Origin: Tridacna crocea
Lineage: Eukaryota; Mollusca; Bivalvia; Cardiida; Cardiidae
NCBI GenBank assembly: GCA_943736015.1
Contig: OX031065.1
Location: 3,293,501 to 3,357,500, forward strand
Direction: 5' to 3'
DNA length: 64,000 nucleotides
This document shows, piece after piece, positions 1 to 64,000 of the stretch. Position 1 is the first letter of the stretch; each line of letters begins with the position of its first letter. The notes under the pieces are model-generated. The model searched no databases and had not been told where the DNA came from. It saw nothing but the letters and a program-made list of their open reading frames with translations. The translations under genes and the position numbers were made by a program.

Positions 1-646
1 AATTCTCCGTGAGATGCACGCGCAGTAATTGAGAACCAGCCAAATGGGAGCAAACATAAGGTAAAAAGGAATACTGTAAATGATCCAATATTAGGTTCAG
101 AAATACGTGAATCTCGTGGGATTTGAATAATAAACTATACAGAAACTTGACATTGGTCACTATTCTGTCTGAAAATTTAATAAATTTGAAAAATGTCCTA
201 TTTTTGGGGATTGCTACCTGCCCCCTGACGGGCATTTTCGGCTCACCCAGCCGATTTTCTAGTCGGCATAGGCGAGTGCTACTATTTTTCCCTGTTTAAA
301 GGTGGCCCTTCAGATTTTGGGACAAAAATCTTACAAAAATACAAAAAAATCATCCTTGTACTACCAAAGCCTTATAATTTTAATTCATTAAACCCCAGTA
401 GTCGAAAACCATCCGACAACTAGATAAATTAGAAATTTACTACAGCCCAGGTCGACACTAAAGGTTTTAACACAATCTATTTTTACATGAGCAACTCGCT
501 CATTTATATACCGGAAATATACAGATGAAGCTTCAAACATAGCATCCAAAGTTCTAGACATTATGGAAAATAATTAAACATTTGTTATGTTATGGAATTC
601 AATAGTCATTAGTCACGTATATCTATCTGAGTAATGAACACTTTCT

Positions 647-880
647 TTACTCTTTACCACACAATCCCTAGTTTGAACAATTAAAGGATTGAAAGGAATT
701 AAAGGAAAAGCACTTTTAAAAACAGTTTGGGAAAAGAATGAAATACTGGTAACCAGTATTTCTTCTTTTTTCACACAATGTTTTCTACTTTTTTGAACGA
801 AAATTGATGTATTTGTGTAAATATCTAGCTTTTTGTCTGCAATGGATCTACCTAAACTTTTCTTGTTTGGTAAAGAGTAA
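647..880. mobile_element. TTAA hairpin MITE, decayed
   Basis: Full length but diverged; hairpin core ACTGGTAACCAGT, ends TCTTTACC and GGTAAAGA. Confidence 0.75.
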
Positions 881-904
881 ACCCTTTTCGACACAACTCC
901 TAGT

Positions 905-1134
905 TTTAACCCTTTCCCAAACAATCCCTGGTTTTTACGGGTCAGGAATAGGAGCCTTTTGAAAACATTATGGGAAAAGGAGAAAATGCTGATAACCAGC
1001 ATTTTCTCCTTCTCCCACAATTTTTTCTACCCTATCATATAGAAAAATCATCTTTTTAGCAACTGTTAATTTGTCATCTGCAAAATGCTTTCAATTTGGC
1101 CTGGTCCAAAATTTGCAGTTTGGGAAAGGGTTAA
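905..1134. mobile_element. TTAA hairpin MITE (C)
   Basis: TTAA at both ends; left CCCTTTCCCAAACAATCC, right GTTTGGGAAAGGG. A decayed copy (1131-1310) abuts and shares its right TTAA. Confidence 0.9.
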
Positions 1135-1307
1135 TGACCCTAGTCACCTGCCTTGAAAAAGAACCCTTTTGTTGGCAAGCACTGTCTGCTCTTCTCACAA
1201 TGTTTTCTACCCTTGCACAGAAAGTTTCTTTTTTTTTAAAGCAACACTTGTCATCGGCAATTACTTTCTTCTTGGACCAGCCTAAAAATTTGTCATTTGG
1301 TGAAAAA

Positions 1308-1535
1308 TAAACCCACTGCTACACAATCCCGACTTTTAACAACCCTGAGAAAGACGCCTTTTGAAAACATTTTAATAGTAAAGGAAAAAATGCTGGTAAC
1401 CAGCAGTTTCTCCTTTTCCCACAATGTTTTCTACCCTTCCGAAATCAAACTTCAATTTTGGATTCACATTTTGTCATCTGCAAATGCTTTGAATTTGGAC
1501 TAGTCCAACATTTTTGTCATTTGGTAAAGAGTTAA
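1308..1535. mobile_element. TTAA hairpin MITE (A)
   Basis: Core GCTGGTAACCAGC; right end GGTAAAGAGTTAA. It ends 45 bp before coding exon 1 of the C18orf63 homologue. Confidence 0.85.
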
Positions 1536-1579
1536 AATAGTTGATGTGGATTCTTTTTTCCTATATATGCAAGTAGCAG

Positions 1580-1742
1580 GTATGCATGACAACTTCAGAC
1601 AGCATGATGGCCAAAAACCTGTCATCCTTTTTACAAACCTACCACCTTTTAGTCAGCTCCTAGCTTTAACTGTCAGGATCACCGGTACATCTAATTGCAG
1701 ACAGAGTTTAAATGGATTTCAACCTCAAATCATAAAGTGCAG
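1580..1742 (+). CDS. C18orf63: C18orf63 homologue, coding exon 1
   Basis: The acceptor CAG follows a pyrimidine tract and the ATG is at 1582. The exon encodes MHDNFRQHDGQKPVILFTN and onwards to ...IIKC, then AG, with donor gtaagg. It ends in phase 2 and joins the A at 3071 to make an Arg codon. LFTNLPPF matches the human N-terminal FFITLPDL segment. Confidence 0.8.
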
Positions 1743-4700
1743 GTAAGGTTTGCTAGATCTAGTATCTCCATCAGACAAGCATGTTTTGTGTCTTGGAGAG
1801 CTCCAGATTTATGGAGTGATTTTGATTTCAAAATTGAAAACAGAAATTATTATCCACTAAACCCAATGCTGTGGATACTCATTAGAATCGTCTCATCGAG
1901 ACAATTCGATGAGACGATTCTAATGAGTACCCACAAGATAGGGTTTTGAAGAGGAATGATTGATTTAGAAATGCAATCACTCCCTCTTATCTGGGGCTAT
2001 GCACACATACTGGTACATACTGTCTTTTCTAAATATAGCTCATACAGGACAAAGGATAAGTCATGTAACAGCTCTTACAAAAATCCTCCCCAGGCCGGCT
2101 CTGAACCTTGTATCTCTGGGTCCCAAGGCAAATGCTCTACCATCTCGCTACAAAAGCTGGCTGTATAGCAAGGTTGTATAAAATGTCCCCCTCTATACAA
2201 ACACAAGCTATACATCTATATCTATCTGTAGGATCGATAAGTATACTACATGAAGATGTTAAAGACAATCATATGGACCATGCTCTGTGAAATAAGGGCT
2301 TAACTCTTTACCAAACAACAAAATTGCAGAATGGTCCAAATGAAAGCTCTTGCAGATGACAAAATAAACGTAACTCAAAAATTGAAACTTATTTCTAGCA
2401 GGGTAGAAGACATTGTGAGAAAAGGAGAAAATGCTGGTTTCCAGCATTTTCTCCTTTTCCCACAATGTTTTCAAAAGGCTTCCTACTCGGGGTCTTAAAA
2501 ACCAGGGATTGTTTGGCAAAGGGTTAATGTGCCTGCTAAAAGATTCAACCATGTAAACCTGCACCATCTGTGCAGGCAGACATGGGTTTAAACTTTTTTA
2601 TATTTGTAGATTTGTGTATTTAAGCCCTTTTTTCTCAGAGCATAGCTCATTAAATTATGTATATACATAAAAAAATCATGGCGGGGAATCACATGACACA
2701 ACAACAACAACAATGATCGATATTTGAAAAAAATCCCCGACTTCAGGTAAGAAAAGCTTCAATAATTCCGTTAATACATGACCGATTAGAATTTGGTTTG
2801 AAGCAGAGAAGGTGGAAGGACTCCAGGGATTTGCTTGATGTGTTAGATTTTTTAAACAACACCTGATAAAAAAGTTATTGACGAGCAAACAAATTTTTTA
2901 CCCTGGATAATTTGTTTGCTTCAAACCAAATTCAAATCGGTCATGTATTAATGGAATTATTGAAGATTTTCTTACCTGAAGTCGGGGAATTTTTTCAAAT
3001 ATCAATCATTGTTGTTGTTGTTGTGTCACGTGATTCCCCGCCGTGAAAATGCTTGATGATCTTCTTTCAGAGAATTCATTTTTACAGAACCGGATGTCAT
3101 CGGGTCACCAAGTGCTGATGTACATGATAATTGTTTCTTCCTCATTGCTCAGGTATGAAGTCCTTTGATATTGCCTTTATATAAATTATTCTTGCAAATC
3201 TGCTGGAGATGGTCTCCAATCCCATAGAATTTACTGTCTTTACTGTTTACATATCAGCCATATGACCCATGCTCTGTGAATAGAGGGTTAACGCATCTGC
3301 AAAAAGTATCAACTCATGTCAGCCTGCGCAGTCCGCGCAGGCTGACATGGATTGAAACTTTTTGTTATAGATATATTTCTGTAAACCCCAAAAAAGTAGA
3401 GGGGGATATACTGGTTTCAAAGTGCGTAAACTATCTTTTCTCATAGCACCAATCATATTAAAGTTCCTTTCCCTGGTATTTTGCTAAAATTGGTTTTGAA
3501 AAATAGTAAAGGCAATTACAAAAACTAGATCAATACTTTTGAATACTTAATTAATATTATAAAGAAAAGAAATAAAAAAAGAATGAAAGATGTTAGCGTG
3601 AAACAAAGAGCATGGCAAATTAAAATTGAATGAAACTTGACAGGGCTAAACCCATTACCAAACAACAAGGTGACTTCGCAAAATTGAAAGCATTAATTTT
3701 GCACATCATAAAATAGTCTGGACTCAAAGATCTAAATTTGTTTTCGGAAAGGTAGAGTGTAGGAAAACCAGAAAAAGTTGATAACGAGCATTTTCTACTT
3801 TATCTACCATTTTTTCAAAAGTTTTCTTTTTTATTGTTGTTGAAACTCAGAAATGTTTGGTAAAAGGTTAAACTATTAGTGTCCAGCCATCCAAAGATCA
3901 CAAAAGTTCTAGACAGGCCACCTATTATCTGATTCAGTGTTTTAGAGATTAAGATCCAAACTTTTGCTGAAAAATGGCTTTGGGATACTCCCCCCCTCAA
4001 CTCACCCCATCCCATAAAAAAGTGTCCTTGAAAGATACTGAAATAGTGCAAATTGAATTTGTATAAACATGTTCAAAAGAAAAGTAGAAAATATGATTGA
4101 AATATTTCAGGCTGCTGTGATTAAATCTGGAAGAATTCAAGCTCGGATAAACAGGGTTGGCTTACAGGTATTGTTTAACAAATTGTACAATTTAGACCGG
4201 CCAGTAACCTTTTTAGCTCATTTGTTTTTGCAGAAAACATCAAAGTATTGTTACAACCATGTCATTTTAGTGATGGTTTTTTTTGTGCAAAAAATTTGAC
4301 ATTCTCTGTCATTATTAAAGACAGATATATATACAGAGTTTATGGAAACAACATACATTGAACAAGAATGATTAAGAACAGTAGAAACATTATCATCGGA
4401 TAAATCATTTAACTCTTTACCAAACGACAAAATTTTAGACTGGTTCAAATTGAAAGCATTTGCAGACGACAAAATAAAGGTGACTGAAAAATTGAAATTT
4501 GTTCTAGGAAGGGTAGAAAACACTGTGGGAAAAGGAGAAAATGCTGGTTACCAGCATTTTCTCCTTTTCCTACAGTGTTTTCAAAAGGCTTCTTTCTCAG
4601 GGGCGTCAAAAGTAGGGATTGTGTGGTAATGGGTTAAGGAATGAAGAGAATTTTATTTTTTTCATGGAGGTATGATAAAAAAAAACCTAATCACAATGTA

Positions 4701-7700
4701 TGAAATACACAAAAGTGTGATTAGGGTTTTTTTTTTTCATACCTCCATGAAAAAAATAAAATTCTCTTCATTCCTTATAATTTAATATTACAGAAATAAT
4801 TCAAACTGCATTCCTCTTCATTAGTTTTAAATCTGATGTTGGAGTTTTTAAAGTTCCTTCCACTCATATTTGTATGGCACAAGAATATAACAAGAAAACA
4901 GTTTTCAGATCCCCAATAATGAATATTAACCAATACAATGAAAGTAAAGGAGCAAAGCAGTGTGTAGGACTTGCAAAAGTAACCCTCAGCAAAAGTAGTT
5001 CCAGCTCTGCTGAAATTTTTTTTTTCATGGAGCTATGAAAAGAATTTTTCAGCCAATCAGAACTTGCCAATTTGCATGAAAACAACCGATATTAAATTAT
5101 ATTAAAATTAGAATGAGATAAAGGATATCTAATTCAAGTTATTCATATCAAAAGGGTTACCAATACAACAGGGACAGATAACCATGAAAAAATTGTCACA
5201 GTAATGCACCCTTTTGGACATAAAATTTTCACTGAAAGGTTACTGTAGTTTAGCATTGACACCTGCATGCAGTGCTATTAATTATGTGTTGTAGATGATT
5301 AATGACTAGTACATACCCTTAAATCTGTTAGTGGGAAATATCCTTATTGTACAATTTTATGAATAGTTCTCTGAGTAATGGACATTCGATTCTTAAGAAC
5401 GTTCTTTGTCTTATTCGCCAGAATTTTTTACATTTGTAAGTAACACAACTTCTGATTGGCTAAAGAATGGTTTAGCCTATCAGAATTTCTGTTAGTTACA
5501 AATTTAGAAAACTTTGGAGAATAGACTAAGAATATTCTCAAGAATGGTTGGTGAATACCGGCCCAGGCAGATCCACAATCAGACTTCATTCTCACTGCAG
5601 TCTTATCATGATCCACACTGTTCACCAAAGGAAAGTTGCTCTTGTCTTTCAAAGAGTGAAAAATAAGTAAGCTTGATAATGTGTGAAAAGTCATAACTTG
5701 AACTCTTTACCTAAACTACAAAATTTTAGACTTATTTGAATTAAAAACATTTGCAGATGACAAAATGATTGTAACCCAAATGATTTTCAGCATGTTTGAA
5801 AATATTGTGGGCAAAGGAGAAAATGCTGGTTTCCAGCATTTTCTCCTTTTCCTACAATGTTTTCAAGAGCTTTCTTTCTGTGTTTCATTAAAATTTGGGG
5901 TCATGTAGTAAAGGGTTACTAGTCATCTTTGAAGACCACAGTATATGATTCGGTCTACATTACTGGTAGGTCACACCCGCCTACGAAGTGATGCCTGAAC
6001 TGTATCAATCCTGTTTAAAGTATACACTGCAGGCTAGAATATCCCCCAACTGGAACAAAGTCGGTCAATGGTACTTACAAGGTAAGTATTTCAGTTTTAT
6101 TTCATTTAAACATATTTTTCCTACATTGGTTGACAAACAAGTCTTGCAGTTTATACTAATCTCTCTTGGTTCTACTTCATATGAGCTATGTTTAGTAAAG
6201 ACAGTATGTGCCAGTATGTGTGCAGAGCTCCAGATATAAGAGGGAGTGATGGTATTCTAAATTCATCATTCCTCTTCAAAACCCTACATTGTGGGTACTC
6301 ATTAAAATGGCTCATCAAGATGATTCTAATGAGTATCCACAGCATAGGGTTTAGTGGATAATAATTACTGTTTTCAATTTTGAAATCAAAATCACTCCAT
6401 CGATCTGGAGCTCTGTGTGTGATTTCTTGAAACTAGCTCTTGCACCAAATATGTTGGTCAGTGAACAGTCACAAATTTAAAATCCACTCCAGGAGTGTCA
6501 AACTTGGGACCTCATGATTATGAGATCTACACTCTTCCTCACTACCACCGAAAACACAGAGATGGTTTTGTCCGATTCTAGGCAGACATTTATCACCTTA
6601 CCTCCCTTGTCTTCAGCGCACTATTCTTACAAATTCTGTTATCATAAAGATCTGAGGTAAAATTTTCTGTTGACGTATAATGAGTGTTGTGATGTCATCT
6701 GTCATTGACATCATCATTTGAGCTACAGTCATCATCTGTAAATGCTGTACATTTGGCCCAGTCTAGAATTTTGTCATTTGGTACAAAGGTAAGAGTTGAT
6801 TCTGCATGCACTTGTATTTTTTCCAGGGCGTGACTTTTTGACATTAAGTGGATGTTGCAATGGTATAAGTATGTATACACTTAGTTTTTGATATGTTACC
6901 CGTCAGGGGAAAAGGGACCATCTGGAAATTCTGTGTACATCAATTAGATGAAAACAGATCAATGATAGCGCAGGTCAATCCAAGTTGATAGTTCAAAAGG
7001 ATTGTATTGTAAGGCAGAATGACCACTTTTAACCCTTTCCCAAACGACAAACTTCTGGACTAGACCAAAATGAAAGCATTTGCAGACGAAAATTCAACTC
7101 TTGCTCAAAAAAAGATGATTTTTGTCTATGATAGGATAGAAAACATTGTGGGAAAAGGAGAAAATGCTGGTTACCAGCATTTTCTCCTTTTCCCATAATG
7201 TTTTCAAAAGACTACTATTCCAGACCCGTAAAAACCAGGGATTGTTTGGGAGAGAGTTAATGCAGAAAATATCATAAAAGTGAAAAGTGTCGACGCTGGT
7301 GAGCCTGTGTAATTTGCGCAGTCTAACTAGGGTTGACACTTTGCAGTTCCCAGAAGGTCCCTATTTGCTTGATGGGTCACTTATATTTCTTCAGAAGTTT
7401 GACATTTTTCAGTGCAATAAACATATCAGGTATAGAGGATAAAGTTCTATGGATACAGTCTTGTGTTTTTTTTTTTGTAAAAAATTGACTTTTTATCCAT
7501 AGATGTAATCTGTGATATAGATAAATGAGTGGAAATCAAACTTGTTGGTACGAATATTTATCTTCACTTTACCCTTTACCACATGATCCTGGGTGATTAT
7601 GACCCTAGAGAACAAAACTTTTGAAAACATTGTGAGAAAAGAAGAAAATAGTGGTAACCAGTGTGTCACATGTCATTTGTCATTTGCAAATGCTATGACT

Positions 7701-10700
7701 ATGGAAGAGTGAAAAATTTTGTCATGTGATAAAGCGTTAAGTACATAAGAATTCTAGCATGCAGCATTTTTTTTGGTAAACTTTTAGAAATCTCATGTCA
7801 ACGTTTTTTTTTATACTTTGTGTGTGTTTTTGTAACAGAGGTCGACATTACAGTGAATCAGAGCGAGTTATTTTTCACACTGGAGGCTACAACATTCAAG
7901 ACAGCACCTTTGAAGGTAATTCATGAAAACTTCCATCAAGATATTGAATAAATGATTCAGTCCTTTGGTCTTTTTATACCCCCCAAAACTCTGTTTGGGG
8001 GGTATATAGGAGTCAGCTTGTCGGTCGGTCCGTCGGTCCGTCGGTTGGTCTGTAGCTTTTTGTCTGCTCTATTTCTCAGAAACTACTGGATGAATTTTAT
8101 TCAAACTTCACAGGTAAACTCAGTATCAAGCAGAGATGTACATATGAAATGTTGGTTATGGTTCATTGACTTTTCACTGAGTTATGGCCCTTTCATGAAA
8201 TTTCTTGTCTGCTCTTTTTCTCATCAACTATAGGACAGATTTGGTTCAAACTATACAAATAGACTCAGTATAAAGCAGAGATTTGCATATCCTATTTTGG
8301 TTATGGTTTATTTAGGTTTCATGGAGTTATGGCCCTTTGATGATTCTGAACAAATTTCTTTTTCATACTTAAATTTTGTCCGGAGCATATCTCCAAAACT
8401 ATACTAGCCAGGGTTATGAAATTTCATGGGTGGATAGATCTCATCGAGGGGAGGTGCAGAGCACAGGAATCATTACTCTTGCTAGCTTAATTTTTGAGTT
8501 ATTGCCCTTTGTTGTTTTTTTTATACTTGAATTTTGTCCGGAGCGTATCTCCAAAACTATACTAGCTAGGGTTATGAAATTTCATGGGTGGATAGATCTC
8601 ACCAAGGGGGAGTGCAGTGCACAGGAAATATAACTCTTGCTTGCTTAATTTTTGAGTTATTGCCCTTTGTCATTTTTAATACTTGAATTTGGTCTTGAGC
8701 GTATCTCCAAAACTATACTAGCTAGGGTTATGAAATTTCATGGCTGGATAGATCTCACCAAGGGGGAGTGCAGTGCACAGGAATCATAACTCCTGCTCCC
8801 TTAATTTTTGAGTTATTGCCCTTTGTCATTTTTAATACTTGAATTGGGTCCGGTGAATATCTCCAAAACTATACTATCTAGGGTTATGAAATTTCATGGT
8901 TGGATATATCTCATCAAGGGGGAGTGCAGTGCATAGGAATTATAACTCCTGCTCCCTTAATTTTTGAGTTATTGCCCTTTGTCATTTTTAATACTTGAAT
9001 TGGGTCCAGTGAATATCTCCAAAACTATACTATCTAGGGTTATGAAATTTCATGGTTGGATATATCTCATCAAGGGGGAGTGCAGTGCATAGGAATTATA
9101 ACTCCTGCTCCCTTAATTTTTGAGTTATTGCCCTTTGTCGTTTTTAATACTTGAATTGGGTCCGGTGAATATCTCCAAAACTATACTAGCTAGGGTTATG
9201 AAAGTTCATGGTGGATAGATCTGGAGCGCATCTCCAAAACTATACTAGCTAGGGTTATGAAATTTCATGGATGGATAGATCTCATCAAGGGGGAGTGCAG
9301 TGCATAGGAATTATAACTCCTGCTCCCTTAATTTTTGAGTTATTGTCCTTTGTCGTTTTTAATACTTAAATTGGGTCTGGTGAATATATCCAAAACTATA
9401 CTAGATAGGGTTATGAAATTTCATTGGTGGATAGATCTGGAGCGTATCTCCAAAACTATACTAGCTAGGGTTATGAAATTTCATGGATGGATAGATCTCA
9501 TCAAGGGGGAGTGCAGTGCACAGGAATCATAACTCTTGCTCACTTGATTTTTGAGTTATTGCCCTTTGTCATTTTTCATACTTGAATTTGGTCCGGTGCA
9601 TGCCCCAGCTTAACAACTAGGGGTAAGACGGGTGTATCTTGCGACAATTCGCCGCTCATGTTCAACTCTTACTTTTGTACTTAACCATTCTGCATTCTGT
9701 GACAAAGACCTGTTTGGTGGCAAAGGAGCTGGTGGGGGGTATGATCACGTTGAGTGATAGCTCTAGTTTTATCTAATTTGAGAAGCAGATTATGAGTTTT
9801 AGCAGTCTGTGTGTATATACCTTTACTTTGACATATATAAACTTTAACCCTTTAACAAACAACAGAATTTTAGACTGGTCCAAGTTGAAAACATATGCAG
9901 ACAACAAAGTAAATATGATTGAAAAATTGAAACTTGGATTTAGAAGGGTAGAAAACATTGTGGAAAAAGGAGAAAATGCTGGTTACCAGCATTTTCTCCT
10001 TTTCCCACACTGTTTTCAGAAGGCTTCTTCCTCTAGGTCATAAAAACCAGGGGTGTTTGGCAAAGGGTTAAAATATTGCTACAAAGTGCCAATTTAATTT
10101 ATAGTTTGCTCCATGAGTTAACCTTTCAAGTGTCTACATGAACTAAAGCAATATTGTTAGCTAGGGCGTAAGAGTATTGCATTAGCAAGGCTGTTTCAAC
10201 TAAAGTATCTGAATACATTTGACAGTGAAGACTGAAGTTTTCTATGGTCTATCCTTGATCTATAATGTCCAAAAAATCAAGCTTGTTAAACTTTTACCAC
10301 ACAGCAAAATTTTGGACCAACCCAGATTGAAACCAGTTGTGGACGACAATTTCAGAGTGGCCTAAATGACACAATTTTTATGCTCCCCGAAGGGCGAGCA
10401 TATAGTCGCCGCTTCGTCTGTCCGTCCGTCTGTCAGAAGCGATTTCTCCACAACCCTTGGAGCAAATTGGATGAAACTTCATATATTAACTCCTTGGGGT
10501 AATGCGCCGATATACTTTTGCCGGATTTTCAATTTGACTCCGTGTCATGGAAAAAAGGGGCTTAATGCAAAATTGCAATTTTTACCAATATCTCATTCAG
10601 TCTTTTGTCAGAATATCATGAAACTTCATGGTTATATTGTTTATGGAAAGTCTTAGCATGTGCCCTTGCTATTTTTAATCTGGGCATTTTTTAAGTTGAC

Positions 10701-13700
10701 GTTCTGTCATGGAAAAAGGGGGCTTCTTGCAAGATTCTAATTTTTACTAATATTTCATTCAGTTTTGGTCAAAATTTCATTAAACTTCATGGTTATATTG
10801 TTTTTTAAGAGTTTCACCATGTGCTCTTGTTTCTTTATCTATGTGTTTTTCAATTTGACCCTCTGTCATGGAAAAAGGGGGTTTCTTGTAAAATGAAAAA
10901 GGGGCCCTAATGCAAAATTGCAATTTTTACTATCTTGTTCAGTTTTTGTCAACATTTCATGGTTATATCTTGTTTTACAAGTTTCAACATGTGCCCTTTG
11001 TTTTTGCAATCTATGAATTATTAATGCGCAAATATGTCTTTCCTGGTTTCTCAAATTAAGGCTGCATCACGGAAAAAGGGGACTTCATGGAAAAAATTGT
11101 TTCTAGGTTCTCCTTTATCAGTGCTCAAACCTTTGTGAAATTTCAAATCTGAACTTGTTGGAACGTTGCCCAGGTACCTCTCTTCCTTTTTCTCAATTTC
11201 AGGCTGCGTCTCGGAAAAAGGGGGCTTCATGTAAAAAATTGTTGTATGTAATATTTAATACATGACTGCTCAAAATTTTATGAAATTTCGAATTTTTAAT
11301 TATTATTAAAAAATGCCACAAACCACACACCCGTTGTATTTATTGCAATGATCCAATACTGTCTTATGGGAAAAGGAGGCTTAAAGGGGGCTTATTGGGC
11401 TTATTGTCCTCTACAAGTTTATGTTGGCTATCTCTAAGATAGTAATTGCCTTTTCACTTCAAATTTCGGGGGGCATGAACAGGTTCTTCTAGGATAAAAG
11501 AAGTGAATTTATATCAATTTCTTATATTTTATGACAAGCACTTGTTTGGGGAGCATAACCCGTCTCTGACGGCTCTTGTTTTCTAAAAGGATTAAAAACT
11601 TTGTGGGAAAAGGAGAAAATACTGGTTACCAGCATTTTCTCCTTTTCCCACAATGTTTTTAAAAGGTTTCTTCCTAAGGGTCGTTAAAAGTCGTCATTGT
11701 GTGGTAAAGGGTTAAAGACATATTAGAAAAAAAAAAGAAATTTACCAATGTTTTTCAAGGTGACAGACCTGGATATCACAACATCAAAACTAAACAAATT
11801 TTTAATAGATGGAAGTGCTCAGATTGATCATCATGACATTGCCTCTGACTGGTGTTTTATCCTGCCAAGGTATGCTTTACGGCTTATTTGATGATACATG
11901 TATTGTTTTTATCACATAAATAGGAGCAACAGTTTTGGTTTTTATACCAGTTCTCCACAAAATGAATGTTTTCCAGGGTATAATGGAGTCAGCCTGTCTA
12001 TCCATGTGTCCATCCATATGTCCATCTGTGTACAAACTACTAGCACATGTAATTGCCTGTTTCTGTCAAAGTACCGGCGGGGGTATTAAGTCACACTCAG
12101 TGACAGCTCTAGTTACATTAGGTTTGGCTCTTTCTCTTACTATGTTTTCTTGTTTTCAGTATCATTCAAAAAAGGTACTTTTGTTTCTTCTTATCTTTCT
12201 CTATTTAATGAAAAAATCAGTCCATGTTGTAATTGTAATGCTTCCAACAATCCCATGTTTTTATGACCTTGAAGAAAATGGGGTTTAAAGCTTTACCAAA
12301 CAATCCCTGTTTTTACAACCCTGAGATAGAAGCCCTTTGAAAACATTGTGGGAAAAGGAGAAAATGCTGGTAACCAGCATTTTCTCCTTTTCCCACTGTG
12401 TTTTCTACCATTCTGGAAACAGTTTCAATATGAATTACATTTATTTTGTCGTCTGCAAGTGCTTTTGATTTGGACATGTATAAAAATTTTGCCGTGTGTC
12501 ACAGGTGAGAGAGAAAATGCTGGTGACTAGGGTTAGTCTGTAATGAAAATAATGCAAGTCAAACTAAATGAGATCTATAAGGGTATATGTCTTTGATTGG
12601 GGTTAAAAACACTATTTTTTTCTATTAAGTCTCATATAACTTGCTTTTTCAGTATGAAAAAAGGCCGTATAATCAGCATCACTCACGAGGTACCAGAAGA
12701 ATGCCCCTTCATGTCATACAAGGACCTAAAAAGACACTGGAAAAATATGGTATGCCACAAAAGTTTCTGTGCTTTTTCTATTTCTGTCAATGATAAAATA
12801 TATTTTACTAGAAATGGAGAGAAAAAAATACAGTTTGTGTTACCATAAGGAAGATTTTTATGCCAAATTACATAATCATTAGCTAGGTGCCATGTGAATA
12901 GCATGTGCATAATCATATGTTTAACGCTTTACCACACAATGATGACTTTTAATGCCCCTGAGAAAGAAGCCTTTAGAAAACATTGTGGAAAAAGGAGAAA
13001 ATGCTGGTTACCAGCATTTTCTCCTTTTCCCACAAAGTTTCTACTGTATCACTAAACAATTGCACCATTTGAGTCACAGTGCAGTTGTTGTCTACATATG
13101 CTTTCAACTTGGAAGGGGCTAAAATTTTGTCCTTTGGTAAAGGGTTAAGCCTTGTCCAGCTGAAAGACATAAATGAAACTCTAAAGCGTATGGTAAAACT
13201 CGAGTAATGTTCTTTCAATGCTACTTAGTGGAGAAAAGAATCTCCTTATTGGACAGCGTAGGTCCAAAATCAGACTGCACACTTTGTGCAGTCTGATCTT
13301 GACTTGATATACACTGTCCACAAAAGGTCAGTGGGTCGCCTAAGGGTTAAAGGCTGCTGGGATTAGATTGTCTCAGAGAAAATCTTTCTGAGATCTTTGA
13401 TCAGACTGCACACTACATAAAATCTGATTTGATCTGTGCTGGCAGTAAAAGCAACCACTACTTTTCATTGGATTGTATGGGTTAACTCATTACCTAACAA
13501 CAGATTTTTAGGTTTGTCCAAATCAAAAGCATTTGAAGACAACAATAAGAGTGACTGAAAACTTAAAATTTGTTTTGTGAAGGGTAGAAAACATCATGGG
13601 AAAAGGAGAAAATGCTGATAACCAGCATTTTCTCCTTTTCCCACAATATTTTCTAAAGGCTTCTTTCTCAGGGTTGTCAAAAAGTAGGGATTGTGTGCTT

Positions 13701-16700
13701 ATGGGTTAATGATCGATTTTAATTCTTTACCAAACAAAATTTTGTATTCAACCAAATTGTAAATATTTGCAGAAGACAAATTAAACATTGCTCAAGTGAT
13801 GGTTTCTGTCTTTGATAAGGGAGAAAACAAAGTGGGGAAAGGAGAAAATACAGTTTACCTTTTCACACAGTTTTCAAAAGGCCTTTTCTTTCAGGGTTGT
13901 TAACCCTTTTGCTGCTTAGTGAAGTTCTTTGACCTTTTGTGGACAGTGTAGATTAAGATCAAACTGCACAGAACTTGCAGTCCTATCTTAAATCTAAACT
14001 GTACGAGATATCATTTCCCAAAACATAACTTTTAAATATCAAAATTTGGGCTTTTGCTAAGGAGTTAAAAATTTCAAATTACTGGTAGTTGTTTAGCAGG
14101 TTAGTGATTAAAGTTTGGATTGTCTGGTAAAGAATCGAAGGATTTGATATTACAGTAACAGAAAAGTAATGGTGTTTGTTGGAATGTTGTTATAAAATTT
14201 TCCTGTCCTCAGTATGGTTACAGACTACCAGACAATGACGATGAACTAAACTACTATCAGATATGTTTTGGGAGTTTGGGTGGTAAAGTCTTTACATATC
14301 CTATGTTTTAGCTCTTGATTGCTTTGATTTATTCAGCAACATATCAAGCCTTGATGGGGCAACAAAATCTTAGACATATCCAAACTGGAAGCATTTGCCG
14401 ACAATTTAAATTGGTCTCAAATGATGAAATTTGTCTAGATGATATAGTAGAATACATTGTGGGAAAAGAAAAAAATGCTGGTCACAATTTGACATGAAAT
14501 TAATGTCCTCTATTACTATATATTACATGCTTGAATTGTTGTAGGAACTTCGCTTCGGCTAATGTTGTCTGCATGAAGAACTATGAGAACTATGCGCACC
14601 TTTTTCAACCCTTGAGGCGGCTAATAAAAGATTTATAGTGTCTTCAAAGAATACTTAAAATACCTGAAATAAGCATTATTTGGTTGGTTTGAATTTGAAA
14701 ATGCGTGGCAGGTGACACAGATCCAAGTTGCACTTTTTTGCAGACTGATCTTGACCTATGGCATCCACGAAAGATCTCATATTTTGACTGGCACAATAAG
14801 GGTCAAACCAGGCATTTGCCGTTAAAAATATTCTTCTGTAATTATTGTTTGCATAAAGACCAATTACAGGTCAATTTAATTGAGTAATAATGGAAGTCAA
14901 ATATTGCTAATTTTACGCTTTGCCACATAGACCCGAGTTTTAACAGCCCTCAGTAAGAAGGCTTTTGAAAACATGGTTGAATACATTACATATATTTCAG
15001 TTATATTGCGGCAGTCAGTGCAGCTATCCGTGTTTATCTTGAATTTCTGTCACCAGTGTACTTACATGATATTCTTTCCATCCACCTGCTGCTTTCCCAT
15101 ATAATAATTGTCAAAACAACGGTCACCTGTGAGAGGGGAATGAATCTTTTTTTGATAATAGCGATCAGTCCTCAGAAAATTGGCCATGCTGGGGATTCAA
15201 TCAGTAACCTCCTATTCCCAAGTCCTGTACGCTATAGACATGTTATAAGAGGTCGGCTAAACTAGTGGTGAGGACAGTATTGACAAACAGTCTGTATGAA
15301 GAACCCTCTTGAATTTTTCCTTAACCCTTGTAAACATACCCTGAGGTTTGTCTACGTGGACGAGACTTACAGCGTTTGTCACGGATAGATCCTAAACCAA
15401 TTATGAGGGCTTTTATGCAGGAAGTACAGAACAAGTTCCCTACAGTTTGTGGATTTCCTTTCAAGTTGCATTCAAAGGCTAAATTCACTGCAACAGAACT
15501 TCAGATGAGCTCACAGGTAGATTTTCAAAGTGCTTGTCTGTAATCTATAGAGTTAGATTTTAACCCTGTAGCACACGGCAAAATATTAGACCTATCCAAT
15601 TTGAAAGCGTTTGCAGACGACAATTTCATAGTGGCTTAAATGATACTATTTTTCTATGATAGGGTAGAAAGCCTGACTCGAGGCACTTTTGTGGACAGCG
15701 TATATCAAAGATCAGACTGCACAGTATCTGCAGTCTGATCTTGGATACACAATGTCCAATTTGGAGGTATATCCCCCCGAAATAAGTATTTGTTACTTTT
15801 AACTGGAAAGTTTCAATTAACCTATTCAGTTGGTTAACTCTTTACCACACGAGAAAATTTTAGACTGGTCCAAATTGAAAGAATTTGGAGACGACAAAAT
15901 AAAGATGACTGAAAAATTGAAAGTTGTTCTGGGAAGGGTAGAAAACACTGTGGGAAAAGGAGAAAATGCTGGTTGCCGGCATTTTCTCCTTTTCCAACAT
16001 TGTTTTCAAAAGGCTTCTTTCTCAGGAGCGTCAAAAGTAGGGATTGTGTGGTAATGGGCTGAAGATTGATTGGCATAAACCGTATGAAATAACTCCAAGA
16101 CCAGTCAGTACATATGCTGAAGGTAAAAATAGAATATAAATTCATGTAAACTATTTTGACCTGGGTCAGGTTAAATGATGCAGATAAAACATGTACATAC
16201 GTATATGGGTTACGTTGTCACAACTTGTATTTTTTAGGCCTCTGCCCACAATCCCCCAAATCTGACAAATAAGATGAACAGTCAAAGACCATCTATATAT
16301 AGAAGTAAAGAGGAGGTGGACAGGTTTTTAAATCCACAAAAATATGCAGATGATACAAAAGTAAACAAACAGATGCCTCCAGTTTCGGCAAATATCCAAG
16401 ACAAGACTTGTAGAGATGAGGAGAGTGCACCTGTTTCCAACGCAGCACAAATGTCTGATAATGTCAAAGGTACTCAAAATAATGTAAGACAAAGGTCTAC
16501 ATTAGCTGCTTGCAGTTCAAGTTTACATAAAGTAAGATTAATCTCTCCCAATCAAAATCAGCTGTCTACTCACACAGATTGTTACAATTCAAGGACAAAG
16601 TTACAGGTACAAAACAATACCACAGAGACACCAACTCATTTCTACAAGGATAATCATAGCCAGCCAACAGCCAGAAAGTTGTTCCCCACATTTCCTGTGA

Positions 16701-18041
16701 AAAAGAACCTCTTTAAAAACTCAGAGCCTGGCCAGATCACCAGTCAGAAAGTTGTCCCTAGATTTTCAGTTCAGAAGAGACTGTATAAACCAGTTTCTGC
16801 ATCTAGCTCTGCAAGCACAAATTTAACTGTCAGAAATCCCAGTGTTAGCTTCAATGAAGTCCAAAATGATAAACTACAAAACATCATAGTTAATGAAAAG
16901 GCCAATAAAATAACACCACGATTTTTTCAAAAGAAGCCTTATGGTATCAGTGATAAGAAAACTCTAGTATCAAGTATCATCAAATCCAGACCAGCAACCA
17001 AGGAGAAAAGTGCTCAGCCCAAACAGAAGTCTGCCAAAAGGACAAAAAGTTCAAAGGTAACATCTTTCTTAAATCTCTACCATACATTTCCATGTTTTAA
17101 CAACCCTGAGAAGAAACGCTTTCATAAATATTGAGGGAAAAGAAGAAAATGCTGGTAAGCAGCATTTTCTCCTTTTCCAACAGTTTTTTCTCTTCATTTT
17201 TTTCTGTATGCTTTTCCCCTTTATTTGTTTATTTTGTTCACAAGAATAATTAATATATTTCACAAAAATATATTACATAAAAGGGGTTGGTAATTCAATG
17301 TTCAGGGTGGTTACTGATTTGTGGTGAAAAGTCCCCCACTAAAGATGTCAACGAAGAAATATAAGGCAGATTGTTAAAATACCTGTACCATGAAAAAATG
17401 AAAAACAGATTTGATTTTTCGTGATTAACCCTTTACACCATAAGGCATTTCTATGGTATCTGTAATTGACTCTAAATAACAGCAAGGATGAAGCCATTTC
17501 TTATGTGTATATGACACCCTTTGATAGTGTAGAAAACGGTGTGGCAAAAGGTGAAATTGCTCGTCACGAGCAATTTCACCTTTTGCCACAATGTTTTCCA
17601 AAGGCTCCTGCAAGCAATGCTTTGAAATGACTATCTATGGAGTAAAGGGTTAAGAGAAACATACAGTGTAAATTAGCCATTGTGGGAAAAGGAGTGTTTT
17701 CTCTCTTTTCTAACACGTCCATTATTAAAGTCATTCGTAAGTTTGTTGTCTGCATAATATCTCAAGTTGGACAATGCCATAAATTTGACACTTGGTAAAG
17801 ATTAATTGTATTGCAAAAACATTCCCTCAATGTTTTCTACCCTTTTGAAAATTAAAATCATCATTTTGGCCACATTTAATTTATAATCTACAAATGCCTT
17901 CAATTTGGACAAGACTAAAATTTTGTCGTACGGTTCCAGTTATACCCATTTTCAAAATCATAGAGTATTGCTCATTTTTGTTTTCAGGATGTTGCTGGGG
18001 ATGCTGTGAAGAGGAAGAGGCTGAAGAAAGCTGAGGCTTGA
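1580..18041 (+). CDS. C18orf63: C18orf63 homologue, 12 coding exons, 622 residues
   Basis: Coding exons are 1582-1742, 3071-3152, 4111-4167, 5970-6081, 6827-6862, 7839-7915, 11760-11869, 12653-12749, 14213-14295, 15336-15516, 16238-17056 and 17988-18041. They sum to 1869 nt (622 codons plus TGA) and every junction phase agrees. The translation follows, in order, the human C18orf63 landmarks I remember: an N-terminal block, GRDFL, the WCFILPSMK-type block, FTYP, VCGFPFKL and PPNLTNKM. A low-complexity basic C-terminal third follows, ending in KRKRLKK, which resembles a nuclear localisation signal. Human C18orf63 is of similar length (about 685 residues). I believe the conserved N-terminal part is Pfam DUF4708; its biochemical role is unknown to me and none is claimed. 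The ATG at 1582 was chosen because the similarity begins just after it and a splice acceptor (CAG at 1577-1579) lies immediately upstream, implying an untranslated first exon that I cannot place. One intron is U12-type. No polyadenylation signal is clear. Confidence 0.87.
1797..1999 (+). mobile_element. Palindromic MITE, GAGCTCCAGAT family
   Basis: Terminal inverted repeats GAGCTCCAGAT / ATCTGGGGCT and a central perfect hairpin (ACTCATTAGAATCGTCTCAT with its complement). A second copy lies in opposite orientation at 6225. Confidence 0.85.
2276..2650. mobile_element. GCCTGCGCAG-type hairpin element, split by a MITE
   Basis: CCATGCTCTGTGAAATAAGG at the left and TTTTTTCTCAGAGCATAGCT at the right are inverted ends; the core is CCTGCACC..GTGCAGG. 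A TTAA MITE occupies 2300-2527. Confidence 0.75.
2300..2527. mobile_element. TTAA hairpin MITE (A)
   Basis: Perfect TTAA at both ends, inserted into the GGCTTAATG site of the surrounding hairpin element. Confidence 0.92.
2680..3042. repeat. Long inverted repeat, two ~130-bp arms
   Basis: Arms 2680-2811 and 2912-3042 are nearly perfect complements, including (CAA)n against (GTT)n and ends GGCGGGGAATCAC / GTGATTCCCCGCC. The loop is about 100 bp. It lies 28 bp before the acceptor of coding exon 2. Confidence 0.9.
3071..3152 (+). CDS. C18orf63: C18orf63 homologue, coding exon 2
   Basis: 82 nt, phase 2 in and 0 out; acceptor tctttcag, donor gtatga. It encodes EFIFTEPDVIGSPSADVHDN then CFFLIAQ, matching the human segment with DILTSPVS. 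The acceptor lies only 28 nt beyond a long inverted repeat. Confidence 0.85.
3252..3400. mobile_element. GCCTGCGCAG-type hairpin element
   Basis: Core CATGTCAGCCTGCGCAG with the inverted match CTGACATG. It carries the GGGTTAACGC site, here without a MITE. Confidence 0.75.
3646..3871. mobile_element. TTAA hairpin MITE (B), decayed
   Basis: CTAAACCCATTACC at the left and GGTAAAAGGTTAA at the right; the hairpin is eroded. Confidence 0.75.
4111..4167 (+). CDS. C18orf63: C18orf63 homologue, coding exon 3
   Basis: 57 nt, phase 0 at both ends; acceptor tatttcag, donor gtattg. It encodes AAVIKSGRIQARINRVGLQ, aligning with the human segment KAGKLNAYVEKYG. Confidence 0.8.
4409..4637. mobile_element. 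TTAA hairpin MITE (A/B)
   Basis: TTAA at both ends; core GCTGGTTACCAGC. Its right TTAA abuts the foldback at 4635. Confidence 0.92.
4635..4777. repeat. Perfect foldback repeat
   Basis: Arms 4635-4695 and 4718-4777 are complementary (AAGGAATGAAGAGAATTTTA to its complement at the far end) around a ~20-bp loop. A related half arm (TTTTTTTTTCATGGAGCTAT) occurs near 5020. Confidence 0.9.
5698..5919. mobile_element. TTAA hairpin MITE (A)
   Basis: Core GCTGGTTTCCAGC; both TTAA ends are mutated (TTGA and TTAC). Confidence 0.8.
5970..6081 (+). CDS. C18orf63: C18orf63 homologue, coding exon 4
   Basis: 112 nt, phase 0 in and 1 out; donor gtaagt. It encodes VTPAYEVMPELYQSCLKYTL then QARISPNWNKVGQWYLQ, matching human CLSYSLTARLAPAWNK. 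The acceptor (ctggtag) has a poor pyrimidine tract, so the 5' edge is the least certain part. Confidence 0.82.
6225..6413 (-). mobile_element. Palindromic MITE, GAGCTCCAGAT family
   Basis: Reverse-oriented relative of 1797-1999; both ends read GAGCTC(CAGAT), and the centre is shortened but still self-complementary. Confidence 0.85.
6729..6789. mobile_element. TTAA hairpin MITE fragment
   Basis: Only the right flank (CATCTGTAAATGCTG to GTCATTTGGTA) remains. Confidence 0.6.
6827..6862 (+). CDS. C18orf63: C18orf63 homologue, coding exon 5 (36-nt microexon)
   Basis: A 36-nt exon, phase 1 at both ends, between ttttttccag and gtataag. It encodes GRDFLTLSGCCN, which fills exactly the gap expected between WYLQ and EVDITV and matches human QGRDFLSQMG. 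Because it is a multiple of 3, skipping it would not break the frame. Confidence 0.78.
6898..7400. mobile_element. Hairpin element split by a MITE
   Basis: GGCAGAATGACCACTTTTAA, then after the MITE GCAGAAAATATCATAAAAGT and a GTGTCGACGC / GTTGACAC hairpin. The uninterrupted reverse-oriented relative is at 61025-61260. Confidence 0.7.
7029..7260. mobile_element. TTAA hairpin MITE (C)
   Basis: TTAA at both ends; CCCTTTCCCAAACGAC left, GTTTGGGAGAGAG right. Confidence 0.92.
7568..7740. mobile_element. TTAA hairpin MITE, internally deleted
   Basis: The left end and right tail are present; most of the right hairpin arm is lost. Confidence 0.7.
7839..7915 (+). CDS. C18orf63: C18orf63 homologue, coding exon 6
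   Basis: 77 nt, phase 1 in and 0 out; acceptor tgtaacag, donor gtaatt. It encodes EVDITVNQSELFFTLEATTF then KTAPLK, matching human NINVTETQVCLSIEAST. Confidence 0.85.
7972..9770 (+). repeat. Element with ~156-bp tandem units and (GGTCCGTC)n
   Basis: It starts TTTTTATACCCCCCAAAACT (short hairpin) with GGTCCGTCGG repeats and ends GGGGTATGATCACGTTGAGT. Units beginning GTCC(G)G.G.(A)TATCTCC lie at 8378, 8536, 8692, 8848, 9004 and 9160, then irregular copies to about 9600. A short relative is at 11934-12115. No protein is encoded. Confidence 0.85.
9844..10071. mobile_element. TTAA hairpin MITE (A)
   Basis: TTAA at both ends; core GCTGGTTACCAGC. Confidence 0.92.
10286..10378. mobile_element. TTAA hairpin MITE, left piece
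   Basis: Runs TTAA to ACAATTTTT, then is interrupted by the ~1.2 kb element; it resumes at about 11580. Confidence 0.8.
10379..11580. mobile_element. ~1.2 kb element, TGCTCCCCGAAGGGCGAGCA end
   Basis: It opens with a short perfect hairpin (TGCTCCCCGAAGGGCGAGCA) and TCTGTCCGTCCGTCTGTC, and ends GGGGAGCATAACCCGTC..GACGGCTCTTG. Inside are loose repeats of GTCATGGAAAAAGGGG plus a 'cattcagttttgtcaaaatttcat'-like phrase. It is non-coding and sits inside a MITE. Confidence 0.8.
11580..11715. mobile_element. TTAA hairpin MITE, right piece
   Basis: Holds the complete hairpin (core CTGGTTACCAG) and right end GGTAAAGGGTTAA. It ends 45 bp before coding exon 7. Confidence 0.85.
11760..11869 (+). CDS. 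C18orf63: C18orf63 homologue, coding exon 7
   Basis: 110 nt, phase 0 in and 2 out; acceptor tttttcaag, donor gtatgc. It encodes VTDLDITTSKLNKFLIDGSA and ends ...DWCFILP plus AG. The NWCYVLPS-like block of the family is split across this junction. Confidence 0.87.
11934..12115 (+). repeat. Short relative of the 7972-9770 element
   Basis: Shares the TTTTTATACC..GGTATAATGGAGTC start and GTCACACTCAGTGACAGCTC end but lacks the 156-bp units. Confidence 0.7.
12285..12500. mobile_element. TTAA hairpin MITE (A), right end lost
   Basis: Left TTAA at 12285; core GCTGGTAACCAGC; truncated near 12500. Confidence 0.85.
12653..12749 (+). CDS. C18orf63: C18orf63 homologue, coding exon 8
   Basis: 97 nt, phase 2 in and 0 out; acceptor tttttcag, donor gtatgc. 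It encodes SMKKGRIISITHEVPEECPF then MSYKDLKRHWKNM, matching human [20 protein letters not shown] with the HW pair retained. Confidence 0.9.
12920..13147. mobile_element. TTAA hairpin MITE (A)
   Basis: TTAA at both ends; left CGCTTTACCACACAATG, right GGTAAAGGG. Confidence 0.92.
13215..13480. mobile_element. AGACTGCA..TGCAGTCT hairpin elements, two in a row
   Basis: Two AT-rich elements with cores CAGACTGCACACTTTGTGCA and CAGACTGCACACTACATAAA, the first flanked by GGACAGCGTAGG / TACACTGTCC. Others of this type are at 13905-14070 and 15675-15790. Confidence 0.65.
13482..13709. mobile_element. TTAA hairpin MITE (B)
   Basis: TTAA at both ends; left CTCATTACC. A shortened copy follows at 13719-13903. 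Confidence 0.9.
14213..14295 (+). CDS. C18orf63: C18orf63 homologue, coding exon 9 (ends at an AT-AC intron)
   Basis: 83 nt, phase 0 in and 2 out. It encodes YGYRLPDNDDELNYYQICFG then SLGGKVF. The open frame runs only to a TAG a few codons past 14295, and no usable GT donor restores the frame to the next exon. The U12-type site ATATCCTA at 14296 does. Confidence 0.8.
14347..14483. mobile_element. TTAA hairpin MITE fragment in the AT-AC intron
   Basis: Left flank and left hairpin arm only. Another left-end piece is at 14912-14980. Confidence 0.65.
14985..15265 (-). mobile_element. SINE-like repeat, decayed
   Basis: Same body as 54915-55205 and 57300-57545 (TATTTCAGTTATAT.GC.GC, TGATATTCTTTCC, CTGCTTTCCCATAT). 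It ends in a reverse tRNA-like stretch (GGGGATTCAATCAGTAACCT). Confidence 0.6.
15336..15516 (+). CDS. C18orf63: C18orf63 homologue, coding exon 10
   Basis: 181 nt, phase 2 in and 0 out; donor gtagat. It encodes (T)YPEVCLRGRDLQRLSRIDP and onwards through KFPTVCGFPFKLHSK to QMSSQ. VCGFPFKL corresponds to human ICGFPIKM. Confidence 0.87.
15560..15670. mobile_element. TTAA hairpin MITE fragment
   Basis: Left third only (TTTTAACCCTGTAGCACACG to CTATGATAGGGTAGAAAG). Confidence 0.65.
15834..16060. mobile_element. TTAA hairpin MITE (A/B)
   Basis: Left TTAA intact; core GCTGGTTGCCGGC with a compensating change in both arms; right end GGTAATGGGCTGA has lost TTAA. Confidence 0.88.
16238..17056 (+). 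CDS. C18orf63: C18orf63 homologue, coding exon 11 (large)
   Basis: 819 nt, phase 0 at both ends; acceptor tttttag, donor gtaaca. It opens with ASAHNPPNLTNKMNSQRPS, matching human KPPNLTTKKM, and continues as a long Ser/Lys/Asn/Gln-rich low-complexity region with two related segments, ARKLFPTFPVKKNLFKNSEP and VVPRFSVQKRLYKPVS. It looks intrinsically disordered. Confidence 0.88.
17063..17200. mobile_element. TTAA hairpin MITE fragment
   Basis: Left half plus hairpin; begins 7 bp after the donor of coding exon 11. Confidence 0.7.
17425..17653. mobile_element. TTAA hairpin MITE (D)
   Basis: TTAA at both ends; core GCTCGTCACGAGC and arm GTGGCAAAAGGTGAAATT. A decayed relative of the main type occupies about 17675-17935. 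Confidence 0.92.
17988..18041 (+). CDS. C18orf63: C18orf63 homologue, terminal coding exon
   Basis: Acceptor ttttcag; 54 nt in phase 0 encoding DVAGDAVKRKRLKKAEA and TGA. The basic run KRKRLKK resembles a monopartite nuclear localisation signal. The 3' UTR presumably continues into the tandem repeat that follows. Confidence 0.8.
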   Translation, partial: DVAGDAVKRKRLKKAEA

Positions 18042-18059
18042 GCTGGGACTGTCTCTATG

Positions 18060-19045
18060 TAATTTGACAGTCTGAAGCAGGTTTGCGTTGTGTTAGGATT
18101 CTTGAAAACTCTGGTTTACACCCTCTAAAATTTTTGAAAACCTAGGTTCATTTTGTGCTATGTTATTGAAGACCTAGATTCTCAGTGTCCTTGGTTCTTG
18201 AATATCTTGACTCACAACATTTAAGATGCTTGAAAACCTAGGTTCTCATTGTTCTTGGTCCTTGAATACCTAGACTCAAATAATTTTAGATTTTTGAAAA
18301 CCTAGGATCACTTTGTGCCATGTTATTGAAGACCTAGATTCTCAATGTCCTTGGTTCTTGAATACCTTGGCTCACATCATTTTAGATTTTTGAAAACCTA
18401 GGTTCTCGTTGGTTTTTTATACCTAGCCTAGCATTTTTTTTTTTTTTTCTTGAAAAAACTCGTGTTAGATTCTTGAAAACTCTGATTCACATCCTCTTGG
18501 ATTTTTGAAAACCTAGGTTCACTTTGTGCCATGTTATTGTAGATCTACATTCTCAGTGTCCTTGATTCTTGAATACCTTGGCTCACATCATTTAAGATAC
18601 TTGAAAACCTAGGTTCTCTGTGTTCCTGGTCCTTGAATACCTAGGTTCACACCATTTTAGATTTTTGAAAACCTAGCTTCAGTGTGTTCTTTTATACATA
18701 GGCTAGCATATTTTTTCTTCAAAAACCTTGTCTTAGATTCTTGAAAACTCTGGTTCACTCTCTCTTAGATTTTTGAAAACCTAGAATCACTTAGTGCCAA
18801 GTTATTGTAGACCTAGATTCTCAATGTCCTTGGTTCCTGAATACCTTGGCTCACATCATTTTAGATGCTTGAAAACCTAGGTTCACATTTTATTTTAGAT
18901 TCTTGAAAACCTGTGCTCACATGGTCTCAGAATTTTGAAACCCTGTTTTTGAAAACTTAGGTTCTCATTGTCCTTGGTTCTTAAATACATGTACCCAAGC
19001 TCACATCATTTTTGATTCTTGAAAATCTAGGTTCAAATGGTGTTA
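18060..19045 (+). repeat. Degenerate ~33-bp tandem repeat
   Basis: About 1 kb of variants of TTCTTGAAAACCTAGGTTCA with higher-order alternation (ATTGAAGACCTAGATTCTCA every second or third unit). It begins just after the C18orf63 stop codon, so it is probably 3' UTR or flank. Confidence 0.85.
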
Positions 19046-19051
19046 AATTTC

Positions 19052-19275
19052 GAAACCCTTTACCACATAATCACGACTTTTAATGCCCTTGACAAAAAAG
19101 GCTTGTGAAAACATTAGGGAAAAGGAGAAAATGCTGGTAACCAGCATTTTCTCCTTTTTCCATAATGTTTTCTTCCCTTAGAAAAGTTTCAAATTTTGGT
19201 GAGCATTTATCTTGTCATCTGCAAATGCTTTCAATTTGGACAAGTCTAAAACTTTGATGTCTGGAAAAGAGTTAA
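19052..19275. mobile_element. TTAA hairpin MITE (A)
   Basis: Core GCTGGTAACCAGC; right GGAAAAGAGTTAA. Confidence 0.85.
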
Positions 19276-19385
19276 GCCACAGGTTCACACTGCCATAGAT
19301 TCTAGAAAAACTAAGCAGGAAGAAAAAGTCTAAATATTTTATTGCCTACTTTATATTCCCTGATTCTGGCCATTATGCTGATTAT

Positions 19386-19615
19386 ATAACCCTTTACTCC
19401 ATAGATACTCATTTTGACGTATCAACAACAGACAGCTTTTGAAAACATTGTGTGAAAAGGAGAAATTGCTCGTAACGAGCAATTTCTCCTTTTCCCACAA
19501 TGTTTTCCACTCAATCAGGTATTTGTATCTTAATTTGTCCATATATTTGACATCATATCTTTATTTGTTGCTGAAATGGAAGAGTCTCATATTGGCATAT
19601 CAGGTAAAGGGTTAA
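19386..19615. mobile_element. TTAA hairpin MITE (D)
   Basis: Core GCTCGTAACGAGC but with main-type arms (AAAGGAGAAATT), an intermediate between D and the others. Confidence 0.9.
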
Positions 19616-20245
19616 GTAGGTCTGCATATAAATAGAACTCTGTTGTTAGGGAAGTTATAATAAATTATATACACTGGAAGGTACAGGTAAGCATTTTTTG
19701 ATTTTTTTGAGCCATACCATACAATATATTTCTGTGACCATTTGCGGCATATGCCGAAGGCAGCCCTATGTGATGCTGAGAATATATATTGAATTTTGCA
19801 ATTAATGTCCAGGTTTGGTCACATGGAGTAGGGTTAAAGGGTCAGGTTAAATGAAATAGGCAACATTTGTTACTGTTAATGTTAATTCTAAATAAATGAT
19901 TTCAATTAATTCAAAGGAAGATATATGTTCATATTTAAACACCACCCACTCACCTCAAATATTTTTGCAACCTGCTCATTAGCATTGTACAAGTTAGTCT
20001 AAAACATTACCACAGACTAAATAGAAAATCAAAATGTATGAAGAAAATACTACATGTAATTACATGTATATCCATGCTCAATACTATAAACAGATATTGA
20101 AATCAATGAGGAAAGAACAACTACTTTTAACAGGGTATAGCTTCTTTTCCTCACTGTGTTTCACTGAAAATAAAAATAGAAATTCCCTATTTTTCCTAAA
20201 TTGTTTGTCCGTTGTGTGGCTAGTAATGAATGTTGAAAGGTACTT
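19616..20245. other. Intergenic stretch without recognised genes
   Basis: AT-rich sequence between the convergent genes; I see no coding or RNA gene. 19655-19665 has an AATAAA that could end the upstream transcript. Confidence 0.4.
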
Positions 20246-20474
20246 TCAACTCTTCACAAAATGATAAAATTTTAGACTTGTCTAAACTGAAAGCCTGAAA
20301 GCAGATGAAAATAATGTGAATCAAAATTTGAAATTTGTTTTTGGAAGGATAAAAAATATTGTGGGAAAATGGAGAAAATGCTACTTACCAGCATTTTCTC
20401 CTTTTTCCACAAAGCTTTCAAATGCCCTCTTGGGCAGAGTCATCATAACTTGGATTATGTGGTAAAGTGATAAA
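20246..20474. mobile_element. TTAA hairpin MITE (A), diverged
   Basis: Full length, with mutated ends (TCAAC / GATAAAA). Confidence 0.8.
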
Positions 20475-20635
20475 AGCCTGCAGAGTAATTGATAACCTAT
20501 ATAAATATGACACCATTCTACTATTTACAAAGCAGTCAAATCCATTTCTTTATCAACTATTTATTGCACTTTCATACATGGAAATCATTAACAATTATAC
20601 ATAATTTTCAAACAAAACAAAAATATAATTTTATC

Positions 20636-20864
20636 TTAACTCTTTACCAAACGACAAAATTTTAGGTTTGCCCAAATCGAAAGCATTTGCAGACGACAAA
20701 ATTAAAGTGACTGAATATTTGAAATTTGATTTGTGAAGGGTAGAAAACATTGTGGGAAAAGGAGAAAATACTGGTTACCAGCATTTTCTCCTTTTCCCAC
20801 AATGTTTTCTAAAGGCGTCTTCCTCAAGGGCGTCAAAAGTAGGGATTGTGTGGTAATGAGTTAA
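20636..20864. mobile_element. TTAA hairpin MITE (A/B)
   Basis: TTAA at both ends; core CTGGTTACCAG. Confidence 0.92.
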
Positions 20865-20939
20865 TAGGGCATTGAAAGCATGAGGTAAGTTAAATGACAG
20901 AAGGCCTGTCTCAACTTCATTTACTTTTGTGCTAAGTGT

Positions 20940-21345
20940 AGATCAAGAAACATGCAAGACAGCACAAAGCATGCAGTCTGATCCAAGTCTTGCCATCTTT
21001 GCTATTTTATGAAATATCTTGTTTAAAAGTCAATCTAAAAATGCAATATCTGCATATCAAAATTCTGTAAGACAAGTGTGTTTTGGTTTTCTGTTAATTT
21101 CCCTAACCGGTACCTTGCATCCCCCCACACACCCATCCTTATGAACACAAAGCATGCAATCATATCCAACATATACAATGTCTGCTATTTCATAACATAT
21201 CCTGATCAAAAGACAGTCCAGAAAATGTAATATCTGCCTAGAAAATGAACTACATGTATTTGCATATTAAAATTTTGTAAGACAAGTACATACTGGTTTC
21301 CTGTAAATTTCACTTACAATGCCTCTTCCCCCACCCAAACCCTTG
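20940..21345 (+). repeat. ~200-bp direct duplication
   Basis: Two diverged copies (from CACAAAGCATGCAGTCTGAT and from CACAAAGCATGCAATCATAT), each ending TGTAAGACAAGT.... then a Pro/C-rich stretch. 21346-22093 otherwise shows only a CT-rich microsatellite near 21570-21610. Confidence 0.65.
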
Positions 21346-22093
21346 TGAGTTATAAATATAATTATAATGTGAAGACTTTTCATCAACTTCTCGAGTCATC
21401 TGAAGAAATAATTACTTTCAAATAGACTGTAATAATGTGCTGGAGATCATAATGGAAATTTGACAGGTATAACTGAAAACGCTAGAAATTGATTGATGAT
21501 GTGTTGATTGGTTGACGATACAATCAGACTGAATTATACCCAAGAAGCCCATGATAGCACAAGTCGCTATCTCTCTCTCGCCCTCTCACTCTCTCTCTGT
21601 CTATCTCACTCATATCCTAAAAACCAAAACAGCACTACTGTCTAACCTCATCGATCAGACACTGAATTTTAAGGATAATCAAAAATAAGGAGTCAAGATG
21701 GCCAAGACATGTGTTACAAAGGATATACCAGTACATATCTAAAAAGCATACTTCTCAATTTGATTTGGAGACTCTACATACATATATGTATACCTTAAAT
21801 ACACCATAACATCTAACAATCTAACATTAGCAAAAATAATTTGATTCATTTTGTAACACATGATAAATAAGAAACATAAACACTGTATCTGTGCACTGTT
21901 ATCAGTTTGTAAACAGTAAATACTTTGTTGATCTACTGGCTGAAGTCTGAAATATGACACTGTAATGAAATGTAAATCTTACAGAATTTATAATTGTTGA
22001 CTGATGCAAATACTACTGGTTTAGTCTTAACCAAATTAAGCTGAGTGTCTGTAAATGCTATAAAACTGAAATAACCTAAAAGATTTCTTTGTG

Positions 22094-22323
22094 CTAACTC
22101 TTTACCAGACGACAAAATTTTAGACGTCCAAATCGAAAGCATTTGTAGACGTTAATTTCAATGTGGCTCAAAAGGTACAATTTTTTTTTTTTAATAGGTT
22201 AGAAAACATTGTGGGAAAAGGAGAAAATGCTGGTTACCAGCATTTTCTCCTTTTCCTACAATGTTTTCAAAAGGCTTCTTTTCCAGGAGCGTTACAAGTC
22301 AGCATTGTGTGGTAAAGGATTAA
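22094..22323. mobile_element. TTAA hairpin MITE (A)
   Basis: Core GCTGGTTACCAGC; CTAA left, TTAA right. Confidence 0.88.
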
Positions 22324-22345
22324 AGGTTTCACCCGAGCTATAATC

Positions 22346-22351
22346 TTTATT
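22346..22351 (-). promoter_or_regulatory. Probable MROH1 polyadenylation signal
   Basis: AATAAA on the minus strand, 57 nt after the stop codon. It is the first canonical hexamer downstream and just precedes a MITE (22094..22323). Confidence 0.55.
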
Positions 22352-22408
22352 TCTTGAGACAAAACAACTAAATTTCATTTCTGTGTCAATGAAAATGCAG
22401 AAAACTGT

Positions 22409-22491
22409 CTAATATTCATCCAGAAGACTGATGGCCTCGGCAGCAGTAGATCGGACTGTGGGCGAGGGATCTTTTAACAGTAGAATTAAAG
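22409..22491 (-). CDS. MROH1: MROH1 terminal exon
   Basis: Acceptor attttcag; 83 nt from phase 1 to TAG. (A)LILLLKDPSPTVRSTAAEA ending SLLDEY matches the human C-terminus LLKDPAPEVRTRAAEALGRL. Confidence 0.95.
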
Positions 22492-25400
22492 CTGAAAATA
22501 GACATGTATTGAGGTTGTAAACTTGAAATGATTGTCAGCAATATGCATCACAATACCAATTAATCATTAACTCCTTACAAAATGACAAAAAAAATTTAGA
22601 CTGGGCGTAACTCTTTACCAAACGACAAATTTATAGACTGGACCAAATTGAAAGCATTTGCGCATTTGCAGACGACAAAATAAATGTGACTGCGAGGTCG
22701 AAATTTGATTTGGGAAGGGTAGAAAACATTGTGGGAAAAGGAGAAAATGCTGGTTACCAGCATTTTCTTCTTTTCCCACAATGTTTTCAAAAGGCTTCTA
22801 CCCAAGGGTCGTCAAAGGTCGTGATTGTGTAGTAAAAGGTTAACCATTAACTCTTTACAAAATGTCAAAAAAAAATTAGACAGGGCTCAATTGAAAGCTT
22901 TTGCAGACAACACATTATATGTAGCTTAAAGGATGGTAACTGCCAGTGAAAGCAAAGAAAACCTTTTGGAAAAAGGAGATAATGCACCACTCGTGAAAAT
23001 ATTACCAATGATGTTCACTCGAAATAAATTTTGATCTTTAAATGGGAAAAAAAAAAACATCCTCTATGTCCTACCTGAGCACACATGTTCTTTTGAAATG
23101 ACACTCTGTCTTTCTACTGGAAGATTTCCAAGTAAAAACCCTGAAATCATAAAAAAAAATTCACACAAATCCACACTCACAAACTATACACTTTGGCTTT
23201 GAAAAATTTATGAGTTGAACAATAATTAGAGGTACATGTATATCATAATGAAAACTTATCATTTAGTGCCGTTTCAAAGAAAATACAATATCATTCCATA
23301 TTATCTGACCTGAATATAAACACCAAATTCCCATTTCAAATACAACTCAATTCAATGAACTTTGTCTTTGTAGTCATCTTTTTAAAGCAACAACCTGTAT
23401 TAAAGCAAGCATGTACTAAACTCCCAGTGAGGGCAAATATGTCGACTTGTACCTGTTCTACGCAAGCACCTGTCAAGTAAGTATCATTTTGAAAATTGGA
23501 TCAGGTGCTAGCTGCTCACTTTCTCTACTAGACCAAAACTCAAGACTGATCTACATTGATAGCATTTGTAAATAAGGTTCAAATGAGGAGTAAACCCTAG
23601 GCAGAGTTAACCCTTTACCACACAATCCCGACTTTTAATGCCTTAGTGAAAGAAGCCTATTGAAAACATTATGGGAAAAGGAGAAAATGCTGGTAACCAG
23701 CATTTTCTTCTTCTCCCATAATTTTTTCTTTTCTTTCTAAAACAAATTTTGATTCTTTAGTCACATTCATATTGTCGTCTGCAAATGCATTTGACTTGGA
23801 CGTTACTGTCATTTGGTAATGAGTTAACTCTTTACCGCATAACAAACATGTCAAGTTGCCCAATTTAAACCCATTATAATAGACATCAATTTAGACAAGG
23901 CTCTCATGATGGAGTATTGCTTTCATTGGGTTACAAGCATTTTTTCCTTTACCCACAATGATTTTTAAAACACCTTCTCCTCAAAGTCATTGAAACTGGG
24001 GATTGTTTGGCACAGACGTAATACAGGTCCAGCCATAACTTAATACATATTAGAGTAGCCCCTACCTGTAAATAAGGCCGCATTGCTCTTTATCTCTGAC
24101 CACATGCTTTTGAAGAAAGATACACACCCCATCACATAGAAGTTCACTTTCTCTGAAAAATCTTGTATCTGTAATTATCAAACCTCAATTAGTGCCTTGG
24201 TCATAAAAATTATAGTCTACCTTTGTTTTGAAACACATTATGATAAATATAAAACTTTCAATGCCAATATGCGTAAGAATTTTGAAAACACTGGAACAAG
24301 GCATAACTGCCTGTGGCAGTCATGGTTGATTGATTGATTGATTAGAATTTAACTCTGTTTTAACAACTTGGGTCTAATCACGGGAGGTGAAACACCTATG
24401 CAAGTGTTTCCTGGCTTTCTCACCCCAGTATTGACTCTTTCCATGTCGCCTACTACTTTTCTCACTTACATCAGAGGTGAAAGGTAAACTAGAAGGCCCT
24501 GAAGGGCCTGAATATGCTCTACTGGCAGAGAGTTTGCTTTTAAATAAAGCATACATAGTAATTCATTACGCAAAAAGACAAAAAAAAAAAAATGACATTT
24601 TCAACTTAAAATGGCTACTTTTCCATTACTGTTTGTTGTATTTTTTAAAACTCAACAGGGTTAAAAAGCTATTGATGGGATAAAAAAGCTGAAAAATTCA
24701 AAAAATCTGATCACAAATAAATACTTTATCATGTAAACAGGCAATGAAATTGTTCATTTTGAAATGGCTACTTTTGCCTAAATGTTTGTCAGTTTTTTTT
24801 CAAAATCGATAGGGTTAAAGCTATTGATGAGATAAACAAAGTGTGCAAGTTTCATGGAAATCTGACTGAAAATGAAGACTTTATCACGTAAACAAGAAAT
24901 GAAAAGTTTTCAACTTGAAATGGCTACTTTTCCCATACTCTTTGTTGGAATTTTTTCAAAATCAATAGGGTTGAAGCTATTGATAAGATAAACAGACTCT
25001 GCAAGTTTCAATGAAATCTGACCAAAAATGAAGACTTTATCGCGTAAACAAGAAATGGAAATTCTACACATGAAATGGCTACTTTTCCCATACCGTTTGT
25101 TGGATTTTTTCCAAAATCAATAGGGTCAAAGCTATCGATGAGATAAACAAACTGTGTAAGTTTCACGAAAATCTGACCAGAAATGAAGACTTTATCGCGT
25201 AAACAAGAAAAAGACTAACGGACAGACGGACGGAGACAGACGGACGGACGACAGACGCCATGACACAAGCTCTGCTGGCTTTCATCCAGTAGAGCTAAAA
25301 ATCACTGGAAAGAAAGTTTGCCTCAAGTTGTTAATGAACTCACTACCACAAGGTCATCAGTTCGGTATGCTAACCACTGAGCTTCCTGGGTGTACACCAG

Positions 25401-28400
25401 ATTGAGAAAAACTTGCATTCACATAAAAGAATCTTCAAAATGAATAGTTTTAACAAACAAACAAGATTTTAATGACATACAATTAGTTTGGACAAGTCAT
25501 TCATAAATTCCCCATAATGAAGGTTTGCATCATCCAGCAACAATTTCTGGAACATTGTATTGATGGCTTCAGAACCCATCAAAGCACCAACTTTCCTCAG
25601 TGTGAACTTGCAAGCCTGAAATAGAGACAAACATACTACAGTGCCATACAAAGTTTTAACTATATCTCCCACCCCACTCCAGAAAATAAAATTGTGGCAG
25701 GGGGCATAAGACAGGGTGAGACAGTATAATCCATTGTATCAGGAGCCATTCTAAATGCCATTTTATTTAACTCCCTACCAAACGACACTATTTTAGGCTT
25801 GTCCAAATCCAAAGCATTTGCAGACGACAAAATACACGTGACTGAAAACTTGGAACTTGTTTTGTGAAGGGTAGGAAACATTGTGGGAAAAGGAAAAATA
25901 CAAGCCCATAATTGGTTGAGATTTTTTGACACAGGTAAGCAGATGCCTAGTCTTGGAAATTCCAAGTTAGCAAAAATATTTAGAATGGACGGTCAGTATG
26001 GATGCAGGTACAATTCTGGTAGGAAAAAACAACTATACATGTGAACTAATTCTCTACCAGTCACAGAATTTAAGACTTGAAGGCAATGGAAGACAAAAAA
26101 TTAGATGAAGCTCAAAATAGTAGAATATTGGAAGGAATGAAAAACATCTTGGGAAAGCAGCATTTTCTCTTTTTCCAGCTTTGTCTTAAAAAAGGCTTTT
26201 CTCAAGATCTGTGAAACTAGAAAAATGTTTCATATAAGTTGAGGGTTCTTTTTCGGCTATTTAACCCTTTACCACACAATCCCGACTTTTAACGACCTTG
26301 AAGAAAGAGGCTTTTGAAAACATTGTGGGAAAAGAAGAAAATGTTGTTAACCAGCATTTTCTTCTTTTCCCACAATGTTTTCCACCTTGCTGGAATCAAA
26401 TTTCAATTTTTGAGTTACCGGTACCTTCATTTTTCGTCTGCAAGTTCTTTCAATTTGGACCAGTCTAAAATTTCGTCGTTTGGTAAAGGGTTAATAAAGC
26501 ATTGCATTATACTGGTACTCATAACTCTGGTAAGAGGGGTCAACCTCATCTCTGTGATCTGTTATACCAAACAAGTTATTACAGCATAAAGGATTTATAA
26601 AATCCAGTTTGTCAAACAACTGAATCGTTCATGAGATAGAATGGTTCTTTGACATCCAGAAAATTTACTAACGGCAAAAAGTTTCGACCCATGTCAGACT
26701 GCACAGTCAGCACAAGCTGACATGGATCAGTACCTTTTGCAAATATACTAAGTCTCCTTTTTCACAATCATAAGGCATGGCTCATCTACTGTAAGCATTT
26801 CAGGGCAGGGTCCAAAAAATCCACTCGTCCGCTCATCCTTACTAGTAAAAATTTGGTAAGGGCAAGTGGATTATCCTTCTGATTTTTTGTTGAGCCTGGA
26901 CTGGTCCAAAAGATTTCAGAATTTTTACTTACCCTCCTGCCATTTTGCACTGGTTCTACAGTTAGACAAAGATGGATAATTCACTTGCCCTTGCCAAATT
27001 TTTACTAGTAAGGACAAGTGGATTTTTTGGACCCTGCATTTCCAAATAACTCTGGTGAGCCACTCACCTTTTTGACATCTACTTCGGGATCATTCAAGTG
27101 AAGTAAGAGACTGACCAAGTTACTGTGGATTTGTTCCAGGAATGGTAGCTTGGAGGGACCATCTCCAAATATAGATAAATTTCCAAATAAAATAAATGCC
27201 TGGGCTCTCACATTTGCCTTGTCCTGGCAGATAAAAAGAAAATTTGACTGAAACCAATAAGGCTCCACACATTATACGACTATTACACAAACATAAACGG
27301 GCCATACTCTAAATGGGGTAGGGTGGGGTGGGGGGGGCTTAATGCATCGCAGCGATCCATTAAACCAAGCAAGTCATCACATGATACTGGATACACGAAA
27401 CTGATTTTCGCTAAAAACTGACTAATTCATAAAGTAAAGTGGTCCTATCACATGCAGAAAATTGACCAAAAGCAAAAACTTTCGGCTCGGGTCAGCCTGC
27501 GTGGACTGTACAGGCTGACCCGAGCCAATACTTTTTGTAGGTACATCAAGCCCCTTTTTTCAGAGTATGGCTTAAATTTACACTGACAAATTACCGGTAT
27601 CTATAGAGTGACCATCCTTATACAAGTGATAGTCCCTATTTTGCACAGTTTTTGAAAATTGTGGACAGCTGGGATATAATTCGCATGTAGTGATATGAAA
27701 TTGAGCCTCCATGAAATAAGCAAGTTACTACCTTTACTCTTACTTTACCTATTGATAGTTAACCCTTTCCCAAACAATCCCTGGTTTTTACGGGTCTGGA
27801 ATAGCAGCCTTTTGAAAACATTGTGGGAAAAGGAGAAAATGCTGGTAACCAGCATTTTCTCCTTTTCCTACAATGTTTTCTACCTTATCATAGACAGAAA
27901 TCATCTTTTCAGCAAGAGATGAACTGTCATCTGCAAATGCTTTCAATTTGGTCTGGTCCAAACATTTGTCGTTTGGGAAAGGGTTAAGACCTAGTCTGAG
28001 TTTTGACCTAGTCTGGAGTTTGGAGTTTCATTTAAATAAAAATGTTTTTAACCCTTTACCCCATAAAGCATTTCTGTGGTATCTCTAATTGACCCTAGAT
28101 GACAGCAAGGATGAAGCCGTTTCTTACGTGTATATGACACCTTTTGATAGTGTAGAAAACATTGTGACAAAAGGTGAAATTGCTCGTCACGAGCAATTTC
28201 ACCTTTTGTCACAATGTTTTCCAAAGGCTCCTACAGGCAATGCGATGAAATGAGTATCTGTGGAGTAAAAGGTTAATAATGACAGATACATTGTAAAATG
28301 CCAAAGTTTTACACAGTCAGGCAGACAACAATGCAGATGACAAGAGGGCACAACTCTTTACCAAGTGACAAAATTCTAGACTGGTCCAAATTGAAAGCAT

Positions 28401-31400
28401 TTGCAGAAGACAAAATAAATGTGGCTCAAAAATTGAAAATTATTTTTGTAAGGGTAGAAAACATTGTGGGAAAGGAGAAAATGCTGGTTTCCAGCATTTT
28501 CTTCCTCTCCCATTCTGTTTTGAAAGGCTCTCTTTCTCGGGGTTGTCAAAAGTCAGGATTATGTGGTAAAGAGTTAACAATACCTGGATGTTTTCTTCGT
28601 AAACAGCAGCACCAAAAAATTACCTTTTCAAAACAGGGTCGTATTCTAAGTGAGACATTAATAAGTATTGCACGTATATGACTTTCGTCAATCTCTGTTA
28701 GTATTCGAGACAGACCACTCATGGCTTCTGTAGTGATGTCATCCTCGGGATCTTCCTTGTCATCCATTCCCGCCATCATGGCTGATAATACTGTGGTGGA
28801 GTACTTCTGGGCCTTAAGAAAGAATAATTACATTATTAAAGTTTATCCACTGAACTTTTTATCATACAACAAAAGTTTGGTCTTGTGTAGATTATAGAAA
28901 GCAATATTCGTCAAATTTCAATTGCCTGAAGGTAAAAAGTTGATTGATTTCTCCAAAAACAAATTTACAGTGGAGGAATACAGTAGAAAAGCTCTTTGTA
29001 CAAATTGTATAATTATTGATTTCACCAAAGCCAACATTGGCAATAATATTGGCATATTGTGCTGTATATACGTATCTTGGCAATGCACATTAATGCCCTC
29101 ACTAGATTGCCCTGATCATCCAAAAATAAGGCAAACAGATACTTTATCTATAGGACTCAGATCTGTTGGTGAGGATACATTACAGAACATTGCAAAGCCT
29201 AGATTTAAGACTGGATTATACTTTCTATGCAGTCTGATCTTGATCCAGACTGTTCAATAAAGGCAATTTAAATAGCAACTTTTGCTAAAAGCATTAACTG
29301 GAACATCATATCACAGGTAATGATCTAAGAGGTTATGAGTAACTGTTTACCAATTGATCTTAACCAAATGACAAAATTTTAGACTGGTTCAAATTGAAAA
29401 CAGTTGCCTACAACAAAATAAACGCAACTCAAAGATTAAAGTTTGGTTCCAGCAGGGTAGAAAACATTGTGGGAAAAGGAGAAAATGCTGGTCACCAGCA
29501 TTTTCTCCTTTTCCCACAATGTTTTCAAAAGCCTTCATAGTTGGTCATAAACTTAACTTTTACAGTACAAACACTCAGGATTAAGATAGGTCCAACATTT
29601 CATATTCTGCCTATAAATGAAGCTGTTTACCACTTTAACTCTTTACCAAATGACAAAATTTTAGACTTGTCCAAATTGAAAGCAATTGCAGACGACAAAA
29701 TTAATGTGACTCAAAAATTGAAACTCAAGTTTAGAAGAGTAGAAAACATTGTGGTAAAAGGAGAAAATGCTGGTTACCAGCAATTTCATCTTTTTCCACA
29801 ATGTTTTCAAAAGGCTTCTTTCCCTGGGTCATTAAAAGTCGGGATTGTGTGACTCATTACATCGTGAAACATATCTGATTACAACAAAAAATTCACCATC
29901 CTTCATTCAAAAACAAGCAAATGACCAGAGCACTGTTTCACTGAGGTAATTACGAACAAAATTTGTATAACTTTTACAAAACAATAGTACAGAGGCATTA
30001 ACCCATTACCACACAATCCCTACTTTTGACGCCCCTGAAAAAGAAGCCTTTAGAAAACATTGTGGGAAAAGCAGAAAATGCTGGTAACCAGCACTTTCTC
30101 CTTTTCCCACAATGTTTTCTACCCTTCACAAAACAAATTTCAAATTTTCAGTCACTTTTATTTTGTCGTCTGCAAATGCTTTCAATTTGGACAAGCCTAA
30201 AAGTTTGTCGTTTGGTAATGAGTTAATCTGCTACAAGATTCAAGATAATTGTCATGATTATTTTAGAAAGCTATTGTGATAAATCCAAGTTTACTGGAGA
30301 TTTTATGTTCTCACTTTTATCTAGATGAAATTTCCAGTAAAATCAGATTTATCACAATAATTTTCTTAACTCTTTATCAAACAACAAAATTACAGACTGG
30401 TCCAAACTGAAAGCGCTTGCAGATGATAAAATAAACATAACTCAAAAATTGAGATTTGTGTCCAGTAGGGTAGAAAACACTGTGGAAAAAGGAGAAAATG
30501 CTGGTTACCAGTATTTTCTCCTTTTTGCACAATGTTTTCAAAAGGCATCTATCTCGGAGTCGGTAAAACTAGGGATTGTTTGGTAAAGGGTTAAATAATC
30601 ATGATAGGTGTGATGTATCTTGTGAAAGATTAATGCCACTATACTAGACTTATGTAAAACTTGTGCAAATTTTGTTTGTAACTACCTTAGTATCGGTATT
30701 TTCACTGGTGGTACCAATGTAAGATCGAAAAATATTTTCACTGCTATTTCTTGATATCCCAGTGGAAAGCATGAAATAAATAGAAGATATTTGTTTTTTA
30801 GGGCGAAAGATCGAAATTTATTTCATCGAGTGGACACCATCTGTAATATTTTCACTCGTGGCTGTGCCACTCGTGAAAATATTACTGATGGTGTTCACAA
30901 GATGAAATAAATTTCGATCTTTCACCGAAAAAAACAAATATTCTATTTATTTCATGCTTTTTTTCCCTTTCTCGGAGGTGCTTTATCAAAATCCAGTACA
31001 GTTCTTTTCCCTTATTCCCCGTGGCATACCCCTCCCGCATAGCAACGTTACGTCAAGCACGACAAATTTAAGGTATATGACGTCATATTTCCCATCTTCT
31101 TGTTAGGCACGCGCAATTTACCTAGGCAACAAGAACGTGAAAATCGGTATTTTCACTGGTGGTACCAGTGTAAGATCGAAAAATATTTTCACTGCTTTTG
31201 CTTTTGCTGGTTCATTGTTGACGTATAAAACGCAGGAGTCCATATTTCTTCACCGAGTTGAATTTTCTTTATTCATACATCATTTTTTTTATTTTACCTG
31301 TTCCTTACCCATATCCATGGATGTAAAAGATAAATTTACAAAAGAAAAATTCAAAATAAACATGCACACTTTTACCTGGCATGCATTGGAATATCTTTCC

Positions 31401-34400
31401 CACTGCCTCCCACAACGAAAAAGCATGATAAAAATGAAGAAAATAAATCCAAGCACTTCATGCACATGCTTTCCAGGGTCTGATTATATGAGCAATGGAA
31501 TCAGGTGTCAATATATTATGGGTCTACAGTATTACCCTTCTTCGTCTTCTTATCTAGGCAAGATTATTTGAAAATTCATGTTTACATAGATCCTAATGTG
31601 TATGTTTTTTTTTCAATTCAAACCAAGCTTAACCCTTTCCCAAACAATCCCTGGTTTTTACAACCCTGAGATAAAAGCCTTTTGAAAACATTGTGAGAAA
31701 AGGAGAAAATGCTGGTAACCAGCATTGTCTCCTTTTCCCACAATTTTTTCTAACTTGCTGAAAACTAATTTCCATTTTTGAGTTATGTTTATTTTGTCGT
31801 CTGCAAATGTTTTCAATTTGGACCAGTGTAAAACTTAGTTGTTTGGTAAAGAGTTAACTCTGCCAGAAAATCAACCATTTTACGACCTTGAAGAAAAAGC
31901 CTTTGAAAACATTGTTGGAAAAAGGGAAAATGCAGCTAACCAGCAACTCTCCTTTTTCCATAATGTTTTCTACTCTTCCCACAAGAAATCTCAATTTCTG
32001 AGAAATGTTTGTCATAAATAAATGAGCCATGCTCTGTGAAAAGTAGGCTTAACCCTTTCCCTAACAATCCCTGGTTTTTACGACCCTGAGATAGAAGCCC
32101 TTTGAAAACATTGTGGGAAAAGGAGAAAATGCTGGTAACCAGCATTTTCTCCTTTTCCCACTATGTTTTCTACCCTGCTGGAAACAAATTTCAGTTTTTG
32201 AATTGCATTTACTTTGTCGTCTGCAAGTGTTTTCAATTTAGATCAGTCTAAAATTTTGTCATTGGGTAAAGAGTCAATGAATCTACGAAAATTATCGACT
32301 CATGTCAGCAGTCCACACAGGCTGATCTGGGCCGAAACTTTTCGCTATTGCTCAATTTTCTGTATGTCAAAGGACCAGTCTGCCTCACACTTCGGTTGGT
32401 TGTTAGACTAACTGGATTTTACAGATCTGGTCATGTGATGACTTCAATGTTATCCTGAATCACCGAGATGCATTAACCCTTTCCCAAACAGCAAATTTTG
32501 GACCAGACTAAATTGAAAGCATTTTGCAGATGACAAATTAACAGTTGCTAAAAAGATGATTTTTCTACATAATGGGGAAAAAAACATTGTGGGAAAAGGA
32601 GAAAATGCTGGTTACCAGTATTTTTTCCTTTTCCCACAATGTTTTCAAAAGGCTTCTATTCCTAACCCATAAAAACCAGGATTGTTTGGGAAAGGGTTAA
32701 GACCCCTATTGTCAAGCATAGTTTAGGGTCTAGTCTTTAATAATTCTGTTGTTTAGTAAAGAGCTAAACATTTCATCTTGGTACATTTCTATTTGGCCTG
32801 CAACACATGAAAAGTGGAATTCGGACATTTTTGAAAAAGTGGTGTGTTGGATCAGCCTGCGCAGTCTGTGCAAGGTAATCTGAAACGGCACTTTCCGTTT
32901 TTATGTAATTTTCTGTTTCAAGTAAGTCTACTGTTGGACAAAATATAATTTAGTTGTAAAGTGCCATCTCGGATAAGCCTTTGTCGACTACGCAGGCTGA
33001 TCCAAGACAACACTTTATGCAAATGTCTGAATGCCCCTTTTTGCATGTTGCAAGCAATTTTGTGCAAACAACAAATAACCAAATTAATAAGTATATACTA
33101 AATAAATAGTGAATCATGAGAAAACCATTCACTCAGTAAGTTTGTTTCGATCAAAAGATCAAAATTGATTTCATCAAGTGAAGAAATATTTTCACAACAG
33201 CCACAAAATTATTACTGATGATGTTCACGCGATGAAACAGATTTCAATCTTTCATTTAAAAAAAAAAAAATCTATTTGTTTGATGCTTCTGACCCCTTTT
33301 TTGTTGTGACTTTCATCAAAATCCAGTGAAGTTGTTTCAGTAATTCACTGTGGCGTATCCTGCTCCACATAAAAATGCATTACAATATGAAGTAAAGAGC
33401 AAGAAATGAAGGGTAAATGTGTGTATAAATCTTGTATTTCTATCTAGTTGAATGGCATATTCTGTTTACCACAATACCCTTATAATTCACCGTTATATCC
33501 CAGTGATATATCAAGAAGCATAAAATAAATACAGATTATTTTATATTACTGCAAAGAAATTTCTCTTGATCTGATTGGATAATATGCCCCAAACATATAT
33601 ATATCATAAGGGTTTTTGCTGGGAAAACCAATGTAAAAGCAGTTTCCCTTTCGGGAGCCCCATTTACCTTTGTCAGCATACTCAATTTAAAAAAAAAAAA
33701 TAGGGTAAAATTTTCTCAACAAACGTTGGAATAGTAAAACTTTGTAGTATGATTGATTTGTTGTACGGTTAGGTGGCAGGAAATTTGGAAACTTGTCGAC
33801 GACTGTGGTGAATAATGTTGCCCCGAGCCTTCTGACTCGGGTCAACATGATTCAACATAGCCATTAAAGGCTCGGTGCGACATGATTTACAATAGCCGTG
33901 AAAGGCTCTGGGTGCCATGATTCACCACAACCGTGAAAGGTTTGGGGCGACACGATTCACCACAGCTGTGAAAGGCTTGGGGCAACATGATTCACCACCG
34001 CCTTTAACAAGTTTCCAAGTCCCCTGCCACCTGACCATACAACTAATAGTTTTGTAGTGACTTTTTATACGCCTGTCCAAGATGGGACGTATTATGGGAT
34101 CACCCGTGGCAGGCGGGCAGCGTCCAGTTCTTTGTCCGGAGCATATCTCCAAACTATACTAGCTAGGGTTATGAAATTTCATGGGTGGATAGATTTTATC
34201 AAGGGGGAGTGCAGTGCACAGGAATCATAACTCTTGCTTGCTTAGTTTTTAATTTATTGCCATTTGTTGTTTTTCATACTTGAATTTTGTCCGGAGCATA
34301 TCTCCAAAACTATACTAGCTAGGGTTATGAAATTTCATCGGTGGATAGATCTCATCAAGGGGGAGTGCAGTGCACAGGAATCATAACTCTTGCTCGCTTA

Positions 34401-37400
34401 ATTTTTGAGTTAGTGCCCTTTGTCGTTTTTCATACTTGAATTTTGTCCGGTGCATGCCCCAGCTTTACAACTTGGGGTAAGACGGGCGTATCTTGCGACA
34501 ATTTGCCCCTCTTGTTTGGTGCTTGTATTTGATTCCAGCAGTGTGAGAAAATTTGAAATAACGTGAGACCGAAGGTCAAGCTAGATGTCAAAATTTTCTC
34601 ACGCTGAGAAGAAGCAAATACCAGCACCAGGTAAATCACCGTAGTATAATATTCCTTTTACAAATATGCCTACACTTTTCGACAACAAAACACTGAAAAT
34701 AATTTACAGCATATTCGAAAACGATAAAAAATGCTACAGCACATTGTTGGTTATCTCTTTACCAGACGACAAAATACTAAGACTTGTCAAAATGATGAGC
34801 ATTGGCAGACAAAAACTTAAATATTCAACTACTAAATTGTCCATCTGTGATCTCAACATCACAGGGTGCTCTGCACAAACAACAGAGAATTCTTCAAGAA
34901 CAGAACAGAATATGGCTCACATGATGGACGACAAAATTTTACATTGGTCCAAACTGAAAGCACTTGCAGACGACAAAATAAAAGTAACTCAAAAGTTGAA
35001 ATTTGTTTCCAGCAGGGTAGAAAACATTGTGGGAAAAGGAGAAAATGCTGGTTACCAGCATTTTCTCCTTTTCCCACAATGTTTTCAAAAGCTTCTATCT
35101 CGGGGGCGTCATAAGTAGGGATTCTGTGGTAATGGGTTGAGAGAGGAAAAAAATTTGAAACAATGAGAACAAGTTGGTTTCCAGAATTTTCCCTTTTCCA
35201 AAATTTGTGATTATGTGCTAAAAGGTTTATTAGATGAGCCAGCAGTATAAAGCAGCACACAGAATGAAGAACATTCTCTTACCTGGCCTTTACCAATGCT
35301 GGCAATATTTCCGAGCCCTCGTATACACATCTGTCTGACAACATGTGATGAGTCCACTAGTCGACCCAATAAACTGTTCATGACTAATTCCACCAAACTG
35401 TCGTCATCCATACACTTCTGGTTTACCAACTGTAACAGAAAACATCGAAACGTTCTTTCTTTATCAGCCATGCTCCGGTAAAAGGGGCTTTATCTCAACC
35501 ACAAAACAAAAATGTACACATTTGCTGATGAAAAGTAAAAATGTGGCTCAAATGATAGAATTAGTCCTGAAAAGAGTAGAAAACATTGTTGGAAAAGGAG
35601 AAAATTACAAGCATTTCTCCTATTCCCCCTATAGTTCTCACACAAATATAAATATGCATTGGCTTAGAAATTTATTATTCACGAAATTTAAAACCAGCAA
35701 TAATACCCACTTTTACAGTATTCATTGGCCATTAAATTTGGCATCTATATTAGACAAAGCTTGGCTACATAGGAATGCCTTTAAGACCATCTGATAGAGA
35801 TCTTTGAAGCTGACAAATTCAAAGAAGATATGTATGTGTAGGGGCATATGTTGCCAGGTGTGATTAGGCATTTGTGGATGACAAAGGTGGCTCACACGAC
35901 AAACTTTGTCCTTGGAATAGTAGACAAGAGGGCCAAGATGGCCCTGGATTGCTCACCTGAATTTCCGAGAGAACCATAGCCATTTCTTTCAAAATGTAAT
36001 CAGCCCTTTCAGAGAAGAAGAATTTTTAAGAATTTCTTCAAGTCTGTATAGTGTAAATAGCGCCCAGTCATCAGAGCCATGTTTCTTGATGGATCAAAAT
36101 TTCTAGAGCAATTTTTGAAAAGTTTAGCTAAGAAACATTTCTGAGAAATTATTTCAAAATCTGATCAGCGGTTTCAGAGAAGATGAATTTTTAAGAATTT
36201 CTTAATTTCCCTATAGTGCAAGTAGCCCCCATTCACCAGAGCTGTGTTTCTTGACGGATCAAAATTTCACGAACACTTTTTGGAAAGGGTCATTCAAGGA
36301 ACATCCCTGTGAAATTATTTCAAATTCTAACCAGCTGTTTCAGAGAAGAAGAATTTTTAAGAATTTCTTAATTTCTGTACAGTGCAAGTAGCTCCCATTC
36401 ACCAGAGCCACATTTTTTGACGGATCAAAATTTTACGAACAAGTTTTGAAAAGGGTCACCCAAGGAACAATCCTGTGAAATTATTTCAAAATCTTACCAG
36501 CGGTTTCAGAGAAGAAGAATTTTTAAGAATTCCTTCATTTCCCTATAGTGCAAGTAGCCCCCATTCACCAGAGCCACATTTTTTGACGGATCAAAATTTT
36601 ACGAACAATTTTTGGAAAGGGTCATTCAAGGAATATCCCTGTGAAATTATTTCAAATTCTGACGAGCCGTTTCAGAGAAGAAGAATTTCTAAGAATTTCT
36701 TAATTTCCGTATAGTGCAAGTAGCCCCCATTCACCAGAGCCACATTTTTTGACGGATCAAAATTTTACGCACAATTTTTGAAAAGGGTCACTCAAGGAAC
36801 AATCCTGTGAAATTATTTCAAAATCTGACCAGCGGTTTCAGGGAAGAAGAATTTTTAAGAATTCCTTCATTTCCACATGTGTATGGTGCAAGAAGCCCCC
36901 ATTCACCAGAGCCACATTTTTTGACGGATCAAAATTTTACGAACAATTTTTTTAAAGGGTCACCCAAGGAACAATCCTGTGAAATTATTTCAAAATCTGA
37001 CCAGCGGTTTCAGAGGAGAAGATTTTTAAAGAATTCCTTAGAAAATTCCATTTCGTTGCCATGGCAACCAGAGTTTTTGATGGAATCAAATTCTGTGAAC
37101 AACTTTTAAAGAAGACCTCCCAAGGAACATTCCAGCCAAGTTTGGTCCAAATCTGCCCAGCGATTTAGGAGGAGTTGATGTTTAAAGAATTGTTGACGAC
37201 GCACGACGCACGACGCACTGACGGACGACGGACACCAGGTGATCCTAAAAGCTCCCCTTGAGCACGTTGTGCTCAGGTGAGCTAAAAATATTATGAGAAA
37301 ATGCTGGTTACGAGCATTTTCTTCTTTTCCAACAATGTTTTCAAAGGGCTTCTTCCTCTGGGTGTTGTAAACAAGAGGGCTATGATGGCCCTGTATCGCT

Positions 37401-40400
37401 CCACTGGCTTTTTAACCCTTTACCACACAAATTGAAGTATTCATGACCATGAAAAAGAGGGCCTTCAAAAACAATGAACACTGTCAGGCAATACAAGTAG
37501 ATTAATTCATTGGCATGAAAGGTAAAATCCTTGGAAAAATAAGCTGAATGATAGAAACCTTACTCTGAATTTATTATTCACCTCATGTGAGCATAACTAT
37601 TAGCATCAAAATGAATCGCACTCCTTGAAAACAGAATATTTTCTATCAAAAAACTTAATGTCTAGCACCAATCATGTATCAAAGCAGTTTGATTATCAAG
37701 GGAAGTAAAAAGTACCAAACTTTTTCTTTCATAAAAAGAGTTATTTCCCTTGATTAATGTTTAAATTGAAGTGACTATATTTTGAAGTCCATGTTAAACT
37801 TGTGATCCCTGAATGGAGGCAATTTTGACCCCAGACCTACAATATGAAATTAGAATGTGTGTTTATAAAGAAGAAGATTTTTTAATCTTGCCCAATAAAA
37901 AGCCCTGTAAAACAAGTTTGCTCAATAAAAGGCCCTCTAAAATATGTGACCCATGAGACAGGTTTATCAAGTTTTCACTGTAAAAGCCAATGTAAAACTT
38001 GTGACTCCTGGGGTGGGGTCAAACTTGACCCCCAAAGTTAAAATTTGGGCCCTCTTGGTAGAGGCCCACAAGATAAAGCTAGACGCAAAATTTGGTAGCC
38101 CTAGGCCTTATGGCTATGTACGAGTAGATTATTAAAGTTTCCCTATATAAGCCCATGTAAAACTTGTGACCCCCTGTGACGGGGCTAAATTTGACCCCAG
38201 GGCTATAATTTGGGCACCTTTTGGTAGAGACCCCCTAGATAAAGCGACATGCAAAATTTGATAGCCCTAGCCCTTACAGCTAGGTACGAGTAGATTATTA
38301 AAGTTTCCCTATATAAGCCCATATAAAATGTTACCCCCCCGGGGGTGGGGCCAAATTTGACCCCAGGGCTATAATTTGGACACCCTTGGTAGAGGTCCAC
38401 TAGATAAAGCTACATGCCAAATTTGGTAGTCCTAGGCCCTATGGCTAGGTGGAAGAAGAATTTTAAAGTTCTCCCTATATAAGCCCATGTAAAACTTGTT
38501 ACCCCCGGGGCGGGGCCAATTTTGACCCCAGGGCTATAATTTGGACACTGTTCGTAGAGGTCCACTAGATAAAACTACATGCCAAATTTGGTAGTCCTAG
38601 GCCCTATGCCTAGGTAGAAGAGGAATTTTAAAGTTCTCTCTAAATAAGCCCATGTAAAACTTGTGACCCCCGGGGCGGGGCCAATTTTTGACCCCAGGGC
38701 TATAATTTGAAGAAACTTGGTAGAGGTCCACTAGATAAAGCTACATGCAAAATTTGGTAGCCCTAGGCCTTACGGTTTCAGACAAGAAGATTTTCAAAGA
38801 TTTTTAAAAATTTTTAGTTTTGTTGCCATGGCAACCAGAGTTTTTGAAGGAATTAAATTCTTTCAAGAAATTCTGAAGAGGTCCATGACAGGATCATTTC
38901 TGTGAAGTTTCATCAAAATTGGATGGGTAGTTTCAGAGAAGAAGATGTTTAAAGAAAAAGTTAACGCACGGATGGACGGACGAACGGACGCACGCACGCA
39001 CGCACGCACGACGGACAACGGGCCATGACATAAGCCCGCTGGCCTTCGGCCAGTGGAGCTAAAAAACTCTAAATTGTGGTTAAAGGTAAATCATACATAA
39101 AAACCTTTGACGGTATTCACCAATCATTCATACACAACGAAATTGTGTGAATCTTAAATAAAATAACACAACTTATGATTGGCTAAATCAATTTTTTTAA
39201 TCAATCAGATATTGTGTTACTCTGAAAGTCTAAAAATCTTGGAGAATGAGACTTAGAATGTTTTTTGGAATGGTTGTTGAATACCAAACCTTGACTCACC
39301 TCAGCAAAGAAGGCTGCCACCACAATTCTTTGATTATCATAAGGACTAGAGAGTACTGAAGTCAAACAAGCTACTATCTTAGATATATGACCTCCAACCA
39401 CTGTACTGTTCACCATACATCTGAAACACAATTGAAACACATGTTAGAGATATATAGATATACATAGTTTTGATACTTGCTGGTAACCAGCGTTTTCTCC
39501 TTTTCCCACAATGTTTTCTACTCTTCTAAAGTTAAGTTATAATTTTTCATCTTCACTCAGCCATTTAGAGATATATTTTCTTTTTTTTGGAAAATATAAC
39601 CTATGATCGGCCTGCATGTCGGTGCAGTCTGACCTCTGTTGACTTCTTTCGTTTTCGTTTTATATACATCTGAATGTTATTAAGCTGTTTATTGTAATCC
39701 TTATTCTGCTGTGTTGAACTACTTTGTTATGATTGTAAAAGATCGGCCTGCGTATACTTGCGGTCTTATTCTGTCGCACCATGTTCATTCTTTGAATATT
39801 TAGGCTTCATTCATTGCAAGTCTTACTCTACCATACAGAGCTATACTTACTTTTTCTTATTGAGCAATGTGTGACATGATTGGCCTGCATAGGGGTGCGT
39901 TCCGATCTCTATTCTATTTCTCCGTTTTTGTTTTATGTACATAATAGTTTCATTCACTTTTCATTGTTTCTCTTACTCTGCCATGCAACTATTTTGACAT
40001 TTTTTTTGTGGACAATGTGTGTCGTGGTTGACCGATACATACGGACAGGCTGACCCCGGCTCCTTTTCATAAGTATGCAGCTTTTCTCTGGTCTCTGACG
40101 GCTTTCCCTTTTTCCTTCCATTCTTTTCTTATCAACATTTACTTTTTATTCCATTTTAACGCGCATGTTTGAAACCTTGACTGTCCAATACGAGTTCTTA
40201 CGTCTTGACAATAATACTTTTTGAAACAATGCGGAAAAAGAAATAATTGGCATACATGTTTACTCCTACTGCTTCCCTGAATTAGTTACAGACCGAAGGT
40301 CAAACCCAATTTTTGGGTGGTGGCCCGGTTTTTAGGTTTCAAATTTACGATTGAGATCTGCTAATAATGTATTGTGTAAAAAAAAACAAAAAAAAACCAA

Positions 40401-43400
40401 CGTGTATACAGAAATATCTACTCTTGCACAATGTACACAAATTCTCTTTTAGTTTTTTTATCCTTTCTACTCAAACATTACTCAGGACACCCGAACATAG
40501 CATTCACCCATACAATGCATTTAACGGTAAACTATACTGGTTATAACGGAGAAATTAAAAATGATGATATATTAATAACACTGATGCTTTTGATGATTGA
40601 ATATAGGTAGTTTGAAAATTTGTTCCTACAATTGTCATGGACTGAACAATACTAAAAAACGATTTGATATATTCACACTCTTTAAAGAAAAGAACGTTGA
40701 CATTTTATGTTTACAAGAGACTCACTTTTTTGAAGAAATTGAAAATAAAATTTATCAAGAATGGGAAGGAAATTGTTTCTTTAGTCATGGTAGTTCAAAT
40801 TCAAAAGGAGTAGCTGTTTTGATAAAAAAAGGTACAGATATCAAAGTTTTGGCATGCAGAAAAGATACTAATGGACAGTTTATTGCTCTCAATATATCTT
40901 ACAGCGACAAACAAATTATACTCGCAAATATATATGCAACAAATACTGATAACCCTGGATTTTTTATAAATGCTTTTAGTCGTATTGATTCTTTTGGAAA
41001 AATGGATAATATCATTGTATGTGGTGACTTTAATCTTGTTCTTGATAGCTCAATTGACTATGAAAATTACAAAGATTCTAATCATAACATCAATTCGAGA
41101 AAACTTTTAATTAAGACAATCAATGTAAGAGAACTTATGGACCCATTTAGACATTTGCATGGGGAGACTCGGAAGTATACCTGGAAACGCTTTTCATCTT
41201 TACAGAGAGGGAGATTGGATTTCTTTTTAACGACAAAAAGTTTAATTCCTTTACTCAGAAATTGTGATATAGACATAAGCTATAGATCGGATCACTCTAT
41301 GATTGTACTTGAACTACAGTTTTCAAATCAAAAACATGGGAAAGGATACTGGAAATTTAATAATTCATTATTAAATGACATAGAATATGTTAATCTCATT
41401 AATAAAAAAATAAATAATGTTATCCTGCAATACTCTTTACCAGTTTATGATAGAGAAAATATTATCAATATTGATCGCTCAGAGTTACAATTCATAATAG
41501 ATGATCAACTTTTTATGGAAACTTTGTTAATGGAAATACGGGGGGAAACAATCTCATTTTCAAGTTATAAAACAAAAGCAAAAAACCAGAGAGAAAAACA
41601 AATTGAAAACGAAATTTCTTTTTAGAAACAAATTTAAATGAAGCGAATAAAGATAGGTTATCTTCATTACAATCAGAGTTAGAAAACTTACGAAAAGAAA
41701 AACTACATGGCTCTTTTATTAGGTCTAGAGCAAACTGGGTCGACAGTGGAGAAAAAGTGACGAAATATTTCTGTAATTTGGAAAAACAAAATATTGCATC
41801 AAAAACTATTCCCTTTATAGAAACAGAAGATGGCAATCACTTATTTGACCATAGGGAAATCCTTAAAGAAGCAAAAGATTATTATGAAACTTTATATAAT
41901 GAATCAAATAATTTGACTGATGTCAATTTAGAGGATGACTTAAAAAACTGTACTTCAAATAAGCTAGACAAAAAGCAGAAGAAGGAACTTGAAGGACTAT
42001 TACAATACAATGAGGTAACACATGCACTCAAAAACATGAAAAATGACAAAAGCCCAGGAGGGGATGGTTTTACTTCCAATTTTTATAAGGTGTTCTGGAA
42101 TAAGATAGGTCATTTTGTTGTAAGAGCATTAAATCACGCATTTATTTCTAGATCCTTTTCACCAAACGTTAAATTAGGAACTATAACTTGCATACCAAAA
42201 GATAATAAACCAAAAAAGTTTTTAAAAAACTGGAGACCTATCACTCTTTTAAATGTTCTGTATAAGCTTGCATCTGGGAGTATTGCAAATAGGATGAAAC
42301 ACGTTTTGGATCATATCATATCAAGCGACCAAACTGGGTTCTTAAGAGACAGGTTTATAGGTGAAAACACAAGACTAGTCTATGACATTATGCAATATTG
42401 TGAAGAACATAGAATACCTGGACTTTTAATGTTAATAGATTTTGAAAAGGCCTTTGATTCTCTATCATTTAATTTTATTGAAAAGACGCTTGAATATTTT
42501 AATTTTGGTGTAATGTTCAAAGAATGGATTAAATTATTTCTACACAATACTGAGGTATGCGTACAAATAAATGGTTTTCTTTCAGATTATTTCAAAGTCA
42601 GAAGGGGATGTTGACAAGGTGATCCCATATCCGCTTATATTTTCATCCTTTGCACCGAAATTCTTAACATTAAATTAAAGCACGATAGAAATATAACAGG
42701 ACTAAAAATAAAAAAAGAAGAAAATATCATATCACAATTTGCTGATGACACAACACTCTTTTTAGACGGTTCTGAAAAATTGATTAAAAGTACTCTTGAA
42801 TTACTAGAAAAATTTTCACATATTTCTGGCTTGAAAGTTAATTTCGACAAAACAAAACTTATATGGATTGGCAGTTTGAAGTATAGTACAAGATCTATCA
42901 AGAGGAAATGGAAATTAACATGGGGGGAAATAAAATTTAAACTTCTTGGACTGGAGTTCCATGTCGATCTAGATAAAATGATAAAGTTAAATTTTGAAAG
43001 CAAATTCAAAAGCATTAATAACACTATAAATTATTGGAAGAAAAGAAAACTAACACCAATTGGAAGAATAACTGTAGTCAAAAGTCTTTTATTACCTTTA
43101 CTCACACATCTATTTATTAGTTTACCATCACCAACGAATGAATTTATGAAGCAACTGAACAATACACTTTACGAATTTGTATGGGACGGTAATGCTAAAA
43201 TTAAACAAACTGTCTTCACAAAAAATTATATGGAAGGAGGTCTAAACATGATTGATGTCAATAACTATAATAAAAGTATGAAAATTAAATGGATAAGAAA
43301 ACTAGTTGCTTGCGGTAAAAGTTGTCATAAATTCATGAATAATGTAATTGACACACACAAACTATTTAATTTTGGAATGATGTACTGTGAAAAAATTATT

Positions 43401-44767
43401 ACCAACATAAGAAATGATTTCTGGATTGATGTTTTAAAATCTTTTATGGTATTTATCTCTAAATGTAGTTTTACAAAGCTGCTGGATGTAGTTAACATGC
43501 CTCTGTTTTTTAATAGCAATATTTTGGTAGATTCTAAGCACATTTATAATAAAATATTATACGATTGTGGTATAAGATATGTAAAGGACCTGTTAACTCA
43601 TTACCACACAAGACAATTTTGGACTGGTCCAAATTGAAAGCATTTGCAGATGACAAAATGAAGGTGACTGAAAAGTAGAAATTTGTTCCAGAAAGGGTAG
43701 AAAACACTGTGGGAAAAGGAGAAAATGCTGGTTACCAGCATTTTCTCCTTTTCCCACAGTGTTTTCAAAAGGCTTCTTTCTCAGGGGTGTCAAAAGTAGG
43801 GATTAAGTGGTAATGGGTAAAATGTAGATGGAAGTTTTAAAAACTGGTTGGACATAAAAACAATGACTAGAAACAAAGTGAATTTTTTAAATTTCTATAG
43901 CATTACAAGATCAGTTAAAACTTTCCTTTCAAAAAATCACATTTTGATTAAAAAAGATGCTTTAAAAGGATGTCATAATCCTTCTATTAGTTGTTATTTC
44001 TTTCATATGCTTACTAAAAGGAACATAAATAAACATGTTTATAACACTTTGACACACAACGATGAAATACCTTCGAGTAGTGGGACTCATTATATAACAA
44101 CATAAATATAGATTGGAAGCAAGTTAATGGAAATGTGTTTAAATGCACAAAAAACACTTATACACAGTGGTTTCAAACAAGAATAATACATAGAATAATT
44201 CCAACAAATTCTCTGCTTTTTAAAATGAAATTGATTGATACTAACTCATGTACATTTTGTAAACGATATGAAGAAACTATTCTACATCTATTTCATGACT
44301 GTGAACACACCAAATCATTAATTAATAATATAGCAACAATTTTAAGTACTTTTGACCATACACTGCAAATTGATAGTCAAACTTTACTTTTAGGCACACG
44401 TACATCAAACGTACCATTAGACAGGCTACTTTTAGAACTTAAGAAATATATTTATCACTGTAGGAATAAACAAAAAATACCCTCAATGATCGGCTTTAAA
44501 AATACTTTAAACTTAACCTTGAATATTCATAAATGCACAAACACACATGAAATTGACAAATGTCACATGACAAATGTAGAACATGTTTATCAAAGTCTCC
44601 TATTGCCAGTATAGTGTACAGGTAGTAAATATTAACGAATTTCTATAAAATTTCTGAAAGATTCCAGTTTCTTTACTCCATATTAACATATCCACTCACC
44701 CACACACACACAAACACACACACACACATACTTACATCTATTTCATGTTTTTCTACCCTGATTTCTG

Positions 44768-44803
<36 letters not shown>

Positions 44804-47800
44804 TAAGGCCACATTCAAGTGATGGAACAACTTTACAAAAAATACAATTTTTGTTAGGCATATGAAACATCTTTTGTTTAAGAGTACTAACAAATTATTT
44901 AGAAAATTACTAACATTGAATTGTAAGGTATGATGGGAGATGGCCACGACTCCCATCATATCAGTTGACGTGGCTAATAAAAGTCTAAAAAAAAAAAGAA
45001 AAAAAGTTATAATTTTTGAGTCAAGTTTATCTTGTCATCTGCAAATGCTTTCAATTTAGACAGGTCTTAAACTTTGTCGTTTGGTAAAGAATAAAATAAA
45101 GGGACATGATTGTAAAAAAAATTCCATGCATTTACAGTGAGGACAACATGGAAAAAATGCTTCAAAATGCAGTTCCTTACTTCATCAGTCAAATTCCATT
45201 TTGAAATATCATTTTGAAATAGAGAAATGCAGGTATTTTTTCCATAACATATTTTACCCTTCAAAAACAAGATACATGTACTTCATATTAGTCACATTCA
45301 AAATGTCGTCTGCAAAAGCCTTCAATTTGGACTAGTCTTATGAATGTGAAAGTTGGCATCAAATACATAGCTGAAATGCAAACCACAACTGGCATGATTC
45401 GAACCTATGCAGACAAAATCCTCATTTTTCGAGGTTTAAAAGACCAATACCATAGCCACTGAGCTAAAGAGATACCTCCCTAATGCAGTTGTTAAGTATT
45501 GTATTTGAATCTGGACAAAGCAATGCATGAAGGAGTGGTCTCCTGTAACACTAGTCTCTAACTTTATAGTCTAGTAAAGGGTTAACCCATTACCACACAA
45601 TCCCTATTTTGACGCCCCTGAGAAAGAAGACTTTTGAAAACACTGTGGGAAAAGGAGAAAATGCTGGTAACCAGCATTTTCTCCTTTTCCCACAGTGTTT
45701 TCTTCCCTTCCCAGAACAAATTTCAATTTTTAAGTCACCTTTATTTTGTTGTCCACAAATGCTTTCAATTTGAACTAGTTAAAATTTTGTAGTCTAGTAA
45801 AGGGTTAAGAATGATTACTTACTTTGTCAAGAAGTTGAAAGCCTCAGCATATTCATCTTTATCCTCAAATTTTTCCCAGCAATCCTCTTTCTCTATCTCT
45901 TCTATAACATCTTCAGTTTTAGTTAGGGTCAAAAACTTCTTAAATGCATCTACAGCAACACTGAAATTTTGTCAATTCAAGTGATGCATTAGTTGTTTGT
46001 AAGAATGGTGATTTTATTTATTTGGGAATATTTGGTTACCAGCAATTTTTTTTTTTCCCACAATGCTTTCCAAAGGCCTTTTCCTTGGGTTGGTTAAAAC
46101 TCGGGACTGTGTAATAAAGATTCAAGTGACTGTAAATGACTTGTAAGGTCATAATGTTACAATATTTTCTTCTCTTCTCAAGGTCAACTTCTTCTTTTGA
46201 GTAACAGTGACCTTGTCGTCCGCAAAACCTTTCAATTTTAGCAAGTCTAAAATGTAGTGATCTGGTAAATAGTAAACAAACATGGATCTTTTCATTTTCT
46301 AATCACTCTTCACCAAACCACACAGTTTTCATTTTTTTAATTGAAAGCATTTGCAGACGACAATTTGAATATATTAAAATCAATAAATTTGACTATGGTA
46401 GGGTAGCAAAAATGGTGAGAAAAGATGTTGTTTATCAGCATTTCCTCCTCTTCTCACGATGTTTTCAGAAGGCATCTTCTTCTGGGTTATCAAAAATTCA
46501 AGATTGTGTGATAAAGGATTAACTCTTTACCATACAATGACGACTTTTAATGACCCTGAGGAAGAAGCCTTTTGAAAACAATGTGGGAAAAGGAGGAAAA
46601 GCTGTTTAAAATGCTGGTTACCAGCATTTTCTCTTTTCCCAAAATGTTTTTCATTATTCCCAAATCAAATTTCAATTTTTCAGTCACATTAATTTTGTTG
46701 TCTGAAAATGCTTTCAATTTGGACCAGTCTATAATTTAGTTGTCTGGTAAAGGGTTAAACAGACAAAACTGTCTGATTTATCTTACTTGCTAGGTTTGAC
46801 AGATTTACCAGCAGGTGTTGGAGGAGGGGTTCCTTTCTTCTTATCTTTTGTCTCCTTTTCTTGCTACATTAGAGGAAAAACAAAACATAATACCTACATT
46901 GATGTTTAACTCATTACCAAATGATAAAATTTTAGGTTTGTCCAAATCCAAAGCATTTGCAGAGGACACAATAAAAGAGACTCAAAATTTGAAATTTGTT
47001 TCCAGCAAGGTAGAAAACGTGGGAAAAGAAGAAAATGTTGGTTACCAGCCTTTTTTCCTTTATCCACGATTGTTTAACATGCTTTCTACCTTAGAATCAT
47101 TAAAAATTGAGATTGCATAGGAAAGGGTTTTCACATAATAAAGTTTCTCAGATGTCTGCACCAAAACAATTTGCAGACATTATCAAATAATGACATTTGT
47201 CTTCAAAAACATCATTGGAAAAAATGCTAATGTCAACCTAGTTACCTTGCCTTAACTCCATACAAAATATGCCTATGTTTCAATAAAAGGCTGTTGTAAA
47301 CATTGTAGGAAAAGTAGAAAATGCTGGTTATCAGTATTTTGACCTTTTCTCCTTTTCTCAACATGTTTTCAAAAGCCCTCTATCTCAGGGTCATTGATTG
47401 TATTGGAGTTCAATGCTATTGGAAAGAAAGTTTGCCTTGACCAGGTATCAAACTCACAACCACCAGGTCACGTGTCAGGTAAGGTAACACTGAGCTACTT
47501 GGGCAAGCCCTCAGGGTACTTTAACCCTTTACCATTCAATGCCGACTTTAAACGACCCTGAGAAGAAGGGCCCTTGAAAACATTGGGGAAAAGGAGAAAA
47601 TGATCGTAACCAGCATTTTCTCCTTTTCCCACAATGTTTTCTATACTATCAAAGATGAATTCCATTATTAAGGCCACATTTATATTGTCATCTACAAATG
47701 CTTTCAAATAAGCTGATTCAAAATTTGTCTCGGGTGGTTAATGGTTAAACTTGAGATTGTGATATAAAGGGTTAAAAAAAAAAAAAGCCGCAACAGTATA

Positions 47801-50800
47801 AACCTACTGGTGTTTGGGGTTTGAGTGGCTCTACACCAATACTGGAGCCAATTCTAACCATTAAAGCAGCAAACAGTCTATGGTAACATTTCATCACTTG
47901 TTCTTCTGTCTCTTCCACTTGAAATATCTCAACCAAGGCACAGGTTATCTGGGAAAAGTCAGAACAATTATACACTTAACACTTACCCAACAAAATATTA
48001 TTATCGACTTGTCCAAACTCAAAGCAGCAGCACACAAAAAACAAGAGATGTTTGTAGAACATGTATGCCCCCCTAATGGCATCCAATGTGATTATAAACT
48101 CTTACATTCAAAGTGTAAAAACGAACAAAGGGTAATTACTCAAAAATCATTAATGATAAATTAACAGTTCTTGGGCACTGCACTTCCCATTTATGTAAAC
48201 TATCAACTTTTAAAGTTTCATGATTTTACCTCACATACTTTTTGAGTTATGCTCCGGAAAAAAAATAAGTACGAAAATCAACAAAGGGCAGTTATTGCAA
48301 TATAATGGGCAGAGTTATGGTTCTTGTGCAATGCACTTCTCCTGAATAAGATCTATCCACATATAAAGTTTCAAGATGATACCTGAAAAACCTTTTGAGT
48401 TATGCTCTGGACAAAAATTAAGTATGAAAATCAACAAAGGGCAAAAACTCCAAAAATATAATGGGCAGAGTTATGGTTCTTGTGCACTGCACTTCTCCTT
48501 AATAAGGTTAATCCACCTATGAGGTTTCAAGGTGATACCTGAAATACTTTTTGAGTTATGCTCCAGACAAAAATTAACTATGAAAATCAACAAAGGGCAA
48601 TAACTCCAAAAATATGACGGGCAGAGTTATGGTACTTGTGCACTGCACTTGTCCTTAGTGAGATCTATCCACCTATGAGGTTTTAAGATGATACCTGAAA
48701 TACTTTTAGAGTTATAATCCGGACAAAAATTAAGTATGAAAATCAACAAAAGGCAATAACTCCATAAATACATGTATGATGGGCAGAGTTGTTGTTCTTG
48801 TGCACTGTACTTCTCCTTAATGAGATCTATCCACCTAAGTAATTTCAAGATGATACCTGAAATACTTTTTGAGTTATGCTCCGGACAAAAATTAAGTATG
48901 AAAATCAACAAAGGGCAAAAACTCCAAAAATATGATAGGCAGAGTTATGGTTCTTGTGCACTGCACTTCTCCTTGATAAGATCTATTCACATATGAGGTT
49001 TCAAGGTGATACCTGAAATACTTTTAGAGTTATGCTCCGGACAAAAATTAACTATGAAAATCAACAAAGGGCAATAACTCCAAAAATATATTGGGCAGAG
49101 TTATGGTACTTGTGCACTGCACTTCTCCTTAATGAGATCTATCTACCTATGAAGTTTCAAGGTGATACCTAAAATACTTTTTGAGTTATGCTCCAGACAA
49201 AAATTAACTATGAAAATCAACAAAGGGAGATCTATCCACCAATGTAGTTTCAAGATGATACCTGAAATAGTTTTAGAGTTATGCTCCGGACAAACATGTG
49301 GTCTACGGACCGACTGACGGACCGACGTACCAACGGACCGACCTAGAAGTGCAAAGCAATATACCCCCATTTCTTTGAAAGGGGGGCATAATTACCAGTA
49401 AATGCCATCATTTTCTCCTTTTTCCACTATTTTTTTTTCATAAGTCTAACTTTTCAGGGCCATTAAAATTCAGCATTGTAGGGTAAAAGTCTAAACAATC
49501 AAATTTTATTTATCACAATTTTGATAAAATTCCTTCAGAGTTAAATATTTATTTCTAATTACTCTTTAATTACTCTTTTCTTTCTACTAGTATTTCTTTG
49601 AGTCTTAACTCTTTACCAAACAACAACATTTTAGACTGGTCCAAATTGAAAGCATTTGCAGATGACAAAATAAATGTGACTAAAGAATTGAAATTTGTTT
49701 TAGGAAGGGATGAAAACATTGTGGGAAAAGGAAAAAATGCTGGTGACCAGCATTTTCTCCTTTTCCCACAATGTCTTTAAAAGGCTTCTTTCTCAGGGTC
49801 GTCAAATGTAGGGATTGTATGGTAATAGGTTAAAATGGCTTGCAACATGCAAAAAGGGGCATTCAGACATTTGCATAATTTGTCATTTCAGATCAGCCTG
49901 TGCATTCTGCGCAGGCTAATCCTAGGCGGCAATTTACAACTACATTAGATTTTGTGCTGAAGTAGACTTGTGCAAAACAGAAACTGCATAAAAACAGAAA
50001 GTGTTTTTTTGGATTAGCCTGCATGGATTGTGTGGGCTGATCTAAAGCGACACTTTAAGCAAATGCCTGAATGCCCCTTTTTGAGTGCTGCCGGCCATAT
50101 AGAGTAAAAACAACCAGATGATACTCTTTCAGAGAGTAAATATTTAGATTAGACTGTTCTGACAAGGTAGTCTGATCATAAATCTACACTGTGCAATACT
50201 CGCACATTGTGAGATACTCTAGTATAATAACAGCATAACCAAACTATCAAGGTCTTTTTTAACATCCTGAAAAATGTCTGTTTCATTCATTCTGCACTGT
50301 AAAGGTTAATGTGACACCACCCAAATGATCCTCACTGACATACACGGAAACAATGAAGAGCTGCTATTGCGTGAAACAAACAGTTGCTTCTTTTCCTGCA
50401 ATGTTTTCAAAACTTATATTCTACAGGAGAAAGGAAATTTGTACCTACATGCCAATGAACATTATTCACAGGTCCATATTCAATGAATTTAATTACAACA
50501 AAGTTAACTCTTTACCAAACGACAAAATTTTAGACTGGTCCAAAATGAAAGCACTTACAGACAACAATATAAATCTAACTCAAAAACTGAAATTTGTTTT
50601 CAGCAGGTTAGACAATATTGTGGGAGAGGAGAAAATGCTGGTTACCAACATTTTCTCCTTTTCCCACAATGTTTTCAAAAGGCTCCTCAAAAGTGTGGAC
50701 TGTGTGGTAAAGGGTTAAATAAGAATAAAACACAGAATCTGTATTTGAAAGTACAGTATTAAAAATACTGTGGGGTGAAGCAGAAAATGCTAGTTACCAG

Positions 50801-53800
50801 CATTTTCTCCTTTTTCCCACAATGTTTTTAAAACCTTTCCTCATTCAAGGTAATAAAAATGTGAGATAGTTTTGAGTCAACTTACTGCTAGAGGGGTTTG
50901 TGTGGCTTTCTTGATGGGATCCTTGCCTTCCTGAGGTTTTTCTTCATATGGCAGACTTTTCTGTAATATCTCTAACATATGGTCAAGGATAACAACTGTC
51001 AGCTGGGCATCTTGGGACAGTATCTTCCAAATCTCTATCACATTTCTGTAACAGAAAAAATGATTTTCTTTAATCATCAAGCATATTTCTGTAAACAAGT
51101 AATTTTGTTGAAATGATATTCCCTACCCATCCCCACCCCTGAAAAAAAGTGTTAACTTAAAATGGCTTCCAGTCCGCCATTTCGCGTCGAATTTAAAAAA
51201 AAAAAAAGTCTCAGCAGAATGGGTTATTATACAAATGTATAAAGTTTCACGAATTTCTGTCCCATGGTACTGGAGATATTCACTGGGATGGACACACAGA
51301 CGGACGGACAATGCTAAAATTACATCCCTCCACCTTCGGTAGGGGATACAAATAAAAGCATTATTTTCCAAACCCTCTATCACATTTCTGTAAAACTTAA
51401 AAGTAGTGCCCAAAAACCTCAGTCAAAATTCTAGAACAAAGTTATTTTCTAAATGTCTGTCACATAAAGCATAGAAAATATTGAACACGGATCTTACTTA
51501 ACAACCATTTACAATTTTCAGTCAATCTGATAGTCTGAGACATGCCATCTCAGCCAATCAAATGATTTGTTATTAAAAGGTTGATGATGTATTACCTAGA
51601 TACTGAAGAGAGAGAAAGAAAGACAGAGACAGAGATGACCAAAAACATCTGGCCTAAAGAGAAGAAGTACAAAAACCAACAGAAGAGAAAGGTGTCAAGC
51701 TCACACAAGAATGAGCTCAACACATGGTTAAACCTTTACCTGATGGCAAAATTTGAGCCCCGTTCAAATTGAAAGCATTTGCAGACAACAATTTCATTGT
51801 GGCTCAAACAGTGCAATTATTTAGTGATAGGGAAGAAAACATTGTGGGAAAAGGAGAAAATGCTGGTTACCAGCATTTTCTCCTTTTCCAACAATATTTT
51901 CAAAAGGCTTTTTTCCCAAGGTCGTCAAAAGTAGTCATTGTGTGGTAAAGGGTAAAATCACACAACTTACTCATCATATGGCAGGCTATAAGTAAACAAG
52001 GATTTCAGGACGGGTATAAGATGGTGTTGAGCAAGAGTTCGGATTGTCCGTAGAGCACCTGTTTTGGTCTGCGGGAATTGAATTTGGAAGAGTCTACCAT
52101 GGATGGACTTCAAAATGTGGTCAACCTGAAACATCGGTATACAAATGCAATGGGATTTTAACTTTACCCCACAAATAAGTACTATTTGTGAGATGTGGCC
52201 TCCACACATTTTTCATCAGTAACAACTGCATACAATAAGTGAAATTCTACCAGTGTAGCATCATTGATTTAACCTTTTCCCAAACAAGCCATGGTTTTTA
52301 CGTGTCTGCAGTAAGTCTTTTGAAAACACTGTGGGAAAAGGAGAAATTGCTCATAACGAGCAATTTCTCCTTTTCCCACAGTGTTTTCTACCCTTTTTGA
52401 CAACTTTCTGCCTTTTTTGACAACTTTCTGCCTTTTTCTCCAAATCGAAAATTGTCGTCTGCAAACTCTTTTGGTTTGGAAGGGTCCAAAATTTGTTGTT
52501 TGGGAAAGGGGTAAGTCTGTCTCAGCATCATAAAAGCGTTATTAAGTACTTCAGTCCAGAATTTAGTTGTAGATTATAGCAGAAAAAGGTGCACTCAGAA
52601 CTTTGATCTATCACTTTGGAAATAATGAATGTGTTTAGGTTAACTCTTTAACTCTTTACCAAAAGACAAATTTTGGACTAGTCCAAATTGAAAGCATTTG
52701 CAGACTACAAAATGAATGTGAATCAATAATTAAAATTTGATTTGGAAAGGTAGAAAATATTGTGGGAAAAGGAGAAAATGCTGGAAAATAGCATTTTCTC
52801 CTATTCCCACAAAGTTTACAAAAGGCTTCTTTCTCGGGGCTGTTAAAAGTTGGGATTACGTGGTAAAGAAATAACCAAATAACGAAATTGTTTACCTGCC
52901 TAGCTTGTAAGCCTTTGCAGACAACAAATTAAATCTGACACAATGAAACTTGTCTTTGAAAGTGTTTGACTGAATGGTTGATTAACTGTATGGTCTTTAA
53001 CTTTGTTTTCAACATTATTTCAGTGATATCAGGGGTGGAGGTGAGGTGGAGGTGAGGGGGGGGGGGGGGGAGGTTTGCACCTGTCCATGCATTCCTGGAG
53101 TTTCTTTTACCAGTACTTCATGGAATATTCTCCCAAGCTATTAACCTTTTACCACACAGTCCCAATTTTTAACTACCCTATGAAAGAAGCCTTTTGAAAA
53201 CATTACGGGAAAAGAAGAAAATGCTGGAAACCAGCATTTTCTCCTTTCCCCACACTGTTTTCTTCCATATCAAAGACAACTTCAACAATTTTGTTCACAT
53301 CTAAATTGTCCTCTACATAATTATGCTTTGGTTTGGACAAGTCCAAAATTTTGCTGTGTGGTAAAGGGTTAAGATGACAAATATCGACCTGTTTGGTGAA
53401 GAGTTCATACCTCTTTTATCAACTCTTGTCCCCTGTTTTTCATTATACCATTAAGTACAACACAGGCGCCAGAAGAACTATGGGATTGAGGGTCCACCAG
53501 CCCCTCCTGGATTAAATCTACAAACTGTCGCAGTTGGTCAGAGGGTAGTTTCTTTGAAATCACCTGAAAAAAAATTCAAATAGAAAATTACAAATACATT
53601 TGTTTATGGATTGGTTTGTACCAGAGTTAAACACCATTTTAACAGCTTCGGTCATGACATATGGCAGACAGTGATGCACCATTGTGTTTCCTGGCTTTCT
53701 CCCACCAGCACTGACACAACTTTCTTTGCAAAGCCACAAACTACTTTTCTATAATGCATCAGAAGTGAGGGGCAAAAAATCGCTTTAAAAGAAAGTTTGC

Positions 53801-56800
53801 CAGAACCGGGTATTGAACCCACAACCTCCAGGTCATGAGTCAGATTATGCTAACCACCAAACTAACCAGCCAGGCTATTGTTAACTCATTACCAAACAAC
53901 ATAATTTTGGACTAGTCCAAATTGGAAGCATTTGCAGACTACACAATTAATGGGACTCAAAAATTGAAATTTGTTTTGGGAAGGGAAGAACACATTGTGG
54001 GAAAAGGAGAAAATGCTGGTAACCAGGATTTTCCAGCATTAAGGAGAAAATGCTGGTTACCAGCATTTTCTCGTTTTCTTACAATGTTCCCAGAAGGCTT
54101 CTGGGAAGGGGTTAGGGATTGTTTGGGAAAGGGCTGAGCCCCCTTTTCACCGAGCATGGCTTGACTGTATTTGTATTATGTACATGTATTATGTATCGAT
54201 CCTTTTCCACCCAACCCAGTGTTCGACTGCATTTGTATTATGTACATGTATTATGTATCGATCCTTTTCCACCCAACCCAGTGTTCGACTGCATTTGTAT
54301 TATGTACATGTATCATGTATCGATCCCTTTCCACGCAACCCAATGTTCGACTGCATTTGTATTATGTACATGTATCATGTATCGATCCTTTTCCACACAA
54401 CCTAATGTTTTATCAGCTCTGAAGACGAGGGATTTTGAAAACATTGCAACCAGCCTTTTCTCATTTTCCAACAATGTTTTCTAACCTTTCAAAGACAATT
54501 TCATAATTTGTGCAACATTTTATTTGTCTTCAGCTTTTGCTTTCTATTTGACCATTGTAAAATTTTATCTAAAATTTTGTAGAGATAAATCTTTATACAT
54601 ACTGATTATCCCATATCAAGGATGCTTTGTAAGAACTCTTTTGCTGATAAAAGGGTAAGTGAAACAAAATTACAAATAATGCAAAAAGCTTTCACTCAAA
54701 TGACCAATTCATAAATTCTACCTTTGACAAGTCATTCACAACACTAAACAGAACATTTGCATCTCCTTTCTGTAATCTGTCTTTTAAAGTAGGCAAAGCG
54801 TCGACCATAGCATCTTTGTGGTCCTCTCCAAACCCTGCAAATACATGTAAATTAAGACCTGTCTTAGAGAACCTACTGCTTTGAGGGGCCATGGTCCTGT
54901 TTTGACACCCATTATTTATTGACTGATTGATTTTATGGTGTTTAATGCTATTTTCAACATTATTTCAGTTATATCACAGCAACTAGTGCACCTATCCATA
55001 CTTTCCTGAAGTCACTTTTACCAGTACTCCACACGATATTCTTTCCAACCCTCTGGCTTCTTTCCCATATCACCATTGTCAAACAATCAGCAGTAGGAGA
55101 GGAATAGATATTGTGACAATGACTATCATCAATCCTCAGAAAGAAATTGGCCGAGCCAGAGAACCTGTGTTCTCAAGTCCCACATGCTACCGACTGAGCT
55201 ACCTGGACTCTGCGCACCCGTTATTTTATCAAATGATAAAGCTAAGTGGTGTCCGTGGTCATGAGGTAGAGTGTCGGCCTCGTAACCAGAAGGTCCCGAG
55301 TTCGATTCCCGGGAGCGGGTGTCAACTTTGGGATTTTTCATTGGCCCAAACTTTCTGCGCTAGTACTGGTGTAGTTCCCAGAAAGCAGAATCGAGAGAGA
55401 TTAGTATAAGTTGTCAGAACTCGTTTCTCAATCGATGTAAAATAAATGTGTTTATACTAAACTAAACTAAATGATAAAGCTTCTTCCTCTCCAAACCCTG
55501 CAAATCAATTAAAACCTGTGTTAGAAAATCTACTGCTTCGATAGGCCACAGTTCTGATTCTACATTCATTACTAAATCAACTTGGTTGAACTTGCATTAA
55601 AAGTCTGTCTAATCTAAGATAATTTTTCTTGCTTCCTTTTGGGGAGGTCTATTAACCCTTTACCACAAAATGCCAAGTTTCAAGGACCTTAAATTTCAAA
55701 AATTGTGGGAAAAGGAGAAAATATTGGTTACCAGCATTTTCTCATTTTCCCACAACTTTCTGCTATCAATCAGAGAAAACTTGCATACACTGAGGTTATT
55801 TTTGATATGTCGTTTGAAAGTGGGTTCTAAATGGATGATTTTAAAATTGTTATGTTCGATAGAGATTTAAGGGGCCACTCCAACTCTACAAGCCTTAACC
55901 CTTTACCACACAGTCTGGACTTCAAATGGCCCTGAGAGAGAAGCCTTTTGAAAACAGTGCGAGATAATAAACCAACTTATTTGAACTAGCATTAAAGAAG
56001 GCTTTTTAGTTTTCATGCCACAAGTTCAAAATTTCTTGTTGAACACAAATGAATAGATATAAACATTTTTTCTTGAAAACCCTAAGAAACTGTTGGTATG
56101 AATTCTGTAAAAATGTACAATTTTCAAGTCTTTAAAGAGGCATTTATACTCATTTTAAGCCAGTTTCAACCACTTTTGTTTTTATTTTATCAAAATATAG
56201 TCATTCTTATATCTTCAAGCCAAATATTACACCTGGCGGTTGCAAGGTTGCTTAGATTACGGTTGATAGAAAATGCATTTCACCGAGTTGCGGCCTTCAA
56301 TGTAAACAGACTCATCGTTTCCGGTTTAAAATCGAAGATTTTCGATGTCTGTTATACACTCGGGTAGATTCGTATAATGATCATGCGTTCTGTCGCGTGA
56401 CTATATTCGACCTTCGCCCTACATATACAGAGGAAAACAAAGGAAAATGTAGGCTTCTCTGTTGCAGCTTCCATTTTCAGATGGAGGTCCAGCCTATATG
56501 CAAGTTTCACCGTTTCCAACTCTAGGCGGAAACTAAGGATAAATTTCCGTGACGCACCGACATTGTTTACAGCTTCGATCGTCAGCCACTTTTCTACTGG
56601 CCAATTTTCAATTTCTAACACAAACCTCCGTGTTTCATTTTTTCAGATACACCATATATGTCGGTAATTTATCCTTGTGTACACAAAGGACAGATTTCTG
56701 TACCATTCTAATTGTTTTTGAAATTTAACAGCGTTTCTGCTCACCGGCTGTAGACGAGCATCTTTAAATAACAGGATAGTGTTTCAGCAGTTGGTAGCTA

Positions 56801-59800
56801 TATTTCTTTTTACATCAGATATGACATCATTGTTTCAAAATTTTGCCTTTATTTAGTTTCCTGTCTCTGTGCAACCTGTACAGAAGCCTGGATACAGTCC
56901 ATACTACACCGTCTTACAATCACACAAGGGTCTAAACAACGGGGACTAGTCAACTGGATATACTTACCTTCACATCTCTGTGCAACCTGTACAGAAGACT
57001 GGATACAGTCCATACTACACCGTCTTACAATCACACAAGGGTCTGAACAACAGGGACTAGTCAACTGGATATACTTACCTTCACATCTCTGTGCAACCTG
57101 TAATGAAGCCTGGATACAGTCCATACTACACTGTCTCACAGTCACACTAGGGTCTGAACAACGGGGAACCAATCTAGCTAAGAGCACATACTGGTCTGGA
57201 AATTTGTGCGTCTGAAAATATCAAAACAATTATTTACACAGTGTTTCTTGGTGTGATTTTTCAAGCAGAAATTCATGCACACATTTTTGTTTCCTTTCTT
57301 TCTGCTTGTATGATGTTAAACATCGTTTTAAACAGTATTTCAGAGTTATTGCAGTAGCCAGTACACCAATCTATGCTTTCTAAGAGTCCCTTTTACCAGT
57401 ATTCATCACAATATTCTTCCCATGTCACTGGCTGCTTTCCCACATACCCATCATCAAAACAATGGTCAGATGTTAGAGAGAAATAAATCCCCGCAAGAAA
57501 TTGGCAAACTCTGAATTTAAGCAGCAACCCCCAGGTAAGCATGTGAAATGAGAGCTTCGCAAAGCTGTGCCTATACCTGAAGTAGCTTGTCAGTGAAATG
57601 GGTTAAAATCTAGAACACCTGAAGATATCCAAATTCTGAAAGTCACATGCACAACTACACATCATTAAGATTCATTGTGGTAAGTTTGAAAGTATTCCGA
57701 TGAAAACTGTAGGAGGAGTTGCATGCATAAGAAATTGCTAATGGATGGACGTATAGACGAACGGTCAACACTAAAACTATATCCCTCTGCCTTTGGCGGG
57801 GTATAATAAGAGTACCGCATGACGGTGCTAATGCAAAGCTGCAGTTGCCTGAGTTTTAGAGAAAATTCTATGACAAAAAAGATGCATAAAAAATATTTCG
57901 ATGGCTGCCTGCCCTTGTGTTTTAGATTCTCCTTTCAGTAGTTAACCACTAATCCGAATGTGAAGTAAATATCCTCATATAAGATATTGTAAAATGTCCA
58001 ATCTTTTGGCCGAAGACGTCCGCTCAGATGCAGGCGATGAAAGGGCTAAGACAATACCTCTACATTTTCTACAAAAAAAACGGGCAAGCTGAAAATGGGC
58101 ACCAACTATACCTTGCTAGAATCCCAGTTGTCAAGCATGAACTTCAGTAAAGTGTACGTCATTTTCACACTTCTTTCTCTCTCGTGGTCCTCCAGGGACA
58201 AATACCAGGGCACTAAATGCTGCAATTCAGGTATAAATGAGTTATGCATAATGCTCTGGTTAAATGTGGTTTAACTCCTTACCTCACAATCCCAACTTTT
58301 AATGACCTTGAGAAAGAAGCCTTTTCAAAACCTTGTAGGAAAAGGAGAAAATGCTGGCAACCAGCATTTTCTCCTTTTCCCACAATGTTTTGTACCCTTC
58401 CCAAACCAAATTTAAAGTTTTCAGTCACACTGATTTTATCGTCTGCAAGTGCTTTCAATTTGAACCAGTCTGCAATTTTGTCATTTGGTACAGAGTTAAC
58501 TCTTTACCACACAACAAAATTTTAGACTATATCAAACTGAAAGATTTGCAGATGAAAAATGAAATGTTACTCAAAACAGGAAATTTTTCCTTCAAAGGCC
58601 AGAAAACATTGTGGAAAAAGGAGAAAATGCTGGTTACCAGCATTTTCTCCTTTTCCTACAATGTTTTCAAAAGGCATCTTTCACATGGTTGTTAAAACTA
58701 GGGATAGTGTGGTAAGGGTTAACAATGCCATTTAAAAGTAAGTGTCAATTAACCCTTTACTTCATAAATACTCATTTCCACTAATTGCTTGTAGGAGCCT
58801 TTTGAAAACATTGTGGCGAAAGGTGAAATTGCTCGTGACGAGCAATTTCACTTTTTGCCACAATGTTTTCTACACTATCAAAAGGTGTCATATACACATA
58901 AGAAATGGTTTCATCCTTGCTGTTATTTAGGGTCAATTAGAGATTCCATAGAAATGCCTTATGGGGGGTAAGGGTTAAAGAGAGACTAAGAAATAAAGAT
59001 AGTGACCCACTGATAATCAACTGTTACAGAAAGTTCTAGTCAACTCTTTACCACATAACAAAATTTTAGACTCATCCAAATTGAAAGCATCTGCAGACAA
59101 CAAAATATGTCTCAAATGATGAAGATCTTCTGGGACAAACTGTCAAAAGGCAGAAATCATTGCGGGAAATGGAGAAAATCCTGGCTACCAGCATTTTCTC
59201 CTTTTCCCAAAATGTTTTCAAAAGCTTTACGGATGTTCGAAACTCTTTATTGGGCAAAGAGTTAAAATCTTTTTTCCAAACTGTCAAAAGGCAAAGTGCT
59301 TGTAGATACCTTAAATATTGCTTCAAAATTGGCAGGTGTCACATCTTTCCTCAGTATTTCACACAAGAGATCATCTAACGACTCAAAAGTGGCCTCTAAC
59401 AATACTTCCAATTCTGTCTCGTCTAAAATGACACCTTTTCCTTTCTTGGTGATCTCAGCGCCCTCTGCTGGAAGTGGGAATGTGCAGTCTGTCACAGTCT
59501 TTATCAAATCAAAGATTTCTGCGTCTGACAGAATAGGATCAAGTTTACTGAATTACGTCAAGAAAAATCTCAGTTATAAGCGAGCTTATGTAAAGTGAAA
59601 TAATGACACAGTCAGCCCACTATACTGCTTGCCTGTATCAATATAAGTTGTTATGAAACATAAATAATCTAATTGTAGTTTCAGATATAAAAGTAAAACA
59701 TAGCAAATTAGAAATAGAGCAAAAAGTAGTTAGAAGCCAGAAAATTACATATAACTTACAGGCTCAATCCTATACCAAAAATCCTGACTTTTAACAATCT

Positions 59801-62800
59801 TCAGGAAGACAGCATTTGAAAATACTGTAGGAAAAGGAGAAAATGCAGGTAACAAGCCTTTTTTTCCCACTATGTTTTCAAAAACAGTTTTCAATTTTTA
59901 GTTTCCAGTAATTTTGTCAGCTACAAATGCTTCAACTTGGAGAAGTCTAAACTTTTATTGTTAACTCTTTACCACATAAAAAAAATCCCAACTTTTAACA
60001 ACCTTGAGAAAGAAGCCTTTTGAAAACATTGTGGGAAAAGGAGCAAATGCTGTTCACCAGCATTTTCTCCTTTTCCCACATTGTTTTCTACCTTTCCAAA
60101 AACAAATTTCAATTTTTGAACCACATTTATTATGTTGTCTGCAAATGCTTTCAATTTAAAGTCTAAAATTTGTCGTATGGTAAAGAGTTAATCAAGTTTG
60201 AGAAATTACACAATTTTTTTTCATGACAAGTTTCTGTATTACCTATAATCAGAAACAATATCACCATATGTAATGAAACAACCATTTTATAAGGATACAC
60301 CAGCGTGCAACAAGCATTCATTGCCAAAGCTCTTGTCTCATTAGTTAGGTTATTTGTGCTCTCAAGGCTCATATAGGTCTGTAAATGCGTCAAAAACTCT
60401 CCCCTGTTGCTAAAATTGTAATTCTGTCCAAGATGGCTGGGATGTAGGGCCTGTCCTATCTGGTCTACAGCACGAATCAGGTTCTGTTTCACACTTGTGT
60501 CCTAGAGGTTCAGTAAAAATACAGTATTTTCCACTGATGAAACATTTTGTCTTGAAGTACAACTTTGGAAAGCATTGTGCCAACAGATAAAAACTCCGAG
60601 AAGTACTGATTTCCTTTTTTCTAAAATATTTTCAAAGTGGTTTGTTACAAGACTAGCATGTTCAGCAACCAAAAGCAGTCAGTTAAAGTCAAACAATGAA
60701 TAGATTTCAGTCAACATTTTTCCATACAATCAGGACTTTCAAGACTTTCAACGACCCTGACAAAAAACCTTTTGAAAACATTGTGGGAAAAGGAGAAAAT
60801 GCTGGTAAACAGCCACAATGTTTTCTACCCTTCTCAAAACAATTTTCAATTTTTGAGTCATTTGCATATTTTGTTATATGCAAATGCTTTCAATTTGGAA
60901 CAACCTAAAATCTACTGGTGTGGTAAAGTGTTAAATCATATGCTACACATGACTGTCTCTTCCCGCAAGCTGTTTCAAAACTATCATTTAGTAATTGTCT
61001 TCTTAAAATGAGACACAGACAATTATAACCCTTGTTTTGATAAATGTGACCCGTTAAGCAAAAAGGAACCTTCTTGGAACTACGGAAAGTGTCAACCCTG
61101 GTCAAACTGTGCAAATTGCAATGGCTGACCAGGAGTGACACTTTTCACTCTCATGATATTTTCTGTACGAAAAGTGGTTATTCTGCCTTACTATACAATC
61201 ATTTTTAAACTATCAACTTAATTGACCTGCACTATGACGTTGGTCTGTTTTCATCTAATTGATGAACCAAACTCCAAGATAGTCCCTTTTTACATGATGG
61301 GCCACAAATACATGTAATTACCTTAACATTGGCAAAGTGTGGTGTCAGTGAGCGAAGGATGGTTGCCTCCATTCTAGATATGATCAGACTGGGTGGGGAA
61401 TACAGTGCTACAAAACCGTAACATAACATCACCGTGGCCTTGATCCTCTCTATGTCAGCTTCAGATTTACTGTCACCCTTTAAAAGTAACATACCAAACT
61501 GTTTACCTAATTTTCTATCTGTACAAATCTAAAGCATTTGAAGATGTCGGCTCAAAATGGCTAAACTGACGATATATGGCATGCAACATGCCAAGAGGGA
61601 TGTTCTGACATTTGTATATAGTGTCCAATCGGGCCAGCCTGCGCAGTCTGCACAGCCGAATCCTGAACAACACTATCTGTTTTTATCCCGTTTTCGTCTT
61701 TAATACTGACCTAGTAAAGGGGTAACCTAATAAACTTAGCTTTATCCGGCAGTTGTGTATTCCTACGCGCTATACAGTACGGTTAATATCTTTAACGTTG
61801 TGTTGACATTTGAACACATGTCCCAAAACGCGTTTCCGTTAAAATGCGATTGTAAAGAAAGCGAACTACATATAGAATATTGGCCTGCTAGAGATCACGT
61901 GCAAACTTTTTCTGAATTTGCGCATGTCTACAAATTTACAAATTTATAATCCCATACCTTTGCAAATCCCAATTCTGGAGATGAATATCCACAGCTATTT
62001 TGCTGCTTCCTACACTGATAAAAATCGACAATTGCTCACTAGCATGTCCACTTCTCTACATAATACCTGCTGTTGTGATAGCAATTTCCCCACCCACCAT
62101 GCAAATGAAAGCGAGCCGAATTTTCCAATCTCAAATCTTAGCCTGAGCAACTAACATCAGGAATTGACATCATTATTTGGTGGAGCAACCCTAAATATCA
62201 CTAATCTAATTATTTACATGCGCTGAAATCATAACATGGGAATGTTTCCTTCCATAACTAAGGCTAATCCACATGTCTCTTTCTTACTTTCAGTTGACTG
62301 TTATTTCTGCCTAAAAATTCACATAAACATCGAGGGACAGAAGTCCAAAGAGTTTTCTCAAAATTACATTTATTGTTCTTTATAATGATAAAGAGAAAAA
62401 ATAAAAACAATTATATTCCCTAAAAAGTGTGAAAATTCAACACATTTTTATGATTCTAGTAATTCTAATCGGATGAAATAGGAACTATTTTTCTTGCGAG
62501 TGAACACGCATGTACTTCGACCCGGGAACTTACAAATTGTAAACAAATCAAATAATTTGAATCGAAATAAGTAGAAAGGCACCTTTTCCATTAGAAAACG
62601 GGATAAATCGCTAAAGCTCGCCCTCTCAGTTTTCTAAGCCTCACCGGATAAACTTTATCCATCTCAGCACAAACCATATATTCTCTATTTATGTAATTTT
62701 CAGTTTTGCGCAAGTCTAACAAAATCTAATGTAGTCGTAAAGTGCCATCTTAGGTTAGCCTGCACAGACTGTGTAGGCTGATCTAAGACGACACTTTACG

Positions 62801-63701
62801 CAAATGTCTGAATGTCCTTTTTCATGTGTTGCAAGCCATATGTCTATTATTGCTTAACCAGCATTTTCTCTTTTTTCAACAATGTTTTTACCCCTATGTT
62901 GTGTTTGTTACTTGTTAAGTTTGTTTGTTACTTGAGATTCATTTACTTATGATACAGAATTGAAACATTCTCAAATCCTATGTTGACACAAGATATTTAC
63001 ACTCAGCATAGCAAAATAATAGACTTTAATCTATTAAGATAACTTAAGTAAATTATTTCAGTGTTTTCATGAAATTGGGACCTGTTCTACAGTGTCAATG
63101 TAAGTTGGGTTTTTTTTCGTTAAGGATCAAATTAAAAGCTAAGAATACAAGATAATTCCCTGACCTTCATGAAGCTAAACATTCCAGATTTTTTCTGTGT
63201 CATGTCTGTCTTTGTTACAGTTTCCAGTTTAGTCAACACAGCATCCAGGTGAGAGGTGGCACAGAAACCAAATGAGACAGCACAGCCCTTGAAAGATAGC
63301 AAAAATTGATCATCCATTGGTGAAGTAATTTTGAATTCACAAATAATATTCTACGATGTAGAAATAAAATACCAACATGCACAATTATCTCAACACTTTA
63401 CCTGACAACAAAATTTAACCCTTGTCCAAACTGAAAGCATTTGCAGATGCCAATTTAAATTTGGCTCAAAAATTGCTATCATTTTTTGATGGAGTAGAAA
63501 ACGTTTTGGGAAAATAAGAAAATGCTAGTTATCTCCTTTTCCCAAATGTTTTTAAAAGGCTTCTTTCCCAGGCTTGTTAAAAGTCGTCATTGTGTGGTAA
63601 AGGGTTTTAGCATACCTAAAAGAACAATACAAATCCTCTATGCATGAAATACCTGTCTTTTTGAGGATGGAGGGGCAGCCTCAGCCTTGACAATCTTGCA
63701 T
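22409..63701 (-). CDS. MROH1: MROH1 homologue, C-terminal 981 residues (22 exons, 5' part outside window)
   Basis: Exons from 5' to 3' (given high to low): 63701-63653, 63287-63165, 61477-61322, 60501-60299, 59547-59310, 58219-58112, 57211-57079, 54834-54722, 53563-53411, 52125-51971, 51045-50886, 47948-47808, 46863-46787, 45960-45823, 39420-39300, 35429-35283, 28812-28624, 27223-27068, 25615-25481, 24168-24066, 23140-23075 and 22491-22409. They total 2947 nt in one consistent frame to TAG. The translation follows human MROH1 (HEATR7A) as I remember it, for example GCAVSFGFCATSHLD, LCYGFVAL, VRQMCIRGLGNIAS, RIRPCFEK, HYGEFMNDLSKL and LLLKDPSPTVRSTAAEA. MROH1 is a cytosolic alpha-solenoid of HEAT-like repeats; work in other organisms places it on lysosomes with WASH/actin, which I recall rather than infer from this sequence. 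Oddities are a U12-type intron, a tandem copied splice donor, and a LINE in the 45823-39420 intron. Confidence 0.93.
22607..22843. mobile_element. TTAA hairpin MITE (A), flanked by fragments
   Basis: A complete copy in the last MROH1 intron. Left-end stubs of other copies sit on both sides (22567-22606 and 22840-22990). Confidence 0.88.
23075..23140 (-). CDS. MROH1: MROH1 penultimate exon
   Basis: 66 nt, phase 1 at both ends; acceptor gatttcag, donor gtagga. It encodes GFLLGNLPVERQSVISKEHV then CS, corresponding to human GFLVLHSEPRQQPQVDLDQL. Confidence 0.88.
23607..23827. mobile_element. TTAA hairpin MITE (A)
   Basis: TTAA at both ends; a decayed copy (23824-24019) starts from the same right-hand TTAA. 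Confidence 0.9.
24066..24168 (-). CDS. MROH1: MROH1 exon
   Basis: 103 nt, phase 0 in and 1 out; acceptor attacag, donor gtaggg. IQDFSEKVNFYVMGCVSFFK then SMWSEIKSNAALFT matches human FYFKSSWENVRAAAPLFT. Confidence 0.94.
24310..25395 (-). mobile_element. SINE-like repeat split by a ~156-bp-unit element
   Basis: 24310-24485 (..CTACTTTTCTCACTTACATC) and 25303-25395 (AAGAAAGTTTGCCTC..GCTAACCACTGAGC) are the two halves of the repeat seen whole at 53600-53880. Confidence 0.7.
24486..25302 (-). repeat. Element with ~156-bp tandem units, CTCTACTGG..CCAGTAGAG ends
   Basis: GGCCCTGAAGGGCC hairpin at the left; units with ATGGCTACTTTT at 24611, 24764, 24920 and 25075; then GACGGACGGACG and CATCCAGTAGAGCTAAAAAT. 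Confidence 0.82.
25481..25615 (-). CDS. MROH1: MROH1 exon
   Basis: 45 codons, phase 0; acceptor atttcag, donor gtatgt. It encodes ACKFTLRKVGALMGSEAINT and HYGEFMNDLSKLI, matching human ACRFALRMCGPNLACEEL and HFGEFLNTTCKHL. Confidence 0.95.
25767..25905. mobile_element. TTAA hairpin MITE, truncated
   Basis: Left end and left arm only. Another decayed copy covers about 26045-26240. Confidence 0.75.
26261..26494. mobile_element. TTAA hairpin MITE (A)
   Basis: TTAA at both ends; CCCTTTACCACACAATCCCG left, GGTAAAGGG right. Confidence 0.92.
26640..26790. mobile_element. GCCTGCGCAG-type hairpin element
   Basis: Core CATGTCAGACTGCACAGTCA with inverted CTGACATG. A second copy at 27435-27580 has CGGGTCAGCCTGCGTGGACT. 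Confidence 0.7.
26813..27036. repeat. Inverted repeat with ~64-bp arms
   Basis: GCAGGGTCCAAAAAATCCAC at the left and its complement at the right; both arms contain TACTAGTAAAAATTTGG or its complement. It lies just downstream of an MROH1 exon. Confidence 0.85.
27068..27223 (-). CDS. MROH1: MROH1 exon, HEAT repeat
   Basis: 52 codons, phase 0; acceptor ctgccag, donor gtgagt. It encodes DKANVRAQAFILFGNLSIFG and LVSLLLHLNDPEVDVKK, matching human FRTASIRLFGHLNKV and LAPLLLHLQDPQATV. Confidence 0.95.
27759..27987. mobile_element. TTAA hairpin MITE (C)
   Basis: TTAA at both ends; CCCTTTCCCAAACAATCC / GTTTGGGAAAGGG. Confidence 0.93.
28048..28276. mobile_element. TTAA hairpin MITE (D)
   Basis: TTAA at both ends; core GCTCGTCACGAGC; very close to 17425-17653, sharing GACAGCAAGGATGAAGCC. 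Confidence 0.93.
28350..28577. mobile_element. TTAA hairpin MITE (A)
   Basis: Core GCTGGTTTCCAGC; ends 47 bp before an MROH1 exon. Confidence 0.88.
28624..28812 (-). CDS. MROH1: MROH1 exon
   Basis: 63 codons, phase 0; acceptor tcttaag, donor gtaatt. It encodes AQKYSTTVLSAMMAGMDDKE and ends VSLRIRPCFEK, matching human LLTAMIGGLDDGD and VAIRIRPFFDS. Confidence 0.94.
29360..29548. mobile_element. TTAA hairpin MITE, right end lost
   Basis: Core GCTGGTCACCAGC. Confidence 0.8.
29635..29856. mobile_element. TTAA hairpin MITE (A)
   Basis: Left TTAA; right end decayed (GTGTGACTCATTAC). Confidence 0.82.
29998..30226. mobile_element. TTAA hairpin MITE (B)
   Basis: TTAA at both ends; CCCATTACC / GGTAATGAG. 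Confidence 0.92.
30366..30594. mobile_element. TTAA hairpin MITE (A)
   Basis: TTAA at both ends; CTCTTTATC / GGTAAAGGG. Confidence 0.9.
30690..30965. repeat. Palindromic element, AAAATATT-rich
   Basis: GGCGAAAGATCGAAATTTAT and onwards is inverted after a centre near 30845 (GTGGCTGTGCCAC). Relatives are at 33140-33290 and a piece near 22990-23040; 31142-31197 directly repeats 30694-30750. Confidence 0.7.
31137..31571 (+). other. Unidentified 144-codon open frame
   Basis: The longest unexplained frame outside genes and the LINE. Its first ~20 codons read through a repeat also found at 30694. It then contains MDVKDKFTKEKFKINMHTFT and a Cys/Ser-rich tail. I recognise no domain, and no splice or promoter signal supports expression. 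Confidence 0.2.
31629..31857. mobile_element. TTAA hairpin MITE (C left, A right)
   Basis: TTAA at both ends; a decayed copy (31854-32020) starts from its right TTAA. Confidence 0.9.
32022..32400. mobile_element. GCCTGCGCAG-type hairpin element, split by a MITE
   Basis: GAGCCATGCTCTGTGAAAAG before and CATGTCAGCAGTCCACACAG after the MITE 32049-32277, which sits at the same GGCTTAA site as in 2276-2650. Confidence 0.72.
32049..32277. mobile_element. TTAA hairpin MITE (C left, A right)
   Basis: TTAA left, TCAA right; core GCTGGTAACCAGC. Confidence 0.88.
32473..32700. mobile_element. TTAA hairpin MITE (C)
   Basis: TTAA at both ends; CCCTTTCCCAAAC / GTTTGGGAAAGGG. Confidence 0.92.
32795..33095. 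mobile_element. GCCTGCGCAG-type hairpin element
   Basis: Two hairpins (ATCAGCCTGCGCAGTCTGTG, and GATAAGCCTTTGTCGACTAC with inverted GCTGATCC) within AAATGTCTGAATGCCCC-type ends. Relatives are at 49838-50095, 61573-61735 and 62690-62850. Confidence 0.7.
33770..34035. repeat. ~45-bp minisatellite inside inverted ends
   Basis: Five or so units of GTGAAAGGCTTGGGGCAACA, flanked by GTTAGGTGGCAGG and CCTGCCACCTGAC, which are inverted. Confidence 0.8.
34067..34525 (+). repeat. Two-unit relative of the ~156-bp element
   Basis: Starts TTTTTATACGCCTGTCCAAG, carries two GTCCGGAGCATATCTCCAAA units and ends GGGGTAAGACGGGCGTATCT, as at 7972-9770. Confidence 0.8.
34915..35139. mobile_element. TTAA hairpin MITE (B), left end trimmed
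   Basis: Core GCTGGTTACCAGC. A left-end fragment of another copy is at 34749-34820, and a decayed one at 35519-35640. Confidence 0.82.
35283..35429 (-). CDS. MROH1: MROH1 exon, HEAT repeat
   Basis: 49 codons, phase 0; acceptor gttacag, donor gtaaga. LVDSSHVVRQMCIRGLGNIA is a typical HEAT helix pair and matches human VRRLVLRGLANLAS. Confidence 0.94.
35925..37290 (+). repeat. Element with ~166-bp tandem units, GCTCACCTG..CAGGTGAGC ends
   Basis: Opens ACAAGAGGGCCAAGATGGCC and GCTCACCTGA. Units with GTGAAATTATTTCAAA at about 36475, 36641, 36808 and 36978. Then GACGCACGACGCAC and GTGCTCAGGTGAGCTAAAAA. Confidence 0.85.
37370..39065 (+). repeat. Element with ~165-bp tandem units, CTCCACTGG..CCAGTGGAG ends
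   Basis: Opens ACAAGAGGGCTATGATGGCC and ends GGCCAGTGGAGCTAAAAAA after (GGACGCAC)n. Units with CCCTATATAAGCCCATGTAA at about 38145, 38310, 38475 and 38640. A MITE fragment lies at its left end (37412-37480). Confidence 0.85.
39300..39420 (-). CDS. MROH1: MROH1 exon
   Basis: 121 nt, phase 2 in and 0 out; acceptor gtttcag, donor gtgagt. It encodes CMVNSTVVGGHISKIVACLT and SSPYDNQRIVVAAFFAE, matching human HSSAYENQRVTTTAFLAE. Confidence 0.93.
39478..39547. mobile_element. TTAA hairpin MITE, left piece, split by the LINE
   Basis: Right arm of the hairpin plus flank (CTGGTAACCAGCGTTTTCTC and onwards), cut at 39547 where the LINE begins. It continues at 45004-45093. Confidence 0.85.
39600..40100 (+). 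repeat. Monomer-like repeats in the LINE 5' region
   Basis: Degenerate units starting GATCGGCCTGC at about 39605, 39741 and 39878, then a weaker one near 40024, give a period of about 137 bp. Their position just 5' of the ORF resembles the promoter monomers of some L1 families. 40100-40596 shows nothing else I recognise. Confidence 0.55.
40597..44614 (+). pseudogene. LINE ORF2 (endonuclease / reverse transcriptase), broken
   Basis: The endonuclease part (40600-41320) shows SYNCHGL, CLQETHF, GDFNLVL and YRSDHSM. The reverse transcriptase part (about 41980-43000) shows SPGGDGF, NWRPITLLN, DQTGF, DFEKAFDSL, the RRGC-stop-QGDPIS block and FADDTTLFL. The C-terminus (about 44250-44310) has CTFCKRYEETILHLFHDC. 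Lesions are a one-base loss in a T run near 41620, an in-frame TGA at 42612 where the family usually has Arg (CGA to TGA would explain it), a MITE at 43593-43821, and a frame change near 44105. The LINE therefore cannot make its own protein. Confidence 0.88.
43593..43821 (+). mobile_element. TTAA hairpin MITE (B) inside the LINE
   Basis: TTAA at the left and TAAA (one substitution) at the right. Removing one copy plus the duplication rejoins the LINE codons in frame (CTG TTA AAT GTA), so the insertion is younger than the LINE. Confidence 0.92.
45004..45093. mobile_element. TTAA hairpin MITE, right piece, split by the LINE
   Basis: Resumes with the 14-bp duplication and runs through the usual tail (GTCATCTGCAAATGC, then GTCGTTTGGTAAAGA). 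Confidence 0.85.
45582..45808. mobile_element. TTAA hairpin MITE (B left, A right)
   Basis: TTAA at both ends; ends 15 bp from an MROH1 splice donor. Confidence 0.92.
45823..45960 (-). CDS. MROH1: MROH1 exon
   Basis: 138 nt, phase 2 in and out; acceptor atttcag, donor gtaagt. It encodes VAVDAFKKFLTLTKTEDVIE and ends EAFNFLT, corresponding to human SAVDTLRSMLLRSGSEDVVQ. The next intron (39421-45822) contains the LINE. Confidence 0.88.
46315..46522. mobile_element. TTAA hairpin MITE, decayed
   Basis: Shares its right TTAA with the next copy; another remnant is at 46011-46130. Confidence 0.7.
46519..46758. mobile_element. TTAA hairpin MITE (A)
   Basis: TTAA at both ends, with a short duplication inside the left arm. 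Confidence 0.9.
46787..46863 (-). CDS. MROH1: MROH1 linker exon
   Basis: 77 nt, phase 0 in and 2 out; acceptor aatgtag, donor gtaaga. It encodes QEKETKDKKKGTPPPTPAGK then SVKPS, a charged Pro/Lys linker without family conservation, supported by phase and splice sites. It sits where the human protein also has a variable loop. Confidence 0.78.
46906..47130. mobile_element. TTAA hairpin MITE (B), diverged
   Basis: Left TTAA; hairpin eroded. A further decayed copy lies about 47280-47400. Confidence 0.78.
47521..47748. mobile_element. TTAA hairpin MITE (A)
   Basis: TTAA at both ends; core GATCGTAACCAGC, where one arm has changed and the other has not. Confidence 0.88.
47808..47948 (-). CDS. MROH1: MROH1 exon
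   Basis: 47 codons, phase 0; acceptor ttcccag, donor gtaggt. ITCALVEIFQ and CYHRLFAALMVRIGSSIGVE match human SATCALFEV and YPQLFVVLLLRVSCTVGVQ. Confidence 0.93.
48235..49395 (-). repeat. Reverse-oriented ~156-bp-unit element
   Basis: GAGTTAT(GCTCCGGAC) at 48244, 48397, 48553, 48709, 48871, 49027 and 49183, then (GGACCGAC)n and AAAGGGGGGCATAATTA. The reverse complement matches the 8-9.6 kb array (GGTGGATAGATCTCAT, GTGCAGTGCACA). Confidence 0.87.
49605..49833. mobile_element. TTAA hairpin MITE (A/B)
   Basis: TTAA at both ends; core GCTGGTGACCAGC. Confidence 0.92.
49838..50095. mobile_element. GCCTGCGCAG-type hairpin element
   Basis: GATCAGCCTGTGCATTCTGC..GGCTAATCC and GATTAGCCTGCATGG..GGGCTGATC hairpins between AAAAAGGGGCATTCAGAC and its inverted copy. 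Confidence 0.75.
50504..50718. mobile_element. TTAA hairpin MITE (A)
   Basis: TTAA at both ends. A fragment with a complete hairpin follows at 50750-50870, next to an MROH1 donor. Confidence 0.9.
50886..51045 (-). CDS. MROH1: MROH1 exon
   Basis: 160 nt, phase 2 in and 0 out; acceptor gttacag, donor gtaagt. It encodes NVIEIWKILSQDAQLTVVIL then DHMLEILQKSLPY and a Lys/Pro-rich linker ending TQTPLA, corresponding to human MLWRALAVEPRLAAQVLGLL. Confidence 0.9.
51120..51350. repeat. Short repeat with GACGGACGGAC end
   Basis: CCCTACCCATCCCCACCCCT..GGTAGGGGATACA ends with ACAGACGGACGGACA near the right, resembling the ends of the larger unit-repeat elements. Confidence 0.5.
51728..51955. mobile_element. 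TTAA hairpin MITE (A)
   Basis: Left TTAA, right GTAAA; ends 16 bp from an MROH1 donor. Confidence 0.88.
51971..52125 (-). CDS. MROH1: MROH1 exon
   Basis: 155 nt, phase 0 in and 2 out; acceptor gtttcag, donor gtaagt. It encodes VDHILKSIHGRLFQIQFPQT and ends SLFTYSLPYD, corresponding to human LLGSPLPLD. Confidence 0.9.
52269..52514. mobile_element. TTAA hairpin MITE (D core, C ends)
   Basis: Core GCTCATAACGAGC with ends CCTTTTCCCAAAC / GTTTGGGAAAGG; it contains a 20-bp internal duplication (GACAACTTTCTGCCTTTTT). Confidence 0.88.
52649..52874. mobile_element. TTAA hairpin MITE (A)
   Basis: Left TTAA; right GGTAAAGAAATAA. Confidence 0.85.
53141..53372. mobile_element. TTAA hairpin MITE (A)
   Basis: TTAA at both ends; core GCTGGAAACCAGC. 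Confidence 0.9.
53411..53563 (-). CDS. MROH1: MROH1 exon
   Basis: 51 codons, phase 0; acceptor tttttcag, donor gtatga. VISKKLPSDQLRQFVDLIQE matches human IIAKRLPPDQLISLLL; it ends GQELIKE. Confidence 0.94.
53600..53880 (-). mobile_element. tRNA-derived SINE-like repeat
   Basis: On the minus strand, a tRNA-like head (GGTTGTGGGTTCAATACCCG contains a B-box-like GGTTCAATACC) is followed by a ~200-bp body. Partial relatives are near 45380-45475 and 47395-47515. Confidence 0.6.
53881..54137. mobile_element. TTAA hairpin MITE (B left, C right) with repeated core
   Basis: Left TTAA. The hairpin centre is partly duplicated (GCTGGTAACCAGG then GCTGGTTACCAGC), so it is longer than usual. Confidence 0.85.
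54161..54410 (+). repeat. 62-bp tandem repeat, 4 copies
   Basis: Units starting TTGTATTATGTACATGTAT at 54171, 54233, 54295 and 54357. The unit is not a multiple of 3, so the three overlapping open frames through it carry the same repeated peptides and are not genes. Confidence 0.92.
54722..54834 (-). CDS. MROH1: MROH1 exon
   Basis: 113 nt, phase 1 in and 0 out; acceptor tttgcag, donor gtagaa. It encodes GFGEDHKDAMVDALPTLKDR and ends VVNDLSK, matching human GFSRDYRDDVAERLLSLKD. Confidence 0.92.
54915..55205 (-). mobile_element. SINE-like repeat
   Basis: Same body as 57300-57545 (TATTTCAGTTATATCACAGC..CTTTCCCATATCACCATTGT) with a tRNA-like end (CCACATGCTACCGACTGAGC). Confidence 0.6.
55244..55468 (+). 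mobile_element. tRNA-derived SINE with target duplications
   Basis: Flanked by the 13-bp direct repeat AAATGATAAAGCT (55231-55243 and 55469-55481). The head has a box A (TGGTCATGAGGTAGAGTG) and a box B (GAGTTCGATTCCC) about 40 bp apart; the tail is ACTAAACTAAACTAA. The anticodon arm does not pair well, so this is not a functional tRNA. Confidence 0.88.
55652..55870. mobile_element. TTAA hairpin MITE, decayed
   Basis: Left TTAA and hairpin present; right end lost. A left-end stub lies at 55893-55970. Confidence 0.75.
55975..56850. other. Intronic stretch without recognised repeats
   Basis: 56200-56700 is unusually rich in CG for this window and matches none of the repeat families. An 89-codon minus-strand frame (56621-56352) has no recognisable domain. 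Confidence 0.35.
56855..57180 (-). repeat. 111-bp in-frame tandem duplication of exon 3' end plus splice donor, 3 copies
   Basis: Three head-to-tail units each read (R)CS(D)P..TV..CSMDCIQ.S.QVAQ. The first two carry the identical donor gtaagtatat at 57078 and 56967, exactly 111 bp (37 codons) apart. In the third the equivalent site (near 56857) has decayed. The frame is open across all three units and closes soon after. Confidence 0.9.
57079..57211 (-). CDS. MROH1: MROH1 exon at the head of a 111-bp tandem duplication
   Basis: 133 nt, phase 0 in and 1 out. It encodes THKFPDQYVLLARLVPRCSD and ends SLQVAQRCE plus G, with donor gtaagt at 57078. Its 3' portion and donor are repeated downstream with 111-bp spacing; the second donor (56967) would also keep the frame. 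Confidence 0.9.
57300..57545 (-). mobile_element. SINE-like repeat, decayed
   Basis: Third copy of the 54915-55205 body (ACATACCCATCATCAAAACA, GAAATTGGC). 57550-58110 shows no gene; about 57700-57810 resembles the ends of the GACGGAC-bearing repeats. Confidence 0.55.
58112..58219 (-). CDS. MROH1: MROH1 exon, HLVPWYLS block
   Basis: 36 codons, phase 0; acceptor attgcag, donor gtatag. HLVPWYLSLEDHERERSVKM matches human HLSPWIKSPRGHERARAL. Confidence 0.93.
58271..58499. mobile_element. TTAA hairpin MITE (A)
   Basis: TTAA at both ends; shares its right TTAA with the next copy. Confidence 0.92.
58496..58722. mobile_element. TTAA hairpin MITE (A)
   Basis: Second of an abutting pair; core GCTGGTTACCAGC. 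Confidence 0.92.
58749..58978. mobile_element. TTAA hairpin MITE (D)
   Basis: Reverse orientation relative to 17425-17653 (GGTTTCATCCTTGCTGTTAT); core GCTCGTGACGAGC. Confidence 0.92.
59039..59265. mobile_element. TTAA hairpin MITE (A)
   Basis: TCAA left, TTAA right; ends 45 bp from an MROH1 donor. Confidence 0.85.
59310..59547 (-). CDS. MROH1: MROH1 exon
   Basis: 238 nt, phase 2 in and 0 out; donor gtatct. It encodes KLDPILSDAEIFDLIKTVTD, a charged linker, then ATFESLDDLLCEILRKDVTP and NFEAIFK, matching human LEDLLTSLLQRNMTP. Confidence 0.92.
59548..60298 (-). other. U12-type GT-AG intron
   Basis: Read on the minus strand, the intron starts GTATCCTTAT (exact U12 consensus GTATCCTT). It ends with TTTCTTGAC (59557-59565), a near match to the U12 branch motif whose branch A (59558) lies 10 nt from the AG. 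Phase 2 on both sides creates a Val codon, giving CCTLV then KLDPILSD. Confidence 0.8.
59961..60191. mobile_element. TTAA hairpin MITE (A) inside the MROH1 U12 intron
   Basis: TTAA at both ends; a decayed copy (59765-59964) shares the left TTAA. Together they fill over half of this 751-bp intron. Confidence 0.9.
60299..60501 (-). CDS. MROH1: MROH1 exon ending at a U12-type donor
   Basis: 203 nt, phase 0 in and 2 out. It encodes DTSVKQNLIRAVDQIGQALH and ends ALAMNACCTL plus GT. The frame stays open past the boundary, but only the donor GTATCCTT at 60298 gives the phase required by the next exon. Confidence 0.88.
60718..60934. mobile_element. TTAA hairpin MITE, deleted centre
   Basis: Right TTAA; most of the right hairpin arm is missing (GCTGGTAAACAGCCACAATG). 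Confidence 0.82.
61025..61260. mobile_element. Hairpin element, uninterrupted relative of 6898-7400
   Basis: AAGTGTCAACCCTGGTCAAA with inverted GACCAGGAGTGACACTT, then ATATTTTCTGTACGAAAAGT; no MITE at the TTAA-like site. Confidence 0.7.
61322..61477 (-). CDS. MROH1: MROH1 exon, LCYGFVAL block
   Basis: 52 codons, phase 0 at both ends; donor gtaatt. It encodes GDSKSEADIERIKATVMLCY then GFVALYSPP and ends TPHFANVK, aligning with human VKSALILCYGHVAARAP. Confidence 0.92.
61573..61735. mobile_element. GCCTGCGCAG-type hairpin element
   Basis: Core GGGCCAGCCTGCGCAGTCTG, half element. Confidence 0.65.
61736..62690. other. Intronic stretch without recognised features
   Basis: About 950 bp in an MROH1 intron that matches none of the repeat families here; short frames only, no domain seen. 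Confidence 0.35.
62690..62850. mobile_element. GCCTGCGCAG-type hairpin element
   Basis: GTTAGCCTGCACAGACTGTG..GGCTGATC with AAATGTCTGAATGTCC end. Confidence 0.7.
63165..63287 (-). CDS. MROH1: MROH1 exon, GCAVSFGFCATSHL block
   Basis: 41 codons, phase 0 at both ends; acceptor tttcaag, donor gtcagg. It encodes GCAVSFGFCATSHLDAVLTK and ends MFSFMK, aligning with human LACCFGICAISHLEDTL. Confidence 0.92.
63390..63608. mobile_element. TTAA hairpin MITE (A), diverged
   Basis: TCAA left; right GGTAAAGGGTTTT; hairpin shortened. It lies between two MROH1 exons. Confidence 0.8.
63653..63701 (-). CDS. MROH1: MROH1 exon (first in window)
   Basis: 49 nt, phase 2 in and 0 out; acceptor ttttgcag, donor gtattt. 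It encodes CKIVKAEAAPPSSKRQ, a linker that leads into the conserved CxVSFGFC block. The short, non-conserved sequence makes this the least certain exon of the gene. Confidence 0.68.
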
Positions 63702-63825
63702 CTGCAAAAAGTTTTGATCAAGGCCAACCTGCAAAGGCTGACCAGAGTCTGAATTTTTTGCTATTGGTCAACCTTCTGCATGTAAAAATACCAGTGTGAC
63801 TCATGACTCTGTCAATTGTTTCAAT

Positions 63826-63925
63826 CAACTGTTTTTATTCTTTGGTCAAATGTTTTTACTGTTTAGTCAAATGTTTTTATTGTTTAGTCAAATGTTTTCA
63901 ATGTTTAGTCAAATGTTTTTCAGGC
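63826..63925 (+). repeat. ~20-bp tandem repeat, 5 copies
   Basis: GTTTAGTCAAATGTTTTTA repeated with small changes near the right edge. Confidence 0.85.
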
Positions 63926-64000
63926 CCGTAGGAACAGGAGGAGGGAGGGCCCCCCCCCCCAATTATTTTGACAATCATGGTAATTGAAATTACCCTTTGT

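Follow-up and report, generated by a model that had tools for sequence, protein, structure and literature searches.

Introduction

Animal U12-type AT-AC introns have a donor consensus ATATCCTT and a branch site consensus TCCTTAAC, and those shared between fly and human in STX6, PHB2 and KCMF1 combine an ATATCC donor, TCCTTAAC and an AC end with a non-zero phase and a position as the lone minor intron among major ones (available text of PMC2831892). The same source describes the U2-type AT-AC introns of sodium-channel genes, which share these termini and carry a G at +5. For U12-type introns, a distance of 11-13 nt from branch point to acceptor has been given as the optimum, and either of two A residues in the branch site may serve (PMC3584512, in part). 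Minor introns are also biased away from phase 0, which is a tendency and not a requirement (PMC10639083; the general phase bias is found in PMC7367187 as well, both in part). Minor introns are rare in human, with a density of 0.276%, and about 26% of them are of the AT-AC kind, while molluscs are relatively rich in minor introns (PMC10639083, same excerpt).

Here, we analyze an intron of 1040 nt in the C18orf63 homologue of the bivalve Tridacna crocea, located at 14296..15335 on the plus strand of a 64-kb window (the whole stretch of 64,000 nt under analysis, to which all positions refer). Like the introns of STX6, PHB2 and KCMF1, it has the ATATCC donor, TCCTTAAC, the AC end, a non-zero phase and only major introns as neighbors; it differs from them in its host, C18orf63/DUF4708, in an A at +8 and in a donor that is repeated in register at the next exon. 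With the sodium-channel introns it has the termini in common, whereas its +5 position is a C and it possesses a U12 branch site. Judging from the sequence, we consider it very probable that 14296-15335 is a U12-type (minor) AT-AC intron within the C18orf63/DUF4708 gene.

Results

A C18orf63 homologue with 12 recognised exons

The C18orf63 homologue was rebuilt from the sequence as 12 recognised coding exons on the plus strand, spanning 1653-18041. Exons 1-8 (1653-1742, 3071-3152, 4111-4167, 5970-6081, 6827-6862, 7839-7915, 11760-11869 and 12653-12749) are separated by GT-AG introns. They are followed by exon 9 (14213..14295), which reads YGYRLPDNDDELNYYQICFGSLGGKVFT, ends in phase 2 and is backed by the open joined frame and the DUF4708 scan, and by exon 10 (15336..15516), which completes the T, continues with YPEVCLRGRDLQRLSRIDPKPIMRAFMQEVQNKFPTVCGFPFKLHSKAKFTATELQMSSQ and is backed by the open joined frame. 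Exon 11 (16238-17056) and exon 12 (17988-18041), the latter including the stop, again border GT-AG introns. Joined, the 12 exons yield a coding sequence of 1,798 nt with a single frame open to the stop, and 10 of the 11 introns are GT-AG, the sole exception being 14296-15335. The joined protein through exon 10 scores 243.2 bits against PF15813 (DUF4708; cut-off 27) and covers profile positions 29-273 of 274. As a lead only, we used an unverified human C18orf63 query. Its matches to parts of exons 4, 7, 8 and 10 form one linked set (E about 3e-24), and exon 9 matches it on its own with E 0.003; exons lacking a match to it were placed by eye and by their open frame.

Searching the animal's own genome (1.05 Gb) for DUF4708 returned two matches, both within the C18orf63 homologue. 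At the amino end, the window's start and 7 kb upstream gave no convincing match for the true first exon. Relatives of the gene were sought in collections of viral, bacterial and archaeal contigs, from which little is expected for an animal gene, and none was confirmed among the 5 pattern matches in viral contigs or the 24 in bacterial/archaeal ones. By eye, degenerate tandem-like repeats occupy 8300-9600 in intron 6 and 18060-19060 just past the gene's stop.

Splice sites, spacing and phase of the predicted AT-AC intron

The intron starts with ATATCCTATG and ends with TTTTCCTTAACCCTTGTAAAC. Its donor boundary is GTCTTTAC/ATATCCTATG at 14296 (the slash marks the splice point), its end is GTAAAC at 15335, and the next exon opens with ATACCCTGAGG, so that joining 14295 to 15336 produces GGKVFTYPEVCLRGRDLQRL in an open frame. 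The U12-type 5' splice site ATATCCTA (14296..14303) agrees with ATATCCTT at 7/8 positions, the only mismatch being +8, an A where the consensus has T. The branch consensus can be extended beyond TCCTTAAC by a leading T to TTCCTTAAC, and this longer motif is present exactly (9/9) at 15317..15325, its presumed branch A being 15324. The terminal AC (15334..15335) follows 11 nt past that A, inside the published optimum. The initial annotation had thus located the donor, the branch site and the terminal AC at 11 nt correctly. The intron is in phase 2, in keeping with the tendency of minor introns to avoid phase 0. The last 20 nt before the acceptor dinucleotide contain 15 pyrimidines, the branch site counted in; several of the GT-AG introns here, which range over 9-16, have no fewer.

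Since identical bases flank both junctions, the splice point can slide from 2 nt to the left to 3 nt to the right and yield the same mRNA. Among these six equivalent placements, AT-AC ends occur at 14296/15335 only, and there is no placement with GT-AG or GC-AG ends; as all six give one mRNA, reads alone could not fix the exact splice base. Retention of the intron leads to a TAG stop codon at 14309..14311 on the plus strand (ORF 14159-14311).

Motif frequencies and chance expectation

To put a number on coincidence, we took the motif counts of the window itself, over both strands (128,000 places) and with the present case contained in each count. There are 48 AT donors matching at least 7/8, 20 branch sites matching at least 8/9 with an AC 10-14 nt on, and 2 exact branch sites with an AC at that distance. 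From these counts, the number of frame-compatible donor/branch pairs that chance would produce in 54 x 100 places comes to about 1e-4, or to about 1e-5 if the branch site is to be exact; extending the former figure to the 54 x 330 places enumerated below raises it to about 3.5e-4. Real counts matter for this estimate, since TTAACCCTT, a source of part of the branch motif, abounds in the window, with 19 places on the plus strand (including the branch site of 14296-15335) and 20 on the minus strand. The 48 donors compare with a mean of 58 in 20 first-order Markov windows, and the 2 exact branch sites with a mean of 1.05. The single motifs are therefore not enriched, and it is the pairing, the spacing and the frame that carry the weight.

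The one other exact TTCCTTAAC in the window, at 4641 on the minus strand, runs by eye into an apparent local-repeat end. Within the gene, the best branch-like sites at the 10 GT-AG introns reach 5-7/9, as against 9/9 at 14296-15335. A U12-donor-like score is not exclusive to this intron, however: the GT-AG intron at 11870, which served as a control, has the donor GTATGCTT with 7/8 to GTATCCTT, but it shows a G at +5 and its best branch-like site reaches 6/9.

Other elements were noted in the window. The core of a palindromic repeat, GGAGAAAATGCTGGTTACCAGCATTTTCTCC, is found in 47 copies (up to 4 substitutions) throughout the 64 kb, from 979 to 60070, and seems by eye to lie inside a larger element with ends like TTAACCCTTTACCA. 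On the minus strand, exon-like ORFs at 35211-61528 resemble a protein with maestro HEAT repeats (MROH-type). HEAT_Maestro_2 is matched by 61232-61528 with 41.1 bits (cut-off 27), 59262-59552 (20.0 bits) and 35211-35489 (HEAT, 19.8 bits) stay under the cut-off, and the domain scan of 54692-54964 gave no match. On the plus strand, 40597-43637 contains ORFs of the non-LTR retrotransposon type, starting with an endonuclease domain at 40597-41625 (62.9 bits) and continuing with ORFs that look like reverse transcriptase by eye.

Minor-spliceosome snRNA genes

The same genome encodes the RNAs on which removal of such an intron would depend, namely U6atac (90.1 bits; Rfam gathering threshold 33), U11 (91.2 bits; 39), U12 (105.4 bits; 53) and U4atac (93.9 bits; 53). 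The searches for these four RNAs had no match in any of 14 control genomes, and the Rfam scan of the 64-kb window returned 0 matches. In pairing registers that were chosen from the known pairing and not searched for, the animal's own U12 pairs 9/9 with TTTTCCTTA, leaving the branch A bulged before a C-G pair closes, and its own U6atac and U11 each form 5/6 pairs with donor positions +4 to +9, the mismatch falling on +8 and one of the U11 pairs being a wobble. Weaker copies exist as well, perhaps pseudogenes: a second U6atac-like copy (L006, 1501-1624; 39.7 bits) and three U11-like matches (L008-L010; 42.5-47.3 bits), one of which overlaps the best U11.

Alternative joins and competing explanations

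We enumerated 17,820 donor/acceptor pairs, with the last exon base at 14255-14308 and the first exon base at 15100-15429. Of those, 1,647 keep the frame free of stops, 16 of them being GT-AG and none GC-AG, and the statement of the initial annotation that no GT-AG join preserves the frame was accordingly wrong as worded. At first sight, these 16 joins leave room for a U2-type GT-AG intron that uses a weak donor close by, for instance 14304/15408 or 14287/15346 (AAA/GTCTTT to GAG/GTT). The former even retains FTYP through ACATATCCT and scores 235.3 bits, but its donor matches at 3/9, its TYP is kept by reading through the AT-AC donor, and the stretch that follows is lost. The donors of all 16 joins are poor (3-5/9, compared with 5-9/9 at the gene's ten GT-AG introns), and Pfam scores, obtained for 7 of the 16, range from 217.0 to 235.3 bits, 8-26 below the AT-AC join (the 9 unscored ones include 14264/15389, 14282/15389 and 14287/15421). 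We rejected the GT-AG alternatives for their weak donors and, as regards the 7 of 16 scored, also for their lower profile score; given that such an intron would moreover leave the U12 motif pair without explanation, we regard it as very unlikely. The AT-AC join, with its 243.2 bits, is the best among ten joins and truncations scored against DUF4708, the others lying at 192.8-235.3 bits, among them the read-through to the stop at 14309-14311 (234.1 bits) and the form without exon 9 (192.8 bits). Two other AT-AC joins outside these ten forms, 14260/15340 and 14260/15367, keep the frame with a 6/8 donor and lose exon-9 residues including FTY. As for the conserved FTYP segment that the intron had been said to restore, the 14295/15336 join does produce it in an open frame, and its conservation draws on the DUF4708 score and on the unverified human C18orf63 query, which has FTYP at the corresponding place.

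The AT-AC termini alone do not decide the class (PMC2831892 and PMC3584512, each in the available text), and a U2-type AT-AC intron as in sodium-channel genes could have the same ends. We give this explanation next to no probability, the least of all those considered, since +5 is a C here and a G in the U2-type AT-AC introns described (PMC2831892, available text), and since an exact U12 branch site stands at 11 nt. Finally, the region is rich in repeats, and a decayed gene copy or an assembly error might mimic an intron end in a non-working gene. Against this speak the open frame across 12 exons, the good splice sites elsewhere in the gene and the fact that the two DUF4708 matches of the genome both fall at the C18orf63 locus, which together make a non-working gene extremely unlikely, if slightly less so than a U2-type AT-AC intron.

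A T-Y-P look-alike across the donor

The initial annotation had also pointed to a donor that mimics the T-Y-P residues encoded at the next exon, and this mimicry is real. The sequence ACATATCCT (14294..14302, plus strand) spells T-Y-P across the splice site and is an in-register near-copy of 15334-15342: the last 2 exon and first 7 intron bases (ACATATCCT) are identical at 8/9 positions to the last 2 intron and first 7 exon bases (ACATACCCT), while the same comparison at the ten other introns of the gene gives 2-5/9. Matches to ATATCCT of at least 6/7 occur at 7 of 1,791 coding places (the present one among them) and at 106 of 63,993 places on the plus strand of the window. For a site named in advance, this would be a coincidence of about 1 in 300 to 1 in 600; the TYP site was not named in advance but picked as outstanding. 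Most likely, the look-alike is a by-product of the resemblance between the U12 donor ATATCCT and the Tyr-Pro codons TAY-CCN, probably because Thr-Tyr-Pro codons split in phase 2 (AC/A TAY CCN) resemble such a donor.

It is tempting to speculate that the ACATATCCT/ACATACCCT repeat is instead a remnant of intron gain, in which an insertion duplicated a TYP-encoding stretch that was at the same time a latent U12 donor. The 5' splice site would then derive from one of the copies, and the other would still encode TYP and supply the terminal AC. The junction identity, set against that at the ten other introns, and the rarity of ATATCCT-like places in the coding sequence would fit such an origin, which, if true, would be the traceable birth of a minor-spliceosome intron. 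Yet the likeness of the donor to TAY-CCN codons suffices without any gain, and the case was selected for standing out, so that we think intron gain unlikely. Pieces of local repeats lie inside the intron at about 14360-14485, 14910-14975 and 14988-15185, as judged within the window. A transposon origin of the intron was considered and found no support within the window, where, among the 45 of 141 matches listed, only the self-match reaches both ends.

Discussion

The reading of 14296-15335 as a U12 AT-AC intron, first put forward in the initial annotation, is supported by near-consensus sites, their spacing, the best DUF4708 score and the presence of the snRNA genes. The motifs and their spacing, the open frame, the fit to the profile, the snRNA genes and the capacity for base-pairing are all directly observed, and from them we infer that the intron is spliced out of the RNA. 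In this process, the U11/U12 di-snRNP would bind the donor ATATCCT via U11 and the branch site TTCCTTAAC via U12 (PMC3584512, in part). Exon joining would take place at the AC 11 nt past the branch A and result in VFT/YPEVCL, U6atac having by then, as the pathway is commonly understood, taken over the donor.

In the literature searched, C18orf63 and U12 are not named together in the main text of any paper (supplements lay outside the search), and DUF4708 is named in none. Of 27 papers that name C18orf63, none has splicing in its title (titles only), and no paper combines the subjects of U12-type introns, intron gain and target site duplication. Published intron tables that list C18orf63 in other animals may exist already. 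We are confident that the intron is a newly recognised instance of a familiar class, convincing but not surprising, and it leaves general understanding unchanged.

Gene finders that assume GT-AG introns would misannotate the C18orf63 homologue, and the read-through mimics the correct residues over three codons before it runs into a stop, so that databases could easily come to include the DUF4708 protein in a truncated form. Beyond this, the locus adds one well-supported case to the minor introns and makes it possible to test in concrete terms whether an ancient U12 intron is present in C18orf63.
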